Below are positions 1 to 54,255 of a stretch of DNA of 54,255 bases, piece after piece (position 1 is the stretch's first letter; every line of letters starts with the position of its first letter). A model generated the notes under the pieces. That model did no database searches, had not been told where the DNA came from, and saw only the letters and a list, made by a program, of their open reading frames with translations. The position numbers were made by a program, and so were the translations under genes. Source of the DNA: Deltaproteobacteria bacterium (GTDB lineage: Bacteria; Desulfobacterota; Binatia; UBA9968; JAJDTQ01); the NCBI GenBank assembly GCA_028818755.1, contig JAPPNF010000012.1:1-54255 (forward strand), read 5' to 3'.

Positions 1-120
<120 letters not shown>

Positions 121-152
121 CAGTGGTCATTTCGAATAATTCGCATACGCAG

Positions 153-172
153 GGCGGGTATTCAAACCCGGC
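153..172. repeat. Imperfect copy of the GGCGGGTTTCAAACCCGCC palindrome
   Basis: The sequence GGCGGGTATTCAAACCCGGC is a short dyad matching better copies at 24230-24248 and 48868-48886. It overlaps the 3' end of the eIF-2B-like gene, whose last codons are read from it. Function is unknown; its gene-end position is typical of REP-like elements. Confidence 0.5.
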
Positions 173-1169
173 GCGCGGCGCCGGTCAGGCGAGAGCGGAT
201 CTCCATTCCGGCGAGTTCGCGGGCTGATTCCCGCGCTGTCACGATGCCTCGTTCGGTGACGATGCCGGTGACGCAGTCGAGGGGCGTCAGGTCGAAATAG
301 CGGTTGACCACACGCAGTCCCGCGGAGGCGCGGGCGAGGATTTCCGCGGCGGGCCGCTCCTGTCGGAGGGCGTCCGGCGATACGGCCGGCAGGAACTTCT
401 CGCTCCCGGCGAGCACGTAGAAAGGAATGCCCCAGCTCCGGGCCGCTGTGGCCAAGCCCAGGGTTCCGGCCTTGTTGATGACGCCGTCGGCGGTGATGGC
501 GTCCGCTCCGGCCGCCAGCACAGGGTCCCGGGCCTGCCGCAGGAGCGAGAACGCGAGGCTGTCGGCGGTCAGGGTGGTGGCGATGCCGGCCCGGGCAAGA
601 TCTTGCGCCAGCGCGGTCCCTTCACAGAGCGGGCGCGACTCGGTGCAGTGGACGGTGACGCGGCGGCCCGCCTGCACGCTGTGGAGCAGGGCGGCGCGCA
701 CGGTGGAGCCCGCGGAATGGGTGAAGATCGCGGCGTCGTTGTCGATGACTTCGCTGAAGTGGCGGGCGATGGCCTGGTTGTGCTCGTCCATCCCTTCCAC
801 GAAAGCGGCCGCCGTCCGCGCCAGCCGGGCGCATGCGTCTTCCCCGGGAGCGGTTTCGTCCATGCACAGCAGCAATGAATCGAAAAGGTTGTACAGCGGC
901 GCCATGGCCGGGTGGGCGTTGATGAGCGCCGCCGCCAGTTCCGGAAGCCGGTCTTCGATGTCGCGTCGCGCGCGGCGGGCCCCTTCGGCATCGCGCGCCT
1001 CGGACGAGACGCCGGCAAGCCAGTCTTCCACCAGCGCCGCGGCGCGCCGGGTGATGGCCTGGGAACCCGAGACGTTGTCGCCGCGTATTTTTTCCACCGC
1101 CGCGGCAAGGTCCGCGGGGGCGTTCTTCGTTGACCGCTTCCGGTGCCTGTGATAGCTATTTTTTGGCAT
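162..1169 (-). CDS. eIF-2B alpha/beta/delta-family protein (sugar-phosphate isomerase-like)
   Basis: The C-terminal half has the signature of the IF-2B family, which includes MtnA, ribose-1,5-bisphosphate isomerase and eukaryotic eIF2B subunits: a GADAIT..GVINKAGT block near two thirds of the protein, followed by AARSWGIPFYVLAGSEKF. The N-terminal part is helical, as in the family. The exact substrate cannot be told; a sugar-phosphate isomerase or a structural paralogue are both possible. The ATG at 1169 is chosen because an upstream extension would run into the divergent lipoprotein gene, whose start is at 1189; an ATG at 1190 is also in frame. The gene stands alone, divergent from the TPR gene, and its 3' end runs into a palindromic repeat close to the poly-C artefact. 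Confidence 0.7.
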   Translation of the reverse strand: MPKNSYHRHRKRSTKNAPADLAAAVEKIRGDNVSGSQAITRRAAALVEDWLAGVSSEARDAEGARRARRDIEDRLPELAAALINAHPAMAPLYNLFDSLLLCMDETAPGEDACARLARTAAAFVEGMDEHNQAIARHFSEVIDNDAAIFTHSAGSTVRAALLHSVQAGRRVTVHCTESRPLCEGTALAQDLARAGIATTLTADSLAFSLLRQARDPVLAAGADAITADGVINKAGTLGLATAARSWGIPFYVLAGSEKFLPAVSPDALRQERPAAEILARASAGLRVVNRYFDLTPLDCVTGIVTERGIVTARESARELAGMEIRSRLTGAARRV

Positions 1170-1188
1170 ATCTGGTCTGGAAATTACC

Positions 1189-2910
1189 ATGTGGCGTCTT
1201 TGTTGGGGAATCGTTTTTCTACTGTTTCTCACGGGTTGCGGTACCGTGGAGCCGGTTCCCGAGTCGTCGCCCGCTCCCTTTGCCCAGGAAGAGACGGTCG
1301 AGGTCCCGCCGGCCGCCCGGTCGATGTACCACTATCTGAGGGCCCGCGTGGACCTTCTCTCCGGCGACTCCCGCGCGGCCCACGAGCAATACAAGGCGGC
1401 CGTCGAACACGATCCTTCCAGCGCCTTCCTGCGCGCACGCCTGGCCAAGTCGTATCTCGGCCTTGGCGAGATCGACCGCGCCCTGGGCGAGGCGGAGGCG
1501 GCGGTGCGGCTCGACGACGGCGACCGGGAAAGCCGCCGGTTGCTGGCCGGGCTCTACAGCGGCGCGGGCAAGGTATCGGACGCCATCCGCGAGTACCGGA
1601 CGCTGCTCGAGAGTGATCCGGACGATGCCCAGACACTGCTCTACCTGGGGGCGATCTATCTCGACCAGGAGCAATACCAGCCGGCGCGGGAGCACCTGGA
1701 GCGCTATGCACGGCGCAATCCCGCGTCGCCGCTCGGCCACTACTACCTCGGCCGGACGCTCGCCGAGTCGCGCGAGCTGGCCGACGCGGAAAAGAGCTAC
1801 GAGGCCGCCGTCAAGCTGCACCCGTCGTCCACGCCCGTGCTGACGGAGTTGGCGCTGGTGCGCGAGTTTCGCGGCCGTCGCAGTGCCGCGTTGGAGGCCT
1901 ACGAAAAGGTGCTCCAGGCCGACCCGCGCAACGAGTGGGCCGGCCAGCGCCTCGAGGCCCTCCGTTCGGGCGGGCGGGATCTGGCGGACGCCCGCGCCGA
2001 GTTCAAACGCCTGCGCTCCCGGGAAGCGGCCCCCGGCGCGGCCCGGATGAAGGTGGCGCTGGTCCACTACGAGCTCGGCAGCCTCGAGGAAGCGGTGACG
2101 GAGTTCAACCTGGCCCTCGCGGAACGGCCCGAAGACCAGCGGGTGCGGTTTTTCCTGGGCCTGACGTACAGCCGGCTCGACGATTCTCTTGGCGCCGCGA
2201 CGCAGTTCCAGCGCATTCCTGCGGAGAGCGAGTACTTCGTCGATTCTCGGGTGCAGCTCGCCTCGCTCTTTGAGAAGCAGGAGAAGTATTCCGAGGCGGT
2301 GGCCGCCGTCCGCGCCGCTCTCGACAAGGGCGACCGGCGGCGCAAGGAGCTGTTCCGCTTTCTGGCCGAGATCTACCGTCAGGCCAAGGACTATCCCAAC
2401 GCCATAAAGGCCATGCACAAGGTCGTGGAGCTGGATCCGGAAAGCGACCGCGTGCACTTCGCGTTGGGGGCGCTGTACGACGAGAGCAAGGACAAGGACA
2501 AGACCATCGAATACATGCGCAAGGCCATCGAGCTGAACCCGGACTACGCGGCCGCGCTGAACTATCTGGGTTATACCTACGCCGAAATGGGCGTGGAGCT
2601 CGACCAGGCGGAACGTCTCATCCTCCGCGCGCTGGAGATCGCGCCCAATGACGGTTTCTATATCGACAGCCTGGGCTGGGTGTACTACCAGAAGGGCGAC
2701 TACCGGCGCGCCATCGAGGAGTTGGAGAGGGCGGTCCACCTGGTGGTGGACGATCCCGTCATCATCGAACACTTGGGCGACGCGTATCTCAAGGACGGCA
2801 AGCCGGTGAAAGCCTTGCGGAGCTATCGCGACGCGCTCAAGGCCGCCGACGAGGACGAGCAGGTGGAGCGGATCCGGTCCAAGATCGCGGAGCTCGAACG
2901 AGGGATCTGA
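1189..2910 (+). CDS. TPR-repeat outer-membrane-type lipoprotein
   Basis: The 573-residue product begins with a lipoprotein signal (hydrophobic core WGIVFLLFLTGC, lipobox LTGC with Cys 17), so it should be lipidated and exported. The rest is tandem tetratricopeptide repeats, with recurring motifs such as AHEQYKAAVEHDPSS, ALNYLGYTYAEMG and DSLGWVYYQKGDYRRAIEELERAV spread over about residues 45-560. TPR lipoproteins of this kind act as assembly or protein-interaction scaffolds at the outer membrane; no specific partner can be named. The LolB-like gene starts 5 bp after the stop, so the two probably form one transcript. The start lies only 20 bp from the chosen start of the divergent eIF-2B-like gene. 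Confidence 0.85.
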   Translation: MWRLCWGIVFLLFLTGCGTVEPVPESSPAPFAQEETVEVPPAARSMYHYLRARVDLLSGDSRAAHEQYKAAVEHDPSSAFLRARLAKSYLGLGEIDRALGEAEAAVRLDDGDRESRRLLAGLYSGAGKVSDAIREYRTLLESDPDDAQTLLYLGAIYLDQEQYQPAREHLERYARRNPASPLGHYYLGRTLAESRELADAEKSYEAAVKLHPSSTPVLTELALVREFRGRRSAALEAYEKVLQADPRNEWAGQRLEALRSGGRDLADARAEFKRLRSREAAPGAARMKVALVHYELGSLEEAVTEFNLALAERPEDQRVRFFLGLTYSRLDDSLGAATQFQRIPAESEYFVDSRVQLASLFEKQEKYSEAVAAVRAALDKGDRRRKELFRFLAEIYRQAKDYPNAIKAMHKVVELDPESDRVHFALGALYDESKDKDKTIEYMRKAIELNPDYAAALNYLGYTYAEMGVELDQAERLILRALEIAPNDGFYIDSLGWVYYQKGDYRRAIEELERAVHLVVDDPVIIEHLGDAYLKDGKPVKALRSYRDALKAADEDEQVERIRSKIAELERGI

Positions 2911-2915
2911 AGGCG

Positions 2916-3704
2916 TTGCGGCGCAGACGAATCATTGCGGTCGTTGCCTCGCTGGGCGTTGCGGTTCTGCTGGCGGGATGCTCGGTTCGGGAACCCGCCC
3001 CCGTCGCCGAGCCCGCGCCGGCGCCGAACCCTCGTCTCCCCATGGTCCTCTCCGAGCGGAGCGACTCGTTCCAGTCGCTGCGGAGCCTGGCCAGGATCCG
3101 CTACGAGGCGGGCGGCAAAAGAGGCAGGTTCGACGCCGCGGTACTGGTGCGCAGGCCCCACCGACTACGGCTGGAAGCGTTCTCCGTGGTCGGCGCGGCG
3201 CTGGTCCTCACGGTGGATGAGGGTATGGTTACCGGGTTCCTCCCCTCGGAAGCGCGATACTATCGTGCCCGGACTTCCCGCGCGAGCCTGTACCGCGCCA
3301 CCCAGATACTGCTGGAGCTGGATGAGATGGTCGCCCTGATGCTGGGCCTTCCCCCGGTGGATCCCAAGGCTGCCTGGAACGTCGGAGCGCGCGAGTTGCG
3401 GCGCGTCCGCGCGGACGGCACCACCGACATCCTCACTTTCGACGCCGACGGGGCGGCGCCGATCCGCTGGCAACGCCTGAGCCCGTCGGGGAATCCCTGG
3501 TACATCGCGACCTTCGAGGATTATTCCGATACGCCGGCGGGGCGCTTCCCCTTGAAGATCAGGTTGGAAACCCCGCCGCTCAAACGGTCCTACGAGATTC
3601 GCTACGACAGCCCGGAGCTCAACGTCACCCTGCCGGAGTCGCATTTCGTCCAGGAACTGCCCGAGGGCGTCGTCAGGGTGCCATTGCCGTCGCCCACCGG
3701 TTGA
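2916..3704 (+). CDS. LolB/DUF4292-like outer-membrane lipoprotein
   Basis: The 262-residue protein starts at TTG (2916), 5 bp after the TPR gene. It has an Arg-rich n-region, a hydrophobic stretch and the lipobox LLAGC (Cys about residue 22). The mature part looks like an eleven-strand LolA/LolB-type barrel: a FQSLRSLARIRYEAGGKRGRFDAAVLVRRPHRLRLEAF-like opening, then a middle with LYRATQILLELDEMVALMLG. Known LolB proteins accept lipoproteins at the outer membrane. Here the role would be lipoprotein insertion or binding, inferred from fold-like pattern and lipidation only. The TPR gene upstream is the only linked gene; a repeat cluster begins 10 bp downstream. Confidence 0.7.
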   Translation: MRRRRIIAVVASLGVAVLLAGCSVREPAPVAEPAPAPNPRLPMVLSERSDSFQSLRSLARIRYEAGGKRGRFDAAVLVRRPHRLRLEAFSVVGAALVLTVDEGMVTGFLPSEARYYRARTSRASLYRATQILLELDEMVALMLGLPPVDPKAAWNVGARELRRVRADGTTDILTFDADGAAPIRWQRLSPSGNPWYIATFEDYSDTPAGRFPLKIRLETPPLKRSYEIRYDSPELNVTLPESHFVQELPEGVVRVPLPSPTG

Positions 3705-3714
3705 CCGGACAGGA

Positions 3715-3810
3715 CCCTCACCCCAGCCCTCTCCCAGAGGGAGAGGGGGACTATGGCTGTCGACGTTGTGGCTGGCGCCCTCACCCCGACCCTCTCCCAG
3801 AGGGAGAGGG
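3715..3810. repeat. 96-bp composite direct repeat, copy A
   Basis: This 96-bp block consists of two CCCTCACCCC...CTCTCCC-agaggGAGAGGG palindromic units joined by a unique linker (gactatggctgtcgacgttg). The same block in the same orientation lies at 9888-9983 with 6 differences. The two copies flank the Yej transporter operon. Copy A overlaps the last codons of the permease-ATPase fusion gene. Confidence 0.85.
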
Positions 3811-6549
3811 CCAATCCTTCCCCTCTCCCTCTGGGAGAGGGTGGCCGAAGGCCGGGTGAGGGCCTTCGAGGGCCGCCGACACCAGTTCCCGGGTGTATTC
3901 GTGACGAGGGGTCTCGAAGATAGCCGCGGCCGGCCCCTGCTCCACCACGACCCCGCGGTGCACCACCAGGACGTGGTGGCTCATGGCGCGCACCACCTTG
4001 AGGTCGTGGCTGATGAACAGGTAGGCGCAGCCGTGCTGCTCCTGGAGCCTGCGCAGCAACGTGACGATCTGCGCCTGCACCGACACGTCGAGGGCGGAGG
4101 TGGGCTCGTCCAGCACCACGAAGCGCGGTTTCAGCACCATGGCCCGGGCGATGGCGATGCGCTGGCGCTGTCCGCCGGAGAACTCGTGGGGATAGCGGTG
4201 GCGCGCTTCGGGTTCGAGTTCCACTTCCCGCAAGGCCTCCACGATCAGCTCTTCGCGCTCCTCCGGGGTGCGGCCGAGGCCGTGGACCACCAGGCCTTCC
4301 TCGATGATCTGGGCCACGGACAGCCGCGGGTTCAGCGATCCGTAGGGATCCTGGAAGACCACCTGCATGTCCCGCCGCAGCGGCCGCAGGGTCCGGGAGC
4401 GCAGGCCCTGGATGTCGCGGCGGTCGTAACGGATCGGACCGTTGCTGCCCACCAGCCGTAGCAGCGCCAGCCCCAGCGTGGTCTTGCCCGAGCCGCTCTC
4501 GCCCACCACCCCCACCGTGCGCCCTTCCCGAAGCTCCACCGAGATACCGTCCACGGCGCGTATGTAATCCACCGTGCGCCGCAGGATGCCCGCCTTCACC
4601 GGATACCAGACCTTGAGGTCCTCGCACGCCACCAGAGGTTCGTCACCCGTGTCGCCCGGTGCGGGCCCCCCCTTGGGCGTCGCCGCCAGCAGATGCCGGG
4701 TGTACGGGTGCCGGGGCCGCTCCATCACCTCGGCGGTTTCCCCGGCCTCGACGATCTTCCCCTGTTGCATGATGCACAGCCGGTCGGCCAGCCTGCGCAC
4801 GATGCCCATGTCGTGGGTGATGAACAGGATCGCCATGCCCAGCCGTCGTTGCAGGCTCACCAGCAGCGCCAGCAGTTGCGCCTGGATGGTCACGTCCAGG
4901 GCGGTGGTGGGCTCGTCCGCGATGAGCAGGTCCGGCTCGTTGGCCAGGGCCATGGCGATCATCACCCGCTGCCGCTGTCCGCCGGACAGCTCGTGCGGGT
5001 AGGAGCCGAGCCGGCGCTCGGGATCCTCGATGCCGACCAGCCGCAGCAGTTCCACCGTGCGCGCGGCGGCCGCCGCCCCGTCAAGGCCCTTGTGCAGCTT
5101 CAGGGTCTCGCCGATCTGGCGCTCGATGGTGTGGAGCGGGTTCAGTGACGTCATCGGCTCCTGGAAGATCATGGCGATACGGTCGCCGCGGATGCCCTGG
5201 AGGGTCTGGGGGTCGGCGCCCAGCAGCTCCGTGCCCTGGAAGCGGATGCTGCCGCGCGGATGGCTGGCGGCGGGGTAGGGCAGCAACTGCAGGATCGACA
5301 ACGCGGTGGCCGATTTGCCCGAGCCGCTTTCTCCCACCAGGGCCACGGTCTCGCCCCGGCGGATGGTGAGGGAGACTCCGTCCACGGCCTCCACCGCTCC
5401 CGCCCCGGCGCCGAAGCGAACCGCCAGGTCTTCGATGGCCACCAGCGCCGTGCCGGATCCCGGTCCGGCTCCGGCGTTCCCCTCGTTGTCCGGCACGGTC
5501 GCGGCCGCCTCGTCTTCTGCGCCGGCTTCGGGCGCGAAGGTCTTGCGCGGGTCGAAGGCGTCGCGCACGGCCTCGCCGATGAACACGAGCAGGCTCAGCA
5601 TGACCGCGATGATCAGGAAGGCGGAGAAACCGAGCCAGGGCGCCTGCAGGTTGTCCTTCCCCTGCTTGAGCAACTCGCCCAGGGAGGCGGACCCCGGCGG
5701 CAGGCCGAAGCCCAGGAAGTCCAGGGCGGTAAGCGTGACCACCGCGCCGCTGGTGATGAACGGAAGGAAAGTCAGCGCCGCCACCATGGCGTTGGGCAGC
5801 ACGTGGCGGGCGATGATGCGCGGGTTGCCCACTCCCAGCGCCCGCGCCGCCCGCACGTAGTCGAGGTTGCGCGCGCGCAGGAACTCGGCCCGCACCACGC
5901 CCACCAGCGCCATCCAGCTAAACAGCAGCATGAACGCCAGCAGCCACCAGAAGCTCGGGGTCACCACGCTGGCCAGGATGATCAGCAGGTAAAGGGTCGG
6001 CAGCCCCGACCACATCTCGATGAAGCGCTGGAAGAGGAGGTCGAGCCAGCCGCCGAAGTAGCCCTGGACGGCGCCCGCGGCGACGCCGACCACCGAGCTC
6101 ACCAGGGTGAGGATCAGGCCGAACAGTACCGAGATGCGGAATCCGTAGATCAGCCGGGCGGTGACGTCGCGCGCCTGGTCGTCGGTGCCGAGCCAGTTCC
6201 GCAGGCTCGGCGGCGACGGCGCGGGCGTCGGCAGGTCGAAGGCGATGGTGTCGTAGCTGTAGCGGATGGGAGGCCACAGGATCCAGCCGCGCTCCTCGAT
6301 GAGCGCCGCGACCTCGGGGTCGCTGTAGTCGGTATCGGACTCCAGGAAGCCGCCGAACTCCGTTTCCGGATAGTCCACCAGCACCGGCACGTAGAACGCC
6401 CCGTCGTAGCGCACCAGCAGCGGTCGGTCGTTGGCGATGAACTCGGCGAACAGGCTCACGAACAGCAGCGCGCTGAAGATCACGAGCGACCAGTACCCGC
6501 GCCGGTTGGCGCGAAAGTTGTCCAGGCGTCTTCGGTTGAGCGGAGTCAT
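3781..6549 (-). CDS. YejE-YejF-type fusion: ABC importer permease plus two ATPase domains
   Basis: This 922-residue protein joins three parts normally split between two genes. Residues about 1-345 are an inner-membrane permease of the OppC/YejE type, with an N-terminal membrane helix, a periplasmic segment and the EAA-type loop [20 protein letters not shown]. Residues about 365-640 are ATPase 1 (Walker A GESGSGKS, signature LSGGQRQR, Walker B LLIADEP). Residues about 645-895 are ATPase 2 ([22 protein letters not shown]). Both ATPases keep their key residues. In E. coli YejABEF, which takes up peptides such as microcin C, the double ATPase YejF is a separate protein. The last ~25 residues ([14 protein letters not shown]...) are encoded by repeats. 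It is downstream of the binding-protein and YejB-like genes, separated from yejB by a MITE. Confidence 0.9.
3820..3862. repeat. 43-bp REP-like palindromic repeat
   Basis: The unit reads CCCCTCTCCCTCTGGGAGAG followed by GGTGGCCGAAGGCCGGGTGAGGG and contains two dyads (CTCTCCC/GGGAGAG and GGCCGAAGGCC). Near-identical copies are at 9817-9859, 43025-43067 and 47383-47425. It lies inside the 3' end of the Yej fusion gene and encodes part of its C-terminal tail. Confidence 0.85.
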
Positions 6550-6565
6550 GCGCGGATCCGGGGTC

Positions 6566-6749
6566 TAGTGTGGTGTCTGGCTAATTCGCGCAATAATATG
6601 CGGAGGATTTTTCGTCGTCGGCAAGGCGCGATGACGAGTGGGGGCGACCGTAGGTCGCCCCAGGGCGGGCACCACGCGAGGAAGAGCAACGCAGCCGACG
6701 GCGAAAAAGACCCGCAGATTATTGTGCGAATTAACCAGACACCACACTA
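6566..6749. mobile_element. MITE copy 1 (184 bp, CTAG target, long imperfect hairpin)
   Basis: The element begins TAGTGTGGTGTCTGG and ends with its inverse, CCAGACACCACACTA. Similarity between the arms continues inwards for most of its length, so it could fold into one long hairpin. Both ends lie in the tetramer CTAG (6565-6568 and 6747-6750), consistent with insertion into the TA of CTAG as known for IS630. It has no transposase gene. Copies are at 16789-16971 and 44949-45111. It sits between the yejB stop (2 bp away) and the fusion gene start (16 bp away). Confidence 0.9.
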
Positions 6750-6751
6750 GG

Positions 6752-7867
6752 TCAGGTCTCCCGGCTCTCGAAGTCGATGCGCGGGTCCACCACCACGTAG
6801 GTGAGGTCCTCCACCAGCTTCATCGCCAGGCCCAGCAGGGTGAAGAAGTACAGCGTGCCGAACATCACCGGGTAGTCGCGGTTGATGGCCGCTTCGAATC
6901 CCAGCAGGCCGACGCCGTCCAGCGAAAAGATCACCTCGGTGAGCAGCGCGCCGGTGAACAGGATGCCGACGAAGGCGCCGGGAAAGCCGGCGATGACGAT
7001 GAGCATGGCGTTCCGGAACACGTGGCGGTAGAGCACCCGGCGCTCGTTCAGCCCCTTGGCCCGCGCGGTCATGACGTACTGCTGGTTGATCTGGTCCAGG
7101 AACGAGTTCTTGGTGAGCATGGTGAGGCCGGCGAATCCGCCGATGACCATGGACAGCACCGGCAGCGTGATGTGCCAGAAGTAATCGGCGATGCGTTGCC
7201 AGAAGCCGAGATCGCTCCAGTTGTCCGATACCAGGCCGCGCAAGGGGAACCAGTCGAGATAGCGGCCGCCGGCGAACAGCACGATCAGCAGGATGGCGAA
7301 CAGGAACCCCGGCACCGCGTTGCCGACGATCACCGCCCCGGAAGACCACACGTCGAAGCGCGAGCCGTCGCGCACCGCCTTGGCGACGCCGAGGGGAATC
7401 GAGACCAGGTACACCAGCAGCGTGGTCCAGAGTCCCAGGGAGATGGACACCGGCAGCTTGTCCAGCACCAGTTGCACCACCGAGCGGTCGCGGAAGAAGC
7501 TGTCGCCGAAGTCGAAGCGCAGGAAGTTCCCCATCATGAGGAAGAAGCGCTCGTGGGCGGGCTTGTCGAAGCCGAACTGGCGCTCGATCTCCTTGATGAA
7601 CTCGGGATCGATGCCGCGGGCGCCGCGGTACGTGCCGACGGTGCCGCCGCCGGCATCCCGCGATTGCTGCTTGGAAGCCTCCACCTCCCGCTGGTCGCCG
7701 CCGCCGCTGAACCGCTCGGTGGCCGACACGTCGGTCTGCTGGAGCTTCGCCAGGAGCTGCTCCACCGGCCCGCCCGGCGCCGAGTGGATGATCACGAAGT
7801 TCAGCACCATGATGCCGAACAGCGTCGGAACGATCAGCAGCAGCCGGCGTATGATGTAGGCGAACAT
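6752..7867 (-). CDS. YejB/OppB-type ABC peptide importer permease
   Basis: A 371-residue integral membrane protein. It starts with the typical first helix of OppB/DppB/YejB permeases ([20 protein letters not shown]...), followed by a long extracytoplasmic insert (about residues 45-110), five more predicted helices and the EAA loop ([21 protein letters not shown]). The large insert and the ending [11 protein letters not shown] are typical of the YejB branch rather than DppB. It should pair with the permease part of the downstream fusion protein to form the channel. The start is 22 bp after the stop of the binding-protein gene. A MITE separates it from the fusion gene, which may disturb co-transcription. 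Confidence 0.92.
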
Positions 7868-7889
7868 GAACTACATGTGTCGCGGGACA

Positions 7890-9737
7890 CTAACCGCCCT
7901 TGCGCTTCGCCTCGAGCTCCTCCGCCTTCCTGGCGTCGACCCACCAGGCGTCGAACTGCACACCCTGCGTGGGGGTGACCTCGGGACGGCCGAAGCGGTC
8001 CCAGTGCACCAGGCGGTCGTAGGGGATGTGCCATTGGGGTATCACCCAGTGGCCCCACTGGAGCACGCGGTCCAGGGCGCGCACGTGGTTCACCAGGCTC
8101 TTGCGGTCGGGGGCGTGGACCACGCCCTCGATCAGCTTGTCCACCACCGGGTCCTTGATGCCCATGAGGTTCCGGCTTCCGCGCCTGTCGGCGAAGTCCG
8201 AACCCCAGAAGTCGCGCTGCTCGTTCCCCGGGGACAGGGATTGGCCCCAGCTCCCGATGACCACGTCGAAGTCGAAGTCGTCCAGCCGGCGGCGGTACTG
8301 CGCGGTGTCCACGGTCCGTACGGTGGCGGAGATGCCGAGCCGCGCCAGGTTCTTCTTGAAGGGCAGGACGATGCGCTCGAACAGCGGGCTCACCAGCAGG
8401 ATCTCGAACTCCATGGTCCGCCCGCTGGCCTTGTGGGTGAGCTTGCGGCTGGTCTTGTCGATGCCCCAGCCCGCCGCGCGCAAGAGATTGGACCCCTCCC
8501 GGAGGTTGGCGCGTATGCGGCCCGAGCCGTCGGTGGCAGGCGGATTGTATTCCCTGGTGAAGACCTCCTCGGGCACCCGGCCGCGATACGGCTCCAGGAT
8601 CGCTACTTCCGCGGGGCTCGGCAGCCCGGTGGCGGCCAGCTCCGAGTTGTCGAAGTAGCTGCGGTTGCGTTGGTACTGTCCGTAGAACAGCGTGCGGTTG
8701 GACCATTCGAAGTCGAACGCGTAGGCCAGCGCCTGCCGTACCTTCCGGTCCTGGAACAGCGGCCGGCGGGTGTTCAACGCGAACGCCTGCATGCCGGTGG
8801 AGCGGTCGTGGGGGATCTCCTCCTTCTTGACCAGGCCCTGCTTCAGGGCCGGGAAATCGTAGGCCGTGGCCCAGTTCTTGGAGCTGTTCTCGTACCGGAA
8901 GTCGTACTCGCCGGCCTTGAACGCTTCCACCGACACCGTGCCGTCGCGGTAGTAGTCGTAGCGCATGCGGTCGAAGTTGTCGCGGCCGACGTTCACCGGG
9001 AGATCCTTCCCCCAGTAGCCGTCCACCCGCTCGTACTCCACGAAGCGGCCGGGCTCGAAGGCGCCGATCCTGTACGCGCCGCTGCCCAGGGGCGGCTCCA
9101 GGGTCGTCTTGGAGAAGTCTCTTGTTTCCCAGTAGTGCTTCGGCAGCACCACCAGTTGCCCGAGGATCAGCGGCAGTTCGCGGTTGGTGCCGCCCCCGAA
9201 GGTAAACCGCACGGTGCGCTCGTCGAGCTTGTCCACCTTCTTCACGTCGCCGTAGTACCCGCGGTAGAAGGGGACGGCCTTGGTCAGCAGGGTTTCGAAG
9301 GTCCAGATGACGTCATCAGCGGTCACCGGCTTGCCGTCGTGCCAGCGCGCTTCGGGCCGCAGCCTGAACTGCACCCACGAGCGGTCCTCGGGCACGGTGA
9401 TGCTCTCGGCCAGCAGACCGTATTCGCTGAAGGGCTCGTCCGCGGACGCGGCCATCAGGGTCTCGTAGATGCCGCCGATGCCCGCCGCCGGGCTGCCTTT
9501 GACGATGAAGGGATTGAAGCTGTCGTAGGTGCCGATGGCCGCGAGCCGCACGGCGCCGCCCTTGGGCGCGTTCGGGTTCACGTAGTCGAAGTGCTTGAAG
9601 TCGGGCGCGTACTTGAGATCGCCGTGCATGGCGATGCCGTGGCTCGTGCGGCCCTGGTCGCTCGAAGCGGCGAAACCTGCCGTGGCGGCCAGCGCCAGCG
9701 CCGATAGCACCAACCCCCAGATCCGACTCGATCGCAT
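7890..9737 (-). CDS. YejA-like extracellular solute-binding protein (family 5) of a peptide ABC importer
   Basis: A 615-residue family 5 periplasmic binding protein. The start at 9737 is chosen because GGGAGG lies about 8 bases upstream and the product then begins with a Sec signal peptide (MRSSRIWGLVLSALALAATA, cleavage likely near GFAASS). The mature protein opens with TSHGIAMHGDLKYAPDFKHFDYVNPNAPKGG, the YejA-type beginning. Family motifs such as DDVIWTFETL and VRQALAYAFDFEW follow. It is the first gene of the three-gene Yej-type importer and would capture peptides for uptake. Its upstream region (9738-10041) holds three palindromic repeat units and no clear promoter. Confidence 0.92.
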   Translation of the reverse strand: MRSSRIWGLVLSALALAATAGFAASSDQGRTSHGIAMHGDLKYAPDFKHFDYVNPNAPKGGAVRLAAIGTYDSFNPFIVKGSPAAGIGGIYETLMAASADEPFSEYGLLAESITVPEDRSWVQFRLRPEARWHDGKPVTADDVIWTFETLLTKAVPFYRGYYGDVKKVDKLDERTVRFTFGGGTNRELPLILGQLVVLPKHYWETRDFSKTTLEPPLGSGAYRIGAFEPGRFVEYERVDGYWGKDLPVNVGRDNFDRMRYDYYRDGTVSVEAFKAGEYDFRYENSSKNWATAYDFPALKQGLVKKEEIPHDRSTGMQAFALNTRRPLFQDRKVRQALAYAFDFEWSNRTLFYGQYQRNRSYFDNSELAATGLPSPAEVAILEPYRGRVPEEVFTREYNPPATDGSGRIRANLREGSNLLRAAGWGIDKTSRKLTHKASGRTMEFEILLVSPLFERIVLPFKKNLARLGISATVRTVDTAQYRRRLDDFDFDVVIGSWGQSLSPGNEQRDFWGSDFADRRGSRNLMGIKDPVVDKLIEGVVHAPDRKSLVNHVRALDRVLQWGHWVIPQWHIPYDRLVHWDRFGRPEVTPTQGVQFDAWWVDARKAEELEAKRKGG

Positions 9738-9770
9738 GGAACCTCCCTCGGCGGCCAGTCCCAAACCCAA

Positions 9771-9859
9771 CCCCTCTCCCTCTAGGAGAGGGTGGCCTCG
9801 TTTCGTCCCAATCCAACCCCTCTCCCTTTGGGAGAGGGTGGCCGAAGGCCGGGTGAGGG
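9771..9859. repeat. Partial and full copies of the 43-bp REP-like repeat
   Basis: A partial unit (9771-9797, CCCCTCTCCCTCTAGGAGAG then GGTGGCC) is followed by a full unit at 9817-9859 that includes GGCCGAAGGCCGGGTGAGGG. They lie upstream of the YejA-like gene. With the composite repeat at 9888-9983 they fill most of the 304-bp gap between that gene and the end of the seven-gene operon. Confidence 0.8.
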
Positions 9860-9887
9860 CTGCTCGGCAATCCTGGCTTTACGAGAG

Positions 9888-9983
9888 CCCTCACCCCAGC
9901 CCTCTCCCAAAGGGAGAGGGGGACTATGGCTGTCGACGTTGTGGCCGGAGCCCTCACCCCAGCCCTCTCCCAAAGGGAGAGGG
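9888..9983. repeat. 96-bp composite direct repeat, copy B
   Basis: This is the second copy of the block at 3715-3810, in the same orientation and matching at 90 of 96 positions. It contains the same linker (gactatggctgtcgacgttg) between two palindromic units. The pair brackets the whole Yej operon. Confidence 0.85.
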
Positions 9984-10041
9984 AGTCGGAGAGCACCAAG
10001 CCCAAACTACAATATGCTGGCCGTCAGAGGCCATTGCAAGA

Positions 10042-11151
10042 TCACAGCAATTCGACGTTGGCGCGGGGGACGATGACGAGGTCGCCGTTGGCGAGCCGGG
10101 CTTCCAGGACGCGGGCGCGGGCGCCGGTGGCGATGGCCCGGGGTTCCGCGGGCAGCGCGACGACCTCGGCGGCGGCGCCGAAGTGGGGGTCCCGGATGAT
10201 GCGTACGGACGCGCCGACTCGCAGCCCGGCCGCCGGGTCCCGCTCCACGGAGCCGGCGTCCTCCCGGGCGACGATGATCTCCGGGCGCACGGCGCCCGCA
10301 CGCACCTGGGTGGCGCCGTTGATGGAGGCGGCGCGCCCTTCGAGGCTCCGGAACAGGGCGTGGGTGCGCTCGGCCAGCGGCAGCCAGCCGAAGCCCTCGG
10401 TGACGATGACGGTCATGGGGACTTCCTCGTGGCCGGTGACGGCCATGCCGAGGTCGTACCCGAGGTAGCCGGTCAGCGCGTAGTCGTCGATGGACCCCAC
10501 GATCAGGCCCGCCGCCCCGGTGTCGGCGGCCTGCAGCAGGGCTTCCAGGGTCGGCCGGGTGCCGCCCACGAGCACCTGCCCCTCGGCGTCGGAAGGGATT
10601 TTTGCCGGACCCAGAAGGGTATCGGGACCGCCCTCGACCATCCGGATGGTACCGTAGCGCTCACCGCCGACCCCGAAGATCCCCTGGATGAAGGCTCCAC
10701 GGCTCTCGACGGTCACGGACTTGCCGGGGTCTGTGTCCACCACCGTGCCCTGCACGTAGGCCCGCAGCTCGATGGCATGGGGCTCCAACCGCACTCCCAC
10801 GTGCCCGGTGCGCCGGGATACGAACTCCACGGTTCCGTCCACGGGCGCCTGGTAGCGCGACCGGAACAGCCCGAAGAGGCCCACGTGCTCGCACAACAGG
10901 TCGCCCGCGGCGACGGCGTCGCCTTCGTCCGCCTTGAGGCCCTTGACGGCCTCGAAGGGCTCGATTCCCAGAGTCTCCGGAATCCGCAGGATCTGCAGGT
11001 CGCCCGGCAGTTCGGCCCGCGCCACGACAACGTCCGGGGTCACGGCATCGCCGCGCTCGCACAGGATCCGGCCGGGCACCGGAAGCTCGCGCGTCTTGCG
11101 CACCACCGTGCCGGCCAGCACCTGAAGCGCGGGTGTCAACGCCTGGGTCAT
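10042..11151 (-). CDS. Protein of unknown function with barrel-sandwich-like and KOW-like segments, last gene of the MutL/DUF6754 operon
   Basis: A 369-residue soluble protein, with no signal or membrane segment seen. Residues about 60-130 (GDAVAAGDLLCEHVGL..., APVDGTVEFVSRRTGHVGVR) resemble a biotinyl/lipoyl-type barrel-sandwich fold, without the MKM or DKA lysine site. The C-terminal 60 residues (VGASVRIIRDPHFGAAAEVV..., LANGDLVIVPRANVELL) resemble a KOW/SH3-like barrel as in NusG-type proteins. The middle has a glycine-rich IVGSIDDYALTGYLGYDLG region. Its ATG overlaps the stop of the GlmL-like gene (ATGA at 11148-11151), implying coupled translation and a joint role. A much longer reading of this frame (to 12195) is only the shadow of the ATPase gene. 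The domain assignments are pattern-based and tentative. Confidence 0.75.
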   Translation of the reverse strand: MTQALTPALQVLAGTVVRKTRELPVPGRILCERGDAVTPDVVVARAELPGDLQILRIPETLGIEPFEAVKGLKADEGDAVAAGDLLCEHVGLFGLFRSRYQAPVDGTVEFVSRRTGHVGVRLEPHAIELRAYVQGTVVDTDPGKSVTVESRGAFIQGIFGVGGERYGTIRMVEGGPDTLLGPAKIPSDAEGQVLVGGTRPTLEALLQAADTGAAGLIVGSIDDYALTGYLGYDLGMAVTGHEEVPMTVIVTEGFGWLPLAERTHALFRSLEGRAASINGATQVRAGAVRPEIIVAREDAGSVERDPAAGLRVGASVRIIRDPHFGAAAEVVALPAEPRAIATGARARVLEARLANGDLVIVPRANVELL

Positions 11152-12986
11152 GATACCGCCAGCCCCAGTTCCGCCATCACGGCGTCGCGTTCCACGATCT
11201 GCTCCTCCGTGGAGGCCGGAGTCCGCAGCGGGCGGTTGCGGCCGTCCAGGACCACGCCGCAAAGCCCGGCGGTGAGTTCCCGTTCCAGGGTCGCGCCGGC
11301 ACCCGCGCCCACGTCGATGCTCCTGCCCGCGGGCTCGACGGTGAGGCGCACGGCGGCGCCGGGTTCCAGCTCGATGTGGCCGACCCTGCCGGCGGTAATG
11401 GTTCCCGCGGATCTGCCGTCCACGGAAACGTGCGCCAGCACCGACTCGGCCGGACGCTTGCGCGGGAATACGGGAACCACGGCATGGGCTACGCTCACGA
11501 GACAGTCGTGCAGGAAGATCTCCCGGGCGGCGTCGGGATGGACCGAGGCGAGGACTCCCAGGTGCGGCATCATGAAGATGGAGTCCACGGCGATCTGCGT
11601 GAAGCCTTGCAGCTCGAAGCCCTCCAGGATCATGAGCGCGGCGCTCATGCGGTCCGGGGCGTGGCTCAGGACGCCGCCGGAGCCGATGACCAGGTCGAGG
11701 CGCATCATGTCCACCAGGTCCGCGCGGCTCGCGGTCTGCGAAAAGATGTCGGCGATGCCGCGCTGCTGCTGCACGCCGCTGAGCCCCACCGCCAGGGAGC
11801 GGTGATGGAAGAGCGCCAGGCGCAGCGCCTCCCGGCATACCGCCTGTTCCAGCCACAAGTCCTCCAGCGTTTGCGGGATCGAGGTCGGCCGGATCATCTT
11901 GTTGCGCAACCGGTCGCGGAGCGCCGGCGGCTCTATCTCGTACGGCAGCCAACGCCGGATGGACTCCACTCCCGCCTCGATGAGGACGTTGGCCACCGAG
12001 TAGCTCATGCCCAGGTTGGCGCTCACCGTGCGGTTGAACACGGGCTCGCCCCGGCGGTTCTCGAAGACGCTGAAGACGTCGGTGGTGGCGCCGCCGATGT
12101 CGACGCACAGCACCGCCTGGCCGGCGGCCTCGGCGTAGTCGCGCACCATGTCGCCCACGGCCGCGGGCGTGGGCATCACCGGCACCGGCGTCCACCGCAG
12201 GAGCTTGTCATACCCCGGCGAGTGGCTCATGACGTGGGCGAGGAAGAACTCGTGGATGGCTTCCCGCGCGGGCGAGAGATTCTCCGCTTCCAGGGTCGGG
12301 CGGACGTTGTCCACCACCGCCACCTGCGCGGTCTTTTCGAGTATGCGCCGGACGTCTTCGGTGGCGTCGCTGTTGCCGGCGTATATCACCGGAAGGCGCA
12401 GCGAATCGCCGAACCGGGGCCGCGGCGAGGCCGCCACCAGGGTCTCGGCCATCTCCACGACGTGCTCCTGGGAGCCGCCGTCGACGCCGCCGGTCAGCAG
12501 CACGATGTCCGGTCGCAGGTGGCGCAGCCGCTGGATGCGCTCGTGGTCCTCGCGGCCGTCGTCGGCGGAGATGGCGTCCATCACGATGGCGCCGGCGCTC
12601 AGGGCCGCCCGCTCCGCGGATTCCGCGCTCATCTGCCGCACCACGCCCGCCACCGTCATCTGCAACCCGCCGCCGGCGGAGCTGGTGGAGAGATAGAGGT
12701 CGATGCCGCGCGCGGCGTCGTCGGAGGATTCGACAAACAGGGCCGCGCCGTCCCGAGCCCCATCCGGCGCCAGGATTGCATGGCCGCTCACCTCCTCGAC
12801 CTCGGCGAAGGCGTTCAGCGCTCCCGCCGTCACGTCCGCCACCGGCTGCTCCACGGTGGTGGGAGCCTCGCCCCGATACGTCTGGCGCCAGCCCTCGGCG
12901 GTCTTCTGGAACAGCAGCGCCTTGGTGGTCGTGGAGCCGCAGTCGGTGACCAGGACGGTCCGGAGCGTTGCGGGATCGGTCTTCAT
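11148..12986 (-). CDS. GlmL/MutL-like ASKHA ATPase (glutamate mutase L family), not DNA-repair MutL
   Basis: A 612-residue ASKHA-fold ATPase of the GlmL/MutL family. It has the phosphate-1 motif TDCGSTTTKALL (about residues 13-24), the phosphate-2 motif CVDIGGATTDVFSVF (about 290-305) and an adenosine-type GSGGVLSHA near 430-440. Known GlmL accompanies B12-dependent glutamate mutase, probably as a chaperone or reactivase. It is about 460 residues long, so this protein carries an extra C-terminal region of roughly 150 residues. No mutase subunits are encoded in the window. The gene overlaps both neighbours by 4 bp (ATGA at 12983-12986 and 11148-11151), and five of the seven operon products sit upstream as small or membrane proteins. 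An ATP-driven role in that membrane system is inferred. Confidence 0.85.
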   Translation of the reverse strand: MKTDPATLRTVLVTDCGSTTTKALLFQKTAEGWRQTYRGEAPTTVEQPVADVTAGALNAFAEVEEVSGHAILAPDGARDGAALFVESSDDAARGIDLYLSTSSAGGGLQMTVAGVVRQMSAESAERAALSAGAIVMDAISADDGREDHERIQRLRHLRPDIVLLTGGVDGGSQEHVVEMAETLVAASPRPRFGDSLRLPVIYAGNSDATEDVRRILEKTAQVAVVDNVRPTLEAENLSPAREAIHEFFLAHVMSHSPGYDKLLRWTPVPVMPTPAAVGDMVRDYAEAAGQAVLCVDIGGATTDVFSVFENRRGEPVFNRTVSANLGMSYSVANVLIEAGVESIRRWLPYEIEPPALRDRLRNKMIRPTSIPQTLEDLWLEQAVCREALRLALFHHRSLAVGLSGVQQQRGIADIFSQTASRADLVDMMRLDLVIGSGGVLSHAPDRMSAALMILEGFELQGFTQIAVDSIFMMPHLGVLASVHPDAAREIFLHDCLVSVAHAVVPVFPRKRPAESVLAHVSVDGRSAGTITAGRVGHIELEPGAAVRLTVEPAGRSIDVGAGAGATLERELTAGLCGVVLDGRNRPLRTPASTEEQIVERDAVMAELGLAVS

Positions 12987-13693
12987 GCAACCAGGTTGGC
13001 CACCGTGCCGTACCAGTCGATGAGCAGGAACTGGACGCGCTCCACCAGCAGCGCGGTGCGCGCCATCACCGTGGAGCCGAAGAAGGCGCCGAAGCACACC
13101 ATCAGGAGCCAGCGGCCGGAGAGGGAGAAGCCGTTGGCCGCCCGGTTCCCGTGCCGGAAAGAGAAGAAGAAGTAGTACATGACCGCCAGCAGCGTGAAGA
13201 TGAAGAACGCGTTCTCCAGGCTGGGCCCCCAAGCCAGGGCGCCGTCCGTGAACACCGCCAGGGGCCGGAAGCTGCTCGCCACCTGGGGCATGATCTGGTT
13301 GAAGAACCCCTTGAAGGCGAGTCCGCCGCTCATGCCCAGGGAGAAGCCGATCACCAGCTTGGCCAGCCACCCGTACCGTTGCGAGTAGATGAAGTAGTAG
13401 AGGAGGCCGAACAGCATGGGCAGCAGGTAGAGCAGAAGGCGCGGGTCGTACTCGTGGGAGAGGCTGCCGTCGGGATAGGTGACGATGTCCAGGCCGAGCA
13501 TGGGCACCAGCACCTTCGGCCAGAGGAAGTTCTTGATGCCCAGCACGAGGCCGAAGCCCGCGGCGATGCCGATGAAGAGGTGCTCGAACAGGCGGAAGAA
13601 CGGGTTCTCCCTGATCAGGAAGCTGAAGATCGCCAGCGTCCCGATGCCTCCCAGGAGCACGGTGGCCGCGTGCCAGGTGTCCAGGCTCGTCAT
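12983..13693 (-). CDS. Polytopic membrane protein of the MutL/DUF6754 operon
   Basis: A 236-residue membrane protein with about six to seven hydrophobic segments, for example ATVLLGGIGTLAIFSFLI, LFIGIAAGFGLVLGI, LLLYLLPMLFGLLYYFIYS, AFFIFTLLAVMYYFFF and WLLMVCFGAFFGSTVM. No known family motif was recognised. Start ATG 13693 and stop TGA each overlap a neighbour by 4 bp (ATGA), which ties it to the upstream membrane protein and the downstream GlmL-like ATPase. A longer reading to 13948 would only cover the end of the upstream gene. Confidence 0.75.
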   Translation of the reverse strand: MTSLDTWHAATVLLGGIGTLAIFSFLIRENPFFRLFEHLFIGIAAGFGLVLGIKNFLWPKVLVPMLGLDIVTYPDGSLSHEYDPRLLLYLLPMLFGLLYYFIYSQRYGWLAKLVIGFSLGMSGGLAFKGFFNQIMPQVASSFRPLAVFTDGALAWGPSLENAFFIFTLLAVMYYFFFSFRHGNRAANGFSLSGRWLLMVCFGAFFGSTVMARTALLVERVQFLLIDWYGTVANLVA

Positions 13694-14658
13694 GGCTCGA
13701 CGTCCCGTCCGTGTCCTTTCGCCTGTCTGGATTCTCCCTCTCGTCCCGACCCCTCCCCCCGTTCGTCCTGAGCGTAGCGAAGCGAAGTCGAAGGACGCGA
13801 ACCGCGAGGACGCAGCAGACCGGCCAGGTTGCCCAGCACGATGAAGGCGATGACCACGAGCTGGGCCACTCCCAGGCCGGTGTTGAGCATCAGCGATTCG
13901 TCCACCGGCCGTTCGGGGTAGCGTTGCCGCAGCATCTCGGAGTACCATGCCGCCCCCGCCAGCCCGCCCAGCAGCCCCTGGATCTGCCCCGAGTCGAGGT
14001 AGATGAACGCCTCCGGGATGGTGATGGAGGTGCAGCCGTGGCCGAACGCCGGCGTGTAGTCCTTGCTGGTGAAGTACTGGACGTAGTTGTCGAAGACCCC
14101 CACCAGCCCCGTGAACTCGGCGAGGAAGGCGATTTGCCGCAGGGTGCGCAGCCCGCTGAAGGCGGGCAGCTCGGATATGCGGTTGCCGCGGGCGTCCTTC
14201 TCGAACAGCTCGGCCAGGTTCTCGGACTTGGGGATGGCCTGGATGAGGACGCCGGCCCCCGGCCGGTAGCCGAGGTTGATCCAGTCGCGGCCGTATTCCC
14301 AGGTCTCGCCCGGGTGCTCGCGCTCGAGCTGCCGCGCGACTTCCTCGGGAACCGATTTGAGAAACGGCTCGGCCAGGTAGTAGAGCGAGAACAGGATCAC
14401 CGGGATGCGCTTGCGCATCAGATGCTCGACCACCGCGCGCGCCTGGGGCTGGTTCTCGCCCTTGGTGCTGGGGCCGAAATCCATCGCCACGAAGGCATAC
14501 CGGCCGGGGGCGGCCTCGATGCCCTCCACCACCTCGAAGAACCGTTCGGCGTCGTTCATGCGGGCGGGCTGCACCGTGTACTGGGTGAGGATGGGCACGC
14601 TCAGGGCGAGGAATACCAGCAGGTAGATCCAGCGGCGGTCCAGCCGAGCGAGGTTCAC
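13690..14658 (-). CDS. Bitopic membrane protein with large extracytoplasmic domain, MutL/DUF6754 operon
   Basis: A 322-residue protein starting at GTG 14658, 2 bp after the stop of the preceding gene. It has an N-terminal helix (WIYLLVFLALSVPIL, about residues 10-25), a domain of about 230 residues containing RYAFVAMDFGPSTKGENQPQ and YFTSKDYTPAFGHGCTSITI, then a C-terminal helix (VVIAFIVLGNLAGLL, about 267-283). No family was recognised. The ~37-residue polar tail after LLRPR partly comes from a palindromic repeat at 13764-13797 (RPSTSLRYAQDERG), so the ancestral protein probably ended earlier. The stop overlaps the next start as ATGA (13690-13693). Confidence 0.75.
   Translation of the reverse strand: MNLARLDRRWIYLLVFLALSVPILTQYTVQPARMNDAERFFEVVEGIEAAPGRYAFVAMDFGPSTKGENQPQARAVVEHLMRKRIPVILFSLYYLAEPFLKSVPEEVARQLEREHPGETWEYGRDWINLGYRPGAGVLIQAIPKSENLAELFEKDARGNRISELPAFSGLRTLRQIAFLAEFTGLVGVFDNYVQYFTSKDYTPAFGHGCTSITIPEAFIYLDSGQIQGLLGGLAGAAWYSEMLRQRYPERPVDESLMLNTGLGVAQLVVIAFIVLGNLAGLLRPRGSRPSTSLRYAQDERGEGSGREGESRQAKGHGRDVEP
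13764..13797. repeat. Dispersed CGTCCT...AGGACG palindromic repeat inside a coding tail
   Basis: The sequence CGTCCTGAGCGTAGCGAAG.. ..TCGAAGGACG is a dyad-bearing dispersed repeat of a type common in environmental genomes. It is read as the peptide RPSTSLRYAQDERG on the minus strand within the C-terminal tail of the operon's bitopic membrane protein. Confidence 0.65.
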
Positions 14659-14660
14659 GG

Positions 14661-15701
14661 CTACGACCCCTCCCCGTCGAAGGATTCCGATTCGATGGAG
14701 AACCACATGCGGAACGCCATCACCAGCCCCGCCACGCCGGCGCCGATGGTGATGGCGCGGAACGCCGCGGAGTTGGGGACCTCCAGGAGCCACAGCCTGA
14801 CGTCCGGCAGGCCCGACCAGATCCACACGCCGAAGGGAATCTGTCCGAGCATGACGAGCACGGCCGCGATCATCATCAGCGAGGACTCGGCCGAGCGCAC
14901 CCTGAAGGCGCGGTAGGCCGCGGCCGCGATGTAGAAACCGAGGAGCGAGAACATGGCCGACCCCAGCGATACGAACAAACCCTCGAAGAGCAGCCGGTAG
15001 ACATGCTTCGGCGTGGAGTATTCGTATTCGAGGTTGCGGAGGTTGCGCCAGGAGTCGGCGACGCCCCTCAGCGCCCTCGCCGCGGCGGTGTTGGGGGCCA
15101 GGTCCGCGCCCGTCGCGGTTACCGTCTCGAGGGCGGCGCGGACGGCGCCGGCGCCGGCGCCCGCCTCCGCCAGGTATCTCCGGGCCAGTCCCCGGTCGAT
15201 GCTCCCGGCGCCGAAGCGGTCGAGATCGAAACCCTGGCTCTCGCTTTCGACGCGCGCCAGCACGCGCTCCGCCGCCTCTCGCAACGCACGGTTGCGTTCC
15301 GCCACGGGCAGCACGCCTTCCACCCGCTGCTCGCGGTCCGACCGGATGCGCTCGGCGAAATCCGCCAGCCGGGTGATCTCCGCCACCTCCTCGGCCACCC
15401 GGCGGGTGCCGGACCAGTCGTTGTAGGTGACCACGATCATGATCGCCAGGCCGGTGAGGAGCGCGGCGCTGTAGACCCATTCCCTGCGCCGGAAGACGAT
15501 CCGCGAGCCGTGCTGCATCAGCAGGTTGATGAGCCCCAGCCCCGCGGCCATGGCCCCGACGGTGATGAAGCCGTTGGATATCTGGTCGTGGTAGGCGTCG
15601 ATCTTCACCCCGAACAAGGCGCCCGGGAGCACGAACTCCAGGAAGAAGTAGACCCCGCCGAGGAAGGTGACGATCTTGATGAGCCCCGTCCGGACGTTCA
15701 C
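14661..15701 (-). CDS. Six-helix membrane protein with central helical domain, MutL/DUF6754 operon
   Basis: A 346-residue protein starting at GTG 15701, which overlaps the previous stop as GTGA. Three hydrophobic segments at the N-terminus (about residues 8-35, 42-62, 76-94) are followed by a charged helical domain (about 100-230, with RVAEEVAEITRLADFAERI and LREAAERVLARVE) and three more segments (LFVSLGSAMFSLLGFYIAAA, MMIAAVLVMLGQIPFGVWIW, ITIGAGVAGLVMAFRMWF). The family is not recognised. The central domain could be a coiled-coil sensor or assembly part placed on one side of the membrane. Confidence 0.75.
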   Translation of the reverse strand: MNVRTGLIKIVTFLGGVYFFLEFVLPGALFGVKIDAYHDQISNGFITVGAMAAGLGLINLLMQHGSRIVFRRREWVYSAALLTGLAIMIVVTYNDWSGTRRVAEEVAEITRLADFAERIRSDREQRVEGVLPVAERNRALREAAERVLARVESESQGFDLDRFGAGSIDRGLARRYLAEAGAGAGAVRAALETVTATGADLAPNTAAARALRGVADSWRNLRNLEYEYSTPKHVYRLLFEGLFVSLGSAMFSLLGFYIAAAAYRAFRVRSAESSLMMIAAVLVMLGQIPFGVWIWSGLPDVRLWLLEVPNSAAFRAITIGAGVAGLVMAFRMWFSIESESFDGEGS

Positions 15702-16507
15702 GGGCCCAGACTCCAGCCGAGGTGCAGCAGCGCGTCCAGGTTGGTGAGATTGAGCTCCGGCCAGACCGAATTCGCCGTGGCGATGCCCACCCCGGCCACG
15801 ATCATGAGCAAGAGGAAGAGCTTGGCGCGGTCCTGACCGTAGAGGCTGCCGAGCTGGATAGGCTCACGGGTGAGATAGGCCGAGGCCGCGAACAGCTCCT
15901 CACCGATGAGGGTGTAGTCGCAGGAAGCGATGAAGAACGCCACCTGCTCGGGACTCACCGAGGCCCCCACCTGCATGGCCCCCGCCTGCTGGCCCGCCTC
16001 CGCCAGGATCAGCGACTCGGCGGCGAAATGGCCGAAGAGAAAGGCCCCGGCCACCCGCTCCCGCTGCACCAGGCCGATGTAGCCCGCCGCGAAGGCGAAC
16101 TGCTCCTCGGACAGGAAGCGGATGTTGCGCGGGTCGAACTGGGCCGACCGCCCCTCGGCGCGGTAGGCGTCCCGCAGCACGTCCTCGGCGATGGCCATGA
16201 CCTCGGGGTTGTTCTGCGGCAGCAGCAGGCGCGACTTGTACCGCGCCGCCTTCCGCGCCACGTAGTAGAGCACCCCGAGGCAGGCGTACAGCACCGGGCT
16301 CACGTTGGTGATGCCGGTGCAGAAGGAGAGGGGCCGCCCCAACTCCGCCGATCGGCCGGCGGCCTCGTCGACGGCGTCCACTCCGGCCAAGCGCCGCACG
16401 TACAGATCCCGCCGTCGCCGCGCCACGCGGATGTAGTAGAGCACCGGGCCGATCATCAGCGCCATGATCACCAGCACGCCGGGGGTGGCGTTCTCGAAGC
16501 CGGGCAT
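15698..16507 (-). CDS. DUF6754-type membrane protein, MutL/DUF6754 operon
   Basis: A 269-residue protein resembling the DUF6754 family. It has an N-terminal helix (VLVIMALMIGPVLYYIRVARRRRDLYVRRLAG), a conserved-looking block (GRPLSFCTGITNVSPVLYACLGVLYYVA) and a soluble middle with FLSEEQFAFAAGYIGL and FGHFAAESLILAEAGQQAGAMQVGA. A C-terminal helix (FLLLMIVAGVGIATANSVWP) follows. The function of the family is not known to me. Start and stop overlap both neighbours (ATGA at 16506-16509 and GTGA at 15698-15701), so it is the second gene of the seven-gene unit. The family name rests on recall of its pattern, not on a search. Confidence 0.75.
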   Translation of the reverse strand: MPGFENATPGVLVIMALMIGPVLYYIRVARRRRDLYVRRLAGVDAVDEAAGRSAELGRPLSFCTGITNVSPVLYACLGVLYYVARKAARYKSRLLLPQNNPEVMAIAEDVLRDAYRAEGRSAQFDPRNIRFLSEEQFAFAAGYIGLVQRERVAGAFLFGHFAAESLILAEAGQQAGAMQVGASVSPEQVAFFIASCDYTLIGEELFAASAYLTREPIQLGSLYGQDRAKLFLLLMIVAGVGIATANSVWPELNLTNLDALLHLGWSLGP

Positions 16508-16785
16508 CAGCGTTCTCCGCCTTCCGCGAGTTCCTCGATGCGCCGGATCAAGCGCTCGACGTTGTCGCGCGACTGCAGGAATGCCGGCAGCTCCCGCGCT
16601 CTTGCTCCGAACAGCGGCAGCATCATCGGCAAGCTCATCACGGCCGCCGTATGGAACAGCGAAGTCAGCGGCTTGTGGGCTTCGAGGAAAAGAATGGCCG
16701 GCACCGTCATGCGGCGGGCGTGCACGGCGGCGGCCAACTGCTCGATGAGCGCGTCCGTATTCCGGGTGTGGTCAGGCGCTTCCAT
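16507..16785 (-). CDS. Small protein opening the MutL/DUF6754 operon
   Basis: A 92-residue protein with a helical N-terminus (NTDALIEQLAAAVHARRM), a moderately hydrophobic middle (TVPAILFLEAHKPLTSLFHTAAVMSLPMMLPLFG) and a charged C-terminal helix (NVERLIRRIEELAEGGER). The middle could be a membrane helix or amphipathic hairpin; no family was recognised. It overlaps the DUF6754 gene by 4 bp. The left end of MITE copy 2 lies only 3 bp upstream of its ATG, so its leader and any ribosome binding site come from the MITE. The native promoter may have been displaced. Confidence 0.7.
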   Translation of the reverse strand: MEAPDHTRNTDALIEQLAAAVHARRMTVPAILFLEAHKPLTSLFHTAAVMSLPMMLPLFGARARELPAFLQSRDNVERLIRRIEELAEGGER

Positions 16786-16788
16786 GGC

Positions 16789-16971
16789 TAGTGTCCTGTC
16801 CGGTTAGTTCGCATAATAATCTGCGGGTCTTTTTCGCCGTCGGCTGCGTTGCTCTTCCTCGCGTGGTGCCCGCCCTGGGGCGACCTGCGGTCGCCCCCAC
16901 TCGTCATCGCGCCTTGCCGACAACGAAAATCCTCCGCATATTATCATGCGAACTAACCGGACAGGACACTA
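16789..16971. mobile_element. MITE copy 2 (183 bp, CTAG target)
   Basis: The ends are TAGTGTCCTGTCCGG and its inverse CCGGACAGGACACTA, with CTAG at both borders (16788-16791, 16969-16972). Internal sequence matches copy 1 in inverted orientation (GGCGACC..GGTCGCC core, TCTTCCTCGCGTGGTGCCCG, CCTTGCCGAC). It lies between the divergent seven-gene operon and the DppD/DppF pair, 3 bp from the first start of the operon. Small open frames inside it are not genes. Confidence 0.9.
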
Positions 16972-17088
16972 GCGGGAGCGTGAGGCCCTGGCATCCATTC
17001 GTGAGACGGGACACCAGGGTTCGCGTCTAACAGGATTCATCCGGCCTATCAAGGAAGTCGCGGCCGGTCTGGCCGACTCCGATTTCGT

Positions 17089-17116
17089 TTGCACCCCTGC
17101 CGTTTTTTGGTACATT
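17089..17116 (+). promoter_or_regulatory. Candidate sigma-70 promoter for the DppD/DppF pair
   Basis: TTGCAC (17089-17094) and TACATT (17111-17116) are separated by 16 bases and lie 51 bp upstream of the DppD start. The match is plausible but unproven. Confidence 0.45.
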
Positions 17117-17166
17117 GCGCGCGTGCGGGTCCGATAGGCGTGTTAGGCAGGGAGCGGCCGCGGGGC

Positions 17167-18129
17167 ATGGCGACACTGCTCGAAATCAAGAATCTCCACA
17201 CCTCGTTCGTGACCTCCGACGGCGAGTTTCCGGCCGTGGACGGACTGAACCTCACCATCGAGGCGGGCAAGACCTTGGGGCTCGTGGGCGAGTCGGGCTG
17301 CGGCAAGAGCGTGACGGCCCTTTCCGTCATGCGGCTGATCCCCAACCCGCCCGGACGGGTGGCGGAAGGCGAGGTCCTCTATCGCGGGCAGGACCTCCTG
17401 AAGCTGCCGGACGAGGAGATGCGGCAGATCCGCGGCAACGAGATCTCCATGGTGTTCCAGGAGCCCATGACCTCGTTGAACCCGGTGTTCACCGTCGGCG
17501 ACCAGATCATGGAGGCCATCCGCCTCCACCAGAAGGTCACGCGCCGGGAGGCCAAGGAGAAAGCCGTCGAGATGCTTCGGCTGGTGAAGATCGCCGATCC
17601 GGAGATCCGGGTCAACGACTACCCGCACCAGATGAGCGGCGGCATGCGTCAGCGCGTGATGATCGCCATGGCGCTGTCGTGCAACCCGAGCCTTCTCATC
17701 GCCGACGAGCCGACGACCGCCCTCGACGTGACCATCCAGGCCCAGATCCTGGAGCTGATGGGCGAGCTCCAGGACCAGCTCGGCATGGCCTTGCTGCTCA
17801 TCACCCACGACCTCGGGGTGGTGGCGGAGCAGGCGGACGAGGTGGCCATCATGTACGCCGGCCGGATGGTCGAGCGCGCCAAGCCCGAGGTGATCTTCAG
17901 CAAGCCCCTGCACCCGTACACCATCGGCCTGCTGAACTCGCTGCCCAGCGGCACCAGCAAGCGGCGTCTCGACGCCATCCCGGGCGTCGTGCCGAGTCCG
18001 CTGGACCTGCCCAGCGGGTGCCGCTTCCGGGACCGCTGCTTCAAGGCGACGGGAATCTGCGAGGGCCATGAGCCCACTCTGGAGGAAAAGGGCCGCAACC
18101 AGTGGGTGGCGTGCTACCGGACCAATTAG
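17167..18129 (+). CDS. DppD/OppD-type peptide ABC transporter ATP-binding protein
   Basis: A 320-residue ATPase of the oligopeptide/dipeptide group, with Walker A GESGCGKS (about residues 41-48), signature MSGGMRQR, Walker B LLIADEP and the oligopeptide-transporter C-terminal extension. That extension has four cysteines ([14 protein letters not shown], then CYRTN at the end), the spacing that in some DppD proteins holds an Fe-S cluster. The ATG at 17167 is used because the product then starts with the normal [14 protein letters not shown]. It forms a pair with the DppF-like gene 64 bp downstream. No binding protein or permease is next to it, so its partners must lie elsewhere. Confidence 0.9.
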
Positions 18130-18193
18130 CGTAGGGTCTTCGAAGCGTAAGGGATCTTCGAAGCGCAGCGTCGTCGACAGGACCATCGATCTC

Positions 18194-19195
18194 ATGAGCT
18201 TGCTCGAAATCAAAAACCTGAAGAAGTACTTCCCGGTGGAGGAAGGACTGCTCGCCCGGCGCAGGGGTGACGTCAAGGCCGTGGACGGCGTCAGCCTGAC
18301 GGTGGAGGATGGGGAGACCCTCGGCGTGGTGGGCGAGTCCGGCTGCGGCAAGTCGACGCTGGGCCGCACGATCCTCCGGCTCATCGAGCCCACCGACGGC
18401 GAGATCCTGTTCGAGGACAAGGACATCATGAGGATCTCCAGCGCCGAGATGCGCGACCTGCGCAGGCGCATGCAGATCATCTTCCAGGACCCCTACGCCT
18501 CGCTGAATCCCCGCATGAGGGTCGGCGAGATCATCGGCGAGGGCCTCAAGATCCATCGCATGGCGTCCGGCGGCGACCGCAAGGAGCAGGTCATGGCGCT
18601 GCTCGACAAGGTCGGCCTGCGCGACGACCACTACGACCGCTACCCGCACGAGTTCAGCGGCGGCCAACGCCAGCGCATCGGCATCGCCCGAGCCTTGGCC
18701 GTGTCGCCCAAGTTCATCGTCGCGGACGAGCCGGTGTCGTCGCTGGACGTGTCGATCCAGGCCCAGATCATCAATCTCCTGCAGGAGCTGCAGGAGAGCA
18801 TGAGCCTCACGTTCTTCTTCATCTCCCACGATCTCCGGGTGGTCGAACACGTGAGCCACCGGGTGGCCATCATGTACCTCGGCAAGATCGTCGAGATCGC
18901 CCCCAGCGCGGCCATCTACACCGACGCCCGCCACCCCTACACCCGCGCCCTGCTGTCCGCCGTCCCCATGCCCGACCCCAACCCCAAGAAGGATCGCATG
19001 GTGCTGGAAGGCGACGTCCCCAGCCCCGTCAACCCCCCGACCGGGTGCAACTTCCACCCCCGCTGCCCGTTCCGCGAGCAGGTCTGCACCGAGGTGGAAC
19101 CCGAGCTCGACTTCTCCCTCGGCGGCCACGGCACCGCCTGCCACGTCTTCGGCCCCGGCAAACGCTCCTGGCCCAACCCCCCGCGCGACACCTGA
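18194..19195 (+). CDS. DppF/OppF-type peptide ABC transporter ATP-binding protein
   Basis: A 333-residue ATPase beginning MSLLEIKNLKKYFPVEEGLL, the usual DppF/OppF opening. It has Walker [10 protein letters not shown], signature [15 protein letters not shown], Walker B IVADEPVSSLD and the C-terminal oligopeptide domain (GCNFHPRCPF..., four cysteines). The ATG at 18194 fits the family. It would work as a heterodimer with the DppD-like protein on a permease pair encoded elsewhere. The downstream 386 bp carry a strong inverted repeat and the greA promoter. Confidence 0.9.
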   Translation: MSLLEIKNLKKYFPVEEGLLARRRGDVKAVDGVSLTVEDGETLGVVGESGCGKSTLGRTILRLIEPTDGEILFEDKDIMRISSAEMRDLRRRMQIIFQDPYASLNPRMRVGEIIGEGLKIHRMASGGDRKEQVMALLDKVGLRDDHYDRYPHEFSGGQRQRIGIARALAVSPKFIVADEPVSSLDVSIQAQIINLLQELQESMSLTFFFISHDLRVVEHVSHRVAIMYLGKIVEIAPSAAIYTDARHPYTRALLSAVPMPDPNPKKDRMVLEGDVPSPVNPPTGCNFHPRCPFREQVCTEVEPELDFSLGGHGTACHVFGPGKRSWPNPPRDT

Positions 19196-19311
19196 ACCAA
19201 CAGCCCATTCCGTCATTTCGTCCTCGACTTCGACCAGCGTCCTCTGCGGCATCTTTCCCCTCCCCTCTAGAGATTCCGAGTCAACCCGGGATGACCTCCG
19301 ACCGCCACGTC

Positions 19312-19385
19312 AGGAGCCCGGGCCAAGCCCCCGGGACGACGTTGGGTCCGCCCTCCGGCGTCCCGGGGGCTTGGCCCGGGCTCCT
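19312..19385. repeat. Perfect 27-bp inverted repeat (20-bp loop)
   Basis: Arm 19312-19338 (AGGAGCCCGGGCCAAGCCCC...) and arm 19359-19385 are exact reverse complements, able to form a very stable GC-rich stem. Related GGAGCCCGG / CCGGGCTCC fragments recur to about 19460. It lies after the DppF-like stop and before greA. It may act as a factor-dependent transcription end or be a dispersed repeat; there is no T tract. Confidence 0.85.
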
Positions 19386-19480
19386 GTCCCTCCGCCCTCC
19401 GGTGTCCGGCAGCCTGATCCGGGCTCCCGTCCCTCCGCGCTCCGGCGTCCCCGGGGGCCTTGACCCGTGATCCCCAAACT

Positions 19481-19508
19481 TTGCTTTCTCGCCGCCCGGT
19501 GTTACACT
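19481..19508 (+). promoter_or_regulatory. Candidate sigma-70 promoter of greA
   Basis: TTGCTT (19481-19486) and TACACT (19503-19508) with a 16-base spacer lie 73 bp upstream of the greA ATG. The region is noticeably less GC-rich than its surroundings. Confidence 0.5.
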
Positions 19509-19581
19509 TCCCACCGGTTGAATTCCACGGGCAGGCGGAGGCAACTCGGCTTGCCCGGATATTTTTCAGAGGTGCAGTTTG

Positions 19582-20070
19582 ATGGCAGACAATGACGGCC
19601 CCGTGCCGATGACGGCGCAGGGGCATCAGCAATTGCTGGAAGATCTCCAGCGCCTCAAATCCGTTGAGCGTCCCAAGAATGTTCGCGACATCGAGGAAGC
19701 CCGGGCCCACGGCGACCTGTCGGAGAACGCGGAGTTTCACGCCGCCAAGGATCGCCAGTCCCTGCTCGATGTCCAGATTCGCGAGATCGAGGACAAGATC
19801 GCGCGGGCTCAGGTCATCGACGTATCCAAGCTCTCCGGCGACAAGATCGTATTCGGCGCCACCGTCGAGCTGGTGGACGACGACACCGACGAGAACGTCA
19901 TCTACAAGATAGTCGGCGAGCACGAGGCGGAGCCCAGGGAAGGGCGGATCTCCCTGGGTTCCCCGGTGGCGCGTTCCCTGATCGGCCGCCGAGTGGGTGA
20001 CCTGGTGGAAGTACGCACCCCCGCGGGCGTGCGGAACTTCGAGGTACTGGACGTCTCTTTCATCGAATAG
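19582..20070 (+). CDS. greA: Transcription elongation factor GreA
   Basis: A 162-residue protein with the GreA coiled-coil N-terminal domain (RPKNVRDIEEARAHGDLSEN, the acidic tip motif ARAHGDLSENAEFHAAKDRQ) and the FKBP-like C-terminal domain (GRISLGSPVARSLIGRRVGD). It rescues stalled RNA polymerase by stimulating transcript cleavage. The ATG at 19582 has an AGAGG about 9 bases upstream; a TTG at 19579 is also in frame. It stands just before the MoxR-cluster genes, and the next frame follows closely. Confidence 0.97.
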   Translation: MADNDGPVPMTAQGHQQLLEDLQRLKSVERPKNVRDIEEARAHGDLSENAEFHAAKDRQSLLDVQIREIEDKIARAQVIDVSKLSGDKIVFGATVELVDDDTDENVIYKIVGEHEAEPREGRISLGSPVARSLIGRRVGDLVEVRTPAGVRNFEVLDVSFIE

Positions 20071-20119
20071 CTTCCTTCCACTTCGTTTCGCCGGCGCTTC
20101 GGTATGGCCTGTCCCGAGC

Positions 20120-22033
20120 TTGCCGAAGGGCTTGGGGCCAACGGGCTGGGCGGCGGTTCTCGCGGTCCTGGCGCTCGTCGTTTCCGCTCATGCGCTGGCC
20201 GAGGTGTCGATTCGGGCGCAGCCGGGTTTCGGGGGCATCTTCCGGCTTGGCGAGCCCTTGCCGGTGCGCATCGAGCTGGTCAACTCCGGGGTGGCCGTCC
20301 GCGGCGTCCTGGAGGTCGTGGAGGCCCGCGGCGGCCCCACCCGGGGCATGGAGCCGTACTCGTTCATCCAGCGCCGCGACGTCTTTCTCTCCACCCATGC
20401 GCGCAAGGTCGTCTACGTCACCGTCGATCCGGACTCGGTGGCGCAACCGCTGGTCCTGCGTTTCACCGGCGGCGGCCGAAAGCATGAAACCGCGGTCAGC
20501 CTGCGCGGCCGCTTCACCGGCCAGCCGCTGATTCTCCTGCTCACCCGGAGCAACGTCGCACCCGCCATCCCGCTTTCCTACCAGACCCCGGTGCCGGTCG
20601 TCTCCGTGGCCCTGGGCGATCTTCCGGAAGACGCCAGAGCTTTCGGCGGCGTCTGGAGCGTCATGCTCTACGAGCAGTCCCTGCGCGGGTTGTCCAGGAC
20701 ACAGCGGGGCGCGCTGACACACTGGCTATCCGCGGGCGGGATCCTGGTGGTGCTGGGCGGCGCCCACTTCGCCCTGTATCAGGATCCGGCCACCGCCGCG
20801 TTGCTGCCCGTCAGGGTGGCCGGCCTGAAGCGACTGGACGCCCTGCCGGAGCTGTCGACCCAGTTCGGCGGCGTGCTCGAGGACGTCCTCGTTCAGGACG
20901 CCGCGGCCACCGCCGACGGCCGCGTCCTGCTGGCGGAGGGCGGCACGCCCGTCCTCGTGGAGAAGTCCCACGGCGAGGGCAGGGTGATCTATCTGGCGCT
21001 GGATGTGGGCAGGCCGCCGGTATCGGATTGGACGGGCCTTGCGGCGCTCTTCGGGGAGGCCCTGGGAGCGCCTCCTCCCCGGCACACGGAGCCGTGGACG
21101 GCCTGGAACCTGCAGTTGTTCATCGGGCTGCTCCAGGACTTCGGCTTCTCCAGCCTCCGTTCCCCGATGCTGTCCCTGCTTCTGGCGCTGGCTCTCTACG
21201 CCGGCTCGCTGCTGCTGTGGTTCCGTTACTGGAAGGCCGACGGCGCCCGCCGGCGCGCGTTGACCCTGGCGCCGGCGGGGCTTGCGCTGGCCTGGGCGCT
21301 CGCCGGCTACTGGTACTTCGACCGGGGCGGCCACACACCGGATGGAATCCTGATCTCTTCCACGGTGGTGGACGGGACGCTGTGGTCGGATGTGGCGCCG
21401 GTGCACTCCAACGTGGGCCTGTTCGCGACCCGCCACAAGGATTTTTCCTTCAGCCTCGGCCGCGACCTGACCCAGCTCGACCTGGTGCCGGCGCCCGGCG
21501 GCGAAGCGGAGGCATCGCTGGTGCTGCGGGAGGGGCGCCCGCGCAACCTCGTTCACGTTCCCCTCGAGGAATGGAACACGGCGCTGTTCCGGCTTCGCGC
21601 CGTCCGGCCTTCGCCGGTCGCCATCGAGTGGGAGCATTCGCGCCGGACCTACCGCATCGCCATCGCCAACCGCGGCACCGGCAGCCTTACCGAGTGCTGG
21701 CTGCTGATCGGCGGGCGCGGCTACAGGTTGGGAGACGTTCCGCCGGGGGGCCGCCTGCGGCGCGAGCTGCCGGAGGTCCGCGGCGCCGGTGAGGAGGCGG
21801 AGAGGGAGGAACCGCAGCCCGAGGACGTCTGGTTTGACGAGAAGGTGCGTCAGGTTCTGCTTCGGCGCTCGGTATTCCCGGACGGCGACGCCGATCCCAA
21901 GACGGCCTTCGTCATCGGCTGGATACGGGGAGAGGACGCGGAGTTGCGGGTGGAGGACCCCCGCGTGGCGACTCATCACTTCAAGCTGTTTCGCGTGGCG
22001 ATCCCGTTGGGCGGGGAGGAGGAGGACCTGTGA
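20120..22033 (+). CDS. Large membrane protein of the MoxR/VWA cluster (GATase-like/DUF4350-like fold)
   Basis: About 637 residues. A signal or anchor helix (WAAVLAVLALVVSAHALA) leads into an exported part with beta-sandwich-like segments, then a domain with SRTQRGALTHWLSAGGILVVLGG resembling the class I glutamine-amidotransferase-like fold of BatA-linked proteins. Two membrane helices follow (about residues 345-365 and 375-395), then a C-terminal soluble part. No catalytic Cys-His-Glu triad was identified. The start is uncertain: no ATG fits, and TTG codons at 20120 or 20132 lie inside a GAGCTTGCCGAAGGG repeat-like sequence. It is co-transcribed with the next genes, its stop overlapping the following GTG (GTGA at 22030-22033). 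It is probably part of a MoxR-serviced envelope complex. Confidence 0.75.
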   Translation: MPKGLGPTGWAAVLAVLALVVSAHALAEVSIRAQPGFGGIFRLGEPLPVRIELVNSGVAVRGVLEVVEARGGPTRGMEPYSFIQRRDVFLSTHARKVVYVTVDPDSVAQPLVLRFTGGGRKHETAVSLRGRFTGQPLILLLTRSNVAPAIPLSYQTPVPVVSVALGDLPEDARAFGGVWSVMLYEQSLRGLSRTQRGALTHWLSAGGILVVLGGAHFALYQDPATAALLPVRVAGLKRLDALPELSTQFGGVLEDVLVQDAAATADGRVLLAEGGTPVLVEKSHGEGRVIYLALDVGRPPVSDWTGLAALFGEALGAPPPRHTEPWTAWNLQLFIGLLQDFGFSSLRSPMLSLLLALALYAGSLLLWFRYWKADGARRRALTLAPAGLALAWALAGYWYFDRGGHTPDGILISSTVVDGTLWSDVAPVHSNVGLFATRHKDFSFSLGRDLTQLDLVPAPGGEAEASLVLREGRPRNLVHVPLEEWNTALFRLRAVRPSPVAIEWEHSRRTYRIAIANRGTGSLTECWLLIGGRGYRLGDVPPGGRLRRELPEVRGAGEEAEREEPQPEDVWFDEKVRQVLLRRSVFPDGDADPKTAFVIGWIRGEDAELRVEDPRVATHHFKLFRVAIPLGGEEEDL

Positions 22034-22791
22034 GGCCGTGGACGAATCCGGTTTTCCGGGAAGCCGTGACGGTCTATTGGGACGAGGGCCAGGCCTGCAT
22101 GACCTACCTGCTGTACGTGGCCATCCTCGGCACGCTTCAGGTGCTGGCGCTGGTGCTGCCGGCGGCCGAGGCGCGGTTCTGGATCGGCCCAGCGTTCCTT
22201 TTCAAGTTCTCCGTGGTGGCCGCGCTGCTGCTGATCGTCTACCTGACGCTTCGGTTCGCCGGTCTCGAGTTCCTCGCTTGGCGCTTCTCGCCGCTGCGGC
22301 ACTGGCTCGAAGAGGAGCGTCTCGGCGTCTTCGCCGTGGCCTCCGGGTTGCTCTCCGTCCTGGCGGTCCACGGGCTCATCCTCCTCGGCCTTGCGGCGCC
22401 GCTGCTGGCGTGGTCGGGCGCCATCGCCCGGGCGCCTCTGGACGACATGGCGTCCACCCTGCCCATGCTCTTCCTGTATGCCGTGGGCTATGGAATCTGG
22501 GGCCTCGTCGGCCTGGCCTTCTGGGAGCGCAAGGCGGACAGCCGCCGGGTCTTCATTCGCTGGATCTTCGTCTGCTTCTTCCTGATCTCCGGCGCGTTCG
22601 GGGCGTGGGCCCAGACGTTGAATCCGGTGGCGTTTCTGCTCTATCATCTCGGCACGCTGGACATGGCCCCGCCGTGGGGTCCGGCGTGGCCCCCGGCCCT
22701 CGTGCACTGGGCCTTCCAGGGGCTGGTTTTCGCCTTGGGCCTGGGGTTCCTGGCGCGGGGCCTGAAACGCATCCAGAGAGGCTATTCGTGA
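22030..22791 (+). CDS. Polytopic membrane protein of the MoxR/VWA cluster
   Basis: A 253-residue protein with about six hydrophobic segments (YLLYVAILGTLQVLALVL, FLFKFSVVAALLLIVYLTL, VFAVASGLLSVLAVHGLILL, LPMLFLYAVGYGIWGLVGLA, WIFVCFFLISGAFGAW, FQGLVFALGLGFLARGL). It starts at GTG overlapping the previous stop. The layout is like an ABC-2-type permease-related protein, but no ATPase is adjacent and no motif fixes the function. It is coupled by GTGA overlaps to both neighbours. Confidence 0.75.
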   Translation: MRPWTNPVFREAVTVYWDEGQACMTYLLYVAILGTLQVLALVLPAAEARFWIGPAFLFKFSVVAALLLIVYLTLRFAGLEFLAWRFSPLRHWLEEERLGVFAVASGLLSVLAVHGLILLGLAAPLLAWSGAIARAPLDDMASTLPMLFLYAVGYGIWGLVGLAFWERKADSRRVFIRWIFVCFFLISGAFGAWAQTLNPVAFLLYHLGTLDMAPPWGPAWPPALVHWAFQGLVFALGLGFLARGLKRIQRGYS

Positions 22792-24200
22792 ACGATCCGG
22801 GAGCGGTCCTGAAGGAGAAGCTGGCCGGCCTGCGCCGCTGGGAGCGCCGCAAGCGGCGCGAGCGCCTGCTGTGGGAGAGCCTCTTCTACACCGCGTTGGC
22901 GGCCGCCTGCGTGGTGCTGGCGCGGGCCCTGGCGGCCGTGGACGCCGGCCTCCTGTGGTTCGCGCCGTTGGTGTTCGCGGCGGTCGCGGCGGCGGTGTTC
23001 CTGCTGCGTCCGTGGCGGGAGCAGGCGTTCGTCCGCTCGCTCAAGCAGGTGGATGACGGACTGGAGCTCAAGGAGCGGGTGCTGACGGCGTGGGAGATAC
23101 TGTCCCGGTCAGAGGAGCGGCCGGAAGGACGGGTCGGTCCGGAGGAGTCCCTGGTAGTGGAGGAAGCGGGGGAGAAGGTCGCGGCGGTGGCGCTGCCGCC
23201 GCTTTGCCGGCGCCGGTTCACCTGGCATGCGCTGGCCGGACCGCTCCTGGTGCTGTTGGCCGCGGCAGGGTTGTGGCTGCCGCCGGGCGGCGCTCCTCAG
23301 GCGGCGTCGGCGCCGTCGCTCATGGCCCAGGCGATCGAGGAGCATGCCCGGGAGCTGGAACGGCAGGCTCGGGAACAGGACCTCGCCGAGAGCCGGCGCA
23401 TGGCCGACGCCTTGCGCGAGATGGCCGAGCGGCAACTGGGCGAGGCCGGCCCCGAGAAGTCGCGGCTGGAGGCGTCGGTGGCGGCCATGGTGGACGTGCT
23501 GGAGGACATGACCCGGTCATGGCCCGCCAGGTCGGGTCTTGAGTGGCCGGCGCTCTCCGACAAGGCCCTGGAGCGGTTGCGGGAACACCTGCGGCGTTCG
23601 GAGGCCGGCAGGACCGGGGAGGCGTTTCAGGGGAAGAGCAGAAGCGACCTGCTGGAGTCCCTGGGGCTGTCTTCCCTCGACCAGCGGCCGGGCGCCTCCG
23701 AGGACATGAGCGAGCAGCAAGTGCAGGAGTTCCTCGACCGGTTGGAGCGGGACGCCAGGCAGGAGCAGGACCGCCGCTCGCTGGAGGGCACCCGGCAGTT
23801 CCTCACCGAGTTGCTGCTCGGGGACGAGTCGGATGAGTCCATGGCGGAGGCGACCCGGCCCGGGCGCCCCGAGGGGTCCGCGGAGGACTCGCCGCCGGCG
23901 GGGCGGCAACCGGGAAACGAGCCCGGCAAGGGAGGGGAGGAGCCCTTTGACCCGGGGTTCCAGGCGCGCGTGCGTACGCACCTGGAAGGGCTGCTGGGCC
24001 CGGGCAAGAGTAGGGGATTCGGTTTCAGGGGCGAGGCGCGGGCGGGCGACAGCACCGTGAGCGAAGAGGAGGTGGTGGTCCGGTACCGCCGGCAGGTGGA
24101 GGCGGAGCTTTCCTCCGAGGAGATCCCGGCCGAGTTCAAGGAAACCATCAAGCAGTATTTCCTGTCCCTGGGGGTGACGCGAGGGGCGCCCGAGTCGTAA
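22788..24200 (+). CDS. Membrane-anchored coiled-coil protein of the MoxR/VWA cluster
   Basis: A 470-residue protein starting at GTG 22788 (GTGA overlap with the previous stop). Two hydrophobic segments near the N-terminus (about residues 28-60) and one near 148-165 (LAGPLLVLLAAAGLWLPPGG) anchor it. The remainder is very rich in Glu, Arg and Gln and predicted as coiled coil (AIEEHARELERQAREQDLAESRRMADALREMAERQ-type heptads). The C-terminal VVVRYRRQVEAELSSEEIPAEF...TIKQYFLSLG resembles the end of DUF4175-like proteins found in such clusters. It is probably a structural partner of the MoxR/VWA complex. Confidence 0.8.
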   Translation: MNDPGAVLKEKLAGLRRWERRKRRERLLWESLFYTALAAACVVLARALAAVDAGLLWFAPLVFAAVAAAVFLLRPWREQAFVRSLKQVDDGLELKERVLTAWEILSRSEERPEGRVGPEESLVVEEAGEKVAAVALPPLCRRRFTWHALAGPLLVLLAAAGLWLPPGGAPQAASAPSLMAQAIEEHARELERQAREQDLAESRRMADALREMAERQLGEAGPEKSRLEASVAAMVDVLEDMTRSWPARSGLEWPALSDKALERLREHLRRSEAGRTGEAFQGKSRSDLLESLGLSSLDQRPGASEDMSEQQVQEFLDRLERDARQEQDRRSLEGTRQFLTELLLGDESDESMAEATRPGRPEGSAEDSPPAGRQPGNEPGKGGEEPFDPGFQARVRTHLEGLLGPGKSRGFGFRGEARAGDSTVSEEEVVVRYRRQVEAELSSEEIPAEFKETIKQYFLSLGVTRGAPES

Positions 24201-24229
24201 GTCCGCGCCGCGCGCGGGACGTGTGTAGG

Positions 24230-24248
24230 GGCGGGTTTCAAACCCGCA
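24230..24248. repeat. GGCGGGTTTCAAACCCGC palindrome
   Basis: A near-perfect short palindrome between the coiled-coil gene and the MoxR gene, also seen at 48868-48886 and, degenerate, at 153-172 and about 49669-49682. It could form a small hairpin in the leader of the MoxR gene transcript. Confidence 0.65.
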
Positions 24249-24294
24249 CGCGGCCGCGCGGAAGCGCCGGCCGACAAGGGTTCATGGGAGTGTT

Positions 24295-25311
24295 ATGGCA
24301 CTGACATCGGAAGCATCGACCGACGGGGTCCGGCACCGCATGGAGAGCGCGCAGCACGCGTTCGAGGAAGTCAGGGGCGAGATGCGCAAGGCGGTGGTGG
24401 GCCACGAGGAGCTCATCGAAGGCATCTTCATCGCGCTGGTGTGCGGCGGCCATTGTCTGCTGGAGGGCGTTCCCGGCCTGGGCAAGACCTTGATGGTGCG
24501 CTCGCTCGGAGAGCTCATGGACCTGAGCTTTTCGCGCATCCAGTTTACCCCCGACCTCATGCCGGCGGACATCACCGGCACCAACGTGGTCAACGAGGAC
24601 GCCTCGGGGCGCAAGGTGTTCGAGTTCGAGGCGGGTCCGGTGTTCGCCAACATCGTGCTGGCGGACGAGATCAACCGGGCCACTCCCAAGACCCAGTCCG
24701 CGCTGCTGGAGGCGATGCAGGACCAGAGCGTTACCGCCGGCGGAGCGGCGCACGCAATCCCCAGCCCGTTCATGGTCCTGGCCACCCAGAACCCCATCGA
24801 GATGGAGGGCACCTATCCGCTCCCGGAGGCGCAGGTGGACCGTTTCTTCTTCAAGCTCGTCGTCCGCTACCCCTCCTACGACGAGATGGGACGGATCGCG
24901 GAGTTGACCACCGCCGCGCCTTCCGGCGGGCTGGCCAAGGTGTTGGCGGCGGAGTCGGTGCTGGAGATGCGCGAGGCGGTACGGGCGGTGCCGCTGGCCG
25001 GTCCGGTGCGGGACTACGCCGTCAGGCTGGTGATGGCGACTCATTCGGAGACCGATCACAGCACCGAGCTGGCGCGGAAGTACGTGCAGTACGGCGCCAG
25101 CCCCCGGGGTCTGCAGGCGCTGATCCTTGCGGCCAAGGCCCGGGCGCTGCTTTCCGGCCGGCCCAACGTGTCGTTCGAGGACATCCGCCGCGACCTCATG
25201 CCGAGCCTGCGTCACCGGCTGCTTCTCAATCTCGCCGCCGAGGCTTCCGGCATCGCCCCGGAAAGGGTCCTGGATGAGGTGGTGGAGCAGGTGCCGGAGG
25301 TGCAGCCCTGA
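24295..25311 (+). CDS. MoxR-family AAA+ ATPase
   Basis: A 338-residue AAA+ ATPase of the MoxR group, with Walker A GVPGLGKT (about residues 58-65), Walker B VLADEINRATPKTQSALLEAM, sensor 1 LATQNPIEMEGTYPLPEAQVDRF and arginine-finger/sensor 2 in the C-terminal lid. MoxR proteins act as chaperones that insert cofactors or mature partner complexes, typically through VWA proteins encoded next door, as here. Its stop overlaps the DUF58 start (TGATG at 25309-25313), so the two are coupled. Confidence 0.95.
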   Translation: MALTSEASTDGVRHRMESAQHAFEEVRGEMRKAVVGHEELIEGIFIALVCGGHCLLEGVPGLGKTLMVRSLGELMDLSFSRIQFTPDLMPADITGTNVVNEDASGRKVFEFEAGPVFANIVLADEINRATPKTQSALLEAMQDQSVTAGGAAHAIPSPFMVLATQNPIEMEGTYPLPEAQVDRFFFKLVVRYPSYDEMGRIAELTTAAPSGGLAKVLAAESVLEMREAVRAVPLAGPVRDYAVRLVMATHSETDHSTELARKYVQYGASPRGLQALILAAKARALLSGRPNVSFEDIRRDLMPSLRHRLLLNLAAEASGIAPERVLDEVVEQVPEVQP

Positions 25312-26270
25312 TGGCCGAGGCCGACGCGCACCGTTTCCTGGAGCCGGACTTCCTGGCCCGGCTGGACAAGCTGCGGCTGGTGGCCAAGCGCTTGAGCTGG
25401 GGCATCGCGCGGGGGGAGCATCCCACGGTCCGCAAGGGCTTCAGCCTGGAGTTCTCCGACTACCGCAAGTACAGCCGCGGCGACGACCTGCGCTACGTCG
25501 ACTGGAACGTCTACGGCCGTCTGGAGAGGCTGCTGCTCAAGGTGTTCACCGCCGAGGAGGAGATCACGGTCTACCTCTTGATGGACACCAGCCTGTCCAT
25601 GGCGGAAGGCTCGCCCGCCAAGATCGACTTCGCCAAGAACGTCGCCGCGGCCTTGGGGTACATCGGCCTCAAGACCCACGACCGGGTGGGGGCGGCGGGC
25701 CTGGCCGAGGACCTGACCGCGCAGTTGCCGCCGGCGCGGGCGCGCCGCCAGCTACTCTCCCTGTTCAACTTCCTCGCGGAGCTGTCGTGCGCCGGCCGCA
25801 CCGACCTGGAGACCTCGGTGAAGACCTTCACGCGGCTCTATCCCCGGCCCGGGCTGGTGGTGCTGTTCAGCGACCTGCTGGACGCGTCCGGATGCCGCGC
25901 CGCCCTGGAAGAGCTGGCGCGGAAGCGGCACGACGTGCTGCTCGTCCACGTGCTCAAGGACGGCGAGACGCGGCTGGACCCGGGGGGCGACGTGTCGCTG
26001 GTGGACGTCGAGACCGGCCGGGAGCGCCGCGTCTTTGTCGACCGGGACCTGGCGGACCGGTTCCACCGGGAAGCGGAGGACTTCTTCGCCGGCGCGGAGC
26101 GCTTCTGCGAGGGCCGGCAGATGGACTACCGGCGCACCACCAGCGACGTCCCCTTCGACGACTTCGTGCTGCGTTACCTCATGCACGAGCCCGCCTCTGC
26201 CGACGACGTGGAGCCGTCGCGGGCGGGTTTGAATCGCGCTCCCGCTCCTTCTTCCTCGAGCGTGGGCTAA
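25311..26270 (+). CDS. DUF58 (VWA-like) protein partner of MoxR
   Basis: A 319-residue protein with the DUF58 signature (GEHPTVRKGFSLEFSDYRKY..GDDLRYVDWNVYGR, about residues 37-70), followed by a VWA-like fold with LLMDTSLSMA (MIDAS D-x-S-x-S, about 89-98). It is the standard partner of MoxR ATPases. The last ~20 residues (AGLNRAPAPSSSSVG) are low complexity. It is located between moxR and the triple-VWA gene on the same strand, so the three are probably one functional unit. Confidence 0.92.
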   Translation: MAEADAHRFLEPDFLARLDKLRLVAKRLSWGIARGEHPTVRKGFSLEFSDYRKYSRGDDLRYVDWNVYGRLERLLLKVFTAEEEITVYLLMDTSLSMAEGSPAKIDFAKNVAAALGYIGLKTHDRVGAAGLAEDLTAQLPPARARRQLLSLFNFLAELSCAGRTDLETSVKTFTRLYPRPGLVVLFSDLLDASGCRAALEELARKRHDVLLVHVLKDGETRLDPGGDVSLVDVETGRERRVFVDRDLADRFHREAEDFFAGAERFCEGRQMDYRRTTSDVPFDDFVLRYLMHEPASADDVEPSRAGLNRAPAPSSSSVG

Positions 26271-26292
26271 CAGGGCAACAGGATAGCATCCG

Positions 26293-29200
26293 ATGCTGTG
26301 GCTCTTTCCCGCGGCCTTTCTCTTCCTGCTGGGAGCCGTCCCGCTCATCCTGCTGCTCAACAGCCTCAGGCCGCGGGGCCCCCGGGTGCCCGTCACCGCG
26401 CTCTTCCTGCTGGAGAAGGTGCTGCGGGAGAGGCCCATCGGGCGGCGCCTGGGCTGGCTCTGGCGCCGGAACCTGCCGCTGATCCTGCAGCTCCTGGCCG
26501 CCGTCGCGGTCATCATCGCGCTGGCCGGGCCGGCGCTCCTGGGCGTGGGCGGCGGCGGCCGCGACCTGGTGGTGGTGATGGACGTGAGCGCCAGCATGAA
26601 GGCGGCGGGGGAGTCGGGTTCGCGCTGGAGCGCTGCGCGCGACGAGCTTCTGAGCCGGATCGACGGACTGGGAGGCCGCGACCGGATGATGATCATCGCC
26701 GCCGGCGCCGCCCCCGAGGTGGTGCAGCCCTTCACCCGGGATCGCGCCAGGCTCCGGCAGGCGGCGGAGGGACTGGCCGCCACCGACGCCGAGGCACCGG
26801 TGAAGGAGGCGGTGCTGCTGGCGCACACGTTCCTCAAGCGCCAGGGGCCGCATCGGGTGGTGGTGATCACCGACGGCGCCTTCAAGGACATTGAGGAGCT
26901 GCCGCTGTCGGCGTCCTACCTGGAGCTCGTGCAGGTGCGGGGCGGGGCGGACAACGTCGGAATCCTGGGGTTCCAGTTCCGCAGGGTGGCCGGCGAGGCC
27001 GACGAGTACGAGGCCATGGTGGTGGTGCAGAACTTCACCGAACGGCCCGTGCACGCGCCCCTGATCGTCACGGTCTCGGACCGGGTGGTGAGCCGGGCGC
27101 TCCTGTCCCTGGAGCCGTTCGCCCGGGAGGTGCTGATCTACGGCATCCCCGGCCCCTTGCGCGGGCGCGCCACCGCGCTGCTGGCCATTGACGACGACCT
27201 GGAGACCGACAACCGCGCCTTCCTGGCCTTTCCCGACGAGCGCCCCACGCGGGTTCTGTACGTGGGTCCCGGCAACCCGTTCCTGGAACGCCTGCTGCGG
27301 TACTTTCCCCACGTCACCCTGGCGCGCATCGACCGCATCCCGGTGGACCGCGTGACCGAGCAGGTGGCGGCCTACGACGTGGTGATGCTGGATCGGGTGC
27401 CGGCTCCGCCCCTCGCCCGCGGCAACTTCATTCTCATCCGTACCGTAGCCGAGGGCCTGCCCCTGCGCGTCGCCGGGCGGACACGGCGGCCGGTGCTGGT
27501 TTCCACCGGTTCCGACCACCCGCTGGCCAAGGGTGTGAGCCTGGACGGGCTCTACGTCCAGGATGCGCTGGAGCTGGTCGGGGACGGCGGCGGCGTCTCC
27601 CTGGCCGAGTCCGGGCGCGGGCCGCTGATCCACGCGGTGGAATCCGGCGATCTCAAGGCCCTGGTGTTCGCCTTCGATCTGACCCAGTCCGACCTGCCGT
27701 TCCGGGTGTCGTTCCCGTTGCTGATGCGCAACGCCTTTTCCTGGTTCCGGCCTACCGCCCGGGAGTTCCCCGCCAGCCAGGTGGCGGCGGGCCTGCCCTT
27801 CGTGGCGGACGTGGGCGTGGACGAGGAGCGGCTGGTGTTCGTGGACCCCTCCGGGGAGAGCAGCCCGGTTCGTGTCCGGGAACGCGCCGGCACCTACGCC
27901 GACACCGGGCAGGTGGGTTTCTACCGTTTCCAGGGCGAGCGTGGGGAAGGCGAGTTCGCGGTGAACCTGTTCAGCGAGCAGGAGTCCCGCATCCGTCCGT
28001 CCTACCAGGCGGATGCGACGGCCTCCGCGCCGCGGGCGGTGGAGAGCGGTCCGGGAGTGCGCTTCGACCTCTGGCCGGCGCTGCTGGTGCTGGCGCTGGC
28101 GCTGCTGTTGGCGGAAAGCGTTGTGGTCTGCCGGACCCGCCGGTCGCTCCTTCCCCTGTGGCTGCGGGTGCCCGCCATGGCGGTGCTGGTGGTGGCCCTG
28201 GTGAACCCGCGGATTCTCGCCGAGGACCCGGAGCTGGACGTGGTCATGGCCGTCGACCTTTCCCACAGCGTCGGCGAGGAGGCCCGGGACCGCGCCTCGG
28301 ACGTCCTGGAGCAGGCTCAGGCGCTGGTGGGTCCGAAGGTACGGCTCGGCATGTTTTCCTTCGCCCGCCGCCCGCAGTGGGAGTTCCTGCCCACCTATGA
28401 GCTTCCCGTGAGCGAGCTGGCGCCGCCGCCGGAGCGCGACGCCACCGACCTCGGCGCCGCGCTTCAGGGCGCCCTGGGCGAGCTCAGCGAGGGACGCGAG
28501 AACCGCATCCTGCTCATCTCCGACGCCAACGAGAACCGCGGCTCGGTGGAGCGGGTGCTGCACATGCTGCGATCCCATGGAGTCGCGGTGTGGTCGTATC
28601 CCGTGAGCCTCGCGGAGGGCCGGAACGAGGTCTACCTGTCCGAGCTCACCGTCCCCTCGGTGGTGGACAGCGGCGAGACCTTCGAGATCAAGGCCGCCGT
28701 CACCAGCGCGCGGGCGTCCTCGGCGGCGGTGACGCTGCTGCGCGACGGACGCGTCATCCGCTCCATCGACCGGGAGCTGACGCCCGGCGCCAACTGGCTC
28801 AGCTTCACCGACAGCGTGGAGCGCCGCGGCACCCACACCTACGAGCTGATGGTGGAGGCGGCCGCCGACGTCCTGGCTGAGAACAACCTGCTGCAGGGCA
28901 TCGTCAGCGTCAAGGGACCTTCCCGGGTCCTCTACCTCCATGACGCCGACGCTTCACGGCGCTTCATGGCCGAGGCCCTGCGGGTGCAGGGGTACGATGT
29001 GGTGGAGAAGACCCCGGCGTGGGCCAACCTCACGCTGCCCGAGCTGTCGGGCTTCGACCTGCTGATCCTGGACAACGTCCCCGCCTACCAGCTCGCGCAG
29101 GTGAAGATGGAACGCGTCGAGCGGTTCGTGCGCGACCTCGGCGGCGGCCTCATCGTGCTGGGGGGGACCCGCAGCTACGGCGCGGGGGGCTACTACCGGA

Positions 29201-30627
29201 CGCCGCTGGAGCGGACGTTGCCGGTGGAGATGCGCCCGCCGGCGCGCATGGAGCTGCCGCACGTGACGCTGCTCTTCGTGGTGGACAAGTCCGGCAGCAT
29301 GGGCAGCGGCCCCTACGGGACCACCAAGCTGGATCTGGCCAAGGCAGCCACCATGGCATCGGCGGAGCTGCTCAACCCCGCCGACGAGGTGGGCATCCTG
29401 GCGTTCGACTCCAACTGGGAGTGGGTGGTGCCGTTCCGCGCGGCGGGCGGCGCCGAGGACATCGCCGAGGACATCGCCAGCCTCACCTCCGACGGCGGCA
29501 CCGATCTCCGCAAGGCCATGGTGGAAGGGCGCCGGGTGCTGGCTGCCAAGGAGGCCGCCATCAAGCACGTGCTGGTGCTGTCCGACGGCCTAACCGAGAA
29601 GGAAGACCTGCTGGAGCAGGTGACCCGCATGGCCCAGGAACGCATCACCGTGTCCACGGTGTCCATCGGCGGCGATGCCGACCGCCGTCTCATGACCCAG
29701 CTCGCCCGCAGCGGCAGCGGCAGGAGCTACGCCACGGTGGACCCGCGGACCATACCGCAGATTTTCACCACCGAAACGCTGCTGATCTCCCGGGACCTGC
29801 TGGTGGAGAAGACCCTGACCCCCAGCATCGCCGGGCCCGCGGGGCCCATGCGCGGACTTGCGGGCGGGCCGTTGCCGCCGATCCTGGGCTACGTGCTGAC
29901 GCACGTCAAGCCCGGGGCGGAGGTCCATCTGCTGGCCGGCGAGGACCCGTTGCTGGTGTCGTGGCGCTACGGCCTGGGCCGGGTTTACGCGTTCACGTCG
30001 GACGTCTCCGGCCGTTGGGGGCGGCACTGGGTGCGCTGGCCGGAGTTTTCCCGGTGGGCCGCGCAGACGGCGCGCCTGGCTGTCCGGAGCGTCTCCGACC
30101 ACCGGCTGCGGACCGACTTCGTGAGGGAAGGCGAGGTCATGGACGCGGTGGTGGACCTCTTCTCGGCCGCGGGGCGGCCGGTGAACCACCTGAAGCTGCA
30201 GGGATTGCTGACCCGGGCCGACGAGACCCTGGAGGAGGGAGCCTTCCGGCAGGTGGCTCCGGGACGCTACCGCACGAGCTTCGCCACTCCGCGCCGGGGT
30301 ATCAACCTGCTCACCGTGAAGCAGCCGTCGGGACCCGCCGGCGTCCCTCCGGTGGCTCTCACGGTCCCCTTCATCGTGCCCTTCTCGCGGGAGTACCGGG
30401 AGATGGACGCCAACACCGAGCTGCTGGAGCGGCTGGCCCGGGAGACCGGCGGCACGATGCTGCGGCCGGAGACCCTGGCCGAGGACATCGAGCGTCTCTT
30501 TACCGCCGACCCCGACGCCGCGGGCTCCGCCCGTGGGATCTGGTGGACGCTGGCCGCCGCCGCCCTGGGGGTATTCCTCCTGGACCTGGCGCTCCGCACC
30601 TTCATCCACGTGCGCCGGGCGGGGTGA
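26293..30627 (+). CDS. Giant membrane protein with three VWA domains (BatA-like fused to GATase-like/VWA protein)
   Basis: A single uninterrupted frame of 1444 residues. The N-terminal module is BatA-like: helices about 1-22 and 58-82, then VWA 1 with MIDAS DVSAS at about 97-101 and a GATase-like region to about 590. A second anchor pair (about 594-640) is followed by VWA 2 (DLSHS at about 655-659), a GATase-like segment (VLYLHDADASRRFMAEALRV, FDLLILDNVPAY, GGGLIVLGGTRSYG, about 875-970), VWA 3 (DKSGS at about 998-1002) and a final helix (WWTLAAAALGVFLLDLAL, about 1417-1436). All three DxSxS motifs are intact. In related clusters these modules are usually two proteins. It should assemble with MoxR and DUF58 in the envelope; the ligand is unknown. 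Confidence 0.9.
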   Translation: MLWLFPAAFLFLLGAVPLILLLNSLRPRGPRVPVTALFLLEKVLRERPIGRRLGWLWRRNLPLILQLLAAVAVIIALAGPALLGVGGGGRDLVVVMDVSASMKAAGESGSRWSAARDELLSRIDGLGGRDRMMIIAAGAAPEVVQPFTRDRARLRQAAEGLAATDAEAPVKEAVLLAHTFLKRQGPHRVVVITDGAFKDIEELPLSASYLELVQVRGGADNVGILGFQFRRVAGEADEYEAMVVVQNFTERPVHAPLIVTVSDRVVSRALLSLEPFAREVLIYGIPGPLRGRATALLAIDDDLETDNRAFLAFPDERPTRVLYVGPGNPFLERLLRYFPHVTLARIDRIPVDRVTEQVAAYDVVMLDRVPAPPLARGNFILIRTVAEGLPLRVAGRTRRPVLVSTGSDHPLAKGVSLDGLYVQDALELVGDGGGVSLAESGRGPLIHAVESGDLKALVFAFDLTQSDLPFRVSFPLLMRNAFSWFRPTAREFPASQVAAGLPFVADVGVDEERLVFVDPSGESSPVRVRERAGTYADTGQVGFYRFQGERGEGEFAVNLFSEQESRIRPSYQADATASAPRAVESGPGVRFDLWPALLVLALALLLAESVVVCRTRRSLLPLWLRVPAMAVLVVALVNPRILAEDPELDVVMAVDLSHSVGEEARDRASDVLEQAQALVGPKVRLGMFSFARRPQWEFLPTYELPVSELAPPPERDATDLGAALQGALGELSEGRENRILLISDANENRGSVERVLHMLRSHGVAVWSYPVSLAEGRNEVYLSELTVPSVVDSGETFEIKAAVTSARASSAAVTLLRDGRVIRSIDRELTPGANWLSFTDSVERRGTHTYELMVEAAADVLAENNLLQGIVSVKGPSRVLYLHDADASRRFMAEALRVQGYDVVEKTPAWANLTLPELSGFDLLILDNVPAYQLAQVKMERVERFVRDLGGGLIVLGGTRSYGAGGYYRTPLERTLPVEMRPPARMELPHVTLLFVVDKSGSMGSGPYGTTKLDLAKAATMASAELLNPADEVGILAFDSNWEWVVPFRAAGGAEDIAEDIASLTSDGGTDLRKAMVEGRRVLAAKEAAIKHVLVLSDGLTEKEDLLEQVTRMAQERITVSTVSIGGDADRRLMTQLARSGSGRSYATVDPRTIPQIFTTETLLISRDLLVEKTLTPSIAGPAGPMRGLAGGPLPPILGYVLTHVKPGAEVHLLAGEDPLLVSWRYGLGRVYAFTSDVSGRWGRHWVRWPEFSRWAAQTARLAVRSVSDHRLRTDFVREGEVMDAVVDLFSAAGRPVNHLKLQGLLTRADETLEEGAFRQVAPGRYRTSFATPRRGINLLTVKQPSGPAGVPPVALTVPFIVPFSREYREMDANTELLERLARETGGTMLRPETLAEDIERLFTADPDAAGSARGIWWTLAAAALGVFLLDLALRTFIHVRRAG

Positions 30628-30681
30628 CCCGGCCCGGCCCGTCCACCTTGCGCTGCCCTCCGCCCGTGCCATAATGGATCG

Positions 30682-31617
30682 ATGGCCGCAACCGAGTCCA
30701 CGCGCGGGGAGCAGGAGGAAGCGCCTGTCCCGGAGGATTTCCGCTCGGGTTTCGTCGCGATCCTGGGGCGGCCCAACGTGGGCAAGTCCACGCTGCTGAA
30801 CCAGTTGCTGGGGGAGAAGATCGCCATCGTCTCTCCCAGGCCCCAGACCACCCGGAACCGGATCATGGGCATCAAGACGGTGCCGGGGGGGCAGATCCTG
30901 CTGTTGGACACGCCGGGGATCCACCGGGCGCGGTCGCTCCTGAATCGGCGCATGGTGGACGTGGCCAAGCGTTCACTGGGCGACGTGGAGGCGGTGGTCT
31001 GGGTGGTGGACGGGCGTGGCGGCCTGAGGGCGGACGACGAGGACATCGCCGGGATCCTCGCCGGCAGCGGGCACGAGACCGTGATCGCGCTGAACAAGAT
31101 CGACGCGGTGTCCAAGGGGCGGCTGCTGCCGGTCATGGCGCGCCTGGCGGAGCTGCTGCCCGACCGCGAGATATTGCCCATCAGCGCCCGCACCGGGGAG
31201 AACGTCCCGCTGCTGGTGGAGGGGGTCCTCGGGCGTCTCCCGGCCGGTCCCCGCTACTTTCCGGAGGATGAGCTGACCGACCAGACGGAGCGGTTCATCG
31301 CCGCGGAAATCGTCCGCGAGAAGGTCTTCCTGCGCACCCGCCAGGAGATCCCCTACGGCACGGCGGTGTCGGTCCAGAGCTTCGAGGAGAAGAACGGCGG
31401 CGCCCTGGTGGTCATCGCCGCGACCATTCACACCGAACGGGACAGCCACAAGCCGATCCTCATCGGCAAGCACGGCGCGGCGCTGAAGGAAATCGGCAGC
31501 GCGGCGCGGGAAGACCTGGAGCGCCTGCTGGGATGCCGCGTTTACCTGGAGCTGGCCGTCAAGGCCACCCCCGGGTGGAGCCGGGACCCCCGGAGCCTGG
31601 CGGCCTTCGGCTTGTAA
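30682..31617 (+). CDS. era: GTPase Era, ribosome small-subunit assembly
   Basis: A 311-residue protein with G1 GRPNVGKST (about residues 29-37), effector SPRPQTTRN, G3 DTPG, G4 NKID and a C-terminal KH domain (ILIGKHGAALKEIG) that binds 16S rRNA. The N-terminal 20 residues are an acidic extension. It is followed by der and dprA on the same strand, but separated from the VWA gene by 54 bp. Confidence 0.97.
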   Translation: MAATESTRGEQEEAPVPEDFRSGFVAILGRPNVGKSTLLNQLLGEKIAIVSPRPQTTRNRIMGIKTVPGGQILLLDTPGIHRARSLLNRRMVDVAKRSLGDVEAVVWVVDGRGGLRADDEDIAGILAGSGHETVIALNKIDAVSKGRLLPVMARLAELLPDREILPISARTGENVPLLVEGVLGRLPAGPRYFPEDELTDQTERFIAAEIVREKVFLRTRQEIPYGTAVSVQSFEEKNGGALVVIAATIHTERDSHKPILIGKHGAALKEIGSAAREDLERLLGCRVYLELAVKATPGWSRDPRSLAAFGL

Positions 31618-31691
31618 CGGGACCCCTGTCAGGACTTGTGAGGCAACGACGTTGGCGGGCGTCGGCGTCGTTTCCGTATCTATCTCCGATC

Positions 31692-33047
31692 ATGAGCACT
31701 TCCGAGAACATGCCGCTGGTGGCCATCGTGGGCCGCCCCAACGTGGGCAAGTCGACGCTGTTCAACCGCCTGAGTCGGGCCCGGCGCGCCATCGTGGACA
31801 ACCAGCCGGGGGTGACCCGCGACCGGAACTACAACCAGGTGTCGTGGCGGCGGCACCGCTTCATGCTGGTGGACACCGGCGGCCTGGAGCCGGACGAGCG
31901 CGACGGGCTCAAGGGGCGGATCCTGCAGCAGACCCTCACGGCCGTGGACGAGGCCGACGTCATCGTCTTTCTCCTGGACGGACGCACCGGGCCCACGCCG
32001 CTGGACACGGCCGCCGCGGAGCTGTTGCGGCAGACTCCCAAGCCGGTCTTCTACGCGGTCAACAAGTTGGACACCGGGCCCCGCGAGAGCGACCTCTACG
32101 ACTTCTATCGGCTCGGCGTGGAGCGGCTGTTCCCGCTTTCGGCTGAGCACGGGCTGGGGGTCGCGGACCTCATGCAGGAGGTGGTGGACGCGCTTCCCCA
32201 TGACCGGAAGGGGGACCGCGAGTCCGCCGAACCGCTGGCGCTGGCCGTGGTGGGCCGGCCCAACGTGGGCAAGTCGACGCTGGTCAACCGGCTGGTGGGC
32301 TACGACCGCTCGCTGGTGGACTCGCGGCCCGGCACCACCCGCGACGCGCTCCAGGCGGACTTCACCTGGCGCGGGACTCCCTGCCGCCTTACCGACACGG
32401 CGGGCATCCGGCGCAAGGCCCGGGTGGTGGACCCGGTGGAACGCTACAGCGTGAGCCGCGCGTTGCGCTCGGTGGACGCCGGCGACGTGGTCATTCACCT
32501 GCTGGACGGCTCGGAGGGAGTGACGGACCAGGACGCACAGGTCATGTCCTATGGTTTCCAGCGCGGCAAGGCCATGGTCCTGGGCATCAACAAGTGGGAC
32601 CTGCTGGATACGGACCGTCTGAGCCTTCAGGTGTACCAGGATTTTCTGCACCGCCGGCTACCGTTTGCCGACCATGTGCCGATAGTTTCTTTATCGGCCC
32701 TGGAAGGCTCGGGGATGAAGAGGCTTATGGACACGGTGGTGCGGGTGGGCGACGCCCAGCGCAGATGGATCAAGACCCCGGCGCTCAATCGGGCGCTGCG
32801 GCGGCTCGCCGAGCGGCACTCCCCGCCGCAGTTCCGGGGACGCGCCGTGAAGTTCTACTACGGCACCCAGACCGACGTGCAGCCGCCCACCTTCACGCTC
32901 TTCGTCAACTATCCGGAAGGCATCGGCGCGGGCTACCGCCGCTACCTGGTCAAGGCGCTGCGCGCGGAGTTGGGGCTCGATCACACGCCGTTGCGCCTGA
33001 CCTTGCGGCCGCGGGCCGGCAGGGAGAAGCAACAGGATGCCGGGTGA
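31692..33047 (+). CDS. der: Double-GTPase ribosome biogenesis factor Der (EngA)
   Basis: A 451-residue protein with two consecutive GTPase domains (GRPNVGKSTLFNRL at about 14-27 and GRPNVGKSTLVNRL at about 190-203, with NKLD and NKWD G4 motifs) and the C-terminal KH-like domain (PPTFTLFVNYPEGI, GYRRYLVKALRAELG). It acts in 50S ribosomal subunit maturation. The ATG at 31692 gives the normal length. The dprA start lies 11 bp inside the 3' end, so the two are translationally coupled. Confidence 0.97.
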   Translation: MSTSENMPLVAIVGRPNVGKSTLFNRLSRARRAIVDNQPGVTRDRNYNQVSWRRHRFMLVDTGGLEPDERDGLKGRILQQTLTAVDEADVIVFLLDGRTGPTPLDTAAAELLRQTPKPVFYAVNKLDTGPRESDLYDFYRLGVERLFPLSAEHGLGVADLMQEVVDALPHDRKGDRESAEPLALAVVGRPNVGKSTLVNRLVGYDRSLVDSRPGTTRDALQADFTWRGTPCRLTDTAGIRRKARVVDPVERYSVSRALRSVDAGDVVIHLLDGSEGVTDQDAQVMSYGFQRGKAMVLGINKWDLLDTDRLSLQVYQDFLHRRLPFADHVPIVSLSALEGSGMKRLMDTVVRVGDAQRRWIKTPALNRALRRLAERHSPPQFRGRAVKFYYGTQTDVQPPTFTLFVNYPEGIGAGYRRYLVKALRAELGLDHTPLRLTLRPRAGREKQQDAG

Positions 33048-34185
33048 GACCCGGCGAGACCTTGCCTGGCTGGCTTTCGGCCGGGTGCCGGGGCTCGGGT
33101 GCGTGGGCTTCCGGCGCATCGCGGACCACTTCGCCGATCCAGTCGATGCTTTCTTCGACGGCCGCGCGGCGTTGTCCCGGGTCCCGGGACTGAACCGTGC
33201 GGCCATCGACGGCATCCTGGCCTTTTCCGCCTGGGACCTCCTGGCGGACGAGATGCGCCGGGTGCGGGCGGCCGGCGCCCGGCTGGTGGGTTACACCGAC
33301 CCGTCCTACCCGGAACGCCTGCGCGCCGTACCGGACCCGCCGCCGGTGCTCTACGCCCGGGGATCGTTGGAAGTCGCCTCGCGCGCGGCGGTGGCCGTCG
33401 TGGGCACCCGGGCGCCGAGCGAATACGGACGCGAGATGACCCGTCTCCTGTGCCGGGGACTGGCCGCCACGGGCGTCGCCGTGGTCAGCGGCCTGGCCCG
33501 GGGCATCGACGGCGAGGCGCATGAAACGGCGCTGTTTCAGGGCGGCGGGACCGTGGCGGTGCTCGGCTCGGGAGTGGACGTGCCCTATCCGCCGGAACAC
33601 CGTGACCTCTGCCGCCGTGTCGAGGCCGGCGGCGCCGTGCTTTCCGAGCACCCCATGGGGACGGCCCCGCTGCCGCACCATTTCCCCGCCCGCAACCGCA
33701 TCATCAGCGGCCTCTCGCTGGGCGTGGTGGTGGTGGAAGCCACCGAGCGGAGCGGGTCACTGATCACGGCGCGGTGGGCGCTGGAGCAGGGCCGCGAGGT
33801 CTTCGCGGTGCCCGGCCCGGCGGGATCGAGCCGCAGCCGTGGACCCCACCGCCTGATCCGCCAGGGAGCCAAGCTCGTGGAGAACGTGGCCGACATCATC
33901 GAGGAGATCGCGCCGCAACTGGCGGCGGCGCCGTCCCCTCCGTGCGATTCTTCGCCGGAGACCGCTATGCAGCCGGACGGAAGCTCCCTGCTCGGAGGAG
34001 CGGCTGGCGAAATCCTGCGTGACCTCGAGGCTGGACCGCTGCAGGTGGACGATGTCATCGAACGAACCGGCCTTTCGCCGCAGCAGGTCTCGCAGATGCT
34101 CTTGGAAATGGAGCTGCAGGGCCTGCTTAAACAGTTGCCGGGACAAAGATATGCCTTGGGAACCGCCGGGACCGGCAACCGGTGA
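33037..34185 (+). CDS. dprA: DNA processing protein DprA (Smf)
   Basis: A 382-residue protein with the DprA Rossmann-like core (VVGTRAPSEYGREMTRLL, SGLARGIDGEAHETAL, VAVLGSGVDVPYPPEHRDL, ARNRIISGLS, EATERSGSLITARWALEQGREVFAVPG), which loads RecA on incoming single-stranded DNA. Residues 315-380 form a winged-helix-like C-terminal domain (DDVIERTGLSPQQVSQMLLEMELQGLLKQLPGQRYAL). A GGGAGAAG sits upstream of the ATG. It overlaps der by 11 bp. Confidence 0.96.
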   Translation: MPGETRRDLAWLAFGRVPGLGCVGFRRIADHFADPVDAFFDGRAALSRVPGLNRAAIDGILAFSAWDLLADEMRRVRAAGARLVGYTDPSYPERLRAVPDPPPVLYARGSLEVASRAAVAVVGTRAPSEYGREMTRLLCRGLAATGVAVVSGLARGIDGEAHETALFQGGGTVAVLGSGVDVPYPPEHRDLCRRVEAGGAVLSEHPMGTAPLPHHFPARNRIISGLSLGVVVVEATERSGSLITARWALEQGREVFAVPGPAGSSRSRGPHRLIRQGAKLVENVADIIEEIAPQLAAAPSPPCDSSPETAMQPDGSSLLGGAAGEILRDLEAGPLQVDDVIERTGLSPQQVSQMLLEMELQGLLKQLPGQRYALGTAGTGNR

Positions 34186-34266
34186 GCCCGTGGAGAGGCC
34201 TTTGCCGCCTTTGGTGTCTTACGTTCGCCGTACCCTTGTGGTATGGATAACCTAGTGGAGGAAGCC

Positions 34267-34461
34267 ATGATTGACGCGTCGTCGGAGACCTATATCCTCG
34301 TCGCCATCTTTGGAACCGGCATCGCCTTGGCCGGGCTGATTCTTCCCGATCTTCGATCCATGAAGCGTGATATCGCCGACCTGAGAGAACGGATGGCGCG
34401 GCTCGAAGGACTGTTCGAGGGATTTACCCGGCGGGACAACAACCCCGACGTCGCATCCTGA
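34267..34461 (+). CDS. Small single-helix membrane protein with coiled-coil tail
   Basis: A 64-residue protein starting at ATG 34267, chosen because GGAGG lies 5 bases upstream (an ATG at 34243 is also in frame but without such a site). It has one membrane helix (TYILVAIFGTGIALAGLILP, residues about 8-27) followed by a coiled-coil helix (MKRDIADLRERMARLEGLFEGF) and a polar end. Function unknown; it could be a regulator or membrane adaptor. It stands alone between dprA and a terminator. Confidence 0.75.
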   Translation: MIDASSETYILVAIFGTGIALAGLILPDLRSMKRDIADLRERMARLEGLFEGFTRRDNNPDVAS

Positions 34462-34492
34462 CAAGGGGGAAGCGTGAACAGACCCTGTGGTG

Positions 34493-34532
34493 GGGGCGGC
34501 AGAGCTTCAGTCTGTCGCCCCTTCGTGTTTTC
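34493..34532 (+). terminator. Hairpin with T-rich tail before trmFO
   Basis: Stem arms GGGGCGGCAGA (34493-34503) and TCTGTCGCCCC (34511-34521), with one G-T pair and a 7-base loop, are followed by ttcgtgtttt. It resembles an intrinsic terminator for the small membrane-protein gene and ends 10 bp before the trmFO start. Confidence 0.6.
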
Positions 34533-34542
34533 TTGGTGAGTG

Positions 34543-35883
34543 ATGGGTGAAACCACGGAGCGTGTGACGGTCGTCGGCGGCGGTCTCGCCGGCTGCGAGG
34601 CCGCATGGCAGCTCGCCAGGCGGGGAGTGCCGGTGGACCTGTACGAGATGAGGCCGGTCACCGGGACCGCGGCCCACGCCACCGGCGATCTCGCCGAGCT
34701 CGTGTGCAGCAACTCTTTCCGGTCGCGGTCCCTGACCACCGGGGCGGGGTTGCTGAAGGAAGAGATGCGGCGCATGGGCTCCCTGATCATCTCCCTGGGC
34801 GAGGCCCATCAGGTGCCCGCGGGCTCCGCCCTGGCGGTGGACCGCACGCGCTTCGCCCGGGCCGTCTCCGAGCAGGTGGCGGCGCTGCCGGGCCTGCGGC
34901 TGATCCGCCGGGAACTGGAAGAGGTCCCGTCCGGCCTGACCATCCTGGCCACCGGCCCGCTGACGGCACAGCCCCTCTCGGAGCGCATCGGAGAGCTTCT
35001 GGGGACGGAGCACCTCTACTACTACGACGCCATCTCGCCGGTGCTCACCGCGGAGTCGGTGGACACGGCGGTGGCCTTTCGGGCGTCGCGCTACGACGAG
35101 AGGCCCGGCGACTACCTGAACCTGCCCTTGACCCAGGCGGACTACTACCGGCTGGTGGATGCGGTGGTGGAAGCGGAGAAGGTGCCGGTGCGCAGCTTCG
35201 AACGGTTCTTCGAAGGCTGCCTTCCCATCGAGGAGATGGCCCGGCGCGGGCGCGAGACGCTGGCGTTCGGCCCGATGAGGCCCACCGGGCTCGTCGATCC
35301 CGCTTCCGGCCAGAGGCCTTACGCCGTGGTGCAGTTGCGACAGGAAAACCATGAGGGAACGCTTTATAACCTCGTGGGCTTCCAGACCAAGATGACCTAC
35401 CCGGAGCAGAAACGGGTCTTCTCGCTGATACCGGGGCTGGCCAATGCGGTGTTCGTGCGTTACGGCAGCCTGCACCGCAACACTTTCATCAACGCGCCCC
35501 GGCACCTCCTGCCCACGCTGCAATGGCGCGGAGCGCCGCGGCTCTTCTTCGCCGGGCAGATCACCGGCGTCGAGGGTTATATCGAATCGGCCGCGTCCGG
35601 GCTTCTGGCGGGAATCAACGCGGGCCGCCTGGCGCTGGGGGAGAACCCGGTGACCCCGCCCGGCACCACCGCCCTCGGTTCGTTGCTCCGCTACATTACC
35701 GATACCGGCCGGGAAGCCTTCCAGCCCATGAACGTCAACTTCGGGCTCTTCCCCAATCTGCCCGTCAAGGCCAGGGGCAGGCGCAAGAAGGAGCTCATGG
35801 CCGAGCGTTCGCTGCGGGACCTGGAGCGCTGGTGCCTGGAGACGGGCGAGGGGGACCACCCCGCCGCCGTGCGGGAAGCGTGA
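34543..35883 (+). CDS. trmFO: Folate-dependent tRNA (uracil-54-C5) methyltransferase TrmFO
   Basis: A 446-residue flavoprotein with the FAD-binding start VTVVGGGLAGCEAAWQLARRG and the TrmFO signatures YEMRPVTGTAAHATGDLAELVCSNSFRS, YYDAISPV, FEGCLPIEEMARRG..TLAFGPMRP, FFAGQITGVEGYIESAASGLLAG and NVNFGLFPNL. It methylates U54 of the T-loop using methylenetetrahydrofolate. The ABC ATPase gene follows after 5 bp. The ATG at 34543 follows a weak GGTGAG; a GTG at 34540 is in frame. Confidence 0.97.
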   Translation: MGETTERVTVVGGGLAGCEAAWQLARRGVPVDLYEMRPVTGTAAHATGDLAELVCSNSFRSRSLTTGAGLLKEEMRRMGSLIISLGEAHQVPAGSALAVDRTRFARAVSEQVAALPGLRLIRRELEEVPSGLTILATGPLTAQPLSERIGELLGTEHLYYYDAISPVLTAESVDTAVAFRASRYDERPGDYLNLPLTQADYYRLVDAVVEAEKVPVRSFERFFEGCLPIEEMARRGRETLAFGPMRPTGLVDPASGQRPYAVVQLRQENHEGTLYNLVGFQTKMTYPEQKRVFSLIPGLANAVFVRYGSLHRNTFINAPRHLLPTLQWRGAPRLFFAGQITGVEGYIESAASGLLAGINAGRLALGENPVTPPGTTALGSLLRYITDTGREAFQPMNVNFGLFPNLPVKARGRRKKELMAERSLRDLERWCLETGEGDHPAAVREA

Positions 35884-35888
35884 GGCCC

Positions 35889-36965
35889 ATGGACGCTACC
35901 GGTCTCATTACCCTCGAAGATGTCACGAAGACCCATGCTCCCGGTGATTCCGCGGCGGTTTCCGGACTGAGCTTCACGCTGAGGCAACGCGAGATTCTGG
36001 CGCTCCTGGGCCCGAGCGGCTCGGGCAAGACCACGACGTTGCGTCTGATCGCGGGCTTCGACCGGCCCGACGGCGGCAGGATCCTGCTCAACGGGGCCCC
36101 GTTGTCCGGCGACGGCATGTGGATCGAGCCCGAGGAACGGCGCATCGGCATGGTCTTCCAGGACTACGCTCTTTTCCCGCACCTGACGCTGCTGGACAAC
36201 GTCATGTTCGGGCTTCGGAACGGGACACGGAAGTCGCGGACCGAGGCGGCCCTGCGGGTGCTCGACGTGGTGGGTATGGAGGAGCTGGCCCGGCGTTATC
36301 CCCACGAGATCTCCGGGGGGCAGCAGCAGCGCGTCGCGCTGGCCCGAGCGCTGGCGCCGAATCCTCTCGTGCTGCTGCTCGACGAGCCCTTCAGCAACCT
36401 CGATTTCGACATGAGGGCCGAGATGCGGGAGGAGTTGCTGCGGATCCTGCGGGCGTCGGAAACCAGCGCCGTCATGGTGACCCACGACCAGGAAGAGGCC
36501 CTGGCGGTGGCCGATCGGGTGGGAGTTCTCAACCACGGCGTGCTGGAGCAGCTTTCGGAGCCCGAGGTGTTGTACCGGCAGCCTGAAACGCGTTTCGTCG
36601 CCGAGTTCGTCGGCCAGTCTGACTTCGTCGCGGGTGTCGTGCGGGACGGTATCGAGACCGAGGTGGGAAAGTTTTCCAACGACTCCGGATGGCCTGCCGG
36701 CGCCAAGGTCGATCTCCTGGTCCGGCCCGACGAGGTGGGGATCGAAGCATGCGCCGACGGCGAGGGGCTGGTGACGCGCCGGCAGTTTAGAGGGGCCGAA
36801 AACATCTACCATCTAACCCTGCCGTCCGGAGCACAGATCCGCAGCAGCCAGCCGTCCACCCGCGCTCTTGCCGCCGACACCCGGGTGAGGGTCACGGTGC
36901 GACCCGCCAACATCATCGTTTTCCCGTGCGCGCCGGAGCTTCACGACCTCGGCTCCAAAGATTGA
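35889..36965 (+). CDS. FbpC/PotA-type ABC transporter ATP-binding protein
   Basis: A 358-residue ATPase with Walker A GPSGSGKTT (about residues 40-48), Q-loop VFQDYALFPHLTLLDNVMFGL, signature ISGGQQQRVALARAL, Walker B VLLLDEPFSNLD, H-loop VTHDQEEAL and a C-terminal TOBE-like region (VDLLVRPDEV..., VRVTVRPANIIVFP). Family members energise uptake of ferric iron, polyamines, sulfate or molybdate. FbpC-like is most similar in appearance, but no permease or binding protein is adjacent, so the substrate is open. It begins 5 bp after trmFO and is followed by a terminator. Confidence 0.88.
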   Translation: MDATGLITLEDVTKTHAPGDSAAVSGLSFTLRQREILALLGPSGSGKTTTLRLIAGFDRPDGGRILLNGAPLSGDGMWIEPEERRIGMVFQDYALFPHLTLLDNVMFGLRNGTRKSRTEAALRVLDVVGMEELARRYPHEISGGQQQRVALARALAPNPLVLLLDEPFSNLDFDMRAEMREELLRILRASETSAVMVTHDQEEALAVADRVGVLNHGVLEQLSEPEVLYRQPETRFVAEFVGQSDFVAGVVRDGIETEVGKFSNDSGWPAGAKVDLLVRPDEVGIEACADGEGLVTRRQFRGAENIYHLTLPSGAQIRSSQPSTRALAADTRVRVTVRPANIIVFPCAPELHDLGSKD

Positions 36966-37003
36966 CATTCCACACGGAATCTGAAGAAATGTAGGCTTGT
37001 GGC

Positions 37004-37034
37004 GGCCACCATGGCGTTGGCGTGGTGGCCTTTT
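37004..37034 (+). terminator. Rho-independent terminator after the ABC ATPase gene
   Basis: The stem GGCCACCATG / CGTGGTGGCC (37004-37013 with 37021-37030), with a 7-base loop and followed by TTTT, ends the trmFO/ABC transcript 57 bp before ilvE. Confidence 0.8.
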
Positions 37035-37091
37035 GTCGTTCTGATGCGTAAGCGGACGTAACGGAAACGCTGCGCGAGCCGGAGAGTCTCG

Positions 37092-38009
37092 ATGTCTGTG
37101 AGGAGCGAAAAGATTTGGATGGACGGCGAGATGGTGGACTGGGATGACGCCCGGTTCCACGTCATGAGTCACGCGCTCCACTACGGCACCGCGTACTTCG
37201 AGGGGATCCGCTGCTACTCGCTGGACGGAGAGCGGTCGGCGGTGTTCCGGCTGCCCGAGCACATCCAGCGTTTCCGGAACTCGGGGCACATCCTCGGCTG
37301 CCCCCTGCCGTACAGCGCCGAGGAGATGACCGACGCGGTCCTCGAGGTGATCCGGGTCAACCGGCTTAAGGAGTGCTACATCCGGCCGCTGGCGTTTCTG
37401 GGCGATGGAGAGATGGGACTTTACGCGCTCAACAATCCCGTGCGGGTGATCGTGGCGGCGTGGGCTTGGGGGGCCTACCTCGGCGACGAGGGGCTCAAGC
37501 AGGGGATCCGCGCCAAGGTGTCTTCCTACACGCGGCATCACGTGAACGTGATGATGACCAACAGCAAGATCTCCGGCAACTACGTGAACTCGGTGCTGGC
37601 CAAGCACGAGGTGAAGCTTGCCGGGTACGACGAAGCCATCATGCTGGACCCCGAGGGGTGCGTCTCGGAGGCCAGCGGCGAAAACCTCTTCATCGTAAAG
37701 GACGGGGAGTTGAGGACCGCGCCCGTGACCTCGATCCTACCCGGCATCAACCGCGCCAGCGTCATCGAGCTGGCCCGGGAGAAAGGGTATCGGGTCAACG
37801 AGGAGCGCTTTGCCCGGGACGCCCTCTACATTGCCGACGAGGCCTTTCTCACCGGCACCGCCGCCGAGGTCACCCCCATCCGGGAAGTCGACGACCGGGC
37901 CATCGGCGAGGGCAAGCCGGGACCGGTAACCCTCGACCTGCAGCAGGCCTTCTTCGATGTCATCCGGGGCCGCGCCGAACGCTTCAGCGGCTGGCTGACT
38001 CTCGTGTGA
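37092..38009 (+). CDS. ilvE: Branched-chain amino acid aminotransferase
   Basis: A 305-residue fold-type IV PLP enzyme with the BCAT opening (IWMDGEMVDWDDARFHVMSHALHYGTAYFEGIR), the PLP-lysine region NSKISGNYVNSVLAKHEVK, GYDEAIMLDPEGCVSEASGENLFIV and FLTGTAAEVTPIREVDDR. It catalyses the last step of leucine, isoleucine and valine synthesis and the first of their breakdown. It has a terminator on its 5' side and a hairpin beyond its 3' end, so it is probably a single-gene unit. The gene converges on the lipoate-ligase gene. Confidence 0.95.
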   Translation: MSVRSEKIWMDGEMVDWDDARFHVMSHALHYGTAYFEGIRCYSLDGERSAVFRLPEHIQRFRNSGHILGCPLPYSAEEMTDAVLEVIRVNRLKECYIRPLAFLGDGEMGLYALNNPVRVIVAAWAWGAYLGDEGLKQGIRAKVSSYTRHHVNVMMTNSKISGNYVNSVLAKHEVKLAGYDEAIMLDPEGCVSEASGENLFIVKDGELRTAPVTSILPGINRASVIELAREKGYRVNEERFARDALYIADEAFLTGTAAEVTPIREVDDRAIGEGKPGPVTLDLQQAFFDVIRGRAERFSGWLTLV

Positions 38010-38057
38010 CGGGCGAGCCAATCGCCCCTCAATCGCCCCTGTATGCCGGCGAGCCTT

Positions 38058-38083
38058 GAAGGGCGACCGCCGGTCGCCCCTTC
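38058..38083. other. GGGCGACCG/CGGTCGCCC hairpin between convergent genes
   Basis: Arms GGGCGACCG (38061-38069) and CGGTCGCCC (38071-38079), extended by GAA/TTC, form a strong hairpin between the ends of ilvE and the lplA-like gene. The same GGCGACC..GGTCGCC core occurs inside the MITEs. It lacks a T tract but could end transcription from both sides. Confidence 0.55.
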
Positions 38084-38799
38084 TAACACCGCTCGTTCCA
38101 GCTCCGCGCGGAGTACTTCCGCTCCACCAGCGACGCGATGGCGGCGTCCGGAACCTCGAAGCCGCCGCCGGCGTTCCAGCAACCGGACAGGAGCGCCTTG
38201 ATATGCGCGGCGGGCTGCCGCAGGTTGGTGAGGAAGGCGCCGTGGCGGCGGCGCCGGCGGTAGCGCGGCGTCCTGGGAGGATAGGGGAGGATCTCTTCCA
38301 TCAGCGGGATCGGGAAATCCAGCAGGAAGGTGCCGTGGAACAACAGGAACCGGCGCCGCCGGCGTTGCGCGTTGCCGGAGAATTTCCGCCGTCCCACCGT
38401 CAGGTCGGTAACGCCTTCGCGCCGCACCGGAAGGCCGGTGGCCTCCGCCAGCAACCGCCGGTGGCGTTCCATGACGAAGGCGTTGGTGGAGTCGATGCGT
38501 TCCAGCGGAGGGTTGCCGTCGATGCGCAGGACCAGCGAGTAGCTCAGGCAGCCGGGCCCCTGGACTACCGTGCCGCCGCCGCTGCATCGCCGCAGGATGG
38601 GAATGCCCCGGGCCGCGCACGCGGCCGCGTCGACCTCACGGTCGCGCCGGCTGGCCAGGCCGAGCACCACGAAGGGTTCGGGGGACTCCCAGAACCGGAG
38701 AATCTCGCCGTCCTGCGTCTCCTCGCAGTGATCCAGCAGCGCCTCGTCACAGGCCAGGTTGGCTTCGGGGCTCGGTAGCGTGAGGTCGAGGCACTGCAT
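38083..38799 (-). CDS. Lipoate-protein ligase A-like protein
   Basis: A 238-residue protein of the BPL/LplA/LipB family, with RRCSGGGTVVQGPGCLSYSL (the lipoate-binding loop), a GRRKFSGNAQRRRRR motif holding the catalytic-type lysine, and LLFHGTFLLDF. It would attach lipoate or octanoate to the lipoyl domain. The ATG at 38799 gives the usual MQCLDLTLPS-type start. It is divergent from aceE, so it shares the upstream region with the E1 gene of pyruvate dehydrogenase, whose E2 partner is a plausible target. A 799-residue reading of this frame is mostly the shadow of aceE. LplA, LipM and LipL-like roles cannot be separated by eye. Confidence 0.85.
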   Translation of the reverse strand: MQCLDLTLPSPEANLACDEALLDHCEETQDGEILRFWESPEPFVVLGLASRRDREVDAAACAARGIPILRRCSGGGTVVQGPGCLSYSLVLRIDGNPPLERIDSTNAFVMERHRRLLAEATGLPVRREGVTDLTVGRRKFSGNAQRRRRRFLLFHGTFLLDFPIPLMEEILPYPPRTPRYRRRRRHGAFLTNLRQPAAHIKALLSGCWNAGGGFEVPDAAIASLVERKYSARSWNERC

Positions 38800-38868
38800 C
38801 GGAACCGGTGTCGGGCGGGCGTCCGGCGAGCGGCTTTCGGCACGCGAAACGCGCCGATCCGAAAGGGC

Positions 38869-38898
38869 TTGACACGCGCGGGCGGCGGTGAATATGTT
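38869..38898 (+). promoter_or_regulatory. Candidate sigma-70 promoter of the pyruvate dehydrogenase operon
   Basis: A perfect -35 TTGACA (38869-38874) and TATGTT (38893-38898), with an 18-base spacer, lie 52 bp before the aceE start. The -10 is followed by a less GC-rich stretch (gcttacgcaaacgattttgtaatat). The spacing is slightly long for a canonical promoter. Confidence 0.6.
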
Positions 38899-38949
38899 GC
38901 CCGGCACGTGTTGCTTACGCAAACGATTTTGTAATATCCCTGGAAGGTC

Positions 38950-41697
<2,748 letters not shown>

Positions 41698-41712
41698 CGG
41701 TCCTGACCCGAC

Positions 41713-42981
41713 ATGGATGTAACGCTTCCCAAACTCGCCGAAGGGGCGGACTCCGGTACCGTCGTCAACATCCTGGTGGCGGAAGGAGATCCGGTCCAGG
41801 TGGACCAGACCCTTCTGGAGCTCGAGAACGAGAAGGCGGTAGCCCCCATTCCTTCCACCGGAAGCGGCACGGTGGGGCGGATTCACGTGGAGGTGGGGCA
41901 GGTGGTGTCGGTGGGCCAGGTGCTCGTCACCATCGACGAGGACGGGGCTGCCAGGGCGGCCGCGCCTCCGCCGCCGCCTCCCGCCGCGGAGCCGGCGGCC
42001 CCGGCCGCTCCGCCTGAAGTTCCCCGGGAGGCCCAGGTCCACGTCTCCGGCAGCGGTGCGCCGCCGGCGGCCTCGCCCACGGTGCGAAAGATTGCCCGGG
42101 AGCTGGGCATCGATCTCACCCGCGTGAAGGGCAGCCAGCGCGGCGGCCGCATCGTCATGGCGGACGTCCGGAGCTACATTCAGGGGCTGCAGCAACTGGC
42201 GCTCAAGCCCGCCGCTCCGGCGGCGGAGCCGGCGGTCGACGTCTTCCAGACCCTGGACCTCGCCACGTGGGGCCCCACCAAGCGCGAGAGGATGTCGCCG
42301 CTCCGGCGCACCATCGCGCAGCGGATGACCAGTTCCTGGACCACCGTGCCCCACGTGACGCAGTTCGACGACGCCGACATCACCGGCCTGATGGAGCTCC
42401 GCAAACGTTACGCCAAGGCCTACGAGAAGGCCGGGGCGCGGCTTACGGTGACGTCTTTCGCCATCAAGGCGGCGGTTTCGGCCCTGGACAAGTACCCGGC
42501 GTTCAAGACCAGCATCGACTACGAGGCCCTGGAGATCGTCACCCGCGACTATGTCCACATCGGAGTGGCGGTGGACACCGAGGCGGGACTGATCGCGCCG
42601 GTTATCCGCGATGCGGACAAGAAAGACCTGCTGAGCCTGTCCATCGAGCTGGACGAGCTGGCGGAGAGGACCCGGCAGCGCAAGCTGTCCGCGGACGAGA
42701 TGCAGGGGGCGACGTTCACCATCTCGAACCTCGGAAGCATCGGCGGTTCCTACTTCACGCCTATCGTGAACAGCCCGCAGGTGGCGGTCCTGGGCATGGG
42801 GCGGGGTGTCCAACGCCCGATGGTGCGGGACAGGAAGGTGGCGTTGCGGATGGTCCTTCCGCTGGCGCTCTCCTATGACCACCGGGTGATCGACGGCGCC
42901 GACGGAGCGCGTTTCCTGCGCGAGATCGTGCGCTGTCTGGAGGACTATCCCGAAGCGGACATCAAGTGGCCTGTTTCATGA
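41713..42981 (+). CDS. aceF: Pyruvate dehydrogenase E2, dihydrolipoamide acetyltransferase
   Basis: A 422-residue protein with one lipoyl domain (residues 1-76, lipoyl lysine in LENEKAVAPIPS), an Ala-Pro linker, a peripheral subunit-binding domain (ASPTVRKIARELGIDLTRVKGS...GRIVMADV) and the catalytic acyltransferase domain ending with the active-site motif SYDHRVIDGADGARF (His and Asp). It starts 15 bp after aceE. E. coli AceF has three lipoyl domains; a single one is common elsewhere. The only other acetyl-carrier genes in the window are its neighbours. Confidence 0.96.
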   Translation: MDVTLPKLAEGADSGTVVNILVAEGDPVQVDQTLLELENEKAVAPIPSTGSGTVGRIHVEVGQVVSVGQVLVTIDEDGAARAAAPPPPPPAAEPAAPAAPPEVPREAQVHVSGSGAPPAASPTVRKIARELGIDLTRVKGSQRGGRIVMADVRSYIQGLQQLALKPAAPAAEPAVDVFQTLDLATWGPTKRERMSPLRRTIAQRMTSSWTTVPHVTQFDDADITGLMELRKRYAKAYEKAGARLTVTSFAIKAAVSALDKYPAFKTSIDYEALEIVTRDYVHIGVAVDTEAGLIAPVIRDADKKDLLSLSIELDELAERTRQRKLSADEMQGATFTISNLGSIGGSYFTPIVNSPQVAVLGMGRGVQRPMVRDRKVALRMVLPLALSYDHRVIDGADGARFLREIVRCLEDYPEADIKWPVS

Positions 42982-43024
42982 GCGCGCTTGCGAGCGAGGA
43001 GTCTGTGCAAGTAGTCAAACACAA

Positions 43025-43067
43025 CCCCTCTCCCCCCGGGAGAGGGTGGCCGAAGGCCGGGTGAGGG
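43025..43067. repeat. 43-bp REP-like palindromic repeat between aceF and lpdA
   Basis: A full unit (CCCCTCTCCCCCCGGGAGAG, then GGTGGCCGAAGGCCGGGTGAGGG), preceded by the same gtcaaacacaac-type flank as the copy at 47383-47425. It separates aceF from lpdA, ending 12 bp before the lpdA start. Confidence 0.85.
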
Positions 43068-43079
43068 TCTGGGAGGACC

Positions 43080-44534
43080 GTGGAACCCATCAAAACGGAA
43101 ATCGTCGTCGTCGGCGCGGGACCCGGCGGCTATGCCGCGGCGTTCTATGCCGCCGACATGGGGAAACGCGTGCTCCTGGTGGAGCGGGACGAACGCCTGG
43201 GCGGAGTCTGTCTCAACCGCGGCTGCATCCCGTCCAAGGCCCTCCTCCACGCCACCCACGTCATCGACGAGGCGGCGCTGTCGGAAGCGCGCGGCGTCGC
43301 CTTCGGCAAGCCCAAGGTGAAGCTCGAGAAGCTGCGGCAGTGGAAGGGAGCCGTCATCGAAAAGCTGGCCAAGGGCCTGGACGGGCTGTGCTCGCGGAGG
43401 GGCGTGCAGCGGCTCCACGGCCGCGGGCACTTCGAGGACTCCCATACCCTGCGGGTGGAGACCGCCGAGGGACAACAGTTCGTCAACTACGACAAGGCCA
43501 TCATCGCGGTGGGGTCCAAGCCGGCCATGCCGGCGGCCTTCGATCTGGGCAACCGGCGCATCATGACCTCCACCGAGGCGCTTGAGCTCGAGGACATCCC
43601 GGGCCGGCTGCTGGTGGTGGGGGGCGGCTACATCGGCATGGAGCTGGGGATGGTCTACGCCCGGCTGGGGAGCGAGATCGTCCTGGTGGAAGCGTTGAAT
43701 CACTTGTTGTCGGGGGTGGACGCGGACCTCGTGCGGCCCGTGGCCAAGGTCGCCGAGTCGCTGTTCAAGGAGGTCCGCCTCAAGACCAAGGTGTTGCGCA
43801 TGGCCACCAGCGGCAGGAAGATCAAGGTGGCCATGGAGGTCGGCGGCGCCAGGCGCGAGGAAACCTACGACCGCGTGCTGGTGAGCGTGGGCCGGACCCC
43901 CAGCTACGAGGACCTGGGGCTGGAGAACACCGGGGTCAGGATCGGCGCCAACGGCTTCATCGAGTGCAACGATCAGCAACAGACCGGCGACCCGGCCATC
44001 TATGCCATCGGCGACGCCAACGGCGGCGCCTTGCTGGCGCACCGGGCCACCAAGGAGGCTCGTGTGGCGGTGGAGGTCATCGCCGGCGAGTCCAGCACCA
44101 TCGCCGACGTGGTGATCCCGGCGGTGGTCTTCACCGAACCGGAGGTGGCGTGGTGCGGCCTTACCGAGCAGGAGGCCAAGTCCGGGGACATTCCGGTGGA
44201 GATCGTGAAGCTTCCCTGGGGCGTCTCCGGAAGAGCCCTCACCCTCGACCGCCCCGAAGGCCTGACCAAGTTGATCGTCGAGCCCGAGACGGAGCGTATC
44301 CTGGGCGTGGGCATCACCGGCGCCGGCGCCGGCGAGCTGATCGGCGAGGGCGTCCTGGCCATCGAGGTGGGCGCCACCGCCAGGGACCTGGCCGAGTCCG
44401 TCCACCCGCACCCGACCCTCTCCGAGACCCTCATGGAATGCGCCGAGATGTTCTACGGCACCGCCACCCACGCGCCGCCCCGAAAGCGTCCCCGAGGCAA
44501 CGCCAAGGAAGCCGCGGGAGGGGGCGCCGGCTAG
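43080..44534 (+). CDS. lpdA: Dihydrolipoamide dehydrogenase (E3)
   Basis: A 484-residue flavoprotein with FAD motif VVVGAGPGGYAAAFYAADMG, redox disulfide GGVCLNRGCIPSKALLHA, NAD motif LLVVGGGYIGMELGMVYARLG and the C-terminal catalytic HPHPTLSETLMECA. It reoxidises dihydrolipoyl-E2 with NAD. The start is GTG 43080 with GGGAGGA just upstream. The C-terminus (PPRKRPRGNAKEAAGGGAG) is a low-complexity tail, and the stop TAG is the first three bases of a 55-bp inverted-repeat element, so the original end may have differed. Confidence 0.96.
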   Translation: MEPIKTEIVVVGAGPGGYAAAFYAADMGKRVLLVERDERLGGVCLNRGCIPSKALLHATHVIDEAALSEARGVAFGKPKVKLEKLRQWKGAVIEKLAKGLDGLCSRRGVQRLHGRGHFEDSHTLRVETAEGQQFVNYDKAIIAVGSKPAMPAAFDLGNRRIMTSTEALELEDIPGRLLVVGGGYIGMELGMVYARLGSEIVLVEALNHLLSGVDADLVRPVAKVAESLFKEVRLKTKVLRMATSGRKIKVAMEVGGARREETYDRVLVSVGRTPSYEDLGLENTGVRIGANGFIECNDQQQTGDPAIYAIGDANGGALLAHRATKEARVAVEVIAGESSTIADVVIPAVVFTEPEVAWCGLTEQEAKSGDIPVEIVKLPWGVSGRALTLDRPEGLTKLIVEPETERILGVGITGAGAGELIGEGVLAIEVGATARDLAESVHPHPTLSETLMECAEMFYGTATHAPPRKRPRGNAKEAAGGGAG

Positions 44535-44586
44535 TGTCGTGTCCCGTAAATTCCTGGATGAGTTGGAATTTGCGGGACACGACACC
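44532..44586. mobile_element. 55-bp inverted-repeat element related to the MITE family
   Basis: The ends TAGTGTCGTGTCCCGTAAATTC and TGGTGTCGTGTCCCGCAAATTC (reverse of the right end) are 22-bp inverted repeats separated by 11 bp (ctggatgagtt-type). The left border lies in CTAG (44531-44534); the right border has CCAG instead. It starts with the same TAGTGT trinucleotide pattern as the larger MITEs and supplies the TAG stop codon of lpdA. Confidence 0.8.
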
Positions 44587-44680
44587 AGGACGCGTACTTG
44601 ACTTGAACCGGCCTATTTGTTAGCGAAAAAATTGTAGCCTGTTCGTGGTCGGGCACACTAGAATCTCCAGGAGGAAGTGA

Positions 44681-44944
44681 ATGACCTACGTGATTGCGGA
44701 GCCTTGTGTCGACGTCAAGGACACGGCTTGCGTCGATGTTTGCCCTGTCGATTGCATCCACCCGACCAAGAACGACCCCGAGACATTCGAGAAGGAGAAC
44801 ATGCTCTATATCGATCCGGAGGAGTGCATCGACTGCGGCGCCTGCGAGCCGGTGTGCCCCGTGGAGGCCATTTTCGAGGAGGCGGCGGTCCCCGAAAAAT
44901 GGCAGGAATACACCCAGATCAACGCCGACTGGTTTCAGAAATAA
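44681..44944 (+). CDS. 7Fe ferredoxin ([3Fe-4S][4Fe-4S])
   Basis: An 87-residue ferredoxin matching the Thermus/mycobacterial 7Fe type: [20 protein letters not shown] (Cys 9, 17, 21, 25) and [18 protein letters not shown], with the C-terminal [15 protein letters not shown]. The shape suggests one 3Fe-4S and one 4Fe-4S cluster. GGAGGAAG precedes the ATG. It lies 146 bp after lpdA, beyond the 55-bp element, and before MITE copy 3; its partners are unknown. Confidence 0.95.
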
Positions 44945-44948
44945 CCGC

Positions 44949-45111
44949 TAGTGTGGTGTCTGGTTAATTCGGAGCATAATCTGCGGAGGATTTTTTGTCG
45001 TCGGCAAGGCGCGATGACGAGCAGTGGCGGGTACCACGCGAGGAAGAGCAACGCAGCCGACGGCGAAAAAGACCCGCAGATTATGCTCCGAATTAACCAG
45101 ACACCACACTA
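44949..45111. mobile_element. MITE copy 3 (163 bp, CTAG target)
   Basis: The ends TAGTGTGGTGTCTGG and CCAGACACCACACTA are identical to copy 1, and CTAG is present at both borders (44948-44951, 45109-45112). It lacks the central GGCGACC/GGTCGCC core of copies 1 and 2, so it is about 20 bp shorter. It lies 5 bp after the ferredoxin stop, and its right end forms the TAG stop of lipB on the minus strand. Confidence 0.9.
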
Positions 45112-45795
45112 GTCTGTTTGGACGCCGGCCGTGTCCGCGGGCATGGCCGCGTCTCCGCCCCGCACGAATCCATCATACTCGAAGGTCCCGCAAAAGCCCC
45201 GTACGAGAAGGGACTTTACCTCCTCCGTTTCGATCGACTTCCCGGTCTCCCGCTCCATTGAGGTGATCCGGGCCCAGTCCAGGCCGCAGGGAACGATCCT
45301 GCGGAAGTAGCTCATGTCGGGGGCCACGTTGAGGGCCGCGCCGTGAAATGTGACGCCGCGCCTGACGGCGACGCCGATGGCGCATATCTTCCGGTCGCCG
45401 ATCCAGACGCCGGTGAAGGGCGGGCGGCGTACGCCCTCCAGGCCGAAGGATCCCAGGACGTCGATGATGACCCGCTCGAGTCGGTCCAGGTAACGGTGGA
45501 CGGCCCGGCGCAGCTTCGACCTGAGATCGATGATCGGATACGCTACCAGTTGCCCGGGGCCGTGGTAGGTCACGTCGCCGCCGCGGCTGGTGGCGTGGAC
45601 CGGGACGTCGCCGGGGTCGAGGATGTGGGCGCCCGCTTCCCTCCGGCCGGTGGTGATCACGTGTGGATGCTCCACCAGTATCAGGCAGTCGTCCGCGGGC
45701 TCGCGGGTCTTGGTTTCGAGGACCCGTTCCTGAACGGCGAGCGCGGCCTGGTAGTCGAGCCGGCCCAGATCCATGACACGCAACATACGGGGCAT
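45109..45795 (-). CDS. lipB: Octanoyl-ACP:protein octanoyltransferase LipB
   Basis: About 228 residues with the LipB signatures RGGDVTYHGPGQLVAYPIIDLR, RPPFTGVWIGDRKICAIGVAVRRGVTFHG and the catalytic Cys region IVPCGLDWARITSM. It transfers octanoate from ACP to lipoyl domains, the first step of lipoate synthesis, so it can serve the E2 encoded nearby. The start is uncertain (ATG at 45816, 45795 or 45786). The TAG stop is part of MITE copy 3; the last ~10 residues (ADTAGVQTD) may therefore be non-ancestral. No lipA was seen in the window. Confidence 0.95.
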   Translation of the reverse strand: MPRMLRVMDLGRLDYQAALAVQERVLETKTREPADDCLILVEHPHVITTGRREAGAHILDPGDVPVHATSRGGDVTYHGPGQLVAYPIIDLRSKLRRAVHRYLDRLERVIIDVLGSFGLEGVRRPPFTGVWIGDRKICAIGVAVRRGVTFHGAALNVAPDMSYFRRIVPCGLDWARITSMERETGKSIETEEVKSLLVRGFCGTFEYDGFVRGGDAAMPADTAGVQTD

Positions 45796-45971
45796 CTTCA
45801 ATGACCCATACCACATCGGCGATTAAAACAAAGCGTGGAGGTATCATTGGCGCACGGGCTTCTTGACTCCCGGTCCCGGCCGCATTAAGAACGGGCCAGA
45901 TAAGAGCGGACCGGATGGTCGTGTGCCAACCGATCGGACAGTGCTGCCGGCCACCGAGTCCGGGAATTGGA

Positions 45972-46184
45972 GTGAACCGGGTGACGGGAACCATCAAGAA
46001 GATCCTGAGAGACAAGGGATTCGGATTCATCGAACCGGACGACGGCGGCGACGACGTCTTCTTCCATCGCGGCAGCGGCGCCCCCCGGGTCCAGTTCGAG
46101 GATTTCGGCGAGGGCGACAGCGTGCAGTTTCAGACGCGAGCCGGCGACAAGGGACCCGTCGCGTTCGGCATGAAGCTGCGCTGA
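45972..46184 (+). CDS. Cold-shock-domain protein
   Basis: A small OB-fold RNA-binding protein (70 residues) with RNP1 KGFGFIEPDDGG and RNP2 DDVFFHRG, and the family end GPVAFGMKLR. It probably acts as an RNA chaperone or antiterminator. The start is GTG 45972; GTG 45981 is an alternative. It lies 46 bp before the prenyl-synthase gene. A weak TTGACT/TTAAGA pair is at 45863-45890. Confidence 0.9.
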   Translation: MNRVTGTIKKILRDKGFGFIEPDDGGDDVFFHRGSGAPRVQFEDFGEGDSVQFQTRAGDKGPVAFGMKLR

Positions 46185-46230
46185 GATCCCGCTTCCTTCA
46201 CCCTTCTTCCTCGCAAGGGCAAGCAGGAGC

Positions 46231-47331
46231 ATGTCAACCGGCGCCGAAAGTGGGAAGGACACGCGCGGCGGTCCCACCGGGCGCCCGGACGCCGGGGACC
46301 CGTCGGCGACGGCGGCGAAGCAGGCCTTCCTGACGCACCTCGAAGAACTCCGCGGACGCTATCTGCCCGAGGTCCTCTTCCTCCTTGACGACGTACTCCG
46401 CGAAGCGGAGCTGGCGCGGTCGGGACTGGCCGAGATGTGCCGCTACCATTTCGAGACGGGCGGCAAGCGGCTGCGCGCGCTGCTCCCGCTGCTGGTGGCG
46501 GATTGTCTTGGTGAAGATCCGGCCAAGGCCGTGGCCATGGGCGCGGCCTGCGAGATGCTGCACAACGCGACGCTGGTCCACGATGACGTGCAGGACGGCG
46601 ACGAGGCGCGCAGGGGACGGGAGACGGTATGGCACCGGTTCGGCGTGGCCCGCGCCATCAATCTCGGTGACGCCATGTTCTACTTCACGCTGTTGCTGGC
46701 GCAGCGCGCGCCGGTGGACGGCGAGCGGCGGGAGGCCCTCGCGCGGCGGATGCTGACCGAGACGCTGAGAGTCATCGACGGGCAGGAGCAGGAGTTCGCG
46801 CTGCGCGCGAGCGCCCGGCCCTCGATGGAGCAATACCTCGACATGATCGAAGCCAAGACCGCCCGTTTCTTCGTGCTGGGCATGGCGGGCAGCGCCGAGA
46901 TGCTCGGGCGGGAGCCGGCTGTCGTCGAGGGATTGACCGAGGGCGCGCGGCACCTCGGCATCCTGTTCCAGATCCAGGACGATGTGCTGGATCTTTACGG
47001 CGACAAGGGCCGCGACCAGCGCGGCAGCGACATCGCGGAGGGGAAGCGCAGCGTCCTGGCGGTTCACGCGCTGGAAAACGCCGCGCCGGACGACGCCGGG
47101 TGGCTGCTGGAGGTGCTGGACAAGGAGCGGGCGGCGACGTCGTCCGCCGACGTGGAGCGGGTCGCGGGATTGTTCGAGCGGCTCGGGTCGCTGTCCTTCG
47201 CGGTGAAGGAGATGCACGCCCGCCGGCAGGCGGCCCTGACCGCCATCGGGACGTTGAAGCAACCGCGTCTTTCCGCCATGATGCAGGGCATCTCGGAAAC
47301 GGTGCTGGAACCGATCCGGGACCTGGTGTAG
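46231..47331 (+). CDS. trans-polyprenyl diphosphate synthase (IspB-type)
   Basis: A 366-residue isoprenyl chain elongating enzyme with the first aspartate-rich motif VHDDVQDGDEARRG (DDxxD), the second QIQDDVLDLYGD and GGKRLRALLPLL near the start. It condenses IPP onto an allylic primer to make a long-chain diphosphate, for quinone side chains or undecaprenyl-type carriers; the product length cannot be read safely. The first 40 residues are a Gly/Ala-rich extension not typical of IspB. It is followed by a REP-like repeat. Confidence 0.92.
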   Translation: MSTGAESGKDTRGGPTGRPDAGDPSATAAKQAFLTHLEELRGRYLPEVLFLLDDVLREAELARSGLAEMCRYHFETGGKRLRALLPLLVADCLGEDPAKAVAMGAACEMLHNATLVHDDVQDGDEARRGRETVWHRFGVARAINLGDAMFYFTLLLAQRAPVDGERREALARRMLTETLRVIDGQEQEFALRASARPSMEQYLDMIEAKTARFFVLGMAGSAEMLGREPAVVEGLTEGARHLGILFQIQDDVLDLYGDKGRDQRGSDIAEGKRSVLAVHALENAAPDDAGWLLEVLDKERAATSSADVERVAGLFERLGSLSFAVKEMHARRQAALTAIGTLKQPRLSAMMQGISETVLEPIRDLV

Positions 47332-47382
47332 GGGCCCGGGTCTCTCCCCGCCCCAGGCCCCTGTCCGAGTCATCAAATACAA

Positions 47383-47425
47383 CCCCTCTCCCTCTGGGAG
47401 AGGGTGGCCGAAGGCCGGGTGAGGG
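47383..47425. repeat. 43-bp REP-like palindromic repeat
   Basis: A full unit (CCCCTCTCCCTCTGGGAGAG, then GGTGGCCGAAGGCCGGGTGAGGG) preceded by catcaaatacaa, similar to the flank at 43025. It lies in the 122-bp gap between the prenyl synthase and aldehyde dehydrogenase genes. Confidence 0.85.
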
Positions 47426-47453
47426 CCTAGCGAACAAAGGAGTGTGAGCGGCC

Positions 47454-48866
47454 ATGAAGATGTTTCTCGCCGGAGAGTGGGTCGATCGGCCCAGGATGCA
47501 GGACGTCGGCAACCCGTACGACCACTCCGTGATCGACAACGTGCCGAAGGCCGGTCCCGACGACGTCGAGCGCGCGCTTGCGTTCGCCGAACGCGGCGCC
47601 GCCGTCATGGCGCGCATGACCGCCCACGAGAGATGGCGCGTGCTGACCCGGGCGGCGGCGCTCATGGCGGAGCGGGTGGACGAGCTCGGCACGCTCATCT
47701 CGAGCGAGGAGGGCAAGATCCTCGCCGAGGGGAAGGGAGAAGTGCGCCGGGCGGTGGAGACCATGACCGCTTCGGCCGAAGAGGCCAAGCGGGTCCACGG
47801 CGAGACGGTGCCGTTGGACGCGGACCCCGCGGGAGCGGGCAAGCTGGCGTTCACGCTGCGCGTCCCCTGCGGCGTCGTGGTGGCCATCGGCCCTTTCAAC
47901 TTCCCGCTCAACCTCCTGTGCCACAAGGTGGGTCCGGCCATCGCCGGCGGCAACTCGGTGATCATCAAGCCGGCCTCGGACACCCCGCTGTCGGGGCTCA
48001 AGCTCACGGAGATCCTGCTCGAGGCCGGGGTCCCCCCCGAGGGCGTCCAGTGCCTCACCGGTTCGGGCAGCGAGATCGGCGATCCGCTGGTATCCGACGG
48101 CCGCGTCCGCAAGATCACCTTCACGGGCAGCCGCGAGGTCGGAGAGAACATCTGCCGCATGGCGGGCATCAAGAAGGTCACCATGGAGCTGGGCTCCAAC
48201 TGCCCGGTGATCGTCATGCCGGACGCGGACCTGGACAAGGTGGCCGCGGCCGTTGCCGCCACCGGTTACGCCAACTCGGGGCAGGTCTGCATCTCCACCC
48301 AGCGCGTGTTGGCGGACCGCCGGGTGTACGCGGACTTTCTCGGAGTGCTGGCCCCCAAGGTGGAAGCCTTGGCCACCGGCAGCCAGCTCGACACCGCCAC
48401 CCAGGTGGGGCCGATGATCAAGGAGAGCGAAGCCGTCCGGGTCGAGCAGTGGGTGAACGAGGCCGTGGGCGAAGGCGCCCGGCTGCTGGCCGGCGGTTCC
48501 CGCGACGGCGCGGTCTACGCGCCGACCGTGGTGGCGGACGTCTCCCGCGACATGCGCATCGCCCGCGACGAACTCTTCGGGCCGGCGGTCGGGGTCACGC
48601 CCTTCGAGTCCATCGACGAGGCCATCGCGCTGGCCAACGACACGGTCTACGGCCTTTCCGCGGGGATCTTCACCGAGAACATCGGCTGGGCCATGCGCTT
48701 CGCCCGTGAGGTCGAGTCCGGCAACCTGCACGTCAACTGGGGGCCGCAGTGGCGCGCCGACGTGATGCCGTACGGCGGTCTCAAGGAATCCGGTTTCGGC
48801 AAGGAAGGGCCGCGTTACGCCATCGAGGAGATGACCGAGCTCAAGACCGTGGTCTTCCATCTGTAG
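47454..48866 (+). CDS. NAD(P)-dependent aldehyde dehydrogenase
   Basis: A 470-residue ALDH-superfamily enzyme with the cofactor/oxyanion region [33 protein letters not shown], the glutamate-bearing [11 protein letters not shown] and the catalytic cysteine in [13 protein letters not shown]. The end has the usual [28 protein letters not shown]. It resembles lactaldehyde/succinate-semialdehyde or non-phosphorylating GAP dehydrogenases, but the substrate is not fixed by the sequence. AAGGAG lies before the ATG. It is a lone gene between a REP unit and RNase PH. Confidence 0.93.
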
Positions 48867-48867
48867 C

Positions 48868-48886
48868 GGCGGGTTTCAAACCCGCC
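48868..48886. repeat. GGCGGGTTTCAAACCCGCC palindrome
   Basis: A perfect 19-bp palindrome 1 bp after the aldehyde dehydrogenase stop. Other copies are at 24230-24248 and, imperfect, at 153-172. It may form a small hairpin at the 3' end of the transcript. Confidence 0.75.
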
Positions 48887-48928
48887 CGTGCCACGGCCCG
48901 CTGCCGCGGGGAGGACGGAACACTGGAC

Positions 48929-49660
48929 ATGCGAACGAACGGACGCGGCGGCGAGGACCTCCGTCCCATCGACATCACGCCGGGTTTCATCAAGCACGCC
49001 GACGGCTCGGCCTTGATCGAAATGGGCGACACCCGGGTCATCTGCACCGCCAAGCTCGAGGACCGGGTGCCGCCGTTCCTGCGCAAGTCCGGAAAGGGCT
49101 GGATCACCGCGGAATACGGCATGCTGCCGTCGTCGTCGCCGACGCGCATACCCAGGGAGGCTGCCCGCGGCAAGGTGGGCGGCCGTACCCATGAAATCCA
49201 GCGGTTGATCGGCCGCAGCCTGCGCTCGGTGGCGGACCTCGACCGTCTGGGCGAGCGCACGGTGTGGCTCGACTGCGACGTCATCCAGGCGGACGGCGGG
49301 ACCCGCACCGCCTCCATCACCGGGGCCTACGTGGCCCTGGCCTGCGCGCTGGAGCGTTGGGTGGCCGACAAGAGCGTGCCCGAGGGCCTGCTCAGGGACA
49401 GCGTGGCCGCGGTGAGCGCGGGGGTGGTGGACGGGCAGGCGTTGCTCGACCTGGACGCCGGGGAGGACAACCACGCCGAGGTGGACATGAACTTCGTGAT
49501 GACCGGGTCGGGGAAGTTCGTGGAGGTGCAGGGCACCGCCGAGAAGCAGCCCTTCAGCCCGGCGGTCCTCGATCAATTGATCCACCTGGCGCGGAAAGGC
49601 ATCGAACGGATCCTCGACGTCCAGCAACAGGTCCTGCGGGACCGGCGTCCGCCCGCGTAG
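48929..49660 (+). CDS. rph: RNase PH
   Basis: A 243-residue phosphorolytic 3'-to-5' exoribonuclease with [80 protein letters not shown] and [12 protein letters not shown]. It trims tRNA 3' ends. The ATG at 48929 follows a GGGGAGGA site. The last residues (DRRPPA) precede a degenerate palindrome and a terminator-like hairpin. Confidence 0.96.
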
Positions 49661-49774
49661 GTGTAGGGGAGGATTTGAAACCCACGGCATCACCCATCCG
49701 GACATCCGCTTGTGGGCTGGGCGGAATGGTTGTAAGGTTATCGCAATTACCCGCTGGCAGCGTGCTGTCGGCTC

Positions 49775-49809
49775 AAGGGCTGCTCCAAGAGAGCGGCCCT
49801 TGCTTTTTT
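49775..49809 (+). terminator. Intrinsic terminator-like hairpin immediately upstream of the NYN gene
   Basis: Arms AAGGGCTGCTC (49775-49785) and GAGCGGCCCTT (49791-49801, one T-G pair) with a 5-base loop are followed by GCTTTTTT. It is a strong terminator signature and ends only 11 bp before the NYN gene's ATG. It may end the rph transcript or act as an attenuator of the next gene. Confidence 0.8.
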
Positions 49810-49819
49810 CGGGACACGC

Positions 49820-50593
49820 ATGAGAACGAGGGTCTATGTCGATGGCTTCAACCTGTACTACGGGGCCCTCAAAGGGACACCCTTCAGGTGGCTCGACCCG
49901 GTCAAGCTAACGGCTCTCCTGCTTCCCCGCGAGTGCACGATCGACCGGCTCCGCTACTTCACCGCGCGTGTTTCCGGGAAGCTCGATCCACAGGCACCGG
50001 CTCGCCAGCAGCTTTACCTGAATGCGCTCGTCACCCTGCCTGAAGTTGAAATCCACTACGGGCGTTTCCTGGCCAAGACCGCGTGGCGTCCCCTCGCCAA
50101 CCTCCCGGTCGCCGGCAGACGGATCGATGCGCCTCGGCCGGTCACGCTGCCCGAAGGCGATCACCGGGTGCTCGGGGAGCGGCCCCAAACACTGCCGGTG
50201 GGCGTCTATCCCGACAAACGCGGGGAACGCGAGGGAGGCGGTCGCGGGATGAGGATACCCATCCCGGACGCCGTAATCGCGGAGTTCCACACCATGGAGG
50301 AGAAGGGCTCGGACGTCAATCTTGCGGCCCACCTGCTGAACGACGCGTGGAAGGACCTGTTCGATGCGGCAGTGGTCGTGTCGAACGACACGGACTTGGT
50401 GGTGCCCATCCGGATGGTCACCGGAGAGTTGAAACGCCCGATCTTCGTCGCCTGTCCGGGCCGGTGGCAGATCGCTTCACAGTTGCGGAACGCCGCGAGC
50501 CACGTACGCCACATCCGTCCCTCGATGCTGCGGGCGGCGCAGTTTCCCGATACGCTGCCGGGAACGGAGATAGTCAAACCGGCGGGTTGGTAG
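49820..50593 (+). CDS. NYN-domain protein (PIN-like putative RNase)
   Basis: A 257-residue protein of the NYN/LabA type, with the opening RTRVYVDGFNLYYG (conserved first Asp), EEKGSDVNLAAHLLNDA (second acidic site) and VVVSNDTDLVVPIRM (third, ND-D). These residues form the metal-binding PIN-like nuclease site; target RNA is unknown. The C-terminal third (IASQLRNAASHVRHIRPSML) matches the domain's end. No ribosome binding site is visible in the 11 bases after the terminator-like hairpin. It opens an accessory region with lower GC in parts. Confidence 0.85.
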   Translation: MRTRVYVDGFNLYYGALKGTPFRWLDPVKLTALLLPRECTIDRLRYFTARVSGKLDPQAPARQQLYLNALVTLPEVEIHYGRFLAKTAWRPLANLPVAGRRIDAPRPVTLPEGDHRVLGERPQTLPVGVYPDKRGEREGGGRGMRIPIPDAVIAEFHTMEEKGSDVNLAAHLLNDAWKDLFDAAVVVSNDTDLVVPIRMVTGELKRPIFVACPGRWQIASQLRNAASHVRHIRPSMLRAAQFPDTLPGTEIVKPAGW

Positions 50594-50722
50594 GCGCCCA
50601 CCGGCTGAACGGAATGGCCCTGGGGATGCGCCGCTGCTGCGGAAGACCAGCCTTCTTCCGGAGGGTTTGGAACATCCCGGGCCCGTGTTCTGGCGGATGG
50701 CGGTCCTCGCATCGTCCGGGTG

Positions 50723-52045
50723 ATGGCGAGAACTGCCCAAAAGCCGGCCAAGAGGAATGGGGCGATGATTGAAGTGCTGTCGAAACCTGCGGATCAAATC
50801 AACATTCACGATATCCAGAGGTTGATAGAGTTGGAGGTTCCGGAAGGCGAACAGATTGAATTCAAGGAGACGCTGCCGGCCAAAGGGCCGACAGGTGATC
50901 CTTGGATGAACGGGAGGGATTCGATTGGAGACCGCGCGAAGACCGGGATATTGGAAGAGGTTGTGGCGTTCTCAAACGCTCACGGCGGCGTGCTAGTGCT
51001 TGGCGTCCGGGAATCCGACACGAAACCGGCGGTTGCGTCGGGCATCTTGCCGATTCCCAGGTGCGCGGAGTTGGCGAAACGCCTGGAACTGGTGTTCCGC
51101 GACTGCGTCGAACCGCAATTGTCGCAGATTGAAGTCATTGCGGTACCGATGAACGGCGATGACGGGGTTGTGTTGTGCCGCGTGAACAGGTCGCGGCTGG
51201 CCCCGCATCGCGTCACAACCACTCGACTGTGTCCGGTGCGGCGGTCCGACCGGTGTGAAGCGATGACGATGCGGGAAATCCAGGACATGACGTTGAACGT
51301 ATCGAGAGGGCTTGAGTGGCTGGGCCGGAGGCTTGCCGCGCGGGCGGAACTCTTCCAGCGGCAATTCGAGCGACTCCACACCCCGGAGGATGCCTTTGGC
51401 GTCCGGTTGACCGGGGCGCCGGTTGGCGACGACGTCCGGATGGACCGCGTCTTCCGCGATGGAAGGTTGGCCCGGGAATTCGACGAACCGTGGCACACGG
51501 TCGTGCAGCGGTACAAGTCGTCTCCTGAGCGCAGGCTGGCTGGACACTTCGACATTCCCGTTTACTGGCAACCAAGATTGCGCGCGGCACGCGCGGAGTT
51601 GCAATATGATACGAAACGGTACCGCGACGGCTATCGGGAACTGCACTGCGACGGACTGATCGAGTTGGGTTTCGTTTCGGTTCGCGAGGCATATGACAAG
51701 GAGGTCCCTTTGCCGGCGGACCTGCCGGTTGAAGCGTTTGCCAACCTGCTCGTTTGGGCGGATTGCGTCAGGAGACAGGCGCAGGCTCCGACGGCGGAGT
51801 ATGCTCTGGACGTGGAGATAATCTCGACCAGCGACAGGACCATAAGCGTAGGAACGCATGTGTCGCCGCAGCCCTGGAGGTTAGACTTGGAATCAACGCG
51901 TTTCCCCAGTTACTCGCTTGCGGATTCCGAGGAGATTCCCCGCCTCGTGAATCTGTTCTGGCGTGATTTCTGGAATGCCGTCGGCCAAGACATCGGGGCC
52001 GAGGCAGGGACGTTATCGATGACAGACTGGCCCAACCCGCAGTAG
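50723..52045 (+). CDS. AlbA_2/Schlafen-domain ATP-binding-type protein
   Basis: About 440 residues. The N-terminal third carries an AlbA_2 (divergent AAA-4/Schlafen) domain: VPEGEQIEFKETLP and ILEEVVAFSNAHGGVLVLGVRES, then VIAVPMNGDDGVVLCRV (about residues 40-165). The C-terminal two thirds are not recognised. Proteins with this domain occur in mobile and defence-related regions, but a biochemical role cannot be claimed. ATG 50723 is the longest start; ATG 50765, with AGAGG upstream, is an alternative. Base composition is less GC-rich than in the core genes, in line with transfer. Confidence 0.8.
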   Translation: MARTAQKPAKRNGAMIEVLSKPADQINIHDIQRLIELEVPEGEQIEFKETLPAKGPTGDPWMNGRDSIGDRAKTGILEEVVAFSNAHGGVLVLGVRESDTKPAVASGILPIPRCAELAKRLELVFRDCVEPQLSQIEVIAVPMNGDDGVVLCRVNRSRLAPHRVTTTRLCPVRRSDRCEAMTMREIQDMTLNVSRGLEWLGRRLAARAELFQRQFERLHTPEDAFGVRLTGAPVGDDVRMDRVFRDGRLAREFDEPWHTVVQRYKSSPERRLAGHFDIPVYWQPRLRAARAELQYDTKRYRDGYRELHCDGLIELGFVSVREAYDKEVPLPADLPVEAFANLLVWADCVRRQAQAPTAEYALDVEIISTSDRTISVGTHVSPQPWRLDLESTRFPSYSLADSEEIPRLVNLFWRDFWNAVGQDIGAEAGTLSMTDWPNPQ

Positions 52046-52357
52046 CCCAGACGCAAGAAATCACCCGAGTGTGTGGTCCTGTAGTCGAGGGTGCAGTGTC
52101 CAACACATTGGCACTTGGGCGAGCACGGTATACGCGTCCCCGCGCTCTCCGACCCAGCCGAGAGCCGACGATCATTGTCGAACCGCGTTTACCGAGGTTC
52201 TGCCGGCCGTTGCTTGGAAGCAAAGGGTCTAACCGTTCACGCGAACTCAGACGACGGGCCTTGACAACCGTGGGCGCATGCTTCGAGATGGCCGGGAGGT
52301 CCTCGATTGGCGACTCAGCAGACTCCGCCCCGTCGATGCATTGCCGGATGGTACGGC
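52046..52357. other. 312-bp stretch without a recognisable gene
   Basis: Open frames here on both strands look like chance frames with no family motif and no ribosome binding site. No repeat, tRNA or terminator signature was seen. It separates the AlbA_2 gene from the convergent Mrr-like gene. Confidence 0.5.
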
Positions 52358-53383
52358 TCACGACCGCCTCAGAAACCCGCGGGCAAGGAGCCGTAGGAAC
52401 AGATCACGGCCGCAAAAGACGAACGGCACGCCATGCTGACTCGTAAGCTCCCGCATTCGCTCCTTCAGAGCCTCAGACGCGACCGCATCGGAGACGAGCA
52501 GGACGACCGCGATCACTCGACCGTACTCGCTGCGCGAATCAAAGGCTTCTTCGAGTTGGTCGGCGACCTCGGCGCCGACTTCGCCCTCGTAGTCCTTAAC
52601 CTGCACCGGCACGATAAAGTCTCCGTTCTCTTCGAACGGATTTGGAATTACGATCTCGATATCAGCGCCGCGCTCTCCTGGCCCGCCAGTCTTGTCGACG
52701 GACACTGAGAACAGGGACTTCAAGGCCAACTGCAGCACCGGTTCCAACTCTTCAGCCCGCACACTGCGGGGGAGAGCCTGCCCAAGCCGTTCCGCCATGA
52801 GGCCTAGCGGTTCCGTAATCAGCTCCGAGACGACGCTCTCGACACGTCCCTCGGGTGTGGAGCCGTGGGTTAATTCCTCTGGCGCAAGCCCGGCTTGGAG
52901 GATCTGATCCAGGCAAGCACAGTGTCTCTCGATGTTCCACAATCGCGCCTGCGCTCGAAAACTTCGGCGAAGCCCCGCGTCAACCAGGGAGTTGTGGTTG
53001 GAGACGCCATTGGGCGTCAGTACCTCGACCGGTCGCACGTGCCCGAAATCTTCGAACTCCTCGGCGATCTCGAAATAGTAATCGCCCGCAATCCGGCAGA
53101 TCGTGAAGAGTCCGTCTTCCGGCACGTTGAGAACCGCGACAAGGTCATCGACCTGCATGTAGTCGTCCCCTTGGCCGTTTCCCATCCGCCAGTGCCTAGC
53201 GGTCCTCTTCTGAATCTCTGTTAAGTCACCGCCCTGAGCCCTCAGATCTTCGATGCAGCGGAGATCCTGACTCTCGTCATATCCCCAACCTTGGCGGAGC
53301 CGTCCCTCCCTCATTTCGCGAAGCAAGAACGTTCTGTGCCCCTCCTCCTCCCGACTTGTGCGCATGGCCCAACAGTTCGGCAT
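52358..53383 (-). CDS. Mrr-like restriction endonuclease-fold protein
   Basis: A 341-residue protein whose C-terminal ~110 residues have a PD-(D/E)XK pattern: GPGERGADIEIVIPNP..FIVPVQVKDYEGEVGAEVADQLEEAF (Asp and Q-x-K). This resembles Mrr_cat-type restriction endonucleases. The N-terminal 230 residues are unrecognised and may recognise DNA or nucleotides. The start at 53383 is supported by GGAGGGAGAAGG upstream; a possible -10 TATAGT is at 53405-53410 on this strand. It follows the WYL regulator on the same strand, suggesting a regulated defence or restriction function. No methyltransferase is next to it. Confidence 0.75.
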   Translation of the reverse strand: MPNCWAMRTSREEEGHRTFLLREMREGRLRQGWGYDESQDLRCIEDLRAQGGDLTEIQKRTARHWRMGNGQGDDYMQVDDLVAVLNVPEDGLFTICRIAGDYYFEIAEEFEDFGHVRPVEVLTPNGVSNHNSLVDAGLRRSFRAQARLWNIERHCACLDQILQAGLAPEELTHGSTPEGRVESVVSELITEPLGLMAERLGQALPRSVRAEELEPVLQLALKSLFSVSVDKTGGPGERGADIEIVIPNPFEENGDFIVPVQVKDYEGEVGAEVADQLEEAFDSRSEYGRVIAVVLLVSDAVASEALKERMRELTSQHGVPFVFCGRDLFLRLLARGFLRRS

Positions 53384-53479
53384 TGCTTCCTTCTCCCTCC
53401 CTATACTATAGATGGTGCGCGGCAAGCGGAGCGCACAAATCTGCCAGCCGGTAGCGTAGGCTGGACGGCTTCAAGATTG

Positions 53480-53974
53480 TCACGCTTTTTCCCAGGTCAC
53501 GAGATGCCAACAGATTTCCTCCATGCCTCCCGCGAAAAAACGCACCTCCAGTGAACCGTCGCTGTTCTCAGTGATAGTCTGGCTTGGATGGAACTGAAAT
53601 GCCGTGGCGTCCGGTGCTGCGTCAGCATCGAAACGAAGCGCCACATCGAGTGGATTCTCCTGGAAGGTGCCGAATGAACGCTCCGCATAGCCCCGCAGGT
53701 CGAAAGCCGGATCGCGCTCGAATGTTTCCTCAGTGACACTGGCTTGAGTCACGTTGGCGAGCCGCCAGAGCATGGGGTCCTTTCCCCGATTCGTTCGCCC
53801 CACCAGGAACGCGCGGTTGCCGTAGAGCACTCCATAAGGCCGCACCCGCCGTCGTCTTCGTCGTCCCGTTCCCCGGGAAAGATAGTCGAACTCGATCTTG
53901 CGGCGCGCCGTGATCGCATTCCGCACGAGCGAAAGAAGTCCCTCTTCAAGACATTCCCTCGGGCCTGCGCGCAT
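53480..53974 (-). pseudogene. WYL-domain transcriptional regulator, HTH-less and frameshifted at the C-terminus
   Basis: The frame encodes the WYL domain (LVRNAITARRKIEFDYLSRG..., YGVLYGNRAFLVGRTNRG, MLWRLANVTQASVTEETFERDPAFDLRGYAERSFGTF) and the start of the C-terminal WCX domain, ending HLVTWEKA. Adding one base in the A run (T run at 53486-53490 on the given strand) extends it to WEKSVTILKPSSLRYRLADL, the usual WYL ending, with a stop at 53406. So one A is probably missing. GGAGGG precedes the ATG; no N-terminal helix-turn-helix was found, unlike most WYL regulators. The Mrr-like gene follows on the same strand. Confidence 0.7.
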
Positions 53975-54014
53975 GGCATGGCATTCCCTCCGTTTCCTTC
54001 ATTCGAGACCGCTG

Positions 54015-54255
54015 TTAAGGAAGAATGCCATAGATGTACGTCAGATTCGGACGTACCAGGTTGACCACGAGCCCGTTGCCGTCCCAGAGAACAAACGTCT
54101 CGCCGGTGGCGGGCAGCCGGCGCGAGACTCCCAGGACCCGCCAGTGGCCCCGGGGAGGATCCCGTCCAGGCGCGAGAGCGCGCTCCCAGTCTTGATATCG
54201 GCTGTCAAACCAAAGCCAAAATGTCCCCTTTTGACAAAGCAGAGATGTCCCCTTT
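54015..54255 (-). CDS. Partial open frame running off the window edge
   Basis: A frame open from the window end to the TAA at 54015 ends RRLPATGETFVLWDGNGLV..LTYIYGILP. It is not recognised and has no start in the window. It overlaps the insertion-sequence-like repeats, so it may be a chance frame or a fragment. Confidence 0.3.
   Translation of the reverse strand, partial: KGTSLLCQKGTFWLWFDSRYQDWERALAPGRDPPRGHWRVLGVSRRLPATGETFVLWDGNGLVVNLVRPNLTYIYGILP
54203..54255. mobile_element. Insertion-sequence-like end (direct repeats ATGTCCCCTTT, IS21-type appearance)
   Basis: From TGTCAAAC (54203) there are two direct repeats of ATGTCCCCTTT, at 54221-54231 and 54245-54255, with TTGACAAAGC between them. 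Multiple short direct repeats behind a TGT end are typical of IS21-family termini. The window ends here, so the element itself is not seen. Confidence 0.4.

Follow-up and report, generated by a model that had tools for sequence, protein, structure and literature searches.

A recurrent seven-gene membrane cluster with a MutL/GlmL-type ATPase, a candidate ATP-driven envelope system

The operon and its products

The window (the whole stretch of 54,255 nucleotides that was analysed) contains seven genes, P1 to P7, arranged head to tail on the minus strand from position 16785 to 10042. All seven open frames were confirmed, in agreement with the tightly packed seven-gene set of the preliminary description.

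MITE-like element, 16787..16973, no strand: two inverted arms of 58 nt with 71 nt between them; the element stops 1 nt short of the P1 start codon
P1, 16507..16785, minus strand: first gene, 92 aa, conserved P-A-I-x-F-L-E-x-x-K-P-L motif
P1/P2 junction, 16507, minus strand: TGATG 1-nt overlap, sequence CGCTGATGCC; bases 16506-16509 read TGAT
P2, 15698..16507, minus strand: 269 aa, DUF6754 domain between two transmembrane (TM) segments, predicted cytosolic
P2/P3 junction, 15698-15701, minus strand: GTGA overlap
P3, 14661..15701, minus strand: 346 aa, six predicted TM segments, coil-like insert between TM3 and TM4
P3/P4 junction, minus strand: 2-nt gap; P3 stop ends at 14661, P4 GTG starts at 14658
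P4, 13690..14658, minus strand: 322 aa, GTG start, one TM segment on either side of a domain predicted to be extracytoplasmic and alpha/beta (Rossmann-like)
P4/P5 junction, 13690-13693, minus strand: ATGA overlap
P5, 12983..13693, minus strand: 236 aa, five predicted TM segments
P5/P6 junction, 12983-12986, minus strand: ATGA overlap
P6, 11148..12986, minus strand: 612 aa, MutL/GlmL-type ASKHA ATPase, C-terminal extension of about 120 aa
P6/P7 junction, 11148-11151, minus strand: ATGA overlap
P7, 10042..11151, minus strand: 369 aa, soluble; barrel-sandwich, RraA/PA-like swivelling part and C-terminal KOW/SH3-like barrel

Of the six junctions, four are overlaps of 4 nt, one is an overlap of 1 nt and one is a gap of 2 nt. 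The preliminary description, which had counted five ATGA or GTGA overlaps and one junction of 2 bp, is thereby partly confirmed; its ATGA between P1 and P2 is not present. Comparable packing was found in 79 complete P2-P5 modules from 70 loci, in which the three junctions measured 20 nt or less in 66/79, 70/79 and 73/79 cases, these gaps being approximate because starts were taken as the longest open frame. As judged from this recurrence among predicted frames, the tight packing is more than chance. The MITE-like element may be a carrier or a replacement of the operon leader. ABC genes adjoin the set in the window.

Five of the seven products had no Pfam family above cut-off. P1, which gave no Pfam match, has family members in 34/82 fetched loci. 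Two coiled-coil genes lie upstream of P1 in four loci; as extra parts they were rejected, the second (the sole one searched) being present in 5/22 genomes and in 0/9 of the window's genus.

The predicted TM counts (P2 two, P3 six, P4 two, P5 five, none in P1 and P7) bear out the four membrane proteins and the small protein described before. Likewise, the supposed DUF6754-like member proved to match PF20539 itself (E 1.1e-82, 277 bits against a cut-off of 27). The membrane topologies of P2 and P4 were derived from Lys/Arg counts in the TM flanks. For the P2 family (89 members) the count is 112 ahead of TM1 and 391 behind it; for the P4 family (80 members) it is 182 and 277 on the flanks of the TM pair that face away from the domain, and 99 and 134 on those next to it. 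Many P2 relatives carry an extracytoplasmic extension ahead of the DUF6754 domain; when the longest frames are taken, 68 of 94 P2 frames have such an N-terminal addition, 77-769 aa in length. HEAT repeats lie within P4 of locus L085. The AlphaFold model of P4 (pLDDT 86.8, pTM 0.82) matched nothing in the PDB at a threshold of E 1e-3. Sequence searches at E 1 against solved structures gave no relative for P2, P3, P5 or P6 and one chance match for P4. Homology of the P2 cytosolic domain to the P4 outer domain, and of P3 to P5, was rejected (hhalign probabilities 1.5% and 1.6%).

Residues 11-494 of P6 align to positions 1-449 of the 450 in the MutL model PF13941 (414 bits, cut-off 27). The motif DIGGATTD is invariant in an alignment of 17 P6 sequences, with DCGSTTTK and GSGG at 90% or more; we take these to be the ASKHA nucleotide-site motifs, and the previous assignment as a GlmL/MutL-like ASKHA ATPase holds. 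Against curated NCBIfam models, P6 scored below cut-off throughout: 222.1 bits for GlmL (NF040745, cut-off 475), 216.9 for the ornithine degradation protein Or-4 (NF040744, cut-off 600) and 183.6 for the GlmL family (TIGR01319, cut-off 204). P6 from WOR-3 and a P6-P7 fusion from Cloacimonadota reached 239.3 and 206 bits with NF040745.

For P7, Pfam gave a sub-threshold KOW match only. Its AlphaFold model (mean pLDDT 88.3) agrees with the KOW/barrel-sandwich-like protein proposed from the sequence. The single Foldseek match under E 1e-3 was Thermotoga maritima NusG (1.3e-5), with a TM-score of only 0.13, so the likeness is at the level of domains; weaker matches were RraA (9.6e-3) and Spt5 KOW domains. 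By sequence at E 1, 22 weak matches to solved structures included lipoyl-type domains, NusG, RNA polymerase, dehydrogenases and others. Structure searches with the predicted folds of P4 and P7 returned no functional relative.

Distribution, gene order and inheritance

A scan of species genomes returned at least 551 stretches encoding P2 relatives, of which the best 80 were taken as loci; 48 of these were hand-picked for spread for the genome tests and the other 32 left out. A gene order that occurs only once, named in advance as counting against the preliminary description, was not found: further copies of the set were present in the genus of the window and, with changed order, in another family of the same class, and carriers include Fermentibacteria, WOR-3, Cloacimonadota, Zixibacteria, Armatimonadota and others. 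Some carriers are metagenome-assembled genomes (MAGs) labelled Chthonomonas calidirosea. ExbB/ExbD/TonB-like genes lie behind the Fermentibacteria clusters, and, of peptide-transporter genes, a family-5 solute-binding gene stands beside the system in four Armatimonadota loci.

Among DUF6754 genomes, P5 was present in 48/48, P7 in 47/48, P1 in 46/48 and P6 in 46/47 (47 rather than 48 because locus L083 shares its genome with L051), a near-strict co-occurrence. The genomes lacking a member, G360 (P6 and P1), G356 (P7) and G371 (P1), are MAGs that may be incomplete, and P7 of G363 is a divergent 97-bit match only. Otherwise P7 is almost absent: a scan of 297 phylum genomes found it in the window's own genome and as one 22.6-bit match; at most six candidates were scored per genome, and this absence figure is less sensitive than the searches of DUF6754 genomes. 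Locus L019 (genome G273) has P2-P3-P4 in a genome with no detected P7; its contig may be contamination and was retained in the alignments A1 and A9. In L027, P2 is not followed by P3-P5.

Wherever a P2-P3-P4-P5 module is complete among the 82 loci, which come from many groups, its internal order is the same. The placement of P6-P7 varies: the pair lies upstream, downstream or divergent of P2-P5, P1-P6-P7 can come first, and in several Armatimonadota loci P6 lies away from the module. Seven genomes contain, in all, 11 frames in which P6 is joined to P7, as ORFs of 910-993 aa.

Modules can outnumber the ATPase. Two or more P2 matches were obtained in 28/48 genomes, 15 of which had exactly one P6 match, with P2:P6 ratios of 5:1 in G350 and G373 and 4:1 in G359 and G372; among the single-P6 genomes, P6 is a contig-edge piece only in G364 and the fused form only in G371. 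A further 12/28 had at least two P6 matches, with six P2 and five P6 in G358, and 1/28 had none, so that one shared ATPase per genome is no general rule. In G339, G345, G357, G366 and G376 the additional P6 matches are P6-P7 fusions.

Modules were also inherited as units. All four subunits of L098 modules 2 and 3 best match L091 modules 2 and 3, respectively, and those of L065 module 1 best match L091 module 1; inheritance was mixed for L098 module 1, L050 and L052. Of 13 module pairs lying within one locus, 12 had P2 as the most similar subunit (one of them with a tie) and 12 had P4 as the most divergent. P4 was also the least alike between the module-2 orthologues of L098 and L091 (0.70, compared with 0.79-0.81 for the others), and its divergence between modules may therefore simply reflect a faster rate.

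A candidate envelope system and its alternatives

The explanation that we favour, with a rough probability of 0.45, is that P1-P7 form one envelope system in which a cytosolic ATPase, P6-P7, acts on one or several four-subunit P2-P5 modules. P2-P3-P4-P5 would be an inner-membrane module with P3 and P5 as its membrane core, P2 displaying the DUF6754 domain in the cytosol and P4 its alpha/beta domain outside the inner membrane. P6 would be a GlmL-type ASKHA ATPase that has changed its partner and is now paired with P7, a putative beta-rich adaptor with a swivelling domain. We infer that P6 docks on the cytosolic face of P2, and that its opening and closing, driven by ATP hydrolysis, could be passed through P7 to P2 and from there, by way of P3/P5, reach the outer domains. 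These domains would work on a ligand, most likely by moving, loading or releasing it, or would build a surface structure. One P6-P7 pair may serve several P2-P5 modules, in which case specificity would lie with the modules, and the ATPase would be common to them. The comparisons show co-occurrence, inheritance of the modules, covalent fusion of P6 to P7 and the lack of GlmE; the missing members in a few genomes, the P6 genes set apart in Armatimonadota and the lone P2 of L027 speak against the model. The earlier interpretation is partly supported, in that the genes are one recurring set and the GlmL-type protein has no glutamate mutase partner; the ATP-driven membrane machine is its putative part. 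More tentatively, the set could represent a new class of ATP-driven envelope machine, spread across many uncultured phyla, in which the cytosolic, GlmL-derived P6 and the adaptor P7 power several exchangeable four-subunit modules, each with its own outer head. We know of no earlier transporter or export machine with a shared motor that is powered by an ASKHA ATPase.

Alternatively, P6-P7 may be a chaperone or reactivase, not a motor, using ATP to assemble, repair or unlock a P2-P5 module that itself works independently of ATP. ASKHA reactivases of B12 enzymes use ATP, and the RraA/PA-like swivelling domain type also occurs in dehydratase reactivases. P6 belongs to the MutL family, its nearest NCBIfam model being a mutase accessory protein, and P7 holds such a swivelling fold; one P6-P7 pair for several modules would suit either a motor or a maintenance factor, and the unlinked P6 of several Armatimonadota loci is in keeping with this role. 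However, the near-strict co-occurrence, together with the tight spacing of the window's operon, suggests that P6-P7 is a stoichiometric part, and we consider a chaperone rather unlikely.

A metabolic role is suggested by some neighbourhoods. In WOR-3, Latescibacterota and Fermentibacteria (the last with a small gene in the interval), P1-P6 follows a gcvT-gcvH-gcvPA-gcvPB cluster of the same strand, and in Stahlbacteria it follows gcvPB without the other three; the longest P1 frames overlap gcvPB in WOR-3 and Stahlbacteria. Eight gcv ORFs (loci L136, L137, L138 and L153) pass NCBIfam cut-offs, and the remainder were named through BLAST similarity to L136. This link would fit a metabolic role better than an envelope machine: P6-P1 might aid glycine breakdown or synthesis while P2-P5 handle a substrate or product, as a membrane-bound metabolic or transport unit. 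Such genes precede P1-P6 in 11/102 loci from four phylum-level groups (45 of the 102 hold P6), whereas the other 91, among them three of the window's genus (L020, L021 and L023) and loci of Armatimonadota, Cloacimonadota, Phycisphaerae and Acidobacteria, gave no gcv match. The gcv-bearing groups may moreover be related, so that an old gene order could have been kept by descent, and we regard a glycine cleavage unit as improbable.

It is also improbable that P6 acts like FtsA, PilM or ParM, as an actin-like scaffold by which the envelope module is positioned, with ATP binding controlling assembly and not transport. P6 does have ASKHA/actin-type motifs and weak matches to MreB-like_C (E 0.0017, below cut-off) and a phage partition protein family (E 4.4e-4), but these matches extend over some 40-55 residues at the phosphate-2 loop, which the whole superfamily shares, whereas the match to the MutL model covers its whole length.

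Finally, P6 could be a GlmL of the usual kind whose B12 mutase is encoded at another site in the genome, and its operon position could be accidental. The B12-binding domain PF02310 was over cut-off in 51/54 genomes, so most of them encode B12-binding proteins. However, the glutamate mutase subunit GlmE (PF06368) was over cut-off in 0/48 DUF6754 genomes, with one 17.6-bit match in G364. The preliminary description of a GlmL-type protein with no glutamate mutase partner thus extends to these genomes, and GlmL homologues always lying beside mutase genes, which it had set against its own reading, is not the pattern seen for GlmE. With P6 also below the cut-offs of all three curated models and fused to P7 in seven genomes, and with G337 (possibly incomplete) carrying P1, P2, P5, P6 and P7 and no B12-binding match, an ordinary GlmL is disfavoured by the sequence comparisons and deserves next to no weight.

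Two further identities were rejected. Anti-phage defence found a sole match among PADLOC models, a 14-bit partial one of P6 to E1-E2. As to a viral or mobile origin, viral contigs held no P2 relative in a search that covers close relatives only, and PHROG at E 0.01 gave no match for P1-P5 or P7 and one weak match for P6.

Significance and comparison with known systems

Pfam files P6 with a helper of glutamate mutase, the enzyme whose E subunit reached cut-off in none of the 48 DUF6754 genomes. If the machine reading is true, a B12-enzyme helper family has been recruited to membrane work, and the system would be a major unstudied part of the envelope in the carrier groups. If cultured C. calidirosea carries the set too, the system is open to experiment. 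A literature search at the level of abstracts found no description of DUF6754 or of a P1-P7 system.

In ECF-type vitamin transporters, one energising ATPase unit can serve several membrane modules. The logic alone is in common, namely one ATPase unit for modules with different outer parts: P1-P7 lack an ABC ATPase (no Pfam match to ABC_tran), the ATPase here is of the ASKHA type, and each module consists of four subunits with extensive extracytoplasmic domains. In the PilM/PilNOP and GspL platforms of type IV pili and type II secretion, an actin-fold cytosolic protein is linked to inner-membrane proteins with periplasmic domains. The likeness lies in this arrangement, and P1-P7 gave no Pfam or NCBIfam match to PilM-, PilN-, PilO- or PilB-type domains. 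The diol/glycerol dehydratase reactivase combines an ASKHA ATPase with a swivelling beta/beta/alpha domain; P6-P7 resembles it in fold type only. With GlmL/MutL and the Or-4 accessory proteins, P6 shares the PF13941 alignment and the conserved nucleotide-site motifs, and it differs in its sub-cut-off scores, its extra C-terminal part and its partners, P7 and the membrane proteins. P2, in turn, is a full member of DUF6754 (PF20539), a family whose Pfam entry gives no function and which is here placed in a seven-part system with recurring neighbours.

The operon and its protein families

Seven head-to-tail open frames, encoding P1 to P7 in order of transcription, were identified in the window together with the following elements (L numbers denote fetched loci, L009 being the window's own, and G numbers genomes):

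16785 down to 10042, minus strand: the seven open frames
16787-16973: MITE-like element of 187 bp with 58-nt inverted arms (86% complementary), reaching to within 1 nt of the P1 start codon
3727-3841, 9772-9983, 43026 and 47384: nine sites of the palindrome CCCTCTCCC-NNNN-GGAGAGGG
3781-9770 and 17089-19195: oligopeptide-type ABC transporter genes, flanking the operon on both sides

From P1 to P7 the junctions read TGATG, GTGA, a 2-nt gap, ATGA, ATGA and ATGA; the overlaps and 2-nt spacing of the preliminary description were confirmed, except that the ATGA placed at 16506-16509 is a 1-nt TGATG overlap. A Pfam scan assigned P2 to DUF6754 and P6 to the MutL-family ATPases, and gave no above-cut-off family for P1, P3, P4, P5 or P7. 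Hydropathy predicted two, six, two and five transmembrane (TM) segments in P2, P3, P4 and P5, respectively, in agreement with the four membrane proteins, one DUF6754-like, described earlier. P6 retained the nucleotide-site motifs DCGSTTTK, DIGGATTD and GSGG in an alignment and scored under the cut-offs for GlmL, Or-4 (a GlmL-related ornithine protein) and glmL_fam.

An exact 20-mer of the MITE-like arm lies upstream of P1 in L010 (G006) and L009, and was absent from all other fetched loci. The palindrome gave 18 strand matches against 0.08 expected, with four of its nine sites in the gap downstream of P7.

Counts of K and R flanking the TM segments predict that the DUF6754 domain of P2 lies inside and the P4 domain outside. 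In the model of P4 (pLDDT 86.8), two TM helices flank a Rossmann-like alpha/beta domain, and a structure search with it returned no PDB match at E 1e-3 or better; P4 of L085 (L085:4075-6009) carries a large HEAT-repeat insertion within the predicted outer domain. N-terminal extensions of 77-769 aa were present on 68 of 94 P2 frames (longest frames, some of which may be over-long), and those of L030, L047 and L072 appear, on our reading, to hold a signal-peptide-like stretch. A coiled-coil gene pair, predicted to be extracytoplasmic, precedes P1 in L022, L024, L025 and L026 (Dadabacteria, Deltaproteobacteria and Bdellovibrionales records), in which P2 has no long outer extension; the pair possibly replaces it. 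The P7 model (pLDDT 88.3, pTM 0.68) consists of consecutive beta domains, with matches to Thermotoga maritima NusG (1.3e-5, TM-score 0.13), to RraA and PA-type domains and to the KOW domains of Spt5; the KOW-like character first ascribed to this soluble protein agrees with the NusG and Spt5 matches.

Recurrence, modules and neighbouring genes

Every one of the nine genomes from the window's genus encodes DUF6754, as does one other among 39 near relatives; in a wider phylum sample it was found in two of 297 genomes, counting that of the window. All seven genes were found in each of seven fetched stretches, six of them from the genus and the seventh, the distant L012 (G037), from a different family within the class; in L012 the order is P1-P6-P7-P2-P3-P4-P5 at 31-54% identity. 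A scan of named genomes found at least 551 stretches encoding P2 relatives, of which the 80 most similar, with L012 and L019, made up 82 loci. Carriers, by the labels on records that are nearly all MAGs, include Binatia, Dadabacteria, Deltaproteobacteria, Bdellovibrionales, Fermentibacteria, Armatimonadetes, Poribacteria, Latescibacterota, Zixibacteria, Cloacimonadota, WOR-3/Stahlbacteria, Eisenbacteria, Phycisphaerae, Terriglobia and a Fermentithermobacillaceae record. The gene set, whose co-occurrence the preliminary description proposed to test, recurs in the genus and, reordered, in a second family of the class, and does not occur only once.

Among the 82 loci, many of them on truncated contigs, P3 was found in 79, P4 in 76 and P5 in 72; P1 (34), P6 (25) and P7 (28) were placed at either end of the P2-P5 module or divergently. 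Complete modules numbered 79 in 70 loci, those listed being ordered P2-P3-P4-P5; in L027 and L076 P2 is not followed by P3-P5, while L057, L072 and L084 carry an additional P4 or P2.

Tandem arrangements of two or three complete modules occur in five loci. For all four subunits, module 2 of L098 pairs with module 2 of L091, and module 3 of L098 with module 3 of L091; module 1 of L065 matches module 1 of L091, with mixed matching for L098 module 1, L050 and L052. Some modules are inherited as units. Over the 13 within-locus module pairs, similarity was highest for P2 in 12 (one tie) and lowest for P4 in 12 (P2 0.50-0.68 versus P4 0.32-0.38 in L098, L091 and L065). This pattern fits a cytosolic face constrained by a common partner and a specialising outer face, but falls short of proof of such a partner because P4 is also least alike between orthologous modules (L098 versus L091 module 2: P4 0.70, other subunits 0.79-0.81). 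Pairwise identities of P2-P5 over the 79 modules correlate at 0.87-0.91, which common ancestry by itself would also yield.

In Fermentibacteria (eight loci, those read having a small intervening gene), in WOR-3 (L136) and in Latescibacterota (L138), the genes gcvT-gcvH-gcvPA-gcvPB lie upstream of P1-P6 and on their strand; in Stahlbacteria (L137) gcvPB alone takes this place. Such linkage was seen in 11 of the 102 loci inspected, across four phylum-level groups (L136, L137, L138, L153, L030-L034, L042 and L044); P6 is present in 45 of the 102. Eight gcv-region ORFs passed NCBIfam cut-offs, and in both L136 and L137 P1, taken as its longest frame, runs into gcvPB. The linkage may be a relic of ancestral gene order or may mark a genuine metabolic connection. 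In Fermentibacteria L030-L033, L042 and L044, ExbB-like genes, mostly with ExbD/TonB-like genes, were read behind the cluster.

A family-5 solute-binding gene lies downstream of the operon in the window. Relatives occur in L020, L021 and L023 of the same genus and, following the module, in the four Armatimonadota loci L053, L069, L086 and L093 (the last Pfam-confirmed); because such genes are common, this recurrence may be due to chance. A weakly YcxB-like small membrane protein is encoded upstream of P1 at L040:9158-9640 and in 17 further loci of several phyla, and was seen beside the system in none of the loci of the window's genus; it is a possible eighth part.

P6, P7 and the B12 mutase question

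The genome, rather than the contig, is the fair unit for co-occurrence. In the 47 genomes behind 48 hand-picked loci, together with the window's genome, P2 (by selection) and P5 were present in 48 of 48, P7 in 47 and P1 in 46; among the 47 alone, P6 was found in 46. Missing from this search were P6 and P1 in G360, P7 in G356 and P1 in G371; weak cases were P6 in G364 (a contig-edge piece) and G371 (fused form only) and a divergent P7 of 97 bits in G363. Among the 297 phylum genomes, for each of which up to six candidates were scored, P7 was confined to the window's own and a single 22.6-bit match, and was not found in the DUF6754-positive G273.

Two to six P2 matches occurred in 28 of the 48 genomes, 15 of which have exactly one P6 match, 12 two or more (the extra matches being fusions in five) and one none. 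G358 (L063; Fermentithermobacillaceae, 1.7 Mb) shows an unusual expansion of the system: it has six matches to P2, seven to P5, five to P6 and seven to P7, some of which are fragments of a single gene.

P6 and P7 matches fall within one open frame of 910-993 aa at 11 places in seven genomes (G339, G345, G355, G357, G366, G371 and G376), domain positions being read out for L095 and for L080, which is clipped by the contig end. Six of the seven also keep separate P6 and P7, and the fusion is therefore a paralogue. It is the strongest single indication that P6 and P7 partner directly.

The preliminary description noted a GlmL-like ATPase with no B12 mutase beside it. For glutamate mutase this stood, GlmE (the E subunit of that enzyme) exceeding its cut-off in none of 48 genomes. 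B12-binding domains were common (51 of 54 genomes over cut-off), and G337, which holds P1, P2, P5, P6 and P7, had no match to one.

Proposed mechanism and comparison with known systems

Genome comparison shows the gene set, the modules, the P6-P7 link and the absence of GlmE. A literature search, thin on subscription journals, found no paper on the set, on DUF6754 or on GlmL-type phrases. For activity and ligand we infer, at somewhat below even odds (about 0.45), a shared-motor envelope machine: P6 would be the ATP-hydrolysing motor, P7 would pass on its movement, P2 would offer the docking face, P3 and P5 a path through the membrane, and P4 with the outer P2 domains a working head that would engage a ligand. 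The main rival, in which P6 and P7 would act as a chaperone for the membrane module, we regard as less likely. Judged by the models scanned, the set is neither an ABC/ECF transporter nor a pilus or secretion platform, nor a known defence system.

P6 belongs to the MutL superfamily but does not reach equivalog status for GlmL or Or-4. Shared-motor transporters and ASKHA reactivases are known ways of working, and, on the shared-motor reading, P1-P7 would work in a like manner.
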